56,539 bases of DNA from an uncultured Prolixibacteraceae bacterium (GTDB taxonomy: Bacteria; Bacteroidota; Bacteroidia; Bacteroidales; Prolixibacteraceae): assembly GCA_903865775.1 (NCBI GenBank), contig CAIPKZ010000344.1, forward strand, positions 1 through 56,539. Direction: 5' to 3'. Each line of letters starts with the position of its first letter. Within the stretch, counting starts at the first letter, position 1. The notes beneath the pieces are model-generated. The model searched no databases. It saw nothing but the letters and a program-made list of their open reading frames with translations, and was not told where the DNA came from. The translations under genes were made by a program, and so were the position numbers. Below are positions 1 through 56,539 of the stretch, in pieces.

Positions 1-680
1 CGGGCATTGAATTTCACCTTTCCGGTAACACCTTCGTTTGAACCTGAAAGCCCGGTTAATTCAAGAATGTCATTATTAATTACTTTAAGTGTTTTTTGTA
101 ATGGTCCGTCCATCGTAGCAGAAAAAGAAAGTTTTCCAGCTTCGCTTGCTGAAAGCCTCATAACAATCAGTTGGTCAGGTTGCGAGGCAAAAACTTCGCG
201 TTTGTAGCTTACACCACCAACTTTAAAAGTTGAAGTAAAAACCGCCTTTTCAAGGTCGAGTTCACGATAATATTCAGAATATCCGCTTAATCCGGTAAAT
301 GTAAGTTGCAAATTTCCAACAATCTGATAGACTGCGCCCTGAAATTGTTTGGCTTTAATCTTAGCGTCGGCCATTTTTTCAGCTTCAGCATATTTCCCAT
401 CAAAAATTAACTTGCGAACTTCGGGCAATGCATTAAGGGCATCGGGATTATCGTTATTTGTCGGACTTCCCGACCAGAAAGTCCCTTCATTGAGTTGAAT
501 TTTTTCTTTCAACGGATCGCCAAAAACCATTGCGCCAAGCCTACCGTTGCCGATGGGTAAGGCTTCGTTCCATACTGTTGCAGGTTTGGCATACCATAAC
601 TTAAGTTTTCCTCCTTGTTGAGCAACAGAAACAGTACAAATCAAAAACACCAACAAATTGATAATAAAAAGCTTCTTCAT
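1..680 (-). CDS. GH95-family alpha-L-fucosidase, N-terminal part (cut by window edge)
   Basis: This reading frame is absent from the ORF track because its stop lies beyond base 1. It begins at the ATG complementary to 678-680 and opens with a signal peptide (MKKLFIINLLVFLICTVSVA). The mature start 'LWYAKPATVWNEALPIGNGR' followed by 'LGAMVFGD' and 'LNEGTFWSGSP' is the hallmark of the GH95 N-terminal beta-sandwich domain. GH95 enzymes are inverting alpha-1,2-L-fucosidases, and some members act on L-galactosides. Only about 226 residues are visible, so the catalytic (alpha/alpha)6 domain and any sorting domain cannot be judged. It lies 76 bp downstream of the GH95-like giant gene and is most likely the third gene of the same minus-strand operon. 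Family assignment is secure; linkage specificity is unknown. Confidence 0.85.
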   Translation of the reverse strand, partial: MKKLFIINLLVFLICTVSVAQQGGKLKLWYAKPATVWNEALPIGNGRLGAMVFGDPLKEKIQLNEGTFWSGSPTNNDNPDALNALPEVRKLIFDGKYAEAEKMADAKIKAKQFQGAVYQIVGNLQLTFTGLSGYSEYYRELDLEKAVFTSTFKVGGVSYKREVFASQPDQLIVMRLSASEAGKLSFSATMDGPLQKTLKVINNDILELTGLSGSNEGVTGKVKFNA

Positions 681-756
681 AATACACTTTCTTCTTTAGG
701 TTTAGGTTATTGTTGCCTGAAAGTTTTATCAGGTATCTTTTATTGTCATCGAGAAA

Positions 757-3700
757 TTAGTTTTGAACTACAAATTGTTTATTTACTGATTCGCTGTTAT
801 TGCTAAGCTTTATGATATAAGTCCCATTAGCAAGCGCTAACGGAATTTGATAATTTTGCACATATTCCAGTTTTTTAGAGAAAAGTGTTTTCCCTGTCAT
901 ATCAATTATTTCAATTTTAGCGAATTCAAATCCAGTACTTCTAATATTTAATTCTTGTCCAGCCGGATTTGGAAATATCTCAAAACCGGTATCATCCAAC
1001 GTTTTCATACCGGTATTGGTGTCTTTTACAAAATTTATCCAGTTGATGTTGGTTTGTCCGTTGGCGAAAAATGCGCGCAGTATTTGTTTACCTTTTTTTA
1101 GTGAAACAGTGGTTTTAACTGTTGTCCAGGTTTGCCAGGCTCCGGTTGCGGGGAAACTGGTAGTTGCCAAAGTTTTGGTATCGGTATTTCCGGGTATCTG
1201 AAGAATTATTTTGCCAGCTCCCTGGCCAGCAACACGATATTCCAGAGCGTAATTTCCATCTTCAGCCACATCAACAGCAAAATCGAGCCAGTCGCCGGCA
1301 TCGATATAACCCACATTTTGCCCACCGCCGGTATCACTTGTACCTTCAAATTGAATTCCATAACCGACAGTGTACTTTTCGGCTTCAAGTTTACCAGGAA
1401 TTGCAAGGTAAACCGGAGCTTTTAGCGAATTCGTTGCCTGCAAATCAGTTATCAATTTCAATTCACCTCCATCGGTTGATCTGATGGTTGATCCGCTGAA
1501 ATCAACCGAAACCACATCGGCATAACGAACCGGATTTTTCAGGCTTATCGTGATTTTTGTCTTATCGCTGGTAACCTTATCAATCTTGCCAAATGCATCA
1601 TTGATCTTTACCGAGAAAAAAGGAAATTCATTCGAAACATCCAGTAAATTTTTATTCAGGATTATTTCTACGGAAAGGGCGTTACTGGCGACCGATGCTG
1701 AAACAACTTTAGGAGGTTCGCCAGGCGCAAGGTTTTGGACAGGAATAGCCGTAAATGGAAGAAGAACTCCCAAATCATCACTTTGAATTGTATTGCCTGA
1801 ATAGGAAAGCGTTAAAACATTAGTGCTGAATGTTTTTTGAGCTGGATATAAAATCATTTCCGAAGTGCTCGTTTTAATTTTGATGATCGAATCGACGACG
1901 ACCTCTTTCCCATCAGAAAAGAATGAAATACTGTTCTTCGACCAGCTTGCTGCCAATAAACTTTTCGAAAATGAAATTAGCACCTGCGACCCGTCGGAAT
2001 TGGTTGTTGCACCAACTACCCGTGGGGCAGAACCCGGCAACAAATTCTCAATCAACTTATCGATAAAAGCTGTTAATGGCTGACCATCTAATGAAAGCGC
2101 ATTCCCCGATTGGTAAGATGCGGTTATTTTATCAGTTTTTGTAATTGAAGCTGCGGTGAATAAAACAAAACTATTTTCAGAAGCAAGCCATTTCACCGAC
2201 TCAACTTTAACGGCATTGTCGTTTACTTTCAGCACAAAACCCGAAAAAATATCCTGCTGCTTCATTTCTTCAGAAATACAAATTCTTACCCCTTCCGAAG
2301 GGTTGGAAACGGAACCTGTTTTAAAAACAGGCGCTTTTACCTCAGCAAGAAAATACCTTTTACCTGCCTGAGTAGTGAATTTGTAATTATCGCCTGTTTT
2401 TTCTACTGAAATTTTACTGCCGCCTTCGTCAGTTACCTTGAAATTCTTGTCTTTCCAGGGATTTTTCAGGATGCAATCCTTGCCCTTTTCACTATAAATC
2501 TGAACATCGCTGATAATACCTTTATCCGAAGAAGCAGAAACTAAAAATGCACCCTCAGCCCTGAAATCTTTAAACTTGGCATTGGCCCATCTGGCAGGCA
2601 ATGCCGGGAAAATACGGATGACATCACCCCAGCTTTGAAGCATCAAATAGCCAATACTTTCCACACCCGACAAGGGTGTTTCGATTACCGGATTCATGCC
2701 TTCTTCATACATTGTATTAAGATGGATTTTTGGTTTCAGATAATCCAATGTAGTTAATGCTTTGTCGCCATTGCCAAGTATTCCGTACATGGCGCAACCT
2801 CCGGTAAATGTGTACCCGGCAGCGCCGCTTGTTGTAGAAAGGTCAATCCAGCGGTTTACCGATTTTGTAATAATGTCCTTTGTTTGCTGGTTGTCGTCAA
2901 TTGTCACTGAATGGTATGGATAGATGGCCAAAAGGTGTGAATAATGGCGGTGGCCTTTATCGAAACCTTGCGTGGGATTTATCATGTAGCCATTTGCATT
3001 GGTAGGAAATGGCAATAAATTCTGCAGTTTTTCCTTCCATGTTGCGCGTAGCGGGTCATTCATGGTATATACCGAATCTAATTCCAGAAGCGCTTTCAAC
3101 GACCAGTCGATACTCATTAATGTGTAGTTCGCATCTTTGTACAATTTGCTGTCGTCGTATTCTGGCGAACGCCCTTCTTTAACGTGGTATTTTCCATCGG
3201 CCTCTTTTGATAAAAGTGAAAGTAAGAAAGCAGTACTCTCTTTGAGAATTGGAAATAGGTTTTTGCCTATATTATCATCGGCCGAATATTTCCAGTATTT
3301 GTAATAACATTGCAAGGCCCAGGGTAAATTGCCAAACTCGTCGCCCCAGGTACCTTTGCCATCGTAAGCTGTTGAACGTCCGACCATTCCTCCAGGTTTT
3401 CCGCCAAACGAAGTGGCGTTGGACCGAAACGCCCCTGACTTGTAAATCCGGTCAATGCCATCGACCAACGAACGCCCGACCTCCAGTTTATTCGCGCTGT
3501 ACATCGGGTAATAAGCCAGTTGAACATTCAAATTCCACCAAATGGCCGACCAGCCGCATTGGGTAGTCCAGGTTCCTTGGGTATCAATTAATAAACCGGC
3601 CTTTTCTGATGAAGTACAACCAAATTTATATACTTGTAACCACCAGAATTTTTGCCAGTAGGAATCTTGTTTTATCTCCAGATAACTGCTTTTCATGTAA

Positions 3701-4536
3701 TCGTTCCACCAGTTGCTATTTCTGGTTAAAGTGGCAACGTCACCTTCAGTTATTACCGAATTCAAGCGGTTGGTAGCATCTAATGTAGCGTTTTGAACGG
3801 CTTTGTTTAAATCGTTGATATCATCAGTACCAATGGTTACATAAAAAACCTGGTAGCTGTCGGTTTTCACAAGTTGTGTGGCAACTGCTTGTGCACCGCG
3901 GCTTTTCATTTTACTGGTTATCAAATCAATATCGCCCTGCTTGCTTCGTGCAGGTTTTGTAGCTACCTGACTAACAAACTTATTCGGATCTTTTCCTCCA
4001 CCATAAAATGCGGTGCTAACCGCCCACTGTTCACGGAAACCAATCGTTGCCAGCGATTCCTCACCAGTAGTTTTCATTTTCACAACGAAGGCATTGTTTT
4101 TACGATCGGAAATGGCAGTCCAGTTAATCTCACCTTTATCGGTCGAAATAATCCCGCTCGTTTCTCCATTCCAGATATCCATACGCATGGTCTGGCGGGT
4201 AGCATTGCCGATTGGGTTAATCACAATATCGCCAATAAAAACCCTTGAATCACACATATCCACTCCACTGATATAATTGTGCGCAACTGCTTTGTAGTGG
4301 CCAAGCATCATGCGGATGCCATTTGGATTTTTATTGTCCTGAGTAATCATAGCTCCCTGAACACCATCGCCAATAAAAGCGCCTTTAAAGAAACTCGAAT
4401 CGAGGTTATTGTTCCAAACCAGATCGTTTTTAGAAACTTGTTCTGCCCAGTTAATGTCCTGAGCTTCGAGCCCAAATGATAAAATACTCATGACACAAAT
4501 GAGTATGATATTCCTGTAATTTTTGATAATAAGCAT
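757..4536 (-). CDS. GH95-like glycoside hydrolase with Ig-like repeats, CBM6 and T9SS sorting domain
   Basis: A 1259-residue exported enzyme. A signal peptide ends near '...FGLEAQ'. Residues from about 30 to 700 form a GH95-like catalytic region: 'NLNVQLAYYP' corresponds to the family 'NxNxxMNYWP' block, 'HRHYSHLLAIYP' to 'HRHxSHLxxLYP', and the region ends with a 'RAEGAFLVS' type beta-sandwich. About three roughly 100-residue Ig/SwmB-like repeats follow (about 730-1045, containing 'ENLLPGSAPRV' and 'GFVLKVND' type phrases). A CBM6-like module comes next (about 1045-1175, 'PGKLEAEKYTVGYG', 'DAGDWLDFAVDVAEDGNY'). The last 80 residues are a type A T9SS domain ('GFEIFPNPAGQELNIRS'). It is probably surface-attached or secreted. 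It is 48 bp downstream of the GH29-like gene. The catalytic part is divergent from textbook GH95, so the sugar removed could be fucose, galactose or another residue. Confidence 0.78.
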   Translation of the reverse strand: MLIIKNYRNIILICVMSILSFGLEAQDINWAEQVSKNDLVWNNNLDSSFFKGAFIGDGVQGAMITQDNKNPNGIRMMLGHYKAVAHNYISGVDMCDSRVFIGDIVINPIGNATRQTMRMDIWNGETSGIISTDKGEINWTAISDRKNNAFVVKMKTTGEESLATIGFREQWAVSTAFYGGGKDPNKFVSQVATKPARSKQGDIDLITSKMKSRGAQAVATQLVKTDSYQVFYVTIGTDDINDLNKAVQNATLDATNRLNSVITEGDVATLTRNSNWWNDYMKSSYLEIKQDSYWQKFWWLQVYKFGCTSSEKAGLLIDTQGTWTTQCGWSAIWWNLNVQLAYYPMYSANKLEVGRSLVDGIDRIYKSGAFRSNATSFGGKPGGMVGRSTAYDGKGTWGDEFGNLPWALQCYYKYWKYSADDNIGKNLFPILKESTAFLLSLLSKEADGKYHVKEGRSPEYDDSKLYKDANYTLMSIDWSLKALLELDSVYTMNDPLRATWKEKLQNLLPFPTNANGYMINPTQGFDKGHRHYSHLLAIYPYHSVTIDDNQQTKDIITKSVNRWIDLSTTSGAAGYTFTGGCAMYGILGNGDKALTTLDYLKPKIHLNTMYEEGMNPVIETPLSGVESIGYLMLQSWGDVIRIFPALPARWANAKFKDFRAEGAFLVSASSDKGIISDVQIYSEKGKDCILKNPWKDKNFKVTDEGGSKISVEKTGDNYKFTTQAGKRYFLAEVKAPVFKTGSVSNPSEGVRICISEEMKQQDIFSGFVLKVNDNAVKVESVKWLASENSFVLFTAASITKTDKITASYQSGNALSLDGQPLTAFIDKLIENLLPGSAPRVVGATTNSDGSQVLISFSKSLLAASWSKNSISFFSDGKEVVVDSIIKIKTSTSEMILYPAQKTFSTNVLTLSYSGNTIQSDDLGVLLPFTAIPVQNLAPGEPPKVVSASVASNALSVEIILNKNLLDVSNEFPFFSVKINDAFGKIDKVTSDKTKITISLKNPVRYADVVSVDFSGSTIRSTDGGELKLITDLQATNSLKAPVYLAIPGKLEAEKYTVGYGIQFEGTSDTGGGQNVGYIDAGDWLDFAVDVAEDGNYALEYRVAGQGAGKIILQIPGNTDTKTLATTSFPATGAWQTWTTVKTTVSLKKGKQILRAFFANGQTNINWINFVKDTNTGMKTLDDTGFEIFPNPAGQELNIRSTGFEFAKIEIIDMTGKTLFSKKLEYVQNYQIPLALANGTYIIKLSNNSESVNKQFVVQN
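963..1402 (-). repeat. CBM6 and linker coding segment, duplicated at 4791-5230
   Basis: The DNA for the CBM6 module and the start of the T9SS tail here is very similar base by base to 4791-5230 in the neighbouring GH29-like gene, with a constant offset of 3828. The upstream catalytic portions of the two genes are unrelated. This is a direct repeat created by module duplication or gene conversion. Confidence 0.8.
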
Positions 4537-4584
4537 AGTTGGCAGTTAATAGTTGATTAATGAATTAAAATAACAATCAATAAA

Positions 4585-7500
4585 TCAGTTTAGTATGGTT
4601 ATTTTTTTAACCCGTTTCTCTTTTGAATTACTCAATGCAATCAAATAATAGCCATCGGCCAAATTGATTGGAATACTTGCTTCTGATTCAAAACTACTTT
4701 CCTTTGAATACAGTACTTTTCCATTGATATCACATATTTCAGTTTTCGTGTATTCAAATCCATTACTTCTGATTTTCAATTCATTGCTCGCCGGATTTGG
4801 ATAAATCTCAAAACCAGTATCATTCATTGTTTTGATTCCGGTATTTGTATCTTTTACGAAACTAATCCAATTGATATTGGTCTGTCCGTTAGCGAAAAAT
4901 GTGCGTATGATTTGATTGCCTTTCTTCAGTGCAACAGTCGCTTTAACTGTTGTCCAGGTTTGCCAGCTTCCAGTTGCGGGGAAAGTAGTTATAGCTAATA
5001 CTTTGGTGTCGTTAATTGCGGGTATTTGAAGGATTATTTTTCCAGCTCCCTGACCTGCAACACGATATTCGACTGTATAATTTCCATCTTCTGCCACATC
5101 CACAGCAAAATCGAGCCAATCGTTGGCATCAATGTAACCAACATTTTGTCCTCCACCAGCATCGCTTGTTCCTTCGATTTGAACACCAAAGCTTTGTGTG
5201 CTTTTTTCGGCCTCCAATTTACCTGGTATTTTAAAATAGCTTGGGGCTTTAATGCTGTTTACAATTTCAAAATTGTTAATTTCAGTCAGTACACCTCCAT
5301 CTGTAGCCATTATTTCGCCGCCTTTAAAGTTAAGAAAGAGTTTATCGCCAAACCGAACAGGAAATTTTAGGTTGAGAACGATCTTATTTGACTCGCTGCT
5401 GATTGAAGCAAGAGTTGCTTTGATTTCGTTGATATTAAGTAAAAACAACTTTTGCACCTGAGCAATTCCCATTAATGTTTTTGTAAATTCAATTTCGATC
5501 CCTAGACCGTTGTTTATTAGTTTACCGGATTTTATGGAAGGGGGAAAGCCTGGCGAATTGTTGAAGATCAGGAATGAATCGATTGGTTTCAAAATCCCGT
5601 TATCTACACTTTTAATGGATAAATCACTATAAGAAAGCACGATAAGGTCTTCGAGATAAATTTTTTCGGAGGGCTTAATTTCTATTAAAGTAAAATCAGT
5701 TGCATTTAAATCGACAGAACCAATTGTCAGTTGCTTATTTGTATTCTTGTTCGTGAAAACCAATGAACCTGTCACCGAAGGCAACTGCATTTTTTGGTTA
5801 AAGCGAAGATTTATAATAGTTCCATCGATATTGGTTTCAGCTGAAACCAGACGGGGTGAAGCACCGGGAAGCAAATTCTCAACAATTTTGTTGCTAAAAT
5901 CAACCAGTTTATAATCATCAACAGAGATTACTGTGCCATTGGAATAGGATAAAATTATTTCATCTTCTTTAGTAAGCTCTTTATCAATATTTAAAACAAT
6001 AGAATGATTGTCTGAAGATGTGCTGATACTTCTGATCGGTTCTTCAACCTGATTTATTTTAATTGTGAAGCCTTTGATGCTATCATGCGGAATAATTTCC
6101 TTTGTAAAACTAACCTGAATGGATTTTGGATTTGTATCTACTTTTCCTGATTTGAATTCAGGAGCTTTTACTTCAGAAATAACATATTTTGCTCCTGACT
6201 GAGTCGCAAAACTGCACACATTTCCTTCAATCTTATAGGGAATTTTTTCGCCAGCCGCGTTTGTAATTAACAACTTTTGCCCTTCCCAAGGGTTCACAAA
6301 AGTTGCTGAAGTACTTTTGGCAGTATACTTAAACTCACTCAACCGCAAGCGGAAAACGGTATTTAGTTCATCCCAGTTTTCACCATCGGGTAAAAGTATC
6401 AGGTAACCTTTTTCATTTTTTATTAATTGCAGCGGTTTGTGTTTAGCTAAAATTTCAACCGAATCGAATACCCTGCCATCAGCAGAATTTGGTATTCTTA
6501 TGAATCTGTCGGTACGTTTATTTAGTACATGAATATATTCATATAACCCATTTAATGATTGTGTTGCCACATAACCATTCGATAGGTTATTTATTTTAGA
6601 ACCTTCTTTGGTAAGAAATGAGGTACTAGGTTTGGTTTTTTTAACTGATTCAGAAACAGGTTTCAAATAAGCATTTACCTGTTTATTGATATCTAAAATA
6701 TTGCTCTCCCATTCACCATTTACAAACGGAGCAAATGCCCAGCTTACACCACCGTTTGTATTGGTTGCTGCCTCAAGAACAGTGTATTTATAGATCGATT
6801 TAGCATCGAACTTTGGTTGCCCTCCTGTACTTGCCCACCAGTTACCACCTTGTATCAAGGCTATATTTCTCTGGTAAGTTGGCCAGGTTGTAACATCATT
6901 GTTGTAAACCGGAGGGAAATCACTGTTAAATCCATAGTCATTACCGCCCGGCGAGCCAACTTCTTTTGAACTGTAGGGCAATCCGTGATCGGGTGTACCG
7001 TTGGCAACCATCGCTGCTGTCGGATTTGTTTTCCGAATGGTTGCCATCATCCGTTTCTTGTCAACCCAGGTCGAAGGCACCCATGTTCCATCGAACCAAT
7101 AGGCACAAACCTTCTCTCCATATCGCGACGACATTTCATCATAAACAGCATTTACAAAATCGTTCCATTTTGTTGAGTTGCCATTCACCGCATCAACATA
7201 ACCGGAATTGATCATGTCCTGAGTTATTTTACCGGTTTTGTTGTCATACATGAAATAGCCAGAACCCTGTGGATGATAATCGTGCCCAACAAAAATATGG
7301 GTATAGATACTGAATTGTATGCCTCTGACTGCAAGTGAATCCATGATTTCGCCAAGCAAATCGCGTTTGGAGGTATAATGATCTTTCTGATCGAATCCAT
7401 AATCGGCCATTACTTTACTGGGATAAAGTACTCCCATATTGGCATGCCAGGCGGTAAAAATCACATATTCAAAGCCCATAACCTGAACATCGTTGGCAAA

Positions 7501-7743
7501 TTTCTGTACATCGAATTTCTCGACAAATTCATCAATATTTGCCGGAAATCCTCCTTTGGGGGATAATGGAGTCATTCCACCATATTCGCCACCAAATACA
7601 TAATGTACAAACAATCCATATTTCATCGACTCCCATGTAGCCGAGTTGTTTTTTTCCTGAGAACTAGCCTTACTTGCAGTTAAGGCAATTATCAGTACTA
7701 AAAGTGCGATAGCTTTTAGGCTACCAATGAGTGTTATTTTCAT
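4585..7743 (-). CDS. GH29-like alpha-L-fucosidase with Ig-like repeats, CBM6 and T9SS sorting domain
   Basis: A 1052-residue exported protein with an N-terminal signal peptide ('...LIIALTASKASSQ'). A GH29-type TIM barrel occupies roughly residues 35-360: 'MKYGLFVHY' matches the family 'KFGxFxHW' strand, and 'VCAYWFDGTW' carries the expected nucleophile Asp (D218). A small beta domain comes next, then about three Ig/SwmB-like repeats ('ENLLPGASPRLVS'), a CBM6-like module ('PGKLEAEKSTQSFGVQ') and a T9SS tail ('GFEIYPNPASNELKIRS'). GH29 enzymes are retaining exo-alpha-L-fucosidases. The usual 'KHHDGF' block is replaced by 'AWHANMG', so substrate preference may be atypical. It is the first gene of the minus-strand operon; its promoter must lie in the long gap before 8636. 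A decayed paralogue lies at 33812-34838. Confidence 0.8.
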   Translation of the reverse strand: MKITLIGSLKAIALLVLIIALTASKASSQEKNNSATWESMKYGLFVHYVFGGEYGGMTPLSPKGGFPANIDEFVEKFDVQKFANDVQVMGFEYVIFTAWHANMGVLYPSKVMADYGFDQKDHYTSKRDLLGEIMDSLAVRGIQFSIYTHIFVGHDYHPQGSGYFMYDNKTGKITQDMINSGYVDAVNGNSTKWNDFVNAVYDEMSSRYGEKVCAYWFDGTWVPSTWVDKKRMMATIRKTNPTAAMVANGTPDHGLPYSSKEVGSPGGNDYGFNSDFPPVYNNDVTTWPTYQRNIALIQGGNWWASTGGQPKFDAKSIYKYTVLEAATNTNGGVSWAFAPFVNGEWESNILDINKQVNAYLKPVSESVKKTKPSTSFLTKEGSKINNLSNGYVATQSLNGLYEYIHVLNKRTDRFIRIPNSADGRVFDSVEILAKHKPLQLIKNEKGYLILLPDGENWDELNTVFRLRLSEFKYTAKSTSATFVNPWEGQKLLITNAAGEKIPYKIEGNVCSFATQSGAKYVISEVKAPEFKSGKVDTNPKSIQVSFTKEIIPHDSIKGFTIKINQVEEPIRSISTSSDNHSIVLNIDKELTKEDEIILSYSNGTVISVDDYKLVDFSNKIVENLLPGASPRLVSAETNIDGTIINLRFNQKMQLPSVTGSLVFTNKNTNKQLTIGSVDLNATDFTLIEIKPSEKIYLEDLIVLSYSDLSIKSVDNGILKPIDSFLIFNNSPGFPPSIKSGKLINNGLGIEIEFTKTLMGIAQVQKLFLLNINEIKATLASISSESNKIVLNLKFPVRFGDKLFLNFKGGEIMATDGGVLTEINNFEIVNSIKAPSYFKIPGKLEAEKSTQSFGVQIEGTSDAGGGQNVGYIDANDWLDFAVDVAEDGNYTVEYRVAGQGAGKIILQIPAINDTKVLAITTFPATGSWQTWTTVKATVALKKGNQIIRTFFANGQTNINWISFVKDTNTGIKTMNDTGFEIYPNPASNELKIRSNGFEYTKTEICDINGKVLYSKESSFESEASIPINLADGYYLIALSNSKEKRVKKITILN
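4791..5230 (-). repeat. Second copy of the duplicated CBM6 coding segment
   Basis: This segment pairs with 963-1402. Both encode 'GQNVGYIDA.DWLDFAVDVA' and 'QTNINWI.FVKDTNTG' almost unchanged, whereas the Ig-like repeats just upstream have diverged strongly. The contrast argues for recent duplication or ongoing conversion of the binding module only. Confidence 0.8.
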
Positions 7744-8166
7744 GATTTTAAAGGTTTATTGATATGTGTTATCAATACAAAATTTCATTTAGCTTGTCAA
7801 TTTTTTATAATAATGAGGAAGGTTTAGTTGAAAATGATTCCATTATTAATAATGCGTACAACCTTGCAAAGCTAGTTATGTGATAACTTGAACACATTAG
7901 CATTTTCGATCAAAATCTATAACAATCTTATCAAAAATGAAATGATAGTTGTTTCATTGCATCACTGATGAATTTAATTTATAAGTCTATTAAAGGAGGT
8001 TCTTTGGATTTGAAAAATTCATGATATTAGAGTTTTTTATCAACTCTTGCATTTGCTGTTTTTTCAGTAGTTATTATTCAGTGGTCAATCCTTCATAAAT
8101 GAGGTTAAAATGGATATTTCAGAGGGAGACTTGTTTGCTTACTATAAAGGGAAAGGAATAAAATGG
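7744..8166. other. Intergenic region upstream of the fucosidase operon
   Basis: This is the first part of an 892-bp gap between two divergent glycosidase operons. It is AT-rich, has no open frame with codon bias, and must hold the promoter for the minus-strand GH29-like gene. I cannot point to a convincing TAnnTTTG element. It ends sharply at the GTTGCAAC boundary of the recombinase relic. Confidence 0.5.
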
Positions 8167-8401
8167 GTTGCAACTTCCATCCATTAGGGGAGCCATGCAG
8201 GATAAAAGGTCAGTTTCGACTTCTTGTCTTTTTTTTTGTCCCTCTGCAAACCTTGCTGGCATTGAGTAAAACCTGAATGGGTGTCGTGAATTCGTAGGTT
8301 GCAACTTTTGATTTCTCCAAAACGATTTTTTTCGAAAAGATACAACTTAGTCCTACCTGGTCTTTTTCAACTCGTTGTTTCATCGTTTCAAATTCTACCA
8401 C
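8167..8401 (-). pseudogene. Serine recombinase 3'-end relic, copy 1
   Basis: On the minus strand the frame reads 'MKQRVEKDQVGLSCIFSKKI' then 'VLEKSKVATYEFTTPIQVLL' and 'NASKVCRGTKKK'. This resembles the C-terminal end of Bacteroidota large serine recombinases, where a 'ILGSIFPEKLxF..' strand is followed by 'RTxxINEVLxLI'. No resolvase catalytic domain is present. The first 139 bp (8167-8305) are bounded on both sides by the palindrome GTTGCAAC and recur at 33421 and 46506. Compared with copy 2, a 132-bp internal segment is missing exactly at a CAACnTA microhomology (about 8343). Family assignment from the tail alone is tentative; the repeat itself is certain. Confidence 0.55.
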
Positions 8402-8635
8402 TTAAAAATTGTTACTGGCTGGTCAGTTTGCCAGTGACTTACAGTCAAAATTTTTGATTTAGGTGAGACATTGTACGTTCTCAAAATACCTTTAATTTAT
8501 AAAGAAGCGGTGTAACCCTATGTTCGATTCTTTTGGCTGTATTAAAACACTTGCATCCAGGTCATCTAATTTATAAATTGCAGTAATCACATTATCATCT
8601 GCAATTGTTATACTTGTAGTCCAACATTTTGCTGA
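8402..8635. other. Upstream region of the GH92 operon
   Basis: This is a 234-bp stretch between the recombinase relic and the GH92 start, with no gene visible. The sequence TATACTTG near 8606 is one mismatch from the Bacteroidota -7 element TAnnTTTG and is a weak promoter candidate. The CTAA/TTAG operator element seen upstream of the phosphonate and inositol operons is not found here. Confidence 0.3.
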
Positions 8636-11600
8636 ATGAAAGAAATCAATATGCGAAGGAAACAATCAAGGTACAATCTACTGCTTATTATACTGGCATT
8701 TCATTGTTTACAACTCTTTTCACAGGAAAAGTCTGTTTTGGAGTTTGTAAATCCAATGATTGGAACGACCAATACCAAAATGGCCAGTCGTTGGGGTTCC
8801 GAAGGAGGCACTTACCCTGGAGCTGTTGCGCCTTTTGGTCTGGTGCAATTATCGCCCGAAACGAGGATCACTAATTCTAAAGGATACAATTTCGCCGATA
8901 GTACGATCTTCTTTTTTACTTGTGTCAGTCATTTGAGCGGTTATCCAAGCGGTTCTTCCGGAATGATAAAAGTGATGCCATTGGGAGATGAATCAAAAAC
9001 AGAACCCGGAGAATATTTCCGGTCATTCAATCATCAGAACGAAATCGCTGACCCAGGATATTATCGTGTAAAGTTCAGCGATGATGGAACAATTGTCGAA
9101 GCAACCGCTTCTGGGAGAACCGGAATGTTTCGGTTTACTTTTCCGCCAAAATGCAAACCAAGGATTTATCTGGGTGATTTGGGACATATTGAAATTGTTT
9201 CAAAAAGAACAGTTCAAGGTTCTGCTTTCAATTCAATTCTTTCCTTCAACGCGGATTTTATTCTGAAGGAAGATATTTCCGGAGGCTGTATTCTCACATT
9301 TCCAGCGGCCAAATCAGGAAAAAATGAACTAATTCTAAAGCTTGGAGTTTCCTTAGTCGATTCAAAAAGTACACAACAGAACGTTGCCGTTGAAGCTGAA
9401 ACCTTGAATTTCGATCAGTTTAGAGCCGGAAATCAAAAAAAATGGGTGGATGCTTTATCCGTCATCGAAATTGAGGATACAAGCGTAACAAATAAAACAA
9501 TCTTTTACACAGCACTTTACCATTCAATGTTGCTGCCCTGGGTTATTTCAGACGTTAACGGGATGTACAAAGGCGCTGATGGAAAGATCCACAAGACCAA
9601 TGGGAAAAATCAATACAGCGGCTTTTCACCCTGGGATACGTTTCGGTCGCTGCATCCATTGCTATGCCTGATTGCCCCCGACCGGCAAAACGACATGATA
9701 CTTTCGATGCTTGATCATTTTGAGCAATGCGGAGAACTGCCGAAAGGGCCAATGACCGGGAACCACATCATCGCCATCATTGTGGATTCTTATCTGAAAG
9801 GCATCAATAATTTCTCTCCTTCAGTGGCCTACAAAGCAATGCAGACAAGTTTGAATTCCTCATCCAAAACTGAGGATTTTGCGGCTTACAATGAATTGGG
9901 ATTTGTCCCGTTTTCCCTGTCCGAATCGGTAACAAAAACAGTGGAATACGCCTACGACGACTGGGTTTTAGCTCAATTTGCAGGAAAAGTGATGAACGAT
10001 CAGAGCGAATTTCTAAGGTTACAGAAAAGAAGTTTTAGCTACCGAAACCTGTTTTATCCTGAAGCCTTGGCTTTGTTGCCCCGGAATGACAATCATTTTA
10101 TTCCGGAACCTTCGAATTCGGGTTACAAGGAAGGCGACAAATGGAGCTATTCGATGTTTGTACCGCACAATCCCAAAGATTTAATCAATCTGATGGGTGG
10201 CGATTTGGAGTTTACTTCAAACCTGGATTCAGCGCTTACCAGTCAAAAAATAATGTTTGACAATGAGCCGGTTTTGCATGTTCCTTATCTTTTTAACTAT
10301 GCAAGTCATCCCGAAAATACGCAAAAATGGGTAAGAAAAATCATGAAAACTCATTACACCAATTCAGCCGATGGGTTGCCCGGAAATGACGATTTGGGTT
10401 CATTGTCAGGTTGGTACGTTTTCTCGGCTTTGGGATTTTTCCCGACCTGTCCCGGACAGCCAAATTACGATCTCGGTTCACCAATTTTCAAAAAAGCAAC
10501 TATTCATCTTCAGGATGGGAAAAGTATTGTCATCAATTCAGAGAATAATTCGGACGATCATGTTTTTGTCAGCGGCCTTAAGCTCAATGGTAAGGAATAC
10601 CAAAAGTCGTGGATTTCGCATTCATCCATCCTGCAAGGAGGTGAGCTGACCTTCACGATGGATAAAATTCCCGCCACTTTTCAATCTTTTGGCTCCGATT
10701 ATGCAGCACCTTCAGAAACTACCGCCAGTCCTGATTTCCACCTTTCTGATTTTTATTCAAACCTGAAACAGGTTTTGCCGGATCAATCCTTTTTTGTGCA
10801 TTTCAAGCTCGAAAACAAAGGCTGTAAAGGGACAAAAATCGTGAGACTTCTGGTTGACAGGAATGAATATGGAAGGAAAAATCTGCTTGTTGATGAAAAT
10901 TCTGTTGTAAACGACTCGTTGGAATGCAAACTTTACCCGATTGGTAAACGAATTCTTCGGATTGACGACCGGCATGAATTGGAAATTGAGGTAATTTCAC
11001 CACCAAATAAACAAAAATCAACTATTGAAGTTATTTCGTTGGAAAGTGCGTTCATTGGCAAAAAAGACGAAGCGCTCTATTTCAGTTACAAATTACAGAA
11101 CAAGGGAGGAATCCGTGAAAAGATTAACATTTCAGTCATGGCTGATGATACCGTTTCCGAACAAAAGTCGTTTGAACTGAATGCCGGAGAAATCGTTCAG
11201 GTTGCATCAAAACTGGTATTTAAAAGGGCAGGATTTCATCGGCTGACTGTTGGTTCAAAATCGAAAACCATAAAAATGTTTTCAGAAAATAACGGTTCAA
11301 AAGTGCTTGATATTTCGGCTGGCAGCAGATCCGGAGATATCCTGACCGATCATTCCGGATTCTTGAATCATGGATTCATCAGGCGAAAGGGTGGATTTTG
11401 GCGCGAAATAGAAACCGGCTCCGACTGTTTTATTGAATTTGAAAATAGTGAAAGTCTTGATCAGTTAAGCGGAAAAATAACTGTCATGGCTTGGATAAAA
11501 CCTTCGGAAAGAAATAGCGAACTTGCCGACATCATCACCAAAGGTGATTTTATTGCCCTTCAGGAGGCCGGAAATAAAACACTTTCGTTTTTCGCCGGTG

Positions 11601-11911
11601 GCTGGGGGCGTGGAAGTTGCGATGTACCTTTGCCCGAAAACTGGGCGAATACCTGGCACCATATTGCCGGTGTCAGCGACGGGAACAGTCTTAAGGTTTT
11701 TATCGATGGTCGTGAATCGGGCAGGCTGAATATTGGTACTCCGGTCAACTTGTCTTCGAAGGCAAAATGGATGATTGGCCGGAATGAGGAATTTCCGGAA
11801 CAACGCTATTTTCATGGTTTTGTGGATCATGTCAAAATCTTCACCGAAGCATTGAATGCCTTGGAAATTAAACAGGAAATGCAAAACGGCCGGCCAGATC
11901 AGACAAACTAA
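8636..11911 (+). CDS. GH92 alpha-mannosidase with C-terminal LamG-like domain
   Basis: A 1091-residue exported enzyme. An in-frame ATG at 8651 gives a cleaner signal peptide (MRRKQSRYNLLLIILAFHCL) and may be the true start. The GH92 domain starts at 'VNPMIGTTNTK' and 'GGTYPGAVAPFGLVQLSP'. It contains 'SGFSPWDTFRSLHPL', 'NPKDLINLMGG' and the base-bearing motif 'GNDDLGSLSGWYVFSALGFF' near residue 580. GH92 enzymes are calcium-dependent inverting exo-alpha-mannosidases acting on alpha-1,2, -1,3, -1,4 or -1,6 links of N-glycans, mannan or mannose phosphodiesters. Beyond about residue 700 come two CARDB-like beta domains and a LamG/concanavalin-like domain (about 885-1080, 'MAWIKPSERN', 'WHHIAGVSDG'). 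These make it longer than the usual 750 residues and suggest glycan binding. It is first in the operon with a GH63-like enzyme and GH125. Confidence 0.88.
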   Translation: MKEINMRRKQSRYNLLLIILAFHCLQLFSQEKSVLEFVNPMIGTTNTKMASRWGSEGGTYPGAVAPFGLVQLSPETRITNSKGYNFADSTIFFFTCVSHLSGYPSGSSGMIKVMPLGDESKTEPGEYFRSFNHQNEIADPGYYRVKFSDDGTIVEATASGRTGMFRFTFPPKCKPRIYLGDLGHIEIVSKRTVQGSAFNSILSFNADFILKEDISGGCILTFPAAKSGKNELILKLGVSLVDSKSTQQNVAVEAETLNFDQFRAGNQKKWVDALSVIEIEDTSVTNKTIFYTALYHSMLLPWVISDVNGMYKGADGKIHKTNGKNQYSGFSPWDTFRSLHPLLCLIAPDRQNDMILSMLDHFEQCGELPKGPMTGNHIIAIIVDSYLKGINNFSPSVAYKAMQTSLNSSSKTEDFAAYNELGFVPFSLSESVTKTVEYAYDDWVLAQFAGKVMNDQSEFLRLQKRSFSYRNLFYPEALALLPRNDNHFIPEPSNSGYKEGDKWSYSMFVPHNPKDLINLMGGDLEFTSNLDSALTSQKIMFDNEPVLHVPYLFNYASHPENTQKWVRKIMKTHYTNSADGLPGNDDLGSLSGWYVFSALGFFPTCPGQPNYDLGSPIFKKATIHLQDGKSIVINSENNSDDHVFVSGLKLNGKEYQKSWISHSSILQGGELTFTMDKIPATFQSFGSDYAAPSETTASPDFHLSDFYSNLKQVLPDQSFFVHFKLENKGCKGTKIVRLLVDRNEYGRKNLLVDENSVVNDSLECKLYPIGKRILRIDDRHELEIEVISPPNKQKSTIEVISLESAFIGKKDEALYFSYKLQNKGGIREKINISVMADDTVSEQKSFELNAGEIVQVASKLVFKRAGFHRLTVGSKSKTIKMFSENNGSKVLDISAGSRSGDILTDHSGFLNHGFIRRKGGFWREIETGSDCFIEFENSESLDQLSGKITVMAWIKPSERNSELADIITKGDFIALQEAGNKTLSFFAGGWGRGSCDVPLPENWANTWHHIAGVSDGNSLKVFIDGRESGRLNIGTPVNLSSKAKWMIGRNEEFPEQRYFHGFVDHVKIFTEALNALEIKQEMQNGRPDQTN

Positions 11912-11949
11912 CTTTCGGACAACTTATAAGAACAATTAAAACTAATTCT

Positions 11950-13584
11950 ATGAATTCGAGACGTGAATTTTTCCTGAAAACCGCTATGATCGCAGGCGCA
12001 ACAGCAATGCCCGGTGTGAAAGTTATGGCCAACGATCCGGTTCAGACCTCAGCAACAACTACCGGTAAGCTGCCTTACAAAAACACCTACATCAAAAATG
12101 TGTTTGTCACTGAAAACGATTTCAGGAATGCCAAACCCAATATCATCGCTTCGCCGGGATTCGCCAAAGCCAGAGAAATTTTGCCGGTTCCCTTCTGGAA
12201 AGGGAACGAAATGGCCATCGATATGTACTGGAAAACCTGGGAAATTGCTTTTAAAAACATCAAAGATCCGGCAGCAGAATCCGGGTTTATTACTTCGTAT
12301 ATCGACACGGCTTATAATGGCAACATTTTCATGTGGGATTCGAATTTTATCACGCTTTTTGCACGGTACGGTTCACGGGCATATCCGTTCCAGAAAACGC
12401 TGGATAATTTTTACGCCAAACAGCATGCCGATGGATTTATCTGCCGTGAAATCTGGGGAAATACCGGAGAAGATTGCTTTCACCGGTACGATCCAACCAG
12501 CACCGGACCAAACCTGATTCCGTGGAGCGAGATGGAATATTTTCAACATTTTGGCGAATGGGAAAGGGTGCATAAAATATTTCCGGTTTTGGTGGCCTAT
12601 TACCAGTGGCTTAAACTGAACCGCACCTGGCAGGACGGCTCCTACTGGTCGAGCGGCTGGGGAACCGGAATGGACAACCAACCCAGAGTTCCGAAAAATT
12701 TCAATCCAATATTTTCTCATGGACAAATGACATGGTTAGATACTTGTCTGCAACAGCTTTTCATCGGGAAATTGCTGGTTGACTTTGGCTTTTTTGTTGA
12801 ACGCTGGCAGGAAATCGAAGAAATTGAAGATGAAACAAAATCGCTGAAAAAACTCATCAGGGAGAAACTCTGGAATCCGAAAACCAACTTTTTCTACGAT
12901 AAATTTGCCGATGGCAGCCAGGGAACTTTAATGAGTATTGGCGCCTATTGGGCTTTATGGACCGACATTCTGGACAAAGATGAATTAAAAGCTTTTGTCG
13001 CCCATCTTTCTGATCCGGCTACCTTCTATCGCAAACACCCGGTTCCATCCATTCCGGCCAACCATGAAAAGTATCAGGCTGACGGCAGGTACTGGCAAGG
13101 TGGCGTTTGGGCACCAACAAATTACATGATAATTAAAGGGCTTCAGCGAAACGGATTTTACAAGCAGGCATTTGATCTGGCAATCCGGCATCACGGACAG
13201 GTTTCCGAGGTATTCAAAAAAACAAATACTTTTTGGGAATATTATTCTCCTGAAACAACTGATCCGGGATTACTTGCCCGACCTGATTTTGTGGGTTGGA
13301 CTGGACTTGTGCCTGTTGCCGTTCTTTTTGAATCGATTTTTGGAATTAACCCGAATTTCCTGAAAAAAACAATTGAATGGCATGTCAACCTCACCGACGA
13401 ACATGGAATCGACCGTTATCCGATTGGTCCGGATGGGATGCTTTCGCTGAAATGTGCTGCCCGGAGTTCAGCCAAACAAAGGCCATCGCTGGAGATTAAT
13501 TCAAATGTTGAACTGAAATTGCTGCTTAGCTGGGACGGTGGTTCTGAAACCATCCAATTACAACAAGGAATTAATAAAATCTAA
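11950..13584 (+). CDS. GH63/MGH1-like exported glycosidase
   Basis: A 544-residue (alpha/alpha)6-barrel enzyme with a Tat-like leader ('[17 protein letters not shown]'). Motifs of the GH63/mannosylglycerate-hydrolase group are visible: '[17 protein letters not shown]', 'DQ/DNQP' in the middle, '[20 protein letters not shown]', and 'TFWEYYSPE' carrying the likely catalytic base Glu, then '[16 protein letters not shown]'. Members of this clan hydrolyse alpha-glucosides or alpha-mannosides, including glucosylated N-glycans and mannosylglycerate, by inversion. It follows GH92 by 38 bp and precedes GH125 by 1 bp, so all three are one transcript, which favours an alpha-mannoside or alpha-glucosyl-mannoside substrate. 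The C-terminal 70 residues form a small beta domain. Exact specificity cannot be read from sequence. Confidence 0.72.
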
Positions 13585-13585
13585 A

Positions 13586-15013
13586 ATGATGAACCGCAGA
13601 AATTTTGCTAAAAAAACCTTGTTAAGTGCCGGAGCTCTGGCACTTGCTCCCCGTATATTTTCAGCTCCGACACTTCAGTTTGAATCAAAACGTCCGATAG
13701 TTTCGAAACGCTTGTTTGTGAGTGAGGCTGTTGAGAATGAAATTAAGCGGATCAAAAAAGACATTGCCGATCCGGAGATTTCGTGGCTATTCGAAAACTG
13801 TTATCCCAATACGCTCGATACAACGGTTCATTTTACAGAAAGTGACGGTGTGCCGGATTCGTTCATCATAACCGGTGACATCAATGCCATGTGGCTGCGC
13901 GATTCAACGGCTCAGGTATGGCCGTATCTGCATCTGGCAAAAAGCGATCAGCATCTGAAGAAACTTTTCGTCGGCCTGATAAACCGGCAAACCCAGTGTA
14001 TTTTGATAGATCCGTATGCCAATGCCTTCAATTTTGGCCCAACCGGAAGCGAGTGGAAAAGCGATTTAACCGATATGAAACCGGAGCTGCACGAACGCAA
14101 ATGGGAAATTGATTCGCTTTGTTATCCCATGCGTTTGAGTTTCCATTACTGGAAAACAACCGGAGACAGTTTGCCTTTTAACCAGCAATGGCTGGCTGCT
14201 GCAAAAACAATTGTGAAAACCTTCAAGGAACAGCAACGCATTGCCGGCAAAGGGCCCTATCATTTTATGCGGCTTACCGAAAAACAAACCGATACGGTTA
14301 TTGGCGACGGTTACGGAAATCCAGTAAAACCAAACGGACTAATTTGCTCAACTTTCCGTCCTTCCGACGACGCTACCACATATTTGTACCTGATTCCATC
14401 CAACTTTTTCGCCATGGTTTCGCTGAGGCAAATGGCCGAACTGGTTACCGCTGTTTTTAACGACCAGGCTTTTGCCGGTGAATGCATTCATTTAGCTGAG
14501 ACCATTGATAAAACCCTGAAACAATTTGCAGTAGCCGATCACCTGAATTACGGGAAAGTAATTGCTTTTGAAGTTGATGGTTTTGGGAATCGTTTGTTCA
14601 TGGATGATTCAAATATTCCCAGTCTGTTGGCTTTGCCATATCTGGGATGTGTGGATTTGAGTGAGGAAGTTTATCAGAATACCCGTCGATTTGTTTTGAG
14701 CAAGGACAATCCATGGTATTTCGAAGGCAAAGTTGCTGCTGGAATTGGTGGTCCGCATGTGGGTGAAAATATGATCTGGCCAATGAGCCTCATCGTTCGC
14801 GCCATGACTTCCGACGATGATCAGGAAATTATTCAATGTTTGCGCTGGCTGAAAAATACACATGCCGGAACCGGTTTTATGCACGAAACATTTCATCAGG
14901 ACAATCCTGAAAAGTACACTCGATCCTGGTTTGCCTGGGCCAATACACTTTTTGGCGAGTTGATTGTGAAAGTTCATCAGGAAAGAAAACACCTTTTAGA
15001 TCAAATTTTGTAA
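13586..15013 (+). CDS. GH125 exo-alpha-1,6-mannosidase
   Basis: The ORF track starts at an upstream in-frame codon inside the previous gene. The better start is the ATG at 13586, one base after that gene's TAA, which gives a twin-arginine type leader ([20 protein letters not shown]) and a 475-residue product. The body matches GH125 (formerly DUF1237): '[16 protein letters not shown]', '[20 protein letters not shown]', '[17 protein letters not shown]', '[16 protein letters not shown]' and '[20 protein letters not shown]'. GH125 enzymes are metal-independent, inverting exo-alpha-1,6-mannosidases. Together with GH92 this pair is typical for dismantling branched mannose caps of N-glycans or mannans. 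The stop is only 34 bp from the end of the convergent AraC-type regulator. Confidence 0.9.
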
Positions 15014-15047
15014 TCGTTTTCATTCAATCTAAAAATCACGAAAATCG

Positions 15048-15932
15048 TCACTTTCCTGATTTGTCGTCATTCTTAAATGCCGATAAATATTCAGTTGGTG
15101 TCAGGTTCATTACCCGTTTAAACTGGTCGTTGAAGTGGGAAAGGTTATTAAAACCACTTTCCAGGCTTGCCATGGAAATTGACATGTTACCTTCAACCAT
15201 TATTTTGCAGGCATGTCCAATCCTTATCTCATTCAGAAACGACAGGAAAGTTTTGCCCGCATGTTTTTTAAAATATCTGCAAAAAGCTGTAGGTGAAAGA
15301 TTTACACTACTGGCAACATCTTCAAGTTTTATCGTTTTGGTGAAATTATGGATGATATGCTCATGGATTTTATTAAAGCGGTAAAAATCATAAGTATTGA
15401 TGGTCTTGGAATATCCTACACTTGAATGGTATTTGTAGTCTTTCGAATTGGCCATCATATCAAGCAGAATGATTAATTCTGTTATCCGGTTGATTCCCGA
15501 AAGCTCGAAAATTTTAATGATCTGCTCGCTCAGAATTTTTCTGCTTTTACTGAAAAACTGAATACCTCTTTGCGATCTTTCAAGAAATTCTTTGATTGCA
15601 TTCATTTCGGGCAGACTAATGAAATTAGACTCAAAAATGTCTTTTTTAAACTGAATAATAAGCGCTTTAACTCCAGTTTTATCTTTGCCTTCCGAATATT
15701 TCGGGTCACTCTTCCACCAGTGAGGAATGTTTTCTCCAATAATGCTGATTTCACCTTCAGTAAAACGACGAATGCCATCGCCAACATAACTTGTTCCTGA
15801 ACTTTTAACTACAAAGAGAATTTCAATCTCGGGATGAAAATGCCAGGGAACCGAAAAATGAGGTTTTTCTTCATCAAAAAAAATCACCGATTCGGTAGGT
15901 GACGACACAAGTTTCTGAAAGAATGGTTTCAT
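15048..15932 (-). CDS. AraC-family transcriptional regulator with N-terminal cupin
   Basis: The ORF track begins at a TTG (15959); the ATG at 15932 is preferred. It gives 'MKPFFQKLVSSPTESVIFFD' and leaves the inverted-repeat element at 15936-15949 outside the coding region. The N-terminal cupin sensor domain is clear ('VPWHFHPEIEILFVVK', 'GEISIIGENIPHWW'). The C-terminal 100 residues are a double helix-turn-helix of the AraC type ('IKLEDVASSVNLSPTAFCRYF', 'ASLESGFNNLSHFNDQFKR', 'TPTEYLSAFK'). It is divergent from pbfA and shares its control region. The same bipartite operator-like element occurs upstream of the inositol operon, so this protein is the best candidate regulator of both. The ligand could be a phosphonate, an inositol derivative or a sugar. 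Confidence 0.9.
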   Translation of the reverse strand: MKPFFQKLVSSPTESVIFFDEEKPHFSVPWHFHPEIEILFVVKSSGTSYVGDGIRRFTEGEISIIGENIPHWWKSDPKYSEGKDKTGVKALIIQFKKDIFESNFISLPEMNAIKEFLERSQRGIQFFSKSRKILSEQIIKIFELSGINRITELIILLDMMANSKDYKYHSSVGYSKTINTYDFYRFNKIHEHIIHNFTKTIKLEDVASSVNLSPTAFCRYFKKHAGKTFLSFLNEIRIGHACKIMVEGNMSISMASLESGFNNLSHFNDQFKRVMNLTPTEYLSAFKNDDKSGK

Positions 15933-15935
15933 TAT

Positions 15936-15992
15936 ACTAACGTTATTAGCCGATTTCAATAAATACAGATGACAATTGCTAAAATAGCATTA
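15936..15992. promoter_or_regulatory. Bipartite operator-like element, copy 1 (araC/pbfA divergent region)
   Basis: Two inverted repeats sit between the araC-type start and pbfA. The first is CTAA-CGTTA-TTAG (15937-15949). The second is GCTA-AAA-TAGC (15978-15988), inside GCTAAAATAGCATTA. The centres are 40 bp apart, about four helical turns. The second box is identical over 15 bases to the copy at 18965, and the spacing is the same in both places. The half-sites all resemble GCTAA. This is the expected layout for cooperative binding of a dimeric regulator. Confidence 0.7.
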
Positions 15993-16069
15993 TTGTAAGG
16001 TAATATTGAATTATTTCTCCCTTTTTTTTTATCTACATTTATTTCTGAAATTTGATAAAAAACAGGAGG

Positions 16070-17419
16070 ATGGATTCAAGCAGCTTATTTACTGAGGGGG
16101 ATTTAAATATTTCGGAAGAGCGCCAAAAATGGAATCAGGAAATTCGTGATCCCTTAACGAGCGAAATTCTTCAGGAAGATGCACGCTATTTCCTGCATCA
16201 GTCCATGTCAACTCCTTGTTTGGATGTTTTGGGCAGCTGCAAAGGAAGTGGCATAACTACCATTTCCGGCAAACATTTGTTGGATTTTCATGGAAATAAT
16301 GTGCACCAGCTTGGCTATGGGAATGATTTTATTATTGCCAGGATTGTTGAACAAATGGAACGCCTGTCGTTTTCTCCGCGAAGGTACACCAATCAACCAG
16401 CTGTTGAGCTTGCTAAAAAGCTGGCCACACTTTTACCCGGCGACCTCAATCGCAGTTTGTTTGCTCCCGGCGGAACTTCCGTAATTGGAATAGCATTGAA
16501 ACTTGCGCGGATTGTAACCGGAAAACACAAAATAGTTTCACTTTGGGATTCGTTCCACGGAGCGTCAATGGATGCCATTGCAGCCGGAGGCGAGGCTGTG
16601 TTTAAAAAGTATTTGGGTCCGCTGATGCCGGGTGTTATTAATATTCCTCCACCAACCACCTATCGGGGAATTTTTGGAAATTCGGAGGAAGACCAGATCA
16701 AAGATGCTGATTACCTCGAATATGTCATTGAAAAAGAAGGTGAAATTGGTGCTTTTCTGGCCGAAACCGTTCGCAATACCGATGTTCAAATTCCTTCAAA
16801 AGCATACTGGCAGCGTATCCGCGAAATATGCGACAAACATGGAGTGCTGCTGATCTTGGATGAAATTCCGGTAGCGCTTGGCCGAACCGGCAAAATGTTT
16901 GCCTTCGAGAACTTCGGCATCGAACCAGATATGCTTTGCCTTGGAAAAGGATTGGGAGGTGGAATCATTCCTTTTGCGGCCATGATTACCCGGGATAAAT
17001 TTAACGTGGCACAAGACGTTTCGCTGGGTCATTATACCCATGAGAAAAATCCTTTGGGCAGCGTCGCAGCATTGGCATCCATCAATTACATCGAAACGAA
17101 TCAGCTGCTGGAAAAGGTTCAGAATGACAGTAAATACATGGAAACTGAACTGAATAAGCTGAAAGAGAAATTTCAGTTGATCGGTGATATTCGGGGAATC
17201 GGGCTTCTTTGGGGAATTGAATTGGTAAAAAATCGCCAGTCCAGGGAAAAGGCCAGCGAAGCGGCTGAAAAAATCATGTATGACTGTTTGCGTGAGGGGT
17301 TAAGCTTTAAGGTTTCGCAGGGAAACGTGCTGCAACTTTCGCCGGCACTCACCATCAGCCGCGATGAGTTGATCCAAGCCATTGCAATTTTGTCAAACGC
17401 AATAAATAAAAATTCATGA
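16070..17419 (+). CDS. pbfA: PLP-dependent (R)-1-hydroxy-2-aminoethylphosphonate ammonia-lyase (PbfA-like)
   Basis: The protein has a class III aminotransferase fold. The ORF track uses a TTG at 16052; the ATG at 16070 gives 'MDSSSLFTEGDLNISEERQK', which fits the family N-terminus. The block 'LLILDEIPVALGRTGKMFAF' holds the PLP-ring Asp, and 'LCLGKGLGGGIIPFA' holds the Schiff-base Lys (about K293). Aminotransferase homologues of this subtype next to phnX are PbfA. That enzyme eliminates ammonia from (R)-1-hydroxy-2-aminoethylphosphonate to give phosphonoacetaldehyde, the substrate of PhnX. The assignment rests on the characteristic N-terminal 'EDARYFLHQSMSTPCL' region, as I recall it for the family, and on context: phnX starts 85 bp downstream and a phnW relic follows. 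An ordinary omega-aminotransferase remains possible but is less likely. Confidence 0.75.
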   Translation: MDSSSLFTEGDLNISEERQKWNQEIRDPLTSEILQEDARYFLHQSMSTPCLDVLGSCKGSGITTISGKHLLDFHGNNVHQLGYGNDFIIARIVEQMERLSFSPRRYTNQPAVELAKKLATLLPGDLNRSLFAPGGTSVIGIALKLARIVTGKHKIVSLWDSFHGASMDAIAAGGEAVFKKYLGPLMPGVINIPPPTTYRGIFGNSEEDQIKDADYLEYVIEKEGEIGAFLAETVRNTDVQIPSKAYWQRIREICDKHGVLLILDEIPVALGRTGKMFAFENFGIEPDMLCLGKGLGGGIIPFAAMITRDKFNVAQDVSLGHYTHEKNPLGSVAALASINYIETNQLLEKVQNDSKYMETELNKLKEKFQLIGDIRGIGLLWGIELVKNRQSREKASEAAEKIMYDCLREGLSFKVSQGNVLQLSPALTISRDELIQAIAILSNAINKNS

Positions 17420-17504
17420 AATGTGCATGTTCTGTTAGAACTCAAACATGGATGAATATTCACATGCGAGTCACATTCAACTAAAAAAAATAACTTATAT
17501 TCAG

Positions 17505-18308
17505 ATGAATAAACTTAAAAATATTAAGGCCGTAATTTTTGATTGGGCCGGAACTATCGTCGATTACGGATGTATTGCCCCGGCACAGGTTTTTATCGAA
17601 GTTTTCAGGAAAAGAGGTATTACGGTGACTATTGATGAAGCCCGTGCTCCGATGGGTTTGGCAAAAAAAGATCATGTTCGGGCAATCATTCGTTGCGAAT
17701 CGGTCGAAAAACAGTGGATTTCCAGATTTGGTCAAATTTCTTTTGAAAAGGATGTTGACGAAATATATTCGGAACTGGAGCCTGCCTTATCCATGATTGT
17801 AAAAAACTACAGTGAACCAATTCCCGGAGCAGTTGAGCTGATCAATTTGCTTCGAAATCAGGGAATAAAAGTTGGTTCAACTACCGGATATGTGGCCGGA
17901 ATGATGGACAATATTTTGCCTCATGCAATTGCAAAAGGTTTGGTCATCGATTCAGTTGTAAACTCGTCTGAAGTTCCTGCCGGACGCCCTGCGCCGTGGA
18001 TGATTTACCGCAACTGTGAAAAAATGGACGTTTTCCCCTTAATACAGATCATCAAAATCGGTGATACTGTTGCCGATATTCAGGAAGGAAACAATGCCGG
18101 AGTCTGGACCATCGGTTTAACCAGATCGGGCAATGAAATTGGACTTTCTCTTGAAGAATCTGAAAAGGCTGATCCGGTTTGGTTGTCAGAAAAACTGACT
18201 TTTGCCAGACAAAAATTACTGAATGCCGGAGCCGACTTTGTGGCTGAAGGTGTTTGGGATTGCTGGCCAATCCTTGAAGAAATTGACCGAAGAATTGGAT
18301 CACGCTGA
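17505..18308 (+). CDS. phnX: Phosphonoacetaldehyde hydrolase (phosphonatase)
   Basis: A HAD-superfamily hydrolase of 267 residues, the usual PhnX length when the ATG at 17505 is used; the track's start 57 bp upstream adds an unrelated tail. Diagnostic features are the nucleophile motif 'AVIFDWAGTIVDYG' (D13), the cap-domain 'MGLAKKDHVRAI' with the Schiff-base Lys (K54), 'IKVGSTTGYVAGMMD', the 'PAGRPAPWMIYRNCE' loop and 'IIKIGDTVADIQEGNNAGVW'. It cleaves the C-P bond of phosphonoacetaldehyde to acetaldehyde and phosphate in the cytoplasm. It is directly downstream of pbfA and was once followed by phnW, now a fragment. The expected co-substrate supply is therefore PbfA alone in this window. Confidence 0.93.
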   Translation: MNKLKNIKAVIFDWAGTIVDYGCIAPAQVFIEVFRKRGITVTIDEARAPMGLAKKDHVRAIIRCESVEKQWISRFGQISFEKDVDEIYSELEPALSMIVKNYSEPIPGAVELINLLRNQGIKVGSTTGYVAGMMDNILPHAIAKGLVIDSVVNSSEVPAGRPAPWMIYRNCEKMDVFPLIQIIKIGDTVADIQEGNNAGVWTIGLTRSGNEIGLSLEESEKADPVWLSEKLTFARQKLLNAGADFVAEGVWDCWPILEEIDRRIGSR

Positions 18309-18398
18309 TTTTTTATAGTTCCAAAATTGAGTCTACTCCGAAAAGTCAAAAACACCTAAATCCCCTGAAGGGGACTTTGAAGAGTTTCTTGATTTTCA

Positions 18399-18833
18399 AC
18401 GAGTAATCAGTTCAGGTTCACACCACCTATTCAGTCCATTCTGGCATTTGGTGCAGCTATTGAAGCATTGAAAGCGGAAGGTGGAATTGAAAGTAGATCT
18501 GCCCGTTACCAGCAAAATTATCATCGATTAATCGAAGGAACCGAAGCCCTCGGCCTGAAAACCTATCTCAACAAAAAGGATCCAGGGTATATCATTACTG
18601 CATTTCTTTTTCCTGAATATCCATATTGTGATTTTACACAATTTTACGAAAAGCTTCACGAACGTGGTCAGGTTATTTATCAGGGAAGGTTATCTGACAC
18701 AGATTGTGTCGGTATAGGCAATATTGGCCAGCTTTATTTGGAAGATATTGAACCTTTACTGGTATCAATCCGTTCTGATACGAACGAAATGAATTTTCCA
18801 TGCTCCGAAATTTCTATCATCCGAAACTTTTAA
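18399..18833 (+). pseudogene. phnW: 5'-truncated phnW (2-aminoethylphosphonate-pyruvate transaminase)
   Basis: The open frame preserves about the last 140 residues of PhnW: 'NQFRFTPPIQSILAFGAAIE' followed by 'GGIESRSARYQQNYHRLIEG', 'PGYIITAFLFPE', 'GQVIYQGRLSDTDCVGIGNI' and 'GQLYLEDIEPLL'. The first roughly 230 residues, including the PLP lysine region, are gone. The 90 bp between the phnX stop and the relic contain a CCCCTGAAGGGG hairpin of a type scattered in Bacteroidota genomes, which may mark the deletion joint. PhnW would convert 2-aminoethylphosphonate to phosphonoacetaldehyde; this copy cannot do so. The frame itself has no internal stops, so the loss may be recent. Confidence 0.85.
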
Positions 18834-18922
18834 AACCTAGTTTTCCCATTCTTCAAAGCAACTTCATACATAGCTTTTTTGCGGTATTTTGCTGTCAGAG
18901 CTTTAAAAAATAGTTTTAGTTA

Positions 18923-18979
18923 ACTAACAATATTAGCAGAATATATAGGTTTGGTGTCATTTAGGCTAAAATAGCATTA
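18923..18979. promoter_or_regulatory. Bipartite operator-like element, copy 2 (inositol operon)
   Basis: This is the same architecture as at 15936-15992: CTAA-CAATA-TTAG at 18924-18936 and GCTA-AAA-TAGC at 18965-18975, with 40 bp between centres. The sequence between the boxes differs completely from copy 1, so only the boxes and their spacing are conserved. A TAGGTTTG promoter element (18946-18953) lies between the boxes. That puts one box over the -33 region and one near the transcription start. Confidence 0.7.
18946..18953 (+). promoter_or_regulatory. Bacteroidota-type -7 element of the symporter-iol-susCD operon
   Basis: TAGGTTTG matches the Bacteroidota sigma-ABfr -7 consensus TAnnTTTG exactly and lies 105 bp upstream of the symporter start. 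I do not see a clean TTTG at -33; instead the CTAA/TTAG inverted repeat overlaps that region, which fits a regulated promoter. Confidence 0.5.
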
Positions 18980-19058
18980 CATGTGGATAAAAAAGCAAAA
19001 GTGAAGGGAGATAATCCTTCCTATGTTTGCTTCGACTAAATATAATTAAGACTAACTG

Positions 19059-20870
19059 ATGAGAGAATTTGCGAGGATAGATTGGATTGTCTTTCTGGGA
19101 TATGCCGCAATCATTGTATTTACCGGATTGTGGGTGTCCAGAACGAAAAAGGGGGAGCAAAAAACTACTTCAGACTATTTCCTGGCAGGCCGTTCACTTC
19201 CATGGTGGACCATTGGTGCTGCGTTGCTTGCGGCCAATATATCAGCCGAACATTTTATTGCCATGTCAGGCTCAGGCTACGCAGTTGGGTTAGCGATAGC
19301 CGCTTATGAATGGATAGCTGCGATTGTATTGATTTTTGTTGCCAAGTATTTTCTTCCCGTATTTATTAAAAAGGGGATTTATACCATGCCTCAGTTTTTG
19401 GCTCAACGCTACGATAAGCGGGTGAGTACCATCATGGCAGTTTTCTGGGTATTGGTTTATATTTTCGTCAACATGACTGCTGTTCTCTACCTGGGGGCGC
19501 TGGCCATGGAGCGGATTATTGGCGTTCCAATGATTTATGGGATTATTGGATTTGCATTCTTTTCAGCTTTATACTCTTTATGGGGCGGAATGAAAGCCAT
19601 TGCCTGGACCGATGTAATCAATGTTTGTGTGCTGATTTTTGGTGGATTGGTAACCACCTTTCTGGCAGTCAGCGCACTGGGTGTTGACCATGGCTTTATT
19701 TCAGGGTTTGGTGAACTCATTCAAAAAGCTCCGGAAAAATTTCACATGATTATTGAAAAGGGGACAGTTTTTGTCCCGGATGGAATGGGTGGAAAGAAGG
19801 ATGCTTTTACCGATCTCCCCGGATTAGGCGTGGTTCTTGGTTCGATGTGGCTGACCAACATGTCATTCTGGGGCTTTAACCAGTTCATCATTCAACGCGG
19901 ACTGGCAGGAAAAAGCCTGAAGGAAGCTCAATACGGAGTTGTTTTTGCCGGCTACCTGAAATTATTGATTCCTGTTTTAGTTGTATTACCCGGAATTGCA
20001 GCGTTTGCACTGGGAGCTGATTTGGCAAAATCTGACGAAGCTTACCCTTGGCTGCTCAGCAATATTGTGCCTGTCGGCATAAAAGGACTCGCCTTCTCAG
20101 CCATAGCGGCGGCAGCTGTTTCGGCACTTAGCTCCATCGTAAACAGTGTTTCAACGGTTTTTACCATGGATATTTATAAAGCCCACCTGAGCAAAAACAC
20201 CGAAGACCAAAAGCTGGTAGTTGTTGGTCGGATAGCAGCCCTGATTGCACTGATCATTGCAACCTGTGTCGCTCCTCAGTTGAGATCGCTCGACCAGGCG
20301 TATCAATATATTCAGGAATACACTGGCTACATTTATCCGGGCGAGTTCCTGATCTTTTTCTGTGGATTATTCTGGGTACAGTCAAAAGCGAATGCTGCTG
20401 TTTGGGTTGCATTGCTCACCATTCCATTGGGAATCGTTCTCAAGGTTATAAATCCGGAACTCCCTTTCATTTTAAGGATTGGGTATGTTTTCATGATACT
20501 TACCATCGTGATGGTCGGATTAAGTTTACTGGATAAATCGCACAATACCGAGAATAAATTTAGCAATGATTTAGCCAGGCGCCAATCTGTAAAACTTGGA
20601 TGGAGAATCATCGCCGTTGCGGCTTTTATTGGCGTGGTTGCAGCCTTTTTTGTTGTACCAATGCGAAACCTCGCACTTGAAGCAATCTACGTTCTGGTTG
20701 TCGGATTTATCTTAATCGGCGTCATCCTTGTCTTAAATTCAACTAAAAAGACAATGGACGTGAACGGACTTGTCATTGAAAGATCCATGTTTAAAACAAC
20801 AAACACCTTCAACATAGCAGCAATTGGTATTTGCGGGATATTGGGAACCCTGTACTACCTTTTCTGGTAA
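19059..20870 (+). CDS. Sodium:solute symporter (SSS/SGLT family), likely inositol or sugar uptake
   Basis: A 603-residue integral inner-membrane protein with about 14 hydrophobic segments. SSS signatures include 'TSDYFLAGRSLPWWTIGAAL', 'AANISAEHFIAMSGSGYAVG', 'GIYTMPQFLAQRYDKR', 'LYSLWGGMKAIAWTDVINV' and 'SALSSIVNSVSTVFTMDIYK'. It resembles the SGLT/vSGLT and myo-inositol (SMIT) branch rather than the proline branch. It is the first gene of the inositol operon, directly behind the operator-promoter element, with the transaldolase gene 33 bp downstream. The natural inference is periplasm-to-cytoplasm import of myo-inositol with sodium, after the SusCD pair at the end of the operon brings material across the outer membrane. 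Substrate is inferred from context only. Confidence 0.82.
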   Translation: MREFARIDWIVFLGYAAIIVFTGLWVSRTKKGEQKTTSDYFLAGRSLPWWTIGAALLAANISAEHFIAMSGSGYAVGLAIAAYEWIAAIVLIFVAKYFLPVFIKKGIYTMPQFLAQRYDKRVSTIMAVFWVLVYIFVNMTAVLYLGALAMERIIGVPMIYGIIGFAFFSALYSLWGGMKAIAWTDVINVCVLIFGGLVTTFLAVSALGVDHGFISGFGELIQKAPEKFHMIIEKGTVFVPDGMGGKKDAFTDLPGLGVVLGSMWLTNMSFWGFNQFIIQRGLAGKSLKEAQYGVVFAGYLKLLIPVLVVLPGIAAFALGADLAKSDEAYPWLLSNIVPVGIKGLAFSAIAAAAVSALSSIVNSVSTVFTMDIYKAHLSKNTEDQKLVVVGRIAALIALIIATCVAPQLRSLDQAYQYIQEYTGYIYPGEFLIFFCGLFWVQSKANAAVWVALLTIPLGIVLKVINPELPFILRIGYVFMILTIVMVGLSLLDKSHNTENKFSNDLARRQSVKLGWRIIAVAAFIGVVAAFFVVPMRNLALEAIYVLVVGFILIGVILVLNSTKKTMDVNGLVIERSMFKTTNTFNIAAIGICGILGTLYYLFW

Positions 20871-20903
20871 TTATTTTGACAAAAATGCTTCAATAAAAAC
20901 ATA

Positions 20904-21992
20904 ATGGAAAAAGAATCAAATCATAACAAATCATATAAAAGCATACTGCACGAGATGACTCAAACAACACCGACTGTGCTGTGGAATGATTCCTGTGCGA
21001 TTGAAGAATTAAAAAGTTCGATCGGACATGGAGCCCTTGGAGCGACCTGTAATCCGGTGATCGTCAATAGTGTCCTGAAACAGGAATGGGATATTTGGAA
21101 GATGCGAATTCCACAAATAATCCTTGAAAATCCAACCGCTACGGAAGATGAAATTGCCTGGCTGCTTATTGAAGAAATGTCAAAGAAGGCTGCAGCGCTT
21201 TTGATGCCCATATTTATCAGCGAAAAAGGCAAGAATGGACGATTGTCGATACAGACCGATCCGAGGTTCTATCGTAATGCAGAAAAGATTGTTCAGCAGG
21301 CAGTCCATTTCAACGAGCTTGCTCCGAATATCATAGTTAAGATTCCTGTAACAAAGGCCGGAGTAATAGCTATCGAAGAGGCAACTTATTTGGGTATCAG
21401 CATCAATGCAACGGTAAGTTTTACTGTTTCGCAGGCCATTGCCGTTGCAGAAGCTGTTGAACGCGGATTGGTACGTCGCGAGAAGGAAGGAAAGGATATT
21501 AGCACGATGGGGCCGGTCTGCACAATCATGGTAGGAAGGCTCGATGACTTACTGAAGGCTGTGGCAGAAAAGGAAAACATCATCGCAAACCCTGAAATTT
21601 TGGATTGGGCGGGTGTCGCTGTCATGAAGAAAGCGTACAAGATCTACCGTGAAAGAGGATATCGTTTGCGCCTGTTAAGTGCAGCCTTCAGGAACCATTA
21701 TCACTGGTCGGAGTTCATTGGCGGCGATGTTGTGATTTCTCCGCCTTGGCAATGGCAGCAAAGGTATAATGGCTCAGATGTGACTGTGGAAAACAGGATG
21801 GATACGCCTGTAGATGCGAAAATCATTGCAGAACTCGAAAAGAAGTTCGTTGATTTTCGACGTGCATACGATGAAAATGGGTTGACCGTGGAGGAGTTTG
21901 ACGGATTCGGGGCAACAGTAAGGACCTTGAGCCAGTTTTGTCAGGCAACCACCAATGTGATCGCATCGGTAAGGGAAATGATGCTGGTATAG
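20904..21992 (+). CDS. Transaldolase-family enzyme in an inositol operon
   Basis: A 362-residue class I aldolase-fold protein. The Schiff-base lysine is K146 in 'NIIVKIPVTKAGVIAIEEA', followed by 'GISINATVSFTVSQA' (N168, like TalB N154). The N-terminal 'TPTVLWNDS' (D29) and 'ALGATCNPVIV' (N50) match the TalB Asp17 and Asn35 regions. By hand alignment the TalB Glu96 position is Gln here ('RLSIQTDPRF', Q116), as in fructose-6-phosphate aldolase. The TalB Phe178 position is Met ('TIMVGRLDD'), with the phosphate-site Arg kept. It sits between the symporter and iolB, in an operon lacking iolC and iolJ. I infer that it cleaves 5-keto-2-deoxygluconate (or its 6-phosphate) into malonate semialdehyde plus a dihydroxyacetone unit. 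A housekeeping transaldolase role is less likely. Confidence 0.8.
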   Translation: MEKESNHNKSYKSILHEMTQTTPTVLWNDSCAIEELKSSIGHGALGATCNPVIVNSVLKQEWDIWKMRIPQIILENPTATEDEIAWLLIEEMSKKAAALLMPIFISEKGKNGRLSIQTDPRFYRNAEKIVQQAVHFNELAPNIIVKIPVTKAGVIAIEEATYLGISINATVSFTVSQAIAVAEAVERGLVRREKEGKDISTMGPVCTIMVGRLDDLLKAVAEKENIIANPEILDWAGVAVMKKAYKIYRERGYRLRLLSAAFRNHYHWSEFIGGDVVISPPWQWQQRYNGSDVTVENRMDTPVDAKIIAELEKKFVDFRRAYDENGLTVEEFDGFGATVRTLSQFCQATTNVIASVREMMLV

Positions 21993-22022
21993 ATACAGAT
22001 TAATGTGATAGCCGGAAAAACT

Positions 22023-22919
22023 ATGAACAGAGATAAAACATGCCAGTTATTGGCAAAATCTTCTTCTGATAAAGAGATTTACCAAACCATTACCTCAGAG
22101 GAGGCAGGATGGAATCATCTGAATTTCACGGCCAGAACATTGAATCATGGACAAAAATGGGTTGGAGAAACCGGGAACAATGAATATCTTTTTGTCTTGC
22201 TTGGCGGGAATTTTATGGCAGAAACCTCTGCAGGAACATGGAAGACTTCAAACGGCAGAAAAGATGTTTTCAGTGGTCTGCCGCATGCATTGTACCTTCC
22301 GAAAAATACAAATTTTGAAATCACGCCTGTAGGCAATTCTCTTGACATTGCTTGCGGATGGTGTGCCGCTGAAGAGTTTTTCCCGGCTCACCTCGTAACT
22401 CCGGCTGATGTTCTGAATATGGGAATTGAATACCGCGGGGGCGATAATGCCAGCCGTCAGATTAACAGAATTTTGCCTCCGGGATCAGCATGCAGTAAGC
22501 TGGTTTGTGTTGAAGTTTATACTCCTTCAGGAAACTGGAGTTCATTTCCGGCGCATAAACATGATAGCCGAAAAACTGATCCGCTGACAGGTAAGCTTTT
22601 GGAAGCCGATCTGGAGGAAATTTATTTTTATAAAATTGACCAACCACAAGGATTTGCTATGCAGAAAGTTTACAACGATGACCGGAGTCTGAATGAAATT
22701 GCAGAGGCCCGTAACAACGACGTAGTTCTGGTTACTGAAGGCTATCACCCTGTCGTTGCTGGTCATGGATACCATGTGTATTATCTTAATTTTCTGGCAG
22801 GAAGTGACCAGAGTCTGGCCAGTTCGGATGATCCCGATCACAAATGGATTTATGGAACCTGGAAAGGAATGGATCCGCGAATTCCCATGGTGACTATCGA
22901 CATGAACAGGGAATTGTGA
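22023..22919 (+). CDS. iolB: 5-deoxy-glucuronate isomerase
   Basis: A cupin-fold isomerase of the inositol pathway converting 5-deoxy-D-glucuronate to 5-keto-2-deoxy-D-gluconate. The track starts at a GTG (22005); the ATG at 22023 ('MNRDKTCQLLAKSSSDKEIY') is more natural and gives 298 residues, close to the family norm. Typical stretches are 'NEYLFVLLGGNF', 'VCVEVYTPSGNWSSFPAHKH', 'LEEIYFYKIDQPQGFAMQKV', 'VVLVTEGYHPVVAGHGYHVY' and 'YYLNFLAGSDQSLASSDDP', including the metal-binding His and Glu residues. It acts in the cytoplasm after IolD and before the step that would normally need IolC kinase. Confidence 0.93.
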   Translation: MNRDKTCQLLAKSSSDKEIYQTITSEEAGWNHLNFTARTLNHGQKWVGETGNNEYLFVLLGGNFMAETSAGTWKTSNGRKDVFSGLPHALYLPKNTNFEITPVGNSLDIACGWCAAEEFFPAHLVTPADVLNMGIEYRGGDNASRQINRILPPGSACSKLVCVEVYTPSGNWSSFPAHKHDSRKTDPLTGKLLEADLEEIYFYKIDQPQGFAMQKVYNDDRSLNEIAEARNNDVVLVTEGYHPVVAGHGYHVYYLNFLAGSDQSLASSDDPDHKWIYGTWKGMDPRIPMVTIDMNREL

Positions 22920-22957
22920 AAATAAGTTAGAAGTACTAAAAAATAAAGTGCATCAAA

Positions 22958-24817
22958 ATGACAACAATTAAATTAACCGTTGGACAGGCCGTAGTGAAGT
23001 TTCTTAAAAACCAGTATGTGGAACGCGACGGTTTTAAAAGTCCATTCTTTGCGGGATGTCTGGGAATTTTCGGTCATGGCATTGTTGCCGGTGTGGGCGA
23101 AGGTTTGATGGAAGACACCAATTTCAGATACATCATGACCAAAAATGAGCAAGCTTCGGTTCATGTCGCGATTGCTTATGCCAAAATGAAAAACCGGATG
23201 GGAACCTTTGCCTGCATCTCGTCTATCGGACCGGGAGCAACCAACATGGTTACCGGTGCCGCCTGCGCAACCATAAACCGCCTTCCGGTATTGCTCATTC
23301 CGGGCGATATTTTTGCCCGCCGCAATGTTGCTCCTGTTTTGCAGCAACTCGAGTCATCCACGTCACAGGATATTTCAGTAAACGACTGTTTTAAACCGGT
23401 CTCCAAATATTGGGATCGCATCAACCGGGCCGAACAATTAATTACTTCTTTACCCGAAGTGATGCGCGTTCTTACTTCTCCTTCTGAAACCGGTGCGGTT
23501 ACACTGGCCTTGCCACAGGATGTTCAGGCTGAAGCTTTTGATTTTCCTGAAGAATTGTTCCGTAAACGGGTTTGGAGAATTCAGCGCCCGAGACCTGATT
23601 TGGATTTGTTGAAAGAAGCTGTCCAATGGATAAAAGCCTCGAAAAAACCGGTTATTGTTGCCGGAGGTGGAGTAATCTACAGCGAAGCCACTGAAGCGTT
23701 GGCCAGCTTGGTTCAGAAAACCCGGATACCGGTAACCGAAACTTTTGCCGGCAAAGGATCGTTGCCGTACAATCACCCTTCAAATTTGGGGGCTGTGGGT
23801 GTAACCGGAACTCCGGGAGCCAATGAATATACCGAACAGGCTGATTTGGTGATCGGCATCGGAACCCGATACAGCGATTTCACTACAGCATCAAAAACAG
23901 CGTTCCAAAATCCAAATGTCAAATTCATCAACATCAATATTGCCGAATTCGATTCGCACAAACACAGTGCCTTGCCATTGATAGCCGATGCCAGAGTTTG
24001 TCTGGAAGAACTGACCGAATTACTTGCAGGCTATCGGGTTGCCGATGAATATCATTCGCGTGTTTTAATTCTGAATCAGGAATGGGACAAAATGGTTACC
24101 GAATTTTATGCGGTTTCCGGAGAAACTCCAGTTCATCAGCGCGAGGTTGTTGGTGCGGTAAACGATTTTTCCGGCCCGCGTGATGTGGTTTTGTGTGCTG
24201 CCGGAAGTTTACCCGGTGATCTTCATAAACTATGGAGAACGCTCGACAACAAAGGATTTCATCTTGAATACGGCTATTCTACCATGGGGTATGAATGTGC
24301 TGCAGGTATGGGAGCCAAAATGGCCTGTCCAGACCGTGAAATTTATGTGATGGTGGGAGATGGCAATTACCTGATGATGAACAGTGAGATTGTTACCTCA
24401 ATTCAGGAAGGTGTGAAATTCATCATCATTCTGCTAAACAACAATGGTTTTGCAAGTATCGGTGGTCTTTCTCAATCCATCGGTTCGGAGCGTTTCGGAA
24501 CTAAATACCGCTATCGCGAAGAAGAAACCGGACTTTTAAGCGGCGATGTTCTTCCTGTCGATTATGCGCAAAATGCCCGAAGTCTTGGCGCTTATGTGAT
24601 TGAAGCCCAAAACATCGATTCGCTGAAAGCTGCTCTGGCAGAAGCTAAAAAGCAGAATAAGACTACGGTAATTACCATCGAAACCAGCCTGACGAAAGGA
24701 GTACCCGGATATGCCTGGTGGGAAGTTGCCATAGCCGAGGTTTCGGAAGTCGATACGGTAAAAGAAGCCTATTCCGATTATTTGGAGAAAAAGAAAAAAC
24801 AAAGGTATTACTTGTAA
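22958..24817 (+). CDS. iolD: 3D-(3,5/4)-trihydroxycyclohexane-1,2-dione hydrolase (ThDP enzyme)
   Basis: A 619-residue thiamine-diphosphate enzyme that opens the ring of trihydroxycyclohexane-1,2-dione to give 5-deoxy-glucuronate. The N-terminal PYR domain has the activating Glu in 'YIMTKNEQASVHVAIAYAK'. The C-terminal PP domain has the ThDP motif 'VGDGNYLMMNSEIVTSIQEG' ending in 'IILLNNNGF'. The stretches 'FFAGCLGIFGHGIVAGVGEG' and 'VAGGGVIYSEATEALASLV' are typical of IolD within the acetolactate-synthase superfamily. It is 38 bp downstream of iolB and 33 bp upstream of iolA. Length and motifs are complete, so it should be active. Confidence 0.95.
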   Translation: MTTIKLTVGQAVVKFLKNQYVERDGFKSPFFAGCLGIFGHGIVAGVGEGLMEDTNFRYIMTKNEQASVHVAIAYAKMKNRMGTFACISSIGPGATNMVTGAACATINRLPVLLIPGDIFARRNVAPVLQQLESSTSQDISVNDCFKPVSKYWDRINRAEQLITSLPEVMRVLTSPSETGAVTLALPQDVQAEAFDFPEELFRKRVWRIQRPRPDLDLLKEAVQWIKASKKPVIVAGGGVIYSEATEALASLVQKTRIPVTETFAGKGSLPYNHPSNLGAVGVTGTPGANEYTEQADLVIGIGTRYSDFTTASKTAFQNPNVKFININIAEFDSHKHSALPLIADARVCLEELTELLAGYRVADEYHSRVLILNQEWDKMVTEFYAVSGETPVHQREVVGAVNDFSGPRDVVLCAAGSLPGDLHKLWRTLDNKGFHLEYGYSTMGYECAAGMGAKMACPDREIYVMVGDGNYLMMNSEIVTSIQEGVKFIIILLNNNGFASIGGLSQSIGSERFGTKYRYREEETGLLSGDVLPVDYAQNARSLGAYVIEAQNIDSLKAALAEAKKQNKTTVITIETSLTKGVPGYAWWEVAIAEVSEVDTVKEAYSDYLEKKKKQRYYL

Positions 24818-24850
24818 ATCATACAGATAACAAGACTTTATACAAAAAAT

Positions 24851-26323
24851 ATGACAACAATTCTGCGAAATTATATCAACGGACAGTGGGTTGAAAGTAA
24901 AGGAAAGGATCTACTGAATGTTATTAATCCGGCCACGGGGAAGTCAATCATTAAAGTTCCGGCAGGCAGCGCCATCGATATTGAAGAGGCTGCCAAGGCT
25001 GCTTCCGAAGCTTGGCCGGCATGGAGAAATACACCGGCAACCCAGCGTGTACAGTATTTGTATAGCATGAAACAAATTCTGGAAAAGCACACTGATGAAA
25101 TAGCTGCAATTTGCACCAAAGAGTGTGGTAAAACTTTTGCCGAATCAAAAGCCGAAATAGTCAGGGCTGTCGAAAATATCGAAGTTGCCTGTGGTATTCC
25201 AACACTCATGCAAAGTGTTTTTTCTGAAGATATTGCCACTGGTGTCGATGAGTTTGTTATTCGGCAACCTTTGGGAGTGGGGGCATGCATTTCTCCGTTC
25301 AATTTCCCGATCATGATCCCGTTTTGGTTCATGCCATATGCCATCGCATGTGGAAATACCTACATCGTAAAACCTTCGGAAAAAGTGCCAATGACCATGA
25401 CACGGATTTTCGAATTGTTCGAAAGCATCGGTTTGCCAAAAGGTGTCCTGAATATGGTTCACGGTGGCAGAGATACAGTTGATGCTATCCTGAAAAATCC
25501 GCTCATTCCGGCAATCAGCTTTGTCGGATCAACTGCGGTAGCCAAATATGTTTATCAAACCGGAGCTGCAAACGGAAAAAGAGTTCAGGCGCAGGGTGGC
25601 GCAAAAAATGCAGTCGTCGTAATGCCCGATGCTGACGTGGAAACAACAGTCCGTATTATCGCCGACAGTGCTTTCGGATGTGCCGGTCAGCGTTGCCTTG
25701 CAGCTTCAGTTTTAGTGATTGTTGGCGATGCTGCTGAAAAAATCACCCCAAAACTCATCAAACTGGCTCAGTCGAAAAAGACCGGAAACGGGATGACTCC
25801 TGATGTCGATATGGGACCAGTGATTACCATGGAAAGCATGGAAAGAATCCGCAAAATCATTGAGACGGGAATCGAAGATGGGGTGAAGCTTTTATTGGAT
25901 GGAAGAGAAGTCAAAGTTACCGGATTTGAAGATGGATTCTTTATCGGGCCTACAATTCTTGGAAATGTGAGTGCCGAAAGTGAAGTTTATCAAACTGAAA
26001 TATTTGGACCTGTTCTGAGTGTCATCAATGTCAAAACCCTTGATGAGGCCATTGAGCTGATCAACAAAAACCGGTATGGAAACTCAGCCTGTATTTTTAC
26101 CCGAAGCGGCGCTGCGGCACGAAAATTCCGTCATGAAACGCTAGCCGGAAATATCGGCGTAAACATTGGCGTAGCTGCTCCGATGGCATTTTTCCCTTTC
26201 AGCGGCTGGAAAGAAAGCTTCTTCGGAGATCTGCACGGACAGTCATCTCACGCAGTTGAATTCTATACCCAGACCAAAGTTGTTATCGAACGATGGAATG
26301 AAGAATGGACCAGAAAATTCTAA
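24851..26323 (+). CDS. iolA: Methylmalonate/malonate-semialdehyde dehydrogenase (CoA-acylating)
   Basis: A 490-residue aldehyde dehydrogenase of the MMSDH type. The catalytic Cys is in 'DSAFGCAGQRCLAASVLVIV'. Other family marks are 'PLGVGACISPFNFPIMIPFW', 'CGNTYIVKPSEKVPMTM', 'GAKNAVVVMPDADVE' and 'NIGVAAPMAFFPFSGWKESF'. The usual catalytic Glu of other aldehyde dehydrogenases is replaced, as expected for this CoA-dependent branch ('QAQGGAKN'). It converts malonate semialdehyde, the three-carbon product of inositol cleavage, into acetyl-CoA and CO2 with NAD. Its place in the operon implies that the pathway still yields malonate semialdehyde even though IolC and IolJ are not encoded nearby. 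Confidence 0.93.
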   Translation: MTTILRNYINGQWVESKGKDLLNVINPATGKSIIKVPAGSAIDIEEAAKAASEAWPAWRNTPATQRVQYLYSMKQILEKHTDEIAAICTKECGKTFAESKAEIVRAVENIEVACGIPTLMQSVFSEDIATGVDEFVIRQPLGVGACISPFNFPIMIPFWFMPYAIACGNTYIVKPSEKVPMTMTRIFELFESIGLPKGVLNMVHGGRDTVDAILKNPLIPAISFVGSTAVAKYVYQTGAANGKRVQAQGGAKNAVVVMPDADVETTVRIIADSAFGCAGQRCLAASVLVIVGDAAEKITPKLIKLAQSKKTGNGMTPDVDMGPVITMESMERIRKIIETGIEDGVKLLLDGREVKVTGFEDGFFIGPTILGNVSAESEVYQTEIFGPVLSVINVKTLDEAIELINKNRYGNSACIFTRSGAAARKFRHETLAGNIGVNIGVAAPMAFFPFSGWKESFFGDLHGQSSHAVEFYTQTKVVIERWNEEWTRKF

Positions 26324-26353
26324 ACCGATCATCATGCTAAAACATAAACCGAT

Positions 26354-27253
26354 ATGATAAAAATAGCTAATGCCCCATGTTCATGGGGAGTACTCGAATT
26401 TGATCTTGGCGGCAAAGCTGCCGGTTTTGAACAGGTCCTTGACGAAATCCGTGAAACCGGATATGAAGGATCAGAACTTGGCGATTGGGGCTTCATGCCT
26501 GCCGTTCCTTCTGAATTAAAGCACGAACTTGACAAACGCAAGCTTGCGATGGTCGGCGCTTTTGTTCCGGTATTTCTGAAAGATCGTTCCAAACATGCTG
26601 CAGGTGCCGAACTTGCTGTAAAAACAGCTAGGCTGATGGCTGATGCCGGATATCCCGAAGCATTTATTGTTCTGGCCGACGACAACGGAAGTGTGCCGGA
26701 ACGTACTCTGAATGCCGGAAGAGTTTCAGCAAAAATAGGATTGACCAGTGAAGAATGGCAAATATTTGCTGAAGGAGCAAATTTTGTTGCTGCTAAAGTG
26801 AAAGCAGAAACCGGACTTCGAACTGTATTTCATCATCATTGTGCCGGTTATGTCGAAACTCCGTCTGAAGTTGACCAATTGATGGCCTTGACAGATCCGG
26901 CATTGGTCGGTCTGGTGCTTGATATGGGGCATTTTCAGTTTGGTGGAGGCGACCCGCTGGCAGCCTTGAAAAAACATCAGGCACGAATCTGGCACATTCA
27001 TTTTAAAGATTGTCATCCCGAAATTGCAGCAAAGTCAGCCCTCGAAGGTTGGGATTATTTTCAATCGGTCGGAAACGGAGTTTTCTGCGAACTGGGTAAA
27101 GGTGGAGTAAATTTTCCGGCGATTGTTGAAGAACTGACCCGGCAAAATTACAGCGGATGGATAGTTGTTGAACAGGATGTTTTGCCCGGAATGGGAAATC
27201 CAAAAGTTTGTGCACAGAAAAATCGTGAATACATTAAATCGCTTGGCCTGTAA
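26354..27253 (+). CDS. iolE: Inosose dehydratase-type TIM barrel
   Basis: A 299-residue xylose-isomerase-like TIM barrel matching 2-keto-myo-inositol dehydratase. Characteristic parts are 'MIKIANAPCSWGVLEFDLGG', 'GYEGSELGDWGFMP', 'VFHHHCAGYVETPSEVDQLM', 'GLVLDMGHFQFGGGDPLAAL', 'RIWHIHFKDCHPEIAAKSAL' and 'GGVNFPAIVEELTRQNYSGW'. The metal ligands (Glu, Asp, His, Glu) of the family are visible in those motifs. It removes water from scyllo-inosose to give 3D-trihydroxycyclohexane-1,2-dione, the IolD substrate. The start ATG is 30 bp after iolA. IolE and the epimerase IolH/IolI are related, but the 'APCSWG' N-terminus favours IolE. Confidence 0.88.
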   Translation: MIKIANAPCSWGVLEFDLGGKAAGFEQVLDEIRETGYEGSELGDWGFMPAVPSELKHELDKRKLAMVGAFVPVFLKDRSKHAAGAELAVKTARLMADAGYPEAFIVLADDNGSVPERTLNAGRVSAKIGLTSEEWQIFAEGANFVAAKVKAETGLRTVFHHHCAGYVETPSEVDQLMALTDPALVGLVLDMGHFQFGGGDPLAALKKHQARIWHIHFKDCHPEIAAKSALEGWDYFQSVGNGVFCELGKGGVNFPAIVEELTRQNYSGWIVVEQDVLPGMGNPKVCAQKNREYIKSLGL

Positions 27254-27285
27254 GTGATTTTTCAAATCATTATAAAAACTGAAAA

Positions 27286-28314
27286 ATGAAGAAATTAAAA
27301 CTTGGAGTAATCGGAACAGGACGAATTGGTAAAGTTCATATTGCCACCTTGGTTCAAAGTGTTCCGCAGGCAGAAGTCGTTGCCATTGCCGATATTAATC
27401 CGGATGCTGCAAATGAAGTGGCCAAAGCTTTTGGGATCAGCAACGTATTCGACAATTATTCGGAAGTAATTAACCATCCCGAAGTTGATGCAGTGGTGAT
27501 TTGTTCGCCAACCGACACGCATGCCCAATATATTGTGGCAGCTGCGAAAGCAGGGAAACACATTTTCTGCGAAAAACCTGTTGATCTGTCACTTGAAGTC
27601 ATTCAGGATGCACTTGATGCAGTTGCGAAAGCAGGTGTTAAATTAATGGTAGGTTTTAACCGTCGTTTTGATCCCAATTTTTCAAAACTGAAACAGTTGG
27701 TCGGGGACGATAAAATCGGTAATCCGCACATTCTGAAAATTACTTCCCGCGATCCGGCGCCACCACCGGCCGAATACAGCGCGGTTTCAGGCGGAATGTT
27801 TATGGACATGACCATTCATGATTTTGATATGGCCCGGTACATCGTAGGGAGCGAAGTCACTGAAGTTTATACCAATGCTACCGTTTTGGTCGATCCTGAA
27901 ATTGGCAAAGCCGGTGATGTGGATACAGCAATTATCACGCTGACTTTTGCCAATGGTGCCATTGGAGTAATTGATAATAGCCGCAAAGCCGTTTATGGTT
28001 ACGACCAGCGGGTCGAAATATTTGGATCAAAAGGAATGGCATGCGCGGATAACAATTATCCGGAAAACCACCGCTATTATGCTGCTGACGGTGTTCATAG
28101 TTCATTACCGCTGAATTTCTTCATGGACAGGTATCTCGAAGCTTACGCCAATGAGATGAAAATATTCTGTGATTCGGTGGTCAATGATTTGCCTCTTCCG
28201 GTTTCTGGGATCGATGGTTTAAAATCGGTTGCAATTGCACTGGCAGCCAAAAAATCATACCTCGAAAATCGAAAAGTACTAATATCCGAGATCTTAAAAC
28301 CAGTTCAGGAATAA
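27286..28314 (+). CDS. iolG: Inositol 2-dehydrogenase (Gfo/Idh/MocA family)
   Basis: A 342-residue NAD-dependent dehydrogenase. The Rossmann motif is 'LGVIGTGRIGKVHIATLV'. 'AGKHIFCEKPVDLSLE' carries the conserved Lys-Pro, and 'GGMFMDMTIHDFDMARYIVG' carries the catalytic Asp and His. 'GFNRRFDPNFSKLKQLV' is typical of inositol dehydrogenases. It oxidises myo-inositol to scyllo-inosose, the first step of the pathway, and is the last catabolic gene before susC (76 bp gap). An inosose isomerase or scyllo-inositol dehydrogenase role cannot be excluded, but context with iolE, iolD, iolB and iolA is strong. Confidence 0.92.
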   Translation: MKKLKLGVIGTGRIGKVHIATLVQSVPQAEVVAIADINPDAANEVAKAFGISNVFDNYSEVINHPEVDAVVICSPTDTHAQYIVAAAKAGKHIFCEKPVDLSLEVIQDALDAVAKAGVKLMVGFNRRFDPNFSKLKQLVGDDKIGNPHILKITSRDPAPPPAEYSAVSGGMFMDMTIHDFDMARYIVGSEVTEVYTNATVLVDPEIGKAGDVDTAIITLTFANGAIGVIDNSRKAVYGYDQRVEIFGSKGMACADNNYPENHRYYAADGVHSSLPLNFFMDRYLEAYANEMKIFCDSVVNDLPLPVSGIDGLKSVAIALAAKKSYLENRKVLISEILKPVQE

Positions 28315-28390
28315 TCCTGAACCCGGGTTTTGAAAGATTATACTATACGATCAATTTAACTATTTAATTTTTACAACTAATTTTTAAATT

Positions 28391-31300
28391 ATGAAATGGA
28401 AATCTATTATTAAAAAGAAGACTGCCCTTCTACTGATTATTGGGGCTGTTGTATTCTCTCCCGGATTGCATGCCAATGCACTTCAAGGGCAAAATGATTC
28501 CGGAATCCAAAGTAATGTCCCACTGAAGATTGCGGGAAAGGTTACTGATTCAAAAGGTGAGGCAATTCCGGGCGTAAATGTTATCGTGAAAGGTACTAAC
28601 ATTGGAATTGTTACCGATTCGAAAGGCCAGTTTACTATTGAAGTCCGCGATAATAAAGCAATATTGGCATTTTCCTTTGTAGGTATGAAAACGCAGGAAA
28701 TAACTGTTGGAAATCAAACTTTACTAACGGTTGTTCTTACCGAAGATGCCGTTGGAATTGATGAAGTAGTTGCCATTGGTTATGGTACACAAAAGAAAGC
28801 CGATCTGACTGGTTCTGTTGCTACTATAGCATCTGAAAAACTGACTCAGGGGATTAACCAATCGGTAAGCCACGCTTTGCAAGGTCAGGTATCTGGAGTT
28901 ACAGTTATTCAGAATTCCGGTGAACCTGGTGGAGGCGTAGAAATAAGAATCAGAGGTGCAGGCTCAATCAATGATAATAGCCCACTGTATGTTGTGGATG
29001 GAATAATTGGAGGAATAAATAATCTTAATCCGTCTGATATTGAAAGTATGACCGTGCTTAAAGATGCTGCTTCTGCTGCAATATATGGTTCCCGTGGTGC
29101 TAACGGAGTTATTATTGTGACGACTAAAAAAGGAAAAAAGAACCAGAAAACTTCAGTTTCTTTTAATACCAGCCAAGGTGTACAGCAAGCATGGAAGATG
29201 CCAACATCATTATCTGCTGAAGATAGAAATATGATACACAAAGAAGCTTTGACCAATGATGGCACTGCTACCAGCGAATCAATCTGGAACTATTATAATG
29301 ATCCGAAAAATGCAGTTACCAGAACTGATTGGTTTAAAGAGGTATTGAAACCTGCCTATATTTCAAACACAGACTTTAGCATTCAGGGTGGCGGTGAAAG
29401 TTCAAATTACCTGTTCAGTCTGGGATATCTGAACAACAACGGTATTGTTACCGGAACAAACTACAAAAGATATAACGTAAGGTTTAACAGCCAGCACGAG
29501 ATTGCCAAAAACTTAACTTTTGGAGAAAATTTCTCGGTGGTTGTTAATGAGCAAAAAGGTGCCGATACGCGTGGAGGGTACGATGGAGTATTGAGCTCAG
29601 CTCTTTTCAATATGCGCAATACCCCAGTATGGGTCGACCAAGCCAATCTGATTTATGGGACTCCTTCAGGAGACTTTCCAAATCCAGTTGCGTCTCTGAA
29701 TAGTCGGGATATGTCTCAGAAAAACAATGGATTTGGCGGAAACGCATATCTGGAATATAAATTTTTGAATTTCCTTACTCTGAAAACAGATTTAGGATAC
29801 AATTGGGGATCAGGGAAAAATAAGAACTTCAAATCAATTGCAATTGGCGGAGGCCGCGGTTTGGATCAGAATAGTTTGAACGAAAATTACAGTACCTCTC
29901 AAACCTGGGTATGGAATAATACTCTAGCATTCGATAAACGTTTTGACAAACATCATTTGGCTGTACTTGCCGGGATGTCAATGGAATCAGGCATCTATGA
30001 ATGGCTGGCTTCCGGAACTGCCAAGAATTTCAGTAACGAAAGCCCTGCATTGCGCTATTTTAACAATGGTGGAACCTTCCCCGATCACGTGACAGGAAGT
30101 GCCGATGATTATGCCTTACAAAGCTATTTTGGACGGGCAAGCTATGAGTTTTCAGACAAATATCTGTTTGCTGCCAATATTCGGGCAGATGGTTCTTCTA
30201 AATTTCCTTCTGATAAACGATGGGGAGTGTTTCCTTCCTTTTCAGGTGGTTGGAGAATTTCCAATGAGGATTTTTTCAGTGGTTTAACCAACACTATTTC
30301 AGATTTAAAACTAAGAGCAAGTTGGGGTCAGTTGGGAAATGACAAAATTCCCAATTACCAGTATTACAGTACAGTAAGCACTGTTGAATCACCAACGCTT
30401 GGTGGAAATTCATTCACAGCGGTGGCTCAGAACCGATATGCCAATCCAAATATTCAATGGGAAGTTACTACCCAGACTGACCTTGGAATTGATGCAAGTT
30501 TTCTGAATAACCGCCTTTCTTTGACAGCTGATTATTTTGATAAGGAAACAACTAACATTTTGGTTCAGGTACCCTTGGTTTCATCGCTGGGCGTTGGAAC
30601 CGCTCCTTACCAGAACTCCGGACAAGTTTCAAACAAAGGTTATGAACTTGGAATTACCTACCGAAACATGGACAATGAATTTAAATATTCAGTTACCGCA
30701 AATGTTTCACACGTTGCCAATAAGTTAGTAACATTTGGTGTTGCCGGCGATAAGGAAATATTCGCTGCAAACTACAAAAATGTCTATGTTGGAAGAATTG
30801 CTGAAGGTCAACCTTTAGGGCACTTTTATGTACTCAATGCATTAGGCCTTTTTCAGGACCAAAGTGAGATTGATAATTACAAAAATGCCTCCGGAAATAA
30901 AATTCAACCCTATGCTGTTCCGGGTGATGTCAAATTTGAAGACCGGAACAAAGATGGTGTAATTGGAGCCAACGACCGTTTCAATGCTGGGAGCAGCTTC
31001 CCGGCCCTTACTGCTTCTCTGAATTTTAATGCAGATTATAAAGGATTTGACATGAGTATGTTATGGGATGGAACTCAGGGAAATATGATTTTTAACGGAT
31101 TAAAGTTAGGCGGAGTATTTATGCAGGGAACCGGGTACAACAATAGTCCTGAAATACTTGATCGCTGGACTCCTCAGAACAAAAGCACAACGGTTCCAAG
31201 AGTTACAATCAACGATTTGAACAGTAATAAAACCTACAGTACGCTCTATCTTGAAGATGGTAGTTATGCACGTTTGAAATACCTGACTTTTGGTTATACT

Positions 31301-31504
31301 TTTGATAAAAATGTCACAGGAGAAAAGATTTCCAAGCTCCGGGTATATCTAACCTTTCAGAATTTGATTACCATAACCAAGTACACAGGATTTGATCCTG
31401 AAATTGGTGCAAACGGTGATTTCAACAACAATATTTATGGTGTTGACCAAGGTGCATATCCTCAGGCAAGATCCTATATGCTTGGCATTAATTTTAACTT
31501 TTAA
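28391..31504 (+). CDS. SusC-family TonB-dependent outer-membrane transporter
   Basis: A 1037-residue SusC/RagA protein. A signal peptide ends near '...SPGLHANA'. A carboxypeptidase-regulatory-like N-terminal domain follows (about 47-125, 'IAGKVTDSKGEAIPGVNVIV'). Next is the SusC signature and plug ('DEVVAIGYGTQKKADLTGSV', 'GSINDNSPLYVVDGI', 'AAIYGSRGANGVIIVTTKKG') and a beta-barrel ending in aromatic residues ('YMLGINFNF'). It imports oligomeric ligands across the outer membrane together with the SusD lipoprotein next door. It lies 76 bp after iolG with no terminator between, so it is probably co-transcribed with the inositol genes. That suggests an inositol-containing ligand rather than free inositol. 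Confidence 0.93.
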   Translation: MKWKSIIKKKTALLLIIGAVVFSPGLHANALQGQNDSGIQSNVPLKIAGKVTDSKGEAIPGVNVIVKGTNIGIVTDSKGQFTIEVRDNKAILAFSFVGMKTQEITVGNQTLLTVVLTEDAVGIDEVVAIGYGTQKKADLTGSVATIASEKLTQGINQSVSHALQGQVSGVTVIQNSGEPGGGVEIRIRGAGSINDNSPLYVVDGIIGGINNLNPSDIESMTVLKDAASAAIYGSRGANGVIIVTTKKGKKNQKTSVSFNTSQGVQQAWKMPTSLSAEDRNMIHKEALTNDGTATSESIWNYYNDPKNAVTRTDWFKEVLKPAYISNTDFSIQGGGESSNYLFSLGYLNNNGIVTGTNYKRYNVRFNSQHEIAKNLTFGENFSVVVNEQKGADTRGGYDGVLSSALFNMRNTPVWVDQANLIYGTPSGDFPNPVASLNSRDMSQKNNGFGGNAYLEYKFLNFLTLKTDLGYNWGSGKNKNFKSIAIGGGRGLDQNSLNENYSTSQTWVWNNTLAFDKRFDKHHLAVLAGMSMESGIYEWLASGTAKNFSNESPALRYFNNGGTFPDHVTGSADDYALQSYFGRASYEFSDKYLFAANIRADGSSKFPSDKRWGVFPSFSGGWRISNEDFFSGLTNTISDLKLRASWGQLGNDKIPNYQYYSTVSTVESPTLGGNSFTAVAQNRYANPNIQWEVTTQTDLGIDASFLNNRLSLTADYFDKETTNILVQVPLVSSLGVGTAPYQNSGQVSNKGYELGITYRNMDNEFKYSVTANVSHVANKLVTFGVAGDKEIFAANYKNVYVGRIAEGQPLGHFYVLNALGLFQDQSEIDNYKNASGNKIQPYAVPGDVKFEDRNKDGVIGANDRFNAGSSFPALTASLNFNADYKGFDMSMLWDGTQGNMIFNGLKLGGVFMQGTGYNNSPEILDRWTPQNKSTTVPRVTINDLNSNKTYSTLYLEDGSYARLKYLTFGYTFDKNVTGEKISKLRVYLTFQNLITITKYTGFDPEIGANGDFNNNIYGVDQGAYPQARSYMLGINFNF

Positions 31505-31515
31505 TCTTTCACAAT

Positions 31516-33012
31516 ATGAATATCATGAAGAAATACATTCAAATCACAGTGATGGCAGTAGTTCTGGCATCTTGTGGAAAAGAATTTCTGAATAAGGAAC
31601 CTCATGAATTTACCGATGCAGTATTTTGGAAAACTGCAGATCAGGCTGAATCAGCTTTAGCTGGGGTTTATACACCGCTTCAGGGTGAAGAAGGCCTTGG
31701 TGGTGAGGAATGGTGCAGTATAGAATCGTTCAGCGATAATGCATACATGAATGATAATTATTCAGATTATATCGCTATGTCAGAATTCCGCGCACTTCAA
31801 AACAACGAAGGTGATCTTAGCCGCAATAGTTATGTGCAGTATTATCAGGCCATCAAAAGAGCAACAGATGTTTTGACCAATGTACCAACCATTACAATGG
31901 ATGCCGCGCAGCAAAAAAGAATTTTAGGTGAAGCCAATTTCTTACTGGCCTTCTCTTATTATCAATTGGCTGCCCGTTATGGAGGTCTTCCTATTTATAA
32001 TTCAACAGATCCTTCAGCCGCACTTACAAGAAAAACAGAAGCAGAAACCTGGGCTGTTATTGAAACTGGGCTTAAAAATGCGACCACTCAACTCGAATGG
32101 GCACATCAGGAGGGTCGTCCAGGTTTGGGCGCTGCCTGGGGTATGCTTGCAAAAGTTTATGCCCATGAAGGTAAATGGAGCGAAGCCAAAACAGCTGCAG
32201 AAACAGTAATCAGCTCGGGTAATCACAGCTTGTTTGCAAACTATGCACAATTGTTCACTATTGAACATGAAAACGAAAGTGAAATTCTCTGGGGACTTGG
32301 CGCCCGATTTGGCTCCTATCCAATCACACCAATCCTGATGTTGCCAAATGATGTTTGGGGTGGAAAGCATCCTGATGCTGTTGGTGCCGGATGGAGATTG
32401 GTGAGTGCAACTGAAGCAATTTACAATGCATATCAGCCCGGCGATCTCAGAAAAGCAGCCAGTGTTGCGAAGAAAGGTGTTGATATCGTAACTTTTAATG
32501 GAACAACTGATACAATTGTGGCTCCGAATAATCAATCTCCAGTGGTGTGCATTAAATACATGTCACCATACGCAGCTGCGTACACCGATTGGGCGGCAGG
32601 ATTAAATGTACCGGCTTTGAGATATGCCGATATTTTATTAATCGATGCTGAGGCGATCATGAATCTTAACGGAGGAGGACCAGGTAACAGGACTACCGGT
32701 GTTTCTGCTGCAGCAGTTCCGTTTAATCTGGTTCGTCAGCGTGCAGGACTCGCCCCGATTTCTGCTCCAACATTCAATAATTTGATGTATGAACGCAGGA
32801 TGGAGCTAGCCTTCGAAGGTGGCGACCGTCACTTTGATCTCGTACGCTGGGGACTTGCAGCTGAAGTATATAATGCACTTTCTGCTGAAGGAACATACAA
32901 ACCAAAACGTACTTTTATCGCTGCAACGCATCGCTTGCTGCCTTATCCTCAGGGTGAAATTGATAACAGTAACGGTTCAATAACCCAAAATCCGGGTTAT
33001 GCAGGCAAATAA
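31516..33012 (+). CDS. SusD/RagB-family glycan-binding lipoprotein
   Basis: A 498-residue partner of the adjacent SusC. A lipoprotein signal is visible ('QITVMAVVLASCGKEFLNKE'), and the Cys becomes the lipidated N-terminus. A second ATG at 31525 is an equally good start. The N-terminal 'FTDAVFWKTADQAESALAGV', helical TPR-like repeats and the C-terminal 'NNLMYERRMELAFEGGDRHF' followed by 'DLVRWG' are SusD hallmarks. 'LPYPQGEIDNSNGSITQNPG' is the standard ending. It binds ligand at the cell surface and closes over the SusC barrel. It is the last gene of the long operon, and a strong terminator follows 21 bp after the stop codon. Confidence 0.93.
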   Translation: MNIMKKYIQITVMAVVLASCGKEFLNKEPHEFTDAVFWKTADQAESALAGVYTPLQGEEGLGGEEWCSIESFSDNAYMNDNYSDYIAMSEFRALQNNEGDLSRNSYVQYYQAIKRATDVLTNVPTITMDAAQQKRILGEANFLLAFSYYQLAARYGGLPIYNSTDPSAALTRKTEAETWAVIETGLKNATTQLEWAHQEGRPGLGAAWGMLAKVYAHEGKWSEAKTAAETVISSGNHSLFANYAQLFTIEHENESEILWGLGARFGSYPITPILMLPNDVWGGKHPDAVGAGWRLVSATEAIYNAYQPGDLRKAASVAKKGVDIVTFNGTTDTIVAPNNQSPVVCIKYMSPYAAAYTDWAAGLNVPALRYADILLIDAEAIMNLNGGGPGNRTTGVSAAAVPFNLVRQRAGLAPISAPTFNNLMYERRMELAFEGGDRHFDLVRWGLAAEVYNALSAEGTYKPKRTFIAATHRLLPYPQGEIDNSNGSITQNPGYAGK

Positions 33013-33032
33013 TAGTTGATCTGTTAAAACTT

Positions 33033-33082
33033 AATACGCTCTTTCCGTGAATCTTTCATAGGGAAGAGCGTATTTTCTTTTC
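33033..33082 (+). terminator. Intrinsic terminator of the symporter-iol-susCD operon
   Basis: AATACGCTCTTTCC and GGGAAGAGCGTATT form a 14-base stem with one mismatch around a 14-base loop, followed by TTTCTTTTC. It lies 21 bp after susD and marks the end of the long plus-strand operon. Confidence 0.85.
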
Positions 33083-33420
33083 AACGAAAGAAATACCAGT
33101 AAATTATTTTAGAAAACAACATTTGGTAATTATCCTGAATCTTTCAGAAGATCAACTATCTTCTGTTTATTGATGCATTTCAAAGACTTATCGTTTCCCG
33201 GGATTAATCAACTTATAAACCATAAAAACTATAAGGGTATGGCTTGAAAACTGTATGGAAAAATAGCTTCAGAAGTCAGGAAATATTATTCGCTCCATTC
33301 AAATGATTAGGCTAATACCACATGATAATTGAGCTCATTACTGCCGTGTTATAAGCTTTAAAAGTAATTATTATGAGCTTAAAATGGTATATTTTGAAAC
33401 GAAATTGTTAAGCATATTAA
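33083..33420. other. Non-coding, AT-rich spacer before recombinase relic
   Basis: There are 338 bp without an open frame of useful length. Short translated pieces such as 'FKDLSFPGINQLINHKNYKG' are interrupted by stops and may be debris of a lost gene, but I cannot identify it. The stretch ends at the GTTGCAAC boundary of relic copy 2. Confidence 0.4.
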
Positions 33421-33776
33421 GTTGCAACTTCCATCTATTAGGGGAGCCATACAGGACAAGAGGTCAGTTTCGACTTCTTGTCTTTTTTTTTGTCCCTCTG
33501 CAAACCTTGCCGGCATTGAGTAAAACCTGAACGGGTGTTGTGTATTCGTAGGTTGCAACTTTTGATTTCTCCAAAACGTTTTTTTCGAAATGATGCAACT
33601 TAATATCTTCTTTCTGGTGTTCCCATCCGATTTCCTGTAATACGACACCAGGTTTTCCAACATAGGAACCGTGTGTTTAATGTATTCCTTGAACGGGGAC
33701 TTATCGGCTTTTAGGTCTTTCAATTTGCAACATAGTCCTACCTGGTCTTTTTCAACACGTTGTTTCATCGTTTGGA
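33421..33776 (-). pseudogene. Serine recombinase 3'-end relic, copy 2 (longest)
   Basis: This is the most complete relic. On the minus strand it reads 'MKQRVEKDQVGLCCKLKDLK', 'SPFKEYIKHTVPMLENLVSY', 'RKKILSCIISKK', then shifts frame (one base lost in a T/A run near 33580) before 'KLQPTNTQHPFRFYS', which in the other copies is 'KVATYEFTTPIQVLL'. This matches the helical C-terminal tail of Bacteroidota serine recombinases ('LLxNLSxYYxxAD...ILGSIFPEKL'). GCAAC motifs occur at 33424, 33555, 33595 and 33727. Copy 1 lacks the 33595-33727 interval and copy 3 stops at 33555, so all breakpoints coincide with this motif. Confidence 0.6.
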
Positions 33777-33811
33777 ATTCTTGAGGTGAGATATGACTAT
33801 CGATTAACTGA

Positions 33812-34838
33812 TTTTGGTGTTTGAACTTTACGAATCGGTTGTATCAGGGCTGGGGCGAGTTTGCCCAGACTGACGGGAACAAATGGCCTGCTTACACCAT
33901 TCCGGTAGGCGCCTGTTTTGCAGGTAACTGGTCTGCAACCAGTCCGGTAGGGAAGAATGAAGTTCAGTTTTCGGCTTCCGATATGTTCCGGTAGACCGTC
34001 CTGGAAGCGGGTGCCAATACTTTTGGCGGCGGAGTTGCATGGGCAACCGGTCCTTATGCCGGGAAAGGCTGGGGAACAGGGGTATTGGATACGCTGGTTA
34101 AAGTCGGGCAATTGATTGAACCCATTGCCAGCTCCATCAAACAAACGCAGCCAGGCACTTCCTTTCCGACAGTTTCTGGAAAAACGATCAACGATTTAAG
34201 TTGGGGAGTAGCCACCCGCTCACTGGACAATAAACTTGAATATATTCATGTACTTAAAGCCCCGAAAGGCAAAATACTAATACTTCCGGTTCCTGAAGAT
34301 GGCAAGTTGTTTGGATCGGCATCGCTGTTGAGAAACAGGAAAAAAGTAACTTTGAAACAAACAGGGAAAGGGGTGGAACTCACCTTGTCTGAGGATGAAG
34401 ATTGGGATCCTTTCAATACAGTTATTCAGCTAACCGTTTCCGGGATGATACCTGTGAAATCGAAGTCCTGTTGGATCAATGATACTGAATTCGATATTTC
34501 ATATGAAGGCCGGGGCTGGGATTACAGCCGCTGGGAGCGGAAGCATGGCGATTACGATAACGACGTGCATGTAACAGCAGTGAAAGGCGATGCGCTACTC
34601 TTTCCTTTTACCGGAACCGGAATTGAATACATTGGCAGTCTGAGCAGCGATCAGGGCAAGTGCGATATCTTCCTGGATGGTATTTTTCAAACAACCGTTG
34701 ATGGTTTTGCAGCCAGGTTACCAGGCACAAAAAGTACTTTTCAGTAAAACCGGGTTAAATAATGGTAAACATCTTCTGAAGATTATGAATTCGGGCACGA
34801 AGTCCTTAGTTTTGGATGCAATAAAAATTTATAAATAA
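33812..34838 (+). pseudogene. Decayed GH29-type alpha-L-fucosidase (C-terminal part)
   Basis: The frame begins mid-protein ('NRLYQGWGEFAQTDGNKWPA'). It meets an in-frame TAG at 33992, where the intact paralogue has the Tyr of 'YKYTVLEAATN', continues as 'TVLEAGANTFGGGVAWATGP' and runs through the ORF track's 220-residue frame ('LSWGVATRSLDNKLEYIHVL'). A frameshift in an A-run near 34728 then moves the last piece 'VLFSKTGLNNGKHLLKIMNS' to another frame, ending at TAA 34836-34838. The TIM-barrel N-terminus with the nucleophile is missing. It aligns with residues about 290-430 of the GH29-like protein at 4585-7743. It lies directly after recombinase relic copy 2, suggesting that the truncation and the relic share a recombination event. 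Confidence 0.85.
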
Positions 34839-34848
34839 ACCGAAAGCT

Positions 34849-34947
34849 ATGAAATGTACATTCACCTTTCTTTTTTTGTTTGGGCTGCTTTCCAGCTTCA
34901 TCTATGGGCAGAATTCCGGCACGAATGCTTTGATTCTAACTATTAAG
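34849..34947 (+). pseudogene. Signal-peptide plus tail relic fused in frame upstream of GH106
   Basis: The 33 codons encode a complete signal peptide ('MKCTFTFLFLFGLLSSFIYG') followed at once by 'QNSGTNALILTIK'. That tail resembles the last residues of the preceding fucosidase pseudogene ('NSGTKSLVLDAIKIYK'), and the DNA also matches (AATTCnGGCACGAA). It looks like a gene whose whole middle was deleted and whose stop was lost, leaving the frame open into GH106. Confidence 0.5.
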
Positions 34948-37929
34948 ATGAAAAAAGACTTTAGACTGATACTTTTCGCGTGTGTGTTGTTTTTGTCCAT
35001 TTCTGCTACAGCCCAAACATCATCAAAAACATCCGATAATCTCGAATCCCGTTTCCTGAATCCCCCAACTTCGGTTAAGCCTTACGTTTGGTGGCACTGG
35101 ATGGGTTCCAATTTTTCAAAAGCTGGAATTACCAAAGATTTGGAAGCCATGAAAGCCGAAGGAATTGGTGGTGCAACCATTTTTAATCTGGCTTCTGCTG
35201 TTCAGGAATCACACGCTCCAACGCTCAATAATCCCTGGCCGGAGCAAACTTATCGCAGTGCGGCTTACTGGGAAGCAATCCGGTTTGCTGCGTCAGAAGC
35301 ACAACGTCTGGGTCTTGAAATCGGGCTTCATAACACCGTTGGCTATTCAACAACCGGCGGACCGTGGATTGATGAGGAACGTAGCATGCAACGTTTGGTT
35401 TGGAGCGACACGCTAATTTCAGGAGGAACGGAACTTAACCTGAAGTTAAAAGCTCCAACGTTAATTGCCGACGAAGGCTGGGGAAAAACGGGAAGGAAGA
35501 TTTCATTTTATAAAGACATCGTGGTTCTGGCAGTTCCTGCTGAAAAAAAAGAGATTGCCACAGCTGAAGTGCTGAACCTGACTTCGCACTATGATGCCGG
35601 GAGCGGATTGAAATGGAATGGCCCTTCAGGGAAATGGATTATTTACTGCATTGGGCATGCCTCCACCGGAAGGCCGCCACATCCGGTTCCCGACGATGTT
35701 TTGGGGAAAGTGCTTGAAGCAGATAAAATGAGCGCCGAACAAAGTGCATTTCACTGGAAGGCGGTGCTCGAACCGTTCAAAGAGAATTTGAGCGAATACC
35801 TGGGCAAATCGTTTAAGCATATGTTGATTGACAGTTACGAAGCCGGAAATCAAAACTGGACGCCTGGTTTTCGTGAAGAATTTATCAAACGTAAAGGATA
35901 CGATCCGATTCCCTGGCTGGCTTCGTTTAGCCTGACGGTTGGAGCGGAAAATGACAGCAAAGACCGCAGGATTGTGGGAAGCGATGAGCAGACCGCTCGT
36001 TTTGACTGGGATTATCGGGATGTGATCGACCAGTTATTTTATAAAAATGGCTGGAATATTGGAAAGAAAATGCTGAACGATGCCAAGCTCAATCTTCAAA
36101 TGGAACCTTATGGCGGGCCGTTTAATACCCCGCAAGGTGTAGCGTTGGCTGATCTTCCGATGGCCGAATTCTGGACTGCCGGAATTGGTGGCATTTACAG
36201 CGCAGTTCCTGCATCGGCAAGGGCAGCAGGAAAGACAGTTGTTGGAGCCGAAGCTTTTACAGGACGGCCTGAGGTGAGCCAGTTTACCGAAGATCCTGCT
36301 TTCCTGAAGCCATCAGCCGACGAAGTATTTGCCAGTGGAATCAACCGCATGGTTCTGCATCACTGGGTTCATCAGCCATTCGACGAACGCTATCAACCGG
36401 GAATGGGAATGGGTTGGTGGGGCACTCATTTCGGGCGAAACCAAACCTGGTTCGAACCCGGCAAAGCTTTCTTTACCTACCTGGCACGTTGTCAGGCGCT
36501 TCTACAATATGGCGAGCAGCCGGCCGATTACTTATGCGTGGAAAAAGAGGTGGATTTTTCTGATCTGATTTCGGTGGCTGATTTTATAAGCGGAAAGATA
36601 ACTGTTAAAAACGGGAAAATTGTTTTGCCATCGGGAAGAACATACCCATTTATTGTCTTTTCGGGAGATGGTATCATGTTGCCTGAAGTTACACGAAAAA
36701 TTAAACAGTTGGTTTCGGAAGGTGCGACAATTGTTTCAGCCAAACCTGCCAAATCCCCCAGCTTGAAGGACTTTCCGAAATGTGATGTGGAACTGAAACG
36801 ACTAACTGATGAAGTCTGGGGAACCAGCACCTCGAACAGATACAAAAAGGGATTCGTCTTCACCAAATTGGAAGATGCAATTAAGAAAGCTGGCCTGACC
36901 GCCGATTTTCAGATTGAAAACGCGGCAAGCCCAGCCAATATAAAAATAGCTCACCGTCATGCTGCCGATGCCGATATTTATTTCTTGTCGAATCAATCGG
37001 ATAAAGCGCAGTCTATTTCGGTTTCGTTCCGGATTTCAGGAAAGCAACCCGAATTGTGGCAGGCCGAAGATGGCAGCATCTCCGATGCGCCGGTCTGGAG
37101 CGATAAGAATGGACGTACAACAGTCAGTCTGAATCTGAAAGGAATCCAATCGGTATTTGTGGTTTTTCGGAAAGCTGCTTCAAAGGCTGATCATCTTGTT
37201 TCAGCTTCTGAAAAGAATCTGAACACCAACTGGGATATTCTCACGGGCAAAAGCGGATCGCATGTTTTGTGTACTTCCGAAGCTGTTTCAGTAGAGCTTG
37301 TTTATGCTTCAGGAAAACAAAAAACAGTACATGCCAAACCGAATGTTCCGGTTGAATTGTCCGGCTCATGGAAAGTTGCCTTTGCTCCAAAAACGGATCA
37401 GAAGTTTGAGCTGGTATTCCCTGAATTGATCGATTTCAGCAAGCACAGCAACACTTCGGTTAATTATTTCGCAGGAACAGCGACTTACAGCAAAAAAATA
37501 ACGATTGATGCAGCTTCGATGAAAGCAGGAACAATTCTCGATTTGGGTGAAATGAACGACATTGCCGAAGTGCGGGTTAACGGGAAAAGTGCAGGTGTAG
37601 TATGGTACCCGCCTTATCGGACCGACATTACCGGTTTGCTTGTTACAGGTGAAAACGATCTCGAAATTCTTGTAACTACCAATTGGGCCAACCGCCTTAT
37701 TGGTGATGAGCAGGAAACTGCCGATTTTGAGTGGGGCAACGACCGTGGCGAAAAAATGGGGCGCGCCATGCTGGCGTATCCCGATTGGTTTATAAAAAAT
37801 CAACCACGTCCATCACAAGGCCGTAAAACATTTTCCATTTGGTATTATTACCGGAAAGATAGTCCGCTGAAACCGGCAGGATTGGTTGGGCCGGTGCGAA
37901 TGGTAATACAATCGGTCATTAAATTGTAA
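34948..37929 (+). CDS. GH106-family alpha-L-rhamnosidase
   Basis: The ORF track starts at 34849, but the product then has two signal peptides in a row. The ATG at 34948 (MKKDFRLILFACVLFLSISA) is the natural start, giving 993 residues. GH106 features are 'PYVWWHWMGSNFSKAGITKD' followed by 'LEAMKAEGIGGATIFNL', 'RLGLEIGLHNTVGYSTTGGP', 'FKHMLIDSYEAGNQNWTPGF', 'GINRMVLHHWVHQPFDERYQ' and the C-terminal beta-sandwich 'LDLGEMNDIAEVRVNGKSAG' ending in 'TTNWANRLIGDEQ'. GH106 enzymes are calcium-dependent inverting alpha-L-rhamnosidases, best known from rhamnogalacturonan and RG-II degradation. It is the first gene of a four-gene plus-strand operon; the upstream leader contains a relic of another exported protein. 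Confidence 0.87.
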   Translation: MKKDFRLILFACVLFLSISATAQTSSKTSDNLESRFLNPPTSVKPYVWWHWMGSNFSKAGITKDLEAMKAEGIGGATIFNLASAVQESHAPTLNNPWPEQTYRSAAYWEAIRFAASEAQRLGLEIGLHNTVGYSTTGGPWIDEERSMQRLVWSDTLISGGTELNLKLKAPTLIADEGWGKTGRKISFYKDIVVLAVPAEKKEIATAEVLNLTSHYDAGSGLKWNGPSGKWIIYCIGHASTGRPPHPVPDDVLGKVLEADKMSAEQSAFHWKAVLEPFKENLSEYLGKSFKHMLIDSYEAGNQNWTPGFREEFIKRKGYDPIPWLASFSLTVGAENDSKDRRIVGSDEQTARFDWDYRDVIDQLFYKNGWNIGKKMLNDAKLNLQMEPYGGPFNTPQGVALADLPMAEFWTAGIGGIYSAVPASARAAGKTVVGAEAFTGRPEVSQFTEDPAFLKPSADEVFASGINRMVLHHWVHQPFDERYQPGMGMGWWGTHFGRNQTWFEPGKAFFTYLARCQALLQYGEQPADYLCVEKEVDFSDLISVADFISGKITVKNGKIVLPSGRTYPFIVFSGDGIMLPEVTRKIKQLVSEGATIVSAKPAKSPSLKDFPKCDVELKRLTDEVWGTSTSNRYKKGFVFTKLEDAIKKAGLTADFQIENAASPANIKIAHRHAADADIYFLSNQSDKAQSISVSFRISGKQPELWQAEDGSISDAPVWSDKNGRTTVSLNLKGIQSVFVVFRKAASKADHLVSASEKNLNTNWDILTGKSGSHVLCTSEAVSVELVYASGKQKTVHAKPNVPVELSGSWKVAFAPKTDQKFELVFPELIDFSKHSNTSVNYFAGTATYSKKITIDAASMKAGTILDLGEMNDIAEVRVNGKSAGVVWYPPYRTDITGLLVTGENDLEILVTTNWANRLIGDEQETADFEWGNDRGEKMGRAMLAYPDWFIKNQPRPSQGRKTFSIWYYYRKDSPLKPAGLVGPVRMVIQSVIKL

Positions 37930-37999
37930 CCATTGTGGATGGAACAAAATCATTTTAATGGAAAAATAAATAACTTAATCTCTAAGTATCAGATCTATT

Positions 38000-40336
38000 A
38001 TGATTACTCAAAACCAGTTTAAACGGCTTTTTGCGACAGTGGCAATTTCCTTAACTTTTTTATTTTCGTATAGTCAACATCATGAAAACAATATCCCTAA
38101 ATCCTACAATGTGGTTTGGGATTCACCATCCAAAGATGCCCTTGACGCCATGCCCTTATCTGGCAGAAAAGGAGCCGGTGCCAATGTATGGGTGCAGGAT
38201 GGCTCCATCTGGCTTTATCTAGCGCACAATGGCGCTTACGACGAAGAAGCGCGTCTCTTAAAGCTTGGGTGCGTCCGCCTTACGCCAAAAGATACTAAGC
38301 TTGGTGGAACTGGTTTTCGCCAGGAGCTCGACCTGGCTTCCGGCACAATATTAATCTCTCAAGGCGACTTTAAGGCATCTCTTTGGTTTGCAGGTGAAAC
38401 GCTGATTTTCGAATCGGAGTCCGGCAAACCTCAACACTTTGATGTTGCTTTCGGTAGCTGGCGCAATCAACACCGCGACAGTCTGAGGTTGGACATGTTT
38501 CGTTTTGTTAGCGTCAATCCCGACAACATCACTAAAGGAAAGGATGGTTTTAGCTGGTTTCACCGAAATGCTGATTTTGGTGTGAATGTTGTGAACCTGG
38601 CCAAACAGCAGGGAATTCCTGCTGAAGCGGTTCATGATATTACTACAAATCGCATTTTCGGAGGGACAATCGCAATTGATAAAGGTATTTCAACGCCTGT
38701 TGAATCAGATATTGAATGGCAATTTTGGAAAGGCAAAGCCTGGACAGGAAAAACAGTTAAAAGTAAAAAGCAGGTAATTGCCATTCGCATCGGTTCAACT
38801 ATGGATGGTAACACTAATCAGTGGAAGTCCGAAGCAAAATCAATGCTTTCCCCTGAAGCTTTAAAAAATGCAAGGGAGGATGAATTAAAACGCTGGAAAG
38901 AATTTTGGTTCCGATCAAATATCATGATTAATCCCGATGCCAAACCGGACGATACGGGATGGCTCATTGGGCGCAATTATCAGTTATTCCGTTACATGCT
39001 CGCCTGTAACAGAGATGGTGAATTGCCGTTGCTCTTCAATGGTGGAATTTTTACAGTTGACAATATTCCCGGACGTATTACCGGGAACAACAATGACGAA
39101 TTGCCCATTTCACAGGCAGGAACGTCAACACCAGATTTCCGGCGTTGGATGTTCTGCTCTTTTATGTCGCAAAACCAACGATGGCTGGGATGGCCGACTC
39201 TTGCTTGTGGCGATAAGGATATGCTGGAGCCATCTCTGGCATTTTACCGTGACCGTTCTGTTACAGCAACGGCCCGCGCCGGAATTCAGGGTGCAGAAGG
39301 TGTGGTTTATGTTGAGCCGCTGGATGTCTGGGGATTGTGCAGTGCCGGTGTAGCCCCGCTTCCAAATGGTTTGTGCGGAGCAGAGCATCTGACCTATCAC
39401 TTTTCCATGATGCTCGAACATGCATGGATGGCTTTACATGCTCATAATGTTTTGGGAATTCCTATTACCGGGGATCTGCACTGGATCGAAGGCACTGTTA
39501 AATTCTACGATAGCTTCTATCGAAATCAAACTAAAAAAACCACTGGAAAAGAATTGGGTGAAGATGGTAAGCTGGTCATTTATCCATCATGCGGACTCGA
39601 ATTTGCAGGCGGTGCCACTAATCCTATTGAAGTGGTTTGCGGACTCAAACGTATTACTGCAGGATTGCTTGCCTTGCCTGACCTTTCGGCGAAGTCGCGC
39701 ATAAATTTAGAACGCATCCAAAATACCTTGCCCGATATTCCTACCGGAATGCGCAATGGCCGTTTGTCCATACTACCAGCTAAAACGTTGGAGCGTGAAT
39801 ACAACAAGTGGGAACCTATTGAAATGTATGCTTACTGGCCTTACCGGATGGTAGGCGTAACTAAGCCCGGAACCATGCAACTGGCTCGCGATACCTGGGA
39901 AACCATTCCTGCCGACCGCGCCCGTCTTTGCAAGCAGGATTATTCCTGGATGGCTAATGTTATAAATATGGCCGCACTCGCATGGCCCGATTCCGCAAAG
40001 GCAAGGGCAATATACAAAATGGCCAATATAAAAGCTCCACAAGCACGCTTCCCAGCTTTCTTCGGTCCGGGGCACGACTGGCTGCCCGACCATAACTGGG
40101 GCGGTTCAGGAATGGTTGGCTTGCAGGAAATGCTCATGGCTGCTGATCCTTACGGTGATGGAAAGATTTACCTTTTGCCAGCCTGGCCTAAAGAGTGGGA
40201 CGTGGATTTTAAACTTCACACGCCACAGCAAACAACGGTTGAGGTGAGTGTACGAAAAGGGAAAGTTGTTTTACTGAAAATTTTTCCTGAATCACGGCAA
40301 AAAGATATAGTAATTAGCCCAGCTTTTATGGAATGA
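38000..40336 (+). CDS. DUF5703-type (alpha/alpha)6 glycosidase-like protein
   Basis: A 778-residue exported protein (leader 'FATVAISLTFLFSYSQ'). The N-terminal part 'NVVWDSPSKDALDAMPLSGR' followed by 'KGAGANVWVQDGSIWLYLAH' is the DUF5703 N-terminal domain, a GH95-like beta-sandwich with polar catalytic-site residues. The central region 'RNYQLFRYMLACNRDGELPL' and 'YHFSMMLEHAWMALHAHNVL' is an (alpha/alpha)6 barrel, and the end 'GDGKIYLLPAWPKEWDVDFK' is the usual closing sandwich of that clan. It sits 70 bp after GH106 and before the DUF4450 gene, so it is expected to act in rhamnoside-containing glycan breakdown. The reaction is not known to me. I would treat it as a candidate glycoside hydrolase. 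Confidence 0.7.
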   Translation: MITQNQFKRLFATVAISLTFLFSYSQHHENNIPKSYNVVWDSPSKDALDAMPLSGRKGAGANVWVQDGSIWLYLAHNGAYDEEARLLKLGCVRLTPKDTKLGGTGFRQELDLASGTILISQGDFKASLWFAGETLIFESESGKPQHFDVAFGSWRNQHRDSLRLDMFRFVSVNPDNITKGKDGFSWFHRNADFGVNVVNLAKQQGIPAEAVHDITTNRIFGGTIAIDKGISTPVESDIEWQFWKGKAWTGKTVKSKKQVIAIRIGSTMDGNTNQWKSEAKSMLSPEALKNAREDELKRWKEFWFRSNIMINPDAKPDDTGWLIGRNYQLFRYMLACNRDGELPLLFNGGIFTVDNIPGRITGNNNDELPISQAGTSTPDFRRWMFCSFMSQNQRWLGWPTLACGDKDMLEPSLAFYRDRSVTATARAGIQGAEGVVYVEPLDVWGLCSAGVAPLPNGLCGAEHLTYHFSMMLEHAWMALHAHNVLGIPITGDLHWIEGTVKFYDSFYRNQTKKTTGKELGEDGKLVIYPSCGLEFAGGATNPIEVVCGLKRITAGLLALPDLSAKSRINLERIQNTLPDIPTGMRNGRLSILPAKTLEREYNKWEPIEMYAYWPYRMVGVTKPGTMQLARDTWETIPADRARLCKQDYSWMANVINMAALAWPDSAKARAIYKMANIKAPQARFPAFFGPGHDWLPDHNWGGSGMVGLQEMLMAADPYGDGKIYLLPAWPKEWDVDFKLHTPQQTTVEVSVRKGKVVLLKIFPESRQKDIVISPAFME

Positions 40337-40398
40337 CCTGATTCATATCAATTAACATTATCTTTAACCAGAAGAAAATTCTTTAATTATAGTATAAA

Positions 40399-43300
40399 AT
40401 GAACAAGAGATTAGTACTAAATAAAGCCCTTTTAATTGTAGGTTTCATCTTTTTGATGATAGTTTCTTCCTTCCGGCTATCTGCACAGGATTATCAAACA
40501 AAATACAAGACGAAGGGTAAAAACATAGTGGGGCAAAACACCGGACGATACAACAACCGGCCCCTGTACATCAACAATACCGATGCATTTATTCTAGCCG
40601 GGGATCAGCCCATTGCCCGGTTAGTAAAAGACCAATATCTCTACGGAACCTTTATGCTGGCGATAGAACGCGGGGGTAAAGCGAAATGGCTACAGCAATG
40701 CGGGCAGATTACTTCCGGTTATAGTGCAGGCCAAATGACATGGACGATTACCGATAAAGAATTTCCAGGGCTTCAGGTAACTTTGGATATTTTGCCAATG
40801 GCTGCAACTACCGGAATGGCCATCCGTGCTACCGCCATAGGTGCGCAAAAGGGAGACAAGCTAATCTGGACTTTTGGCGGCGCTCAATGGCGCAAAGACC
40901 AGAACCTGTCCTGGAAACTCGATGTGATGGGACAGCCCGAACTGCTGACATGGGGTTTTGTTCCTGAGGAGTGTAAAAATAATTCGGTTGAAATCAAAGA
41001 TAAAAGCTTTTTTGTTCGTCTTCCTGATGCTGGCACAACAGCCAATACACTTTTTAATGTTGCTGGTAGTTGCAGCTCCCCAACGCAGGTAAACATGGGT
41101 GAAGCTTCCGGCTGGAATAATGCAACTTCGTTCGCCAAATCAAAATCACTTGGGTTACCACTCTTGAATGGATCGGTTGTACTTGAAATTGGGGAAACGA
41201 TCTATTGGGCTTTTGAAGCTTTTGATAAGGTTGACAATCCTAATTTATCGCATGTAAATGATCCTGAAAAAGCGTTTGCTGAAGGATTAAAACGTGTTGA
41301 ATCTTTTCAAAACAGATTAAAAATAAATACTCCTGATCCATTTTTGAATGCAATAGCACAAGCCTCTGTAGCTGCTGTGGATGGAACCTGGTATCCACCG
41401 GTTTTTGTGCATGGCGCTTTGCAGTGGAACATGAGGTTCCCTGGTTGGCGCACCATTTTTGGCGGAACGATGTATGGCTGGCATGACCGGGTGAGAGACG
41501 AAGCACAATTCTACACTGAATCACAGATTAAAGAGTCGGATAAAAAGGAAGCCAAAGCTGATCCTGCGCTACTCCTTACCGGGCAGCATCCCGATTCCCG
41601 GTTCTATGGCGTTGGGCGTATCAATAAGGATCAGAACTTTTACGATATGCAGACACAGTTTTTCGATCAGATTGTAGAAGAATATCGCTGGACTGCCGAT
41701 CCTGACTTAGTGAAATTTTTTCGCGAAGCGCTTGAATTGCATTTAATCTGGATTCGCGACTGTTTCGATCCGGATGGAGACGGGGTTTACGAAAGTTATC
41801 TGAATACCTGGCCCACCGATTCGCAGTGGTACAATGGTGGAGGATCGGCTGAAGAAACTTCGTACGCGTACCGGGGCCATCTGGCTGCCAGGGATATGGC
41901 CCGCAATGCCGGGGATGCAGAAACTGAAAAATATCATGCCCAAATGCTGGAAAAGATTAAAAAAGGGTTTTTCGATAAACTGTGGATTTCAAAAAAAGGA
42001 CATTCCGGTGCTTATCGCGAACAAGGCGGACACGAACGTTTACACCAGGATCCCTGGCTTTATAGTATCTTTCTACCCGTTGATGCTGGTCTTACCACCC
42101 CTGTACAATCTATCGAATCGGTGTATTACAGCGAGTGGGCTTTGCAAAATGACCGTATGTCCTCCGGAGGAAGGCAGGTATGGACTTCGAACTGGATTCC
42201 TGCCATCTGGTCTGTCCGTGAGTTGTGGCCCGGCGACAATTACCACCTGGCGCTTAGTTATTTTCAGGCAGGTCTGCCCAACGACGGCTATGATATATTC
42301 CGCGGCACTTTTATGCGCACTGCTTTTGACCATCTTTCTCCGGGAAACCTTGGAGGTATTCAGGGCGGGGTTGATTTTGGCGATTGCGTGCATACTTTTG
42401 CCCGTACACTGGTTTCGGGACTTTTCGGTTACCATCCCGATTATCCGAATGGGAAAGTGCAATTAGCTCCTCAGTTTCCAACCGAATGGAACAACGCTTC
42501 TATCGAACTGCCTGATGTTAAAATAGCTTTTGAACGAAAGGGGAATAAAAACAGCTACACCGTTGCACTGGCCCGGAAAGCGAAACTTGAACTGCTTTTA
42601 CCCATACAATGCAACGAGATTGCAACTGTTACGGTAAACGGTAAAAATGTAAAATGGGAGTTGCTCCCAGCCGTTGGACAAAGCCTGGTTAAAATTGAAC
42701 TTCCTGAATCGGATAAAGCCGAAGTGGTTATCGAAACAGGAAAAACCTTGCCTTATTATGTCCCGGTGGCTCTGGAAGGGAATATCGGAGATGTTCTGAA
42801 AATTCAGGCAAAGGATGCCCGGATTATTTCCGTTAACGATCCTCAAAGTGTACTTGGTGAGGTTAAGCTGGAAAATGGAATACTTACCACTAAGCTGACC
42901 AATAATAAAGGGTTTCACACCATAGTAACCCAAACGACATCTGGCAAAGCGCCTCAAATGAGGGTGTTCCGTATCAAAATAAACGATCCGGTGGGTGATG
43001 CCAGAGAAGCAGCCCGTTATGTAAATGAAATACCGAAAAATGCAAACTGGGAAAATATCAGCGTAAGTTCGCTGTTTAACGCGGATGTTACCACCATCTA
43101 TCAGCAGCAATATTTAACGCCCCGTCCAAACACTGTTTCAGTGCGTCTGGGAACCGATGGATATTCGCCCTGGACATTTCCTTACTGGAAGAGTCTTCCC
43201 CCTGCTATAAAAATGGATAAAGTAAAGAGTTTGCTTGTTGGTGAAAACCGCTTGGTTACTCCACAAGGAGTTCCTTTTAGCTGGAAAGCTGGTTCAAATA

Positions 43301-43746
43301 ACATCGCATTTACCTCCATGTGGGATAATTATCCACACAAGATTAATTTTCCTGTCAACAAAAGCGGTGATGTCGTTTATTTCCTTGTCTGCGGTTCGAC
43401 CAATGTGATGCAGTGCCAAATTGCCAATGCAGTTATCAGCTTAAATTACTCAGATGGATTAACAGATTCATTAGAACTTATTCCGCCAGTAAATTACTGG
43501 AATTTAAGCACTATTGACTCTCGTGCCACCGCGCCCGGCCAAGGTAGTCGCACAGATTATACTTCGGAAATTGACAGGTTTTGCATGCCGGCAAAATTTC
43601 CGGAAACAGTGCGATTGGGAGAAAATTGTCGTGCCATGCTGCTCAACCTGAAAATACGTAAAAATGTGGAACTGAAAAGCGTTACCCTTGAAACCCTTTC
43701 GCAGGAAGTGGTTGTGGGATTGATGGGAATTACAATAATGAAGTAA
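40399..43746 (+). CDS. DUF4450-type large exported glycosidase-like protein
   Basis: An 1115-residue protein with a signal peptide ('IFLMIVSSFRLSAQ'). The N-terminal domain 'NTGRYNNRPLYINNTDAFIL' followed by 'AGDQPIARLVKDQYLYGTFM' and 'LAIERGGKAKWLQQC' is what I recognise as DUF4450. An (alpha/alpha)6 barrel follows ('FVHGALQWNMRFPGWRTIFG', 'IWIRDCFDPDGDGVYESYLN', 'GGSAEETSYAYRGHLAARDM'). It contains acidic residues fit for catalysis, for instance in 'WHDRVRDEAQFYTES' and 'GGSAEETSYAYR'. Past residue 750 are two beta domains, the last resembling a carbohydrate-binding fold. It is encoded 62 bp after the DUF5703 gene and 12 bp before GH78, in the rhamnosidase operon. Function is unassigned; a debranching or exo-glycosidase role is an inference from fold and context. 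Confidence 0.62.
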   Translation: MNKRLVLNKALLIVGFIFLMIVSSFRLSAQDYQTKYKTKGKNIVGQNTGRYNNRPLYINNTDAFILAGDQPIARLVKDQYLYGTFMLAIERGGKAKWLQQCGQITSGYSAGQMTWTITDKEFPGLQVTLDILPMAATTGMAIRATAIGAQKGDKLIWTFGGAQWRKDQNLSWKLDVMGQPELLTWGFVPEECKNNSVEIKDKSFFVRLPDAGTTANTLFNVAGSCSSPTQVNMGEASGWNNATSFAKSKSLGLPLLNGSVVLEIGETIYWAFEAFDKVDNPNLSHVNDPEKAFAEGLKRVESFQNRLKINTPDPFLNAIAQASVAAVDGTWYPPVFVHGALQWNMRFPGWRTIFGGTMYGWHDRVRDEAQFYTESQIKESDKKEAKADPALLLTGQHPDSRFYGVGRINKDQNFYDMQTQFFDQIVEEYRWTADPDLVKFFREALELHLIWIRDCFDPDGDGVYESYLNTWPTDSQWYNGGGSAEETSYAYRGHLAARDMARNAGDAETEKYHAQMLEKIKKGFFDKLWISKKGHSGAYREQGGHERLHQDPWLYSIFLPVDAGLTTPVQSIESVYYSEWALQNDRMSSGGRQVWTSNWIPAIWSVRELWPGDNYHLALSYFQAGLPNDGYDIFRGTFMRTAFDHLSPGNLGGIQGGVDFGDCVHTFARTLVSGLFGYHPDYPNGKVQLAPQFPTEWNNASIELPDVKIAFERKGNKNSYTVALARKAKLELLLPIQCNEIATVTVNGKNVKWELLPAVGQSLVKIELPESDKAEVVIETGKTLPYYVPVALEGNIGDVLKIQAKDARIISVNDPQSVLGEVKLENGILTTKLTNNKGFHTIVTQTTSGKAPQMRVFRIKINDPVGDAREAARYVNEIPKNANWENISVSSLFNADVTTIYQQQYLTPRPNTVSVRLGTDGYSPWTFPYWKSLPPAIKMDKVKSLLVGENRLVTPQGVPFSWKAGSNNIAFTSMWDNYPHKINFPVNKSGDVVYFLVCGSTNVMQCQIANAVISLNYSDGLTDSLELIPPVNYWNLSTIDSRATAPGQGSRTDYTSEIDRFCMPAKFPETVRLGENCRAMLLNLKIRKNVELKSVTLETLSQEVVVGLMGITIMK

Positions 43747-43758
43747 AATTATCCTAAT

Positions 43759-46056
43759 ATGAAGAAATGCTATTTAACTGTTATTACTTTTTTTCTGTAT
43801 CTTGCTTTACATGCACAAGTCTGGCAATCCCAATGGCTCTCAGCCGTTGAGAGCAAAAACGACACCAACATCTGGCAAGTGTTTCGTAAAAATATCAATC
43901 TGACAGCAACGCCCCAAAAGGCAACAGCCCGGATAGCTGTCGATTCGAAATACTGGTTGTGGATTAATGGCGAATTGGTTGTTTACGAAGGAGGACTGAA
44001 ACGTGGTCCCGATCCCAACGACACCTATTTTGATGTGGTGGATGTTAGCCGATTCCTGAAAAAAGGGACCAACACCCTTGCCATTTTATCGTGTTACTGG
44101 GGCAAAGACGGATATTCGCACAAGAACAGCGGCAAAGCCGGATTAGTAGCCGAAATCAATGCCGATGGAAAAATTTTTGTTACCGACCAAAGCTGGAAAG
44201 CCTTGCGCCATTCGGCTTATGGAACCACTGGCGATCCGCATCCCAATTACCGGATGCCCGACGACAACATTCATTTCGATGCAAGGAAAGATATCGGCAA
44301 CTGGATAGCTTCTGATTACGACGATTCATCCTGGCGTTACGCCATCGCCTTGGGCACGCCACCTTCCGCCCCATGGAACCAACTCGTTGAACGGCCCATC
44401 CCGCTTTGGAAAGTGGAAGAGCTAACCAAATATGAGAATGATGCCCAACTGCCGAAAATCAGCGATGGCAAACCCATTATCGCTAATTTACCCCGAAACA
44501 TTACCATTTCGCCTTATCTGAAGATAAAAGCTCCGGCTGGATTGACCATCGACATGCGCACCGACAATTACAAAGGAGGCAGCGAATACAACTACCGCTC
44601 GGAATATGTAACCAAAGAAGGCGTTCAGGAGTTCGAGAGCCTGGCTTACCTGAACGGCCACTGGATGATTTACAGCATTCCCGCAGGAGTAGAAATACTG
44701 GAACTTCGCTACCGCGAAACGCGCTACAGCACTGAGTTTACGGGCAGATTCGATAGCGATGATCCTTTCCTGAACTCGTTGTGGATAAAGTGCCGCAACA
44801 CGATGAACGTGAACATGCGCGATGCCATCCAAGACCCCGACCGCGAACGCGCCCAGTGGTGGGGTGATGTGGCCATATTGCTGGGAGAAATTTTGCATTC
44901 GTGCGACCTAAAAGCACATGCGCTGATAAAAAAGGCAATTCTGAACTTGGTCGACTGGCAGAAACCCGATGGGGTACTTTATTCTCCCGTTCCCTCCGGA
45001 AGCTGGGATCAGGAACTTCCCGGACAAATGCTTTCGAGTATCGGGATGCATGGATTCTGGTATTATTACCTCTATACCGGCGATTTGGCAACAATTCAAC
45101 ACGCCTATCCAGCCGTAAAACGCTATCTGGATTTGTGGCAGCTTGGTTCCGACGGACTTCTGGTTCACCGCAGTGGTGGCTGGGACTGGGGTGACTGGGG
45201 CGATAACATTGACCGTCCGGTGATGGACAACGCCCTGCTATATCAGGCGCTCGAATCTGCTATCAATATGGCAAAGCTTACCGGAAATGAGGCAGATATT
45301 CCCCATTACGAAAGCATGAGGAAGAGCATCAGTGCCAACTATAACCGCATTTTATGGACAGGCAGCGAATATCGTTCGCCGGGCTATACCGGTATTACCG
45401 ATGATCGTGGGCATGGACTGGCCGTTTTGGTTGGTCTGGCCAAACCAGAACAATATCCGGCTATTAAAAAAGTTTTCACCCAATTCTTCAATGCCAGTCC
45501 CTACATGGAAAAATACATCCTCGAATCCATTTTCCGGATGGGAGATCCCAATGCGGCATTGACCCGCATGAAGTCGCGCTATCAGAAAATGGTGGAGAGC
45601 CCGCTGTCAACACTTTGGGAAGGGTGGGGCATCGGTGCTGAAGGTTATGGAGGTGGCAGCTACAACCATGGTTGGTCGGGAGGTCCGCTTACGTTGTTGA
45701 TGGAATACGTTTGTGGAATCGCGCCCCTCGAGCCCGGCTTTAGCCGGTTTCAGGTGATGCCACAGCCCGGAAGTCTGAACAGGGCATCGGCATCTTTCGA
45801 AACGGTAAAGGGAACCATCCGGTCATCGTTCCAAAAACTGCCCTCCGCAATGGAAATTAAGGTAACCATCCCGGCTTCGACCCGCGCTGTTGTTGGTGTT
45901 CCTGCTTCAGGAGTAAAAAGCATTAAACTGAACGGAATACAGGTATGGAAAGCCGGAAAGTATTTAAAGAATGCTGTCTCTTGCACCAAATTACCTGCTG
46001 ACCGGATTGGCTTTGAAGTCGCTCCGGGAGAATGGAGTTTTGTAGCTGAATATTGA
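43759..46056 (+). CDS. GH78-family alpha-L-rhamnosidase
   Basis: A 765-residue exported enzyme (leader 'LTVITFFLYLALHAQ'). The N-terminal beta domain carries the lectin-like 'ATARIAVDSKYWLWINGELV' unit, where a sugar-binding module often sits. The (alpha/alpha)6 catalytic domain has 'MRDAIQDPDRERAQWWGDVA', corresponding to the 'DCPQRxERxGWxGD' motif with the acidic catalytic residues. It also has 'SGGWDWGDWGDNIDRPVMDN' and 'SPLSTLWEGWGIGAEGYGGG'. GH78 enzymes are inverting exo-alpha-L-rhamnosidases on plant and microbial glycans. The protein is somewhat shorter than the common 900-1000 residues but appears complete. It is the last gene of the operon, and a strong terminator lies 121 bp downstream. 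Confidence 0.88.
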   Translation: MKKCYLTVITFFLYLALHAQVWQSQWLSAVESKNDTNIWQVFRKNINLTATPQKATARIAVDSKYWLWINGELVVYEGGLKRGPDPNDTYFDVVDVSRFLKKGTNTLAILSCYWGKDGYSHKNSGKAGLVAEINADGKIFVTDQSWKALRHSAYGTTGDPHPNYRMPDDNIHFDARKDIGNWIASDYDDSSWRYAIALGTPPSAPWNQLVERPIPLWKVEELTKYENDAQLPKISDGKPIIANLPRNITISPYLKIKAPAGLTIDMRTDNYKGGSEYNYRSEYVTKEGVQEFESLAYLNGHWMIYSIPAGVEILELRYRETRYSTEFTGRFDSDDPFLNSLWIKCRNTMNVNMRDAIQDPDRERAQWWGDVAILLGEILHSCDLKAHALIKKAILNLVDWQKPDGVLYSPVPSGSWDQELPGQMLSSIGMHGFWYYYLYTGDLATIQHAYPAVKRYLDLWQLGSDGLLVHRSGGWDWGDWGDNIDRPVMDNALLYQALESAINMAKLTGNEADIPHYESMRKSISANYNRILWTGSEYRSPGYTGITDDRGHGLAVLVGLAKPEQYPAIKKVFTQFFNASPYMEKYILESIFRMGDPNAALTRMKSRYQKMVESPLSTLWEGWGIGAEGYGGGSYNHGWSGGPLTLLMEYVCGIAPLEPGFSRFQVMPQPGSLNRASASFETVKGTIRSSFQKLPSAMEIKVTIPASTRAVVGVPASGVKSIKLNGIQVWKAGKYLKNAVSCTKLPADRIGFEVAPGEWSFVAEY

Positions 46057-46177
46057 TCAAATGAAGAAAAAATAAGTTTTACTGTTTGGCTTATGATTGT
46101 CGACTCTCAAAAGTTTTGCTCTCAAAAAATAGTTTATTGTATGTTTAGTTAGGTTTTGATTTGGTTAGATTAGTTTG

Positions 46178-46207
46178 CCCCTTTGCCAGCAATGGCAAGG
46201 GGTTTTT
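46178..46207 (+). terminator. Intrinsic terminator of the rhamnosidase operon
   Basis: CCCCTTTGCCA-GCAA-TGGCAAGGGG forms a strong hairpin with a one-base bulge, followed by TTTTT. It lies downstream of the GH78 stop and before any other gene. Confidence 0.85.
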
Positions 46208-46505
46208 GATTATCGTATGATACGGGTTTACTAATTTCATAAAGAAACCACAAATTATCTCTCCCGAAGTCGGGGATTTCGTTTTCCTCGAAATGGGGAA
46301 CTGTTTCGGAATACTTTAGCGTAACCGGCAAATTTTGCTGCCCAATGGATTTCCAGTACATTGAAAAACCTGATTAATCAATTCTTTCATTTAGATTTGA
46401 GAAAATCAAGGAGCCACAATTTCTTGCAGCTCCTGATTTGTGCCATTTTTAGAACTATCACTTGAAGATACCTTTACTTCCTTTCAGTTGAAAGGAAGCA
46501 AAACA
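46208..46505. other. Spacer between terminator and relic copy 3
   Basis: About 300 bp with no convincing gene. The 63-residue minus-strand ORF 46170-46361 overlaps the terminator and has no recognisable family, so I treat the region as non-coding. Confidence 0.45.
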
Positions 46506-46643
46506 GTTGCAAGTTCCATCCACCAGGGGAGCCATACAGGACAAGAGGTCAGTTTCGACCTCCTGTCTTTTTTTTGTCCCTCTGCAAACCTTGCTGGCAT
46601 TGAGTAAAACCTGAATGGGTGTCGTGAATTCGTAGGTTGCAAC
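46506..46643 (-). pseudogene. Serine recombinase 3'-end relic, copy 3 (minimal unit)
   Basis: This is exactly the unit between two GTTGCAA(C) motifs, 138 bp long, and it encodes on the minus strand 'VATYEFTTPIQVLLNASKVC' plus 'RGTKK'. The flanks on both sides are unrelated to those of the other copies. It shows that the minimal repeated unit is delimited by GTTGCAAC. Confidence 0.65.
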
Positions 46644-47065
46644 TAAACTGGAGCAATAACCTTTCATGGGAAATATTATTAGTTCTAATAATCAAACTAA
46701 TAGATATTATTTCAAAGATAGTTCAGCTTAAAATTTATTCTGGCGAATCATTTGGTTCATCAGGAGGGCAATCTTAGGGATGAATTGAAAAATAGTTTGT
46801 TTTGTCCACAAAATGTCCACGCGAGGACATGTATTAATAGTATAATAAACTCTAAGTTTAGTGGTTGATTAAAACTAATTTTCAAAACCTTATAGAATCG
46901 TCCAATCTAAATTTTAATAGGTATTTTCATCCGAATATAATTTGTTTTTTTTTTGCCGGATGGAACTCGCATGTGAAATATTCATCTGTGTTTGTGTTTA
47001 CAGAACATGCTCGTTTCATATTTCTAATATACTATGTTTACGTGATAAATTAATCACATTAATTT
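46644..47065. other. AT-rich spacer upstream of a hypothetical exported protein
   Basis: There are 422 bp without a supported gene. The 62-residue ORF at 46865-47053 is rich in Phe, Ile and Tyr as expected from AT-rich sequence and has no start context. A promoter for the gene at 47066 is presumably here, but I see no clear consensus. Confidence 0.4.
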
Positions 47066-47578
47066 ATGAAACTATTTTTAACCATTTTATTATTTCTGAG
47101 TATTTCCTTAGTTAGTATTGGTCAAAAAGCAAATATTTTTCATAGTGATACAATTTATGGTGATAAATTTTATAGTGGTATATATGCCTATAACCATCAT
47201 AATCATCATATCAGTCCTTACATTTATTATAGGTTTTTTTATAGAGATAATACAGAAAAATCCAAAAATATACTTATATATTCAACTATTGGATTTGGCG
47301 TTAATTCTTATGGTAAATTGAATTTTAGTGTTGGACAGGATTTGGTAATTAATGAAAAAATCTTAATTGGACCTGGAATAAGTTTTTTTGGTTATAAAGA
47401 GATAGGACAATTTTATTTACCTGAACTTCGAATTGGATATAAATTAAAAAAATATATGCTAATTGGTACTTCTTATTGGAATTATAAGAATGCTAAAGTA
47501 AGTTATGATGGTGTAAATTTTGGAATTGGTAAACAGCCAATAGTGAAATTTACTATTGGCTGTTTTAGAACATTTTAA
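47066..47578 (+). CDS. Hypothetical exported protein, possible small beta-barrel
   Basis: A 170-residue protein with a signal peptide ('FLTILLFLSISLVSIGQ'). The mature part alternates aromatic and polar residues with repeated Tyr-Gly and Gly-x-Gly ('YSTIGFGVNSYGKLNFSVGQ', 'LIGPGISFFGYKEIGQFYLP', 'RIGYKLKKYMLIGTSYWNYK') and ends in Phe. This suggests a small outer-membrane beta-barrel, although no family is recognised. A His-rich turn 'YNHHNHHISPYIYY' stands out. Codon use is much more AT-rich than in the glycosidase operons, suggesting a different origin. An 11-14 bp terminator hairpin lies inside its last codons. Confidence 0.65.
   Translation: MKLFLTILLFLSISLVSIGQKANIFHSDTIYGDKFYSGIYAYNHHNHHISPYIYYRFFYRDNTEKSKNILIYSTIGFGVNSYGKLNFSVGQDLVINEKILIGPGISFFGYKEIGQFYLPELRIGYKLKKYMLIGTSYWNYKNAKVSYDGVNFGIGKQPIVKFTIGCFRTF
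47531..47566 (+). terminator. Terminator hairpin overlapping the end of the 47066-47578 CDS
   Basis: AAACAGCCAATAGT and ACTATTGGCTGTTT form a perfect 14-base inverted repeat around GAAATTT, followed by TTTT within the run. It lies inside the coding sequence for the last residues before the stop at 47576-47578, so terminator and C-terminus share the same DNA. Confidence 0.75.
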
Positions 47579-47993
47579 ATTAATTATAAAATCACTTTTC
47601 TCCTTCATCTTGAATTTCAATAATTAAGAAAAAGAAATAATTCCTCGAATTTAATGAAACTTGATAAGATTGATTTAGGTGAAGTTGTAAGTAGAAATTA
47701 CAAATGCACAGAAAATGGCAAATTAGAGTGCACAGAAAATGGCAACAACAGTGCACAACTTTTCTATTTTCAAAAGTATGTTATTTCCTAAATTTAATTA
47801 AATAACTATTAATCAGCCAATTGATATAGGGTCTATGTTGGAAATGATTGTAGTAAGTGTAATTGTTATTCGTATCTTAAAATTTTCAGGATTCCACGAA
47901 TAAAAAACGAAAAAATTAGAACTAATCACCTTGCAATTAAATTTTGGGAAATATTAATATCAGTTCAATAGGTCTAATTTCCTAAATTAAAGA
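47579..47993. other. Intergenic region with no gene, possible IS scar
   Basis: There are 415 bp of AT-rich DNA. The only structure I see is the tandem TGCACAGAAAATGGCAA repeat at 47705-47745 with a third partial TGCACAA at 47752. No transposase remnant is readable beside it. Confidence 0.45.
47705..47745. repeat. Tandem TGCACAGAAAATGGCAA repeat, possible IS21-type end
   Basis: Two perfect 17-base copies lie 24 bp apart (47705-47721 and 47729-47745). Repeated terminal motifs with TGCAC and TGGCA are seen at the ends of IS21-family elements in Bacteroidota, as far as I recall. No istA or istB sequence is left, so this would be a solo end or scar. Confidence 0.4.
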
Positions 47994-48245
47994 ATGCTAC
48001 ATTCTGAAGATGTTTACCTGAAAGCCCTGTCAAAATATAGTGACCTTGAAAATAAAGCATGGTTGCTGAAATACTTTGAACTTTATAAAAGCACATTACT
48101 CTGGCCTCCTGGCCTTCCACCAATCAGATGGCCTCGTATAATAAAGGGAACATTGATTGCGAAATTTCACGCTTATTATGGTGAAACACTTTCAGAATAC
48201 AGCCATAAACTGGATAATGATAATAGAACGCTTGAAATTCAATAA
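47994..48245 (+). CDS. Small hypothetical protein
   Basis: An 83-residue frame, 'MLHSEDVYLKALSKYSDLEN' followed by 'KAWLLKYFELYKSTLLWPPG'. The composition is balanced, with Trp and Pro, unlike the Phe/Ile/Lys-only frames of random AT-rich DNA, so it may be a real gene or the remains of a longer one. There is no signal peptide and no family I recognise. Confidence 0.35.
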   Translation: MLHSEDVYLKALSKYSDLENKAWLLKYFELYKSTLLWPPGLPPIRWPRIIKGTLIAKFHAYYGETLSEYSHKLDNDNRTLEIQ

Positions 48246-48387
48246 ATTGAATTAATCTGACAGATAGGAATTATTATTCACTAGATGTATTGACTTTCAT
48301 AATATAAGTGTTAACTTGTTCAAACTATATTATGGAAGTAGTGTAGACACTTTTAAAACGAAATACCTAAAGTAAGACAATCTACAC

Positions 48388-48798
48388 ATGAAAATCATCA
48401 GGATATTTATTATAATCTCGATCCTTTCTCTTTCAATTGATGGAATGGCACAAAAAGCAGCTGTGCCTATAATTAATAAGATTATCAATTCCTATCTTGA
48501 TACATTATTAAGACTTGATTTAAAAACCGTACTGTTAACCAAAGATTTTAAGATAGACAGTAGATTTCAAAACACACCAAATTTCAAAATATATACGGAT
48601 TCTTTGCAGGGAAGATATTATGTATTGAGATATACTTTAGATGAACTCAGGAATAATTGTATAAAAGTAAAAGTTCACCTAAATGAAATTAAGATATCAA
48701 AAAATGGAGCCCAAGAAGATGCGAGTGACATTCACCCTCATGATTATTACTGGATTATGTATGATTGTGAAAAACAAGATTGGATTATTAAAAAATAA
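48388..48798 (+). CDS. Hypothetical exported protein
   Basis: A 136-residue frame with a clear signal peptide ('IIRIFIIISILSLSIDGMAQ'). The mature part 'KAAVPIINKIINSYLDTLLR' followed by 'DSRFQNTPNFKIYTDSLQGR' and 'HPHDYYWIMYDCEKQDWIIK' resembles small lineage-specific periplasmic proteins. No domain is recognised. It is AT-rich like its neighbours and preceded by 142 bp without a gene. It is isolated, so no operon context helps. Confidence 0.6.
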   Translation: MKIIRIFIIISILSLSIDGMAQKAAVPIINKIINSYLDTLLRLDLKTVLLTKDFKIDSRFQNTPNFKIYTDSLQGRYYVLRYTLDELRNNCIKVKVHLNEIKISKNGAQEDASDIHPHDYYWIMYDCEKQDWIIKK

Positions 48799-49022
48799 TA
48801 GTTGCTATAGAGTAAATGGCTGACGGGATTGTAGCCTCGAAATCGTACCGCTCACATTTTCAAAAAATTATTCATCTGAAAATCAAATTTCACATTCAAT
48901 CACGAATTAGTTAAGCTCAATAATAAAATGCTTAATTATATTTCAATCATTATAATTGATTAAAATATAATCGACTGCCATGTGCTTGTTTAGTCTTTAG
49001 TAACCTTGATAAAATTGAATCC

Positions 49023-49673
49023 ATGATGAAATTACTGTTTTTTATTGTTGTTATATTTCTTTCCAAAGGACTAAATTCCAAGGAGATTACCAACACGGAA
49101 ATTACAGCTGGAACTGGAAAAAGTATTGTTTGGGAAATGTTTAACGAAAGTCAAGAGTTGACTATTGAGCCGTTTGTGGCAATGTTAAATAATCCTGTAA
49201 ATCTTTTTTTAAGTCATATCTCAAAACAGTCAGTGAACAAGAAACACTTTGTAATTACAGGCAAAATTGTGCCTGAAAATGCTGGCATGGGACAAGGTAC
49301 TATTGAAATAACAAAAGACTGTCTTGAAACATCAAACATGAATATTTCTGAAAACGGCAGCTTCAAGGTCGAGCTTGAATTCGACAATGAATACAGTTTA
49401 ACTTTTAAATACCCAGGGCATTTCAATAAAATTATCATTGTTTCAACTGACATACCGCAGGAAGTTGGGACACGAAATATCGATTTTCCTCCACTTCCAA
49501 TAGTTGTTCAGCTTTTGAAAGTATTTAAAGAAGTTGATACTAGTTTTACCTTAAAACCTAGTGGAAAGATATTCTACAGTAAAGATATTGACAACTTCCA
49601 AATTGAAAATTACATTATAGATATTGAATTTATCGAAAAGATTGAAACGGCAAAGCCCAGTGCCACACAATAA
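49023..49673 (+). CDS. Hypothetical exported protein with carboxypeptidase-regulatory-like beta domain
   Basis: A 216-residue frame with a signal peptide ('MKLLFFIVVIFLSKGLNSKE'). The stretch 'NMNISENGSFKVELEFDNEY' followed by 'SLTFKYPGHFNKIIIVSTDI' has the pattern of the beta-sandwich found in CarboxypepD_reg-like and gliding-associated exported proteins, where a 'GxFxxxLxxxxxYxLxFxKxGY' strand pair is typical. A C-terminal 'FTLKPSGKIFYSKDIDNF' motif also occurs in such proteins. The protein could be a cell-surface anchor or signalling fragment. It is the last of the AT-rich genes before the two-component system. Function is unknown. Confidence 0.6.
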   Translation: MMKLLFFIVVIFLSKGLNSKEITNTEITAGTGKSIVWEMFNESQELTIEPFVAMLNNPVNLFLSHISKQSVNKKHFVITGKIVPENAGMGQGTIEITKDCLETSNMNISENGSFKVELEFDNEYSLTFKYPGHFNKIIIVSTDIPQEVGTRNIDFPPLPIVVQLLKVFKEVDTSFTLKPSGKIFYSKDIDNFQIENYIIDIEFIEKIETAKPSATQ

Positions 49674-50030
49674 GAAAAATAGATTCACTTTTTGGGACAT
49701 GTTTGAGTTTGTTGAATTAAATACAACTTAATCTGACAGATGAAACTACATTTGGAATTGCAAACAATGAATCTTTATAGATAAAGTTGGTGGCTAAAAA
49801 TACAGTCTTGAAAAAATTTCAATAGTTTTACAGATGGAAGTTCTTAGTGTAAAATATCACAAGTAGGTGTCTAATTCGAGACCAAATGGTTTCAATCGCT
49901 CTTAACTCGTAGAACTGTTAATCATACAGGACAATAGTTCATTTTCGACTTTTTTTTTGTCCCTCTGCAAACCTTGCTGGCATTGATGAGTTAGTATATT
50001 GGGGTGGAGAACTGTAGGTTATCTTCAACT
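49674..50030. other. Intergenic stretch with degenerate recombinase relic
   Basis: There are 357 bp with no gene. The only recognisable part is the fourth relic (49922-49985). The region separates the AT-rich hypotheticals from the convergently oriented response regulator. Confidence 0.5.
49922..49985 (-). repeat. Degenerate fourth copy of the recombinase relic
   Basis: CATACAGGACAA, TTCGACTT, TTTTTTTTGTCCCTCTGCAA and ACCTTGCTGGCATTGA match the core of the other copies in the same orientation. About 12 bases are lost in the middle, and neither GTTGCAAC border is kept. It is the most decayed member of the set. Confidence 0.7.
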
Positions 50031-50648
50031 TTATATCAATTGAAATTGGGTGGCCATTCGGATCAATGAAGCAGTGTTTTTAACTTCAAATTTAGCCAAT
50101 AGGTTTTTCCGGTGTGTTTCTACCGTTGTTATGCTGATAAATAGTTTTACGGCAATCTCATTGTTTGTCAAACCATTGGCGATGAGCAAAAGCACTTCCT
50201 TTTCCCTTCTCGTAATAATCGGAGTTTTTGAATCTTCATTTTTTTTGACTGTTAATTCAGCTTCATTACTCAAGAATATTTTACCATTCATTACAGTTTC
50301 GATGGCATCAACCAATTCTTCACGGGTCGCATTTTTCAGCACATAGCCAGATGCCCCATTGTCAAGCATTTTCTGGATAAAGCTCTGCTGATTAAATGAA
50401 CTAAGTCCCACAATATGAATGCCTTTATATTTTGCTTTTACCTCCTTGCATAAATCAATACCACTCATGTCAGGGAGGTTTATATCCATTAAGATTACCT
50501 CCGGTTGTTCTTGCTGTAAGAATGCCAGACACGAAGCTGCATTCATCGCATGCCCCATCCATTCAATGCCTTTTTGATATTGAAGCAGCGACCTGATGCC
50601 TTCAACAATCATATAGTGGTCGTCGACAATAAAGATTTTCGTTCCCAT
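50031..50648 (-). CDS. NarL/FixJ-type response regulator
   Basis: A 205-residue two-domain regulator. The receiver domain has the acidic pair 'IFIVDDHYMIVEGI', the phosphoacceptor D55 in 'VILMDINLPDMSGIDLCKEV' and the Lys of 'GYVLKNATREEL'. The C-terminal LuxR-type helix-turn-helix is 'LTNNEIAVKLFISITTVETH' followed by 'RKNLLAKFEVKNTASLI'. Its ATG abuts the TAA of the upstream kinase gene with no gap, so the two are translationally coupled. It is probably phosphorylated by that kinase. The divergent exported-protein genes at 52779 and 53535 share a duplicated leader with a CCTGTTTTCAGG inverted repeat, and they are plausible targets. Confidence 0.93.
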   Translation of the reverse strand: MGTKIFIVDDHYMIVEGIRSLLQYQKGIEWMGHAMNAASCLAFLQQEQPEVILMDINLPDMSGIDLCKEVKAKYKGIHIVGLSSFNQQSFIQKMLDNGASGYVLKNATREELVDAIETVMNGKIFLSNEAELTVKKNEDSKTPIITRREKEVLLLIANGLTNNEIAVKLFISITTVETHRKNLLAKFEVKNTASLIRMATQFQLI

Positions 50649-52580
50649 TTAAATAGTAAATTCAATTTGAACAGATGTACCATTATCCGCTTGTGAATTA
50701 ATATCAAGCTTTCCCTTTAGAAAATCTACGCGATTCCTTATATTTATCCAACCCATCCCCTTTGACTGATCCAGAATGTTGGGATCAAACCCTTTACCAT
50801 CATCTTCAACGGTTATGGCGAGCAAACTATCCGATTTTGTGACCTGTACTATAGCCGTTTTTGCAGAGGCATGTTTTAAGATGTTGTTAATCAATTCCTG
50901 AATAATGCGGTAGATTGTTATCGACATTGTTTGCTCGAAATCATAATCTTCTAAACCGATGGATTGGTAACTAATTTGCAAAGCGCCGCTTGAATTAATG
51001 TCATTGCAATAATCTTTCAGCGCTGTTTCCAATCCAAATCTAACCAGCGATTCCGGCATCATGTTGTGTGCCACCCGGCGCATTTCTTTGATCGAACTGT
51101 CGAGCATATCCATGCTGCGTTCAAATGTTTGCTGGTTTTGAGGCGTCATTACCAGGTTTCCTTTCATTGTTTGAAATGAATATTTAATGCCTGAAAGCAT
51201 ACCTCCCAAACCATCATGAAGATCCTTTGCCAACCGGCTCCGTTCCTGTTCTTCACCTTTTAAAACTGCTTCAACTGTAGTCAGTTGTCGCTCTTTTTCC
51301 AACTCTTTTATTCGTTGCCTCTGGAGTTTTCGCTTGTGCTTGTAACTTAGGTAGAAGAGTAAAAATATAACCAAAAGTGTAAGAGTGGAGCCCATTAGCG
51401 AATAATTCAGAAAAGTTCGTTTCTGAATTTGTACTTGTTGAAGAAAAATCTGTTTATCTTTTTTCTCTGACTCATATTTTCTTTCCAGTTCCGAAGTTGT
51501 TTTTATTACCTGTTCGTTCAATAAGGTGCCCTGAATAGAATCATTCTTTTTCTTTGCCCACAATGACGTGTTAAAATCACCATCACGGGCAGCTATATAG
51601 GAAAGTATGGAATAGATATTTTTTAATTCATCTTTTAACGAATCCCTTGTTGCTATTTGCAAAGCTTCTGTAATATGCTTTTTTGCTTCCGTATTATCGC
51701 CATTAAAATAGCTGGCATAAGCGATATTGTACAATGAATTGGCAAGCATTTGGTTACTTTGTAATTCTTTTGACAATCCGAATGATGTTTCTGCAACTCG
51801 CAGCATTTCCTTAAATTCTTTACGATCGGCATATGTGTTGGCCATGTACCCATAAATAGCGGCCTCTGCATATTTGTCATTCCTTATTTCGGATTCCTTA
51901 ACCGCAATTTTGTAATAATACAAGGCACTGTCTGAAAGATTGAGAGAAGCATAACCCTGTCCCAATGAGGCGTACAATCTGTTTACATAGTCATAGTTTC
52001 TAGTTTTCTGATGGAAATTAAGCGACAAAAGACAGTGATCAATTGATTTTCTGAATTGATTGATGTTTAAATAAGCATTGGCCACATTATGGTGCATCGC
52101 CGCGAGTTTTTCTTTTTTGTTGAATCTTTCCGTAATCGCCAATGCCTGTAATGAATAGTCAAGCTGAGCATCAAATTGGCCCAGATACTGATAAACAATG
52201 CCGGTATTATTCAGCATATTGATTATTAAACCTGAATCTTTCAATGCTCTCGCTGCATCCAGAGCGCGATTGCTTTGCTGCATAGCCAGATTGTAATCTC
52301 CTTTGGTAAACGAAACGATAGCACTCTTTTCATTATAAAGATACAACCCCATCTTAAAATTTAGAATATCGGACAGTTGTTTGGATTGCTCCAGGTAATA
52401 AATAGCCGAGTCCTGGTTGTTGGTTTCGTAGGTATCAGCAATTTGAATCAACAGCATAACCCTGTCGGTATCTTTTGCTGATGCTGAAAGAATCTGATAC
52501 AAACTATCCCGGCTTTCAGGTTGAGCATTTACTGATGCTGATGAAATAAGTATCAACGCGACAAACAGAAATCTTTTCAT
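50649..52580 (-). CDS. TPR-containing sensor histidine kinase (HisKA_3 type)
   Basis: The ATG at 52580 ('MKRFLFVALILISSASVNAQ') is the natural start; the ORF track adds eight residues upstream. After the signal peptide come about seven TPR-like repeats (about 30-330, e.g. 'YNLAMQQSNRALDAARALKD', 'AAIYGYMANTYADRKEFKEM') in the periplasm, and a coiled segment. One membrane helix follows ('FLNYSLMGSTLTLLVIFLLF'). The cytoplasmic HisKA_3 box is 'SRLAKDLHDGLGGMLSGIKY' (phosphoacceptor His near residue 450), and the HATPase domain is 'IYRIIQELINNILKHASAKT' with 'VEDDGKGFDPN'. This is the usual architecture of Bacteroidota sensors paired with NarL-type regulators. The periplasmic TPRs suggest that it senses a protein or peptide partner, possibly one of the exported proteins encoded next door. 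Confidence 0.93.
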   Translation of the reverse strand: MKRFLFVALILISSASVNAQPESRDSLYQILSASAKDTDRVMLLIQIADTYETNNQDSAIYYLEQSKQLSDILNFKMGLYLYNEKSAIVSFTKGDYNLAMQQSNRALDAARALKDSGLIINMLNNTGIVYQYLGQFDAQLDYSLQALAITERFNKKEKLAAMHHNVANAYLNINQFRKSIDHCLLSLNFHQKTRNYDYVNRLYASLGQGYASLNLSDSALYYYKIAVKESEIRNDKYAEAAIYGYMANTYADRKEFKEMLRVAETSFGLSKELQSNQMLANSLYNIAYASYFNGDNTEAKKHITEALQIATRDSLKDELKNIYSILSYIAARDGDFNTSLWAKKKNDSIQGTLLNEQVIKTTSELERKYESEKKDKQIFLQQVQIQKRTFLNYSLMGSTLTLLVIFLLFYLSYKHKRKLQRQRIKELEKERQLTTVEAVLKGEEQERSRLAKDLHDGLGGMLSGIKYSFQTMKGNLVMTPQNQQTFERSMDMLDSSIKEMRRVAHNMMPESLVRFGLETALKDYCNDINSSGALQISYQSIGLEDYDFEQTMSITIYRIIQELINNILKHASAKTAIVQVTKSDSLLAITVEDDGKGFDPNILDQSKGMGWINIRNRVDFLKGKLDINSQADNGTSVQIEFTI

Positions 52581-52665
52581 GAAGAAACATTTTTCGTAAA
52601 GCAAATGAACAACAAAGCAAGATCAATAAATATCCCCTTTTTCCATGATTTTTTCAAAAGTCCTC

Positions 52666-52778
52666 AATATCCTGTTTTCAGGGGATTGATTGGTTATCCA
52701 TTAAACCGGACTTTTACCTGAACAAGCTACAAAAAAATAGAGGACAATTAATCATTGAAATAATTAAAACAAAACATC
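52666..52778 (+). promoter_or_regulatory. Duplicated leader, copy 1, with CCTGTTTTCAGG inverted repeat
   Basis: AATATCCTGTTTTCAGG, then a TTATCNATTAAANC block and CTTTTACCTGAACAAGCT, then ACAAAAAA-GAGGA and a short AT-rich run lead to the ATG. The same order recurs at 53432-53534. The CCTG-TTTT-CAGG inverted repeat (52671-52682) lies 108 bp before the start codon and in the gap divergent from the kinase gene, so it is an operator candidate. Confidence 0.6.
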
Positions 52779-53321
52779 ATGAAAAAGATTCTGTTCATCA
52801 TCGTTCTGACTTTATCAGTAAATACATTAATTCAAGCTCAGACTCCGGTTAGTTCGAAGTATCAAAGAACTGGGTCGATCCCTTTAACACCTTCTCCTAC
52901 AGCAAAAGCTTATCAAATTCAGAAACTACCTGATCTTAAGGTTGTCTCCATAAGTATTGCCAAATTAAGAAGTTCTCAGGAAGTAACTGGATTGACAAGT
53001 TACGACTTTGAAGTTACTTATACCATTAAGAATGAAGGTAATATTGCAATTGATGCAAGGTCTGTTGATATTGGTGGAACAATCGATTATGAGAATGCCA
53101 CAGTGACCAGACCGATTGGCGGATGTGGTTGTAGTCTGACTTCGCTTTCAGGAGAGATAATTAATCCTGGAGCAACCTACGGAGGCTCTTACCGGTGTCA
53201 TAATGTTTCTCTTGAAAACAGCAGACGTTACATTTATTCGATCAAAGTGGATCAGAATGGGAGAGTAACCGAAATAAATGAACAAAACAACATAGCTCAG
53301 ATATCCATATTGTTTCAATAA
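52779..53321 (+). CDS. Exported CARDB-like protein
   Basis: A 180-residue frame with a signal peptide ('FIIVLTLSVNTLIQAQ'). The mature part contains one CARDB-type beta-sandwich: 'LPDLKVVSISIAKLRSSQEV', 'YDFEVTYTIKNEGNIAIDAR', 'INPGATYGGSYRCHNVSLEN' and 'YSIKVDQNGRVTEINEQNNI'. The last phrase is the classical 'D.....V.E.NE.NN' ending of the domain. Two closely spaced Cys ('GGCGCSLTS') plus one later Cys may form a disulfide. Such domains are found in surface adhesion and protein-protein contact. It is the first plus-strand gene divergent from the kinase and might be its output or partner. Confidence 0.72.
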   Translation: MKKILFIIVLTLSVNTLIQAQTPVSSKYQRTGSIPLTPSPTAKAYQIQKLPDLKVVSISIAKLRSSQEVTGLTSYDFEVTYTIKNEGNIAIDARSVDIGGTIDYENATVTRPIGGCGCSLTSLSGEIINPGATYGGSYRCHNVSLENSRRYIYSIKVDQNGRVTEINEQNNIAQISILFQ

Positions 53322-53431
53322 TGGAATAAACGCTGTAGCTACAGACTAATATATACATGCAATTAGTGCTCACTGAAAATGATGGGTCTGGTGCGCAAGT
53401 CATATTGGTGAGCTTGGAGACTATATAACTA

Positions 53432-53534
53432 AATATCCTGTTTTCAGGAGTTTGGTTATCTATTAAATCAGACTTTTACCTGAACAAGCTTACAAAAAAG
53501 AGGATAATTCATTGAATAACTAAAAAAAATTATC
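53432..53534 (+). promoter_or_regulatory. Duplicated leader, copy 2
   Basis: This repeats the elements of 52666-52778 in the same order, with CCTGTTTTCAGG at 53437-53448 and CTTTTACCTGAACAAGCT 31 bp on, ending 98 bp after the inverted repeat at an ATG-AAAAAG start. Two neighbouring transcription units therefore carry a homologous upstream region. Confidence 0.6.
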
Positions 53535-54188
53535 ATGAAAAAGTTACTGCTAATTACTATTTTGAGTGCAATTGCAATGGGAAATCTGTATGCACAGTTT
53601 AAAACAACAAAAACCATTAAAAATACTCAAAACTTAAATCAGTCGATTCCGCCGCCACCACCGCCGCCTACAACCAACAAAACTGCAGCTCCAATATCAA
53701 ATACAAATGCGCCCGCCAGTGTTTATAAATTAACCTCAGCAAGGGTTAATATCAGGACCGGAAATGACAATAAAGAGTTTCCTTCTGCCGTACGCGTTAG
53801 TATTGGAGTAAGGGGTGGAAATATGGAGTACGCCTATTTTCTACAGGAGAACCTGAAAAATGAAATGAAAAGCAACTCCAATACCGAATTTGGGTTAGAA
53901 AAATCAAAGGGATATTTGAAAGATATCACATTGGACGTTTTGCAAAATACAGGATTTCATCTGAGAATAGCTTACACTGCCAATTTTCAATTAGACGCCT
54001 GGAAAATTGAGGGTGTGTCGGCAACTATAGAGTTTAGAGACCAAAACGGCAACCTGCACCCCACTCTTGGGCAGAAAACAATAACATTTAGTAATGCAAA
54101 TGGTTTCTTAAATGGCTATCCTGGAGGCTACTATATGATTTGCAATACTGATGGTTATTTTAACCCGCTATCTGCGTTTACTGAATAG
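53535..54188 (+). CDS. Hypothetical exported protein with polyproline linker
   Basis: A 217-residue frame with a signal peptide ('LLITILSAIAMGNLYAQ') and then a flexible linker with 'QSIPPPPPPPTTNKTA'. The folded part 'TSARVNIRTGNDNKEFPSAV' followed by 'RVSIGVRGGNMEYAYFLQEN' looks like a PLAT/lipocalin-type or other beta-sandwich, with 'LDAWKIEGVSATIEFRDQNG' near the end, where a ligand or membrane-contact role is possible. I do not recognise a named family. It begins an apparent three-gene operon with the TPR protein (18 bp gap) and the partial gene at 56375. Confidence 0.65.
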   Translation: MKKLLLITILSAIAMGNLYAQFKTTKTIKNTQNLNQSIPPPPPPPTTNKTAAPISNTNAPASVYKLTSARVNIRTGNDNKEFPSAVRVSIGVRGGNMEYAYFLQENLKNEMKSNSNTEFGLEKSKGYLKDITLDVLQNTGFHLRIAYTANFQLDAWKIEGVSATIEFRDQNGNLHPTLGQKTITFSNANGFLNGYPGGYYMICNTDGYFNPLSAFTE

Positions 54189-54206
54189 TAAATTAAATCG
54201 TTCATT

Positions 54207-56336
54207 ATGAAAAAATATCTTTTTACTGCTGTCCTTTTACTTCTAATGATTGTCACTTATAGCCAGACAAAATCTAAAGAAAAAGCACCTACTCAGAACG
54301 AAGTGCAGGACATGATGAAAGAACTGCAGAAAGCGATGGATGAAATAAGTCCGGAAGACAAGAAAGAAATGGAAGACATGGGTTTTAAGATGCCATCGAC
54401 TACAAATATTCCGAATTTAACCGACGAGCAATTGCAGGCGGGTGCTGATGAATTATCAAGGATTGTTCCTGAAAGGGATTTGGCAAGGATTACAGCTATT
54501 CCAAAAGATTTAAGCGACAGTCGGATGGGAGCCTATATCACGGCGGTACAAAGCAGTGCAAGCCTCCTGCTAAAACCGGAAATTAAAAGCATGAGCGACA
54601 AAATTTACAGCTATATCAAATCAAACAGCAAGAATAGTTCAGAAGCCGGAAATATGGCTATTGGTTTATGGATGGCTGCCAAACCTGAAATTGCTATTTA
54701 TACTCTGGGAAAAATTTGTGTTGACGAACCTAACAATTCAGATAACCTCAGTAACTATGCTTCCATGCTTTCCATGATGGGCGCACAACACATTGCAATC
54801 CCGATATTAAATAACCTAAACGCTAAATTTATTGGCAACAGCACTTTACTTAACAACCTGGGACAAGCCTGGTTCGGTCTTGGAGAAATAAACAAAGCTG
54901 AGAAATATTTAGACAGCACCATTCGAATATGCACATATCATCCACAGGCTAATTATACAAAATCATTTATTGAAGAAAGTAAAGGTAATACAGAAGCCGC
55001 AGTTGAAGCTGCCAGGCGAAGTATTAAACGTGGATACAGCAATGAAAAGGAAAACAGGCTTTATAAGCTGGGATATGATCTGGATAGTAAAGATATCTCA
55101 TGGGATAAACCTTTGCCTCAGGATCCGCTGGGACTGGTGAAATTCGAATGGCCGGCTTTCCCTAAGTCAGTAAGCAGCAGTATCCAATTGGAAAAAGAGT
55201 GGCAAGCATTCAGTGAGGCCTGTGCAAAAGAGAATACTGCATTGGCAAGCCAACAGGAACAACTGGAGGATGCCTCGGCTTCGATTGGTGAAGCACGCGA
55301 ACAAAAACTATTAAAAGCCAGTCGAACAGGACATGGCGGCTCCCCGTTTCCTCCCCTGGCTTATAAGGCATTTAAGAAGTTAAAGAATCTTGTTGACGAC
55401 AGTAATGGCCGTCGTTCCATTTCAATCCAGCAGAAAACAGATGCAATAATGGCTGCAAATGATGAGGTAGAAAATTTAAGCCAGTCACTCTCGGAGAAAT
55501 ATAAGATATTAGATGAGCGATATTATCCTCAATTTGGCGAAGGAAAGGCCAATCCTTTTGATGTAGCATGCAGTGACTACAATGGTGCAGCAGATGGTTA
55601 TTTAAATTCTGCAAATTCCTTACTGGAACAAACACAAAAAGATTATCTCGATGCTTTACGTCGCTACCTGAACGACCAGATTTATTACGGCCAGTATACC
55701 ATGTGGCCCGAACAATTTGAATTGGCAAAAGTTATGGCAAAAAGAAAATGGCTGGGAGCTATCAATCAAAAGGTGATGTTCGACGACCCGAGCTATTATT
55801 GCCAGGAGAAGGAAGAGATTAAACCAGGGAAAGGCAAACTTCAGAATTTTGACGATGTAGCCTGCCAGTACAAAAGCACAATGGATTTGAAAATTATAAC
55901 TTTTGAAAACAACTGTAGCCGCATGACAAGTACTTTCGATTTTATGTTTCTTAAGTATGTTAGAAAAGATGATTTTGAACGGGCAGAAAACGATACATAT
56001 ATCAGCAGCACTTATAAAATAAGTGCCGAAGCAGGTGAAGATAAAAAATGGGGACCGTTGAAAGTGGAAGCTAAAATTGGAGGAGGGATTGAATTTGAAT
56101 TTGGACGTCAAGGCATTGAGGATGTAACGATAATCGGAGAAGTAAAGGTGGGTGCAGGAACAGGCATACTCGATGAAGACGAAGAGACTGGTTCAACAGG
56201 AATTGGTATAGCGGGGAAAGATGCATTCCCCACAACATATGAAGCAGGTGTGGAAGGCCGCATCAGTATTATCAGCGGAAAAGGCTCTGTAAGTGGAACG
56301 GGTGTACTCGAAAATATCGAAATAACAAATTGGTAA
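54207..56336 (+). CDS. Exported TPR-repeat protein
   Basis: A 709-residue protein with a signal peptide ('LFTAVLLLLMIVTYSQ'). The N-terminus is acidic and helical ('EVQDMMKELQKAMDEISPED'). Residues about 130-280 hold TPR-like repeats ('NSDNLSNYASMLSMMGAQHI', 'STLLNNLGQAWFGLGEINKA', 'YHPQANYTKSFIEESKGNTE'). A long charged helical segment follows, which may be coiled coil. The C-terminal 100 residues ('GPLKVEAKIGGGIEFEFGRQ', 'GEVKVGAGTGILDEDEETGS') are Gly-rich beta strands. The mix suggests a surface-exposed scaffold. It is 18 bp after the polyproline protein. No enzymatic motif is seen. Confidence 0.68.
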   Translation: MKKYLFTAVLLLLMIVTYSQTKSKEKAPTQNEVQDMMKELQKAMDEISPEDKKEMEDMGFKMPSTTNIPNLTDEQLQAGADELSRIVPERDLARITAIPKDLSDSRMGAYITAVQSSASLLLKPEIKSMSDKIYSYIKSNSKNSSEAGNMAIGLWMAAKPEIAIYTLGKICVDEPNNSDNLSNYASMLSMMGAQHIAIPILNNLNAKFIGNSTLLNNLGQAWFGLGEINKAEKYLDSTIRICTYHPQANYTKSFIEESKGNTEAAVEAARRSIKRGYSNEKENRLYKLGYDLDSKDISWDKPLPQDPLGLVKFEWPAFPKSVSSSIQLEKEWQAFSEACAKENTALASQQEQLEDASASIGEAREQKLLKASRTGHGGSPFPPLAYKAFKKLKNLVDDSNGRRSISIQQKTDAIMAANDEVENLSQSLSEKYKILDERYYPQFGEGKANPFDVACSDYNGAADGYLNSANSLLEQTQKDYLDALRRYLNDQIYYGQYTMWPEQFELAKVMAKRKWLGAINQKVMFDDPSYYCQEKEEIKPGKGKLQNFDDVACQYKSTMDLKIITFENNCSRMTSTFDFMFLKYVRKDDFERAENDTYISSTYKISAEAGEDKKWGPLKVEAKIGGGIEFEFGRQGIEDVTIIGEVKVGAGTGILDEDEETGSTGIGIAGKDAFPTTYEAGVEGRISIISGKGSVSGTGVLENIEITNW

Positions 56337-56374
56337 AAGCGATTAGTCCATTCAATTTAAAACCTATAAATTAC

Positions 56375-56539
56375 ATGAAAATGAAATCTTTAATTCTATT
56401 TATTATCATATTTCTTTCAATCCAATCTTTAGCACAGGATTGCACAAAAGAACTTCTGGCACAAAAACCCGGCACCTGGAAAGTGGGAATGAAAGGTTCT
56501 ATTGCCGGCGTAACAGCAACTGATTTAGCAAAAGAAAAA
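56375..56539 (+). CDS. Exported hypothetical protein, N-terminal part (cut by window edge)
   Basis: The frame opens at the ATG 38 bp after the TPR gene and stays open to the window edge. A signal peptide ('KSLILFIIIFLSIQSLAQ') precedes 'DCTKELLAQKPGTWKVGMKG'. The phrase '..KPGTWKxGMxGSI' recurs in exported Bacteroidota proteins of unknown role. Only 55 residues are visible, so length and domain content cannot be judged. Confidence 0.7.
   Translation, partial: MKMKSLILFIIIFLSIQSLAQDCTKELLAQKPGTWKVGMKGSIAGVTATDLAKEK

Follow-up and report, generated by a model that had tools for sequence, protein, structure and literature searches.

The decayed repeats that recur in the window (the whole stretch of DNA analysed, 56,539 nucleotides from an uncultured Prolixibacteraceae bacterium) are, with a probability of roughly 0.8, the attachment-site junctions of a tandem array of elements integrated by a large serine recombinase specific for tRNA-Asn. 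On the best reading of the data, this array is SCC-like and integron-like, and its enzyme is now mostly lost.

Decayed copies in the window and their edges

Four copies of a decayed element lie between genes on the + strand, at 8167-8396, 33421-33816, 46505-46644 and, as a fragment, 49923-49986; the homology of copy 2 extends beyond 33776 to about 33816. Copies 1 to 3 have in common GTTGCAACTTCC-N6-AGGGGAGCCA, behind which stand first a terminator hairpin and then, on the minus strand, the decayed remains of a gene for a large serine recombinase, namely of its 3' end. The frames of this relic are shifted in copies 1 and 2; read across frames, it matches the C-terminal portion of such an enzyme. 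All three begin, as had been noticed from the letters alone, at GTTGCAA (8167, 33421, and 46505) and read GTTGCAAC TTCC ATCYAYYA GGGGAGCCA, with the variant GTTGCAAG in copy 3.

The first attP-like junction (8167-8195, + strand) consists of the left arm GTTGCAACTTCCATCCATTAG and the core GGGAGCCA, and equals the attR of an element in the congeneric genome G021 (C152:18903-18930); the recombinase 3'-end relic that follows (8195-8396, minus strand) comprises the right arm with its terminator and has an internal 132-bp deletion at about 8343-8349. At the second junction (33421-33449, + strand, attP-like; GTTGCAACTTCCATCTATTAGGGGAGCCA), the terminator hairpin (GACAAGAGGTCAGTTTCGACTTCTTGTC plus a T run, 33455-33491) stands directly past the core, and the relic (33449-33816, minus strand) is the longest in the window, broken in its frames and matching the C-terminal part of the query with an E value of 2.7e-39. 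The third attP-like junction (46506-46534, + strand; GTTGCAAGTTCCATCCACCAGGGGAGCCA) is followed by a relic at 46534-46644 (minus strand), while relic 4 (49923-49986, minus strand) stems from a more divergent lineage and has lost its left arm, with the right arm and the recombinase 3' end retained. A Pfam scan of the 129-aa window frame by itself gave no match, and a search of positions 33300-33900 against Rfam returned a single match, at chance level.

The left edges agree across the whole family of sites, and weaker similarity at times extends 10-40 bp upstream of them (e.g. copy 3 versus G022). Upstream of junction 3 (46474-46506) we also observed an inverted repeat, CTTCCTTTCAGTTGAAAGGAAG, ending ~10 bp before GTTGCAA; its surroundings are homologous to the sequence upstream of 442401 in G022:C1, so that the left cassette end is conserved past the octamer.

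The sequence-only reading held that all breakpoints fall on the motif, and proposed counting edges over the copies in this and related genomes. At the left such a count gives coinciding edges, as that reading had expected; at the right it gives edges that are spread widely and unrelated to the motif. Among the copies of this genome, only copy 3 has its right edge at the motif, namely at the next GTTGCAACT (46636-46644), as had been described. Copy 1 ends at 8396 (...AAATTCT) and copy 2 at about 33816, neither with any relation to the motif; the fourth copy, which had been missed, is unrelated to it at both ends, and the further copies C403 and C480 end in ...CCAAAACG and in an edge without GTTGCAAC, respectively. 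Across 65 distinct sites of many genomes, the right edges are scattered, which rules out the second GTTGCAAC as a functional right edge.

This second octamer, taken earlier for an edge signal, lies at +131 and turns out to be the recombinase codons K-V-A-T-Y (33552-33559; also 8298-8305 and 46636-46643), its offset being fixed at about 130 because the recombinase 3' ends are homologous. It is retained in a few relics with faint coding similarity, and may be an accessory binding site. The window contains GTTGCAAC five times against 1.34 expected, a count reached by 2 of 100 shuffles, and four of the five occurrences are the two motif positions of copies 1 and 2; the excess is modest, and the placement of the motif matters more.

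It was likewise correct that copy 1 lacks 132 bp present in copy 2, with the joint inside CAACTTA, the absent segment (33594-33731) lying between TGCAAC (33594-33599) and TGCAAC (33726-33731). That the motif drove this loss does not follow, since the gap is flanked by direct repeats (TGCAACTTA / TGCAACTTAAT) that measure 9 bp in G021 and 11 bp, TGCAACTTA(AT), in C198, both of them less decayed genes, and 132 bp between such repeats are explained by ordinary slippage.

An intact element at tRNA-Asn in a congeneric genome

In G021, whose locus is near-identical to JANXYV010000051.1 (a Prolixibacteraceae MAG), an intact serine recombinase of 526 aa terminates at the 3' end of tRNA-Asn. The same contig carries, 18.7 kb from the tRNA-Asn and recombinase, GTTGCAACTTCCATCCATTAGGGGAGCCA followed by ATATGATAAGTAAAATTTACAAAAACGCTTGAAATC, the latter being homologous to the native terminator that stands directly behind tRNA-Asn in element-free relatives (e.g. 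G031 and G125). Because the trailing sequence is a homologue of the native terminator, the two ends of this element are attL (tRNA, right arm, and recombinase gene) and attR (left arm, core, and native flank). The two share GGAGCCA, and attB and attP share GGAGC, a comparison from which the crossover is predicted to lie at GGAGC, some 20 bp away from the octamer. attL and attR rule out the octamer itself as the crossover; it forms the outer end of the left att arm, where it is conserved. Left arm, core and right arm are all present at the window junctions, which therefore have the structure of attP, as expected between elements tandemly integrated at one attB. Dyad symmetry, which the attP of a serine recombinase should show, is weak here (10 of 22 positions).

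A site-specific process, as suggested earlier, is thus upheld by the common left edges, though not with the octamer as its point of recombination, and the anticipated enzyme with an octamer-containing att site was found: it is the serine recombinase, of whose gene the relic is itself the 3' end. That an octamer-specific or microhomology process at GTTGCAAC made all the edges is very unlikely, for while every left edge and the right edge of copy 3 lie at an octamer, the right edges of the other copies refute it there, the second octamer belongs to a coding sequence, repeats of another kind border the 132-bp gap, and it is GGAGCCA, not the octamer, that attL and attR hold in common.

At this locus (L099, 8600-8711), the frame of the G021 recombinase crosses attL and continues on the antisense strand of tRNA-Asn (APQVGLEPTTYGL), an extension that would be mis-annotated as protein.

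The recombinase and its remnants

The G021 protein has an N-terminal Resolvase domain (PF00239, 1.2e-32), a Recombinase domain (PF07508, 8.8e-10) and a long C-terminal region, and its gene adjoins its own attP and ends at attL, with a short core common to attL and attR, all of which is found in large serine recombinases. Its nearest solved chains are serine recombinases (3guv and 3bvp, the TP901-1 integrase). Its alignments to the CcrA, CcrB, CcrC and XisF models span most of the protein, at scores far below the cut-offs (CcrB, 101.9 bits versus 900; CcrA, 88.2 versus 700; CcrC, 75.2 versus 900), so that, judged from its sequence, it may be Ccr-like in its working but is not filed as Ccr.

Most array genomes are devoid of any large serine recombinase. 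No PF07508 domain was found in the genome that contains the window; the domain occurs in 6 of the 29 array genomes examined, and at tRNA-Asn only in G021 and in G092, where it is cut by the contig end. The genome of the window does carry a longer relative of the relic (198 aa, C198), which adjoins tRNA-Asn; in the fragmented assembly its contig is not joined to that of the window. This remnant at the tRNA is the longest in the genome (198 codons), consistent with growth of the array by addition next to the tRNA. Beside it (L002, 476-1086), two small ORFs resemble, by eye, a HicA/HicB toxin-antitoxin pair. Neither the site nor a relative of the recombinase was found in IMG/VR, and a viral origin was rejected; plasmids yielded only distant recombinases, all below 60% identity.

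It is conceivable that the array is site-specific and owes its formation to another recombinase, such as a tRNA-targeting tyrosine integrase, the serine recombinase being only one of many passengers. About half of the sites are without a recognisable recombinase 3' end, and a different enzyme could therefore have set those; moreover, tyrosine recombinases are common in all these genomes, tRNA 3' ends are their classic targets, and a tRNA T-arm fragment occurs at a few junctions. Against this, the serine recombinase is the one gene that repeatedly adjoins the core, at the same offset in several genera, it has a matching attL/attR pair in G021, and the 25 commonest families among 131 cassette proteins include no recombinase family. 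On balance we consider a different enzyme unlikely.

Arrays behind tRNA-Asn across the order

The motif was present in 32 of 140 genomes of the family, where the reversed control pattern gave zero hits. In a sample of 295 genomes from across the order it was present in 18, other families included, and the control pattern gave a handful of hits. On the 15 contigs that bear both tRNA-Asn and sites, every one of the 31 scored sites lies downstream of tRNA-Asn and on its strand, in a hand-assembled list that excludes contigs with tRNA fragments only (e.g. L164, where the site is upstream of a partial tRNA). The site consensus is GTTGCAACTTYC-N7-AGGGGAGC, and consecutive boundaries lie a median of 2052 bp apart (69 intervals; range, 338-25254 bp), the largest interval being in the window. 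As in additive tRNA-anchored flexible islands, serial cassettes stand behind a conserved tRNA, their junctions are repeated, and they vary between relatives.

A terminator-like hairpin stands directly past the core at 78 of 90 sites versus 60 of 300 random places, in keeping with what a tRNA would require once its own terminator is displaced; unoccupied tRNA-Asn genes are mostly without an encoded CCA and have unrelated terminators. That the repeats are dispersed short mobile elements (MITE or IS remnants) which merely resemble an att site is highly improbable. The copies are indeed short, multicopy, intergenic and degenerate, and those of the window no longer encode an intact protein, but they are co-oriented behind tRNA-Asn, end in the 3' sequence of the tRNA and carry a terminator, their left half is the attR of an integrated element, and target-site duplication was not seen in the inspected flanks.

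Two kinds of left arm coexist at the junctions, GTTGCAACTTCC and a T-arm copy. The latter was observed at L106 10797, L109 4639, L104 11079 and L165 13649, where GTTGCAACTTCC is replaced by 24 nt copied from the T-arm and acceptor end of the tRNA. In several genera (L018, L045, L091, L105, and L133), an insert of 55-70 bp (AATCTCATTCAATCG...CGATTGAATTTGCAAGCAAA) sits in the loop of the att terminator, for example at + 40..110 of the site at 1021 in L091; it is apparently a small repeat that landed repeatedly at one spot.

Proposed mechanism

The attB recognised by the large serine recombinase would be GGTTCAAGTCCTACCTGAGGAGC, made up of the T-arm and the 3' part of the acceptor of tRNA-Asn. 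Its attP would combine the left arm GTTGCAACTTCC-N6-AG, the core GGGAGC(CA), and a right arm in which a Rho-independent terminator precedes the 3' end of the recombinase gene itself. Integration, presumably catalysed by this enzyme as excision would be, would put the element directly behind the tRNA, where it would take the place of the native terminator. With every later integration at this spot the older elements would be pushed outward, so that the array would grow at its tRNA end and attP-like junctions would come to lie between neighbours in a single orientation. The recombinase genes would then decay from their distal (5') part, with short 3' ends left beside the core. Elsewhere in the order many cassettes retain only arm, core and terminator, and to move these the recombinase would be needed in trans.

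Comparison with known systems

Composite elements and elements without ccr are known for the SCC and ECC islands. In these islands large serine recombinases act at the 3' end of rlmH (PMC6222049). The array resembles them in its large serine recombinase, in integration at the 3' end of a conserved gene, in the attL/attR direct repeats and in its diverse cargo. It differs in that its target is tRNA-Asn instead of rlmH, in that a single recombinase far below the Ccr cut-offs takes the place of ccrAB or ccrC, and in that attP supplies the tRNA terminator, many cassettes are very small, and the host belongs to the Bacteroidota.

Additive islands have been described from Alteromonas, in which the flexible genomic island fGI1 lies at a tRNA gene (PMC4119200), and from the Methylophilaceae, in which fGI-2 contains repeated tRNA-Lys 3' ends (PMC10872708). 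Both islands share with the present array cassettes added serially behind a conserved tRNA, tRNA-derived repeats and variable length, whereas a serine recombinase is not named in the passages that describe them (PMC4119200, PMC10872708), and here the repeat is a distinct attP arm, not a tRNA copy, and each cassette starts with a terminator. Tycheposons are also tRNA-anchored and of variable cargo, but use a tyrosine recombinase and occur in other organisms (PMC10872708).

Chromosomal integrons and CALINs are alike in having small co-oriented cassettes, toxin-antitoxin cargo, an anchor at one end and an integrase that is often missing, and differ in their site and recombinase class. It is nevertheless extremely unlikely that we are dealing with a chromosomal integron array that has lost its integrase (CALIN-like), in spite of the cassette sizes and single orientation, as none of 20 array genomes has an IntI gene over the cut-off (TIGR02249), the site consensus contains, by inspection, no attC core GTTRRRY, and the site is at a tRNA 3' end with a terminator.

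The array genomes do encode tyrosine recombinases that resemble integron integrases at both ends of the model, without its middle part (e.g. L198-L200, G000:C22:35422-36240), several of them at the ends of contigs, as though multicopy. Three were checked, and none had an att-type site nearby.

A search of the open-licence literature, outside which most subscription journals fall, found no description of a tRNA-Asn-anchored cassette array with a serine recombinase in Bacteroidota; the system, which recurs across this order, seems to be undescribed in its present form.

Cargo and cassettes shared between genomes

The three junctions in the window separate blocks of carbohydrate genes. Between the first two lies a segment of 25 kb (8397-33420, + strand) with GH92, MGH1-like GH and GH125 genes, inositol-catabolism-type genes and SusC/SusD; the second, of 13 kb (33817-46505, + strand), is a rhamnosidase block with GH106 and Bac_rhamnosid rhamnosidases, DUF5703 and DUF4450; and the third, of 3.3 kb (46645-49922), holds small ORFs without a Pfam match. 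Elsewhere, the toxin-antitoxin, regulatory or sugar genes of the cassettes include MNT/HEPN (HepT), HipA, AbiE and Fic modules, AAA-DUF4143 proteins, and AraC and two-component regulators.

When arrays of different genomes are aligned, the nucleotide homology breaks off at a site in both of them at 18 of the 90 alignment ends, compared with a mean of 0.08 and a maximum of 4 in 2000 trials with rotated site positions. Some cassettes recur between the same sites in different genera. One of them, encoding a 328-aa 3-keto-disaccharide hydrolase, is found in G070, G082, G128 and G032 (82-94% protein identity), and in the first two it is bounded within about 13 bp of sites on both sides while its neighbours differ. 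In G030, G137 and G138, which belong to one genus, about 2 kb are common up to the tRNA 3' end, with complete difference beyond.

Tentatively, and at somewhat less than even odds, the arrays may amount to an integron-like cassette system run by a serine integrase throughout this Bacteroidota order, in which small non-autonomous cassettes, each with a tRNA terminator and an attP arm, would be captured and shuffled in trans behind tRNA-Asn, with toxin-antitoxin modules and 13-25 kb sugar-degradation clusters as cargo. Such a serine-recombinase counterpart to the integron cassette array could offer a concrete, testable route by which environmental Bacteroidota serially gain polysaccharide-degradation clusters, toxin-antitoxin modules and regulators. 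The site consensus makes cassette boundaries readable from sequence alone, and the att pair (attP arm and tRNA-Asn attB) together with the intact G021 recombinase makes the mechanism directly testable.

Between relic 2 and the GH106 gene (33797-34747), overlapping open frames look like a decayed gene, among them a 220-aa frame without a Pfam match.
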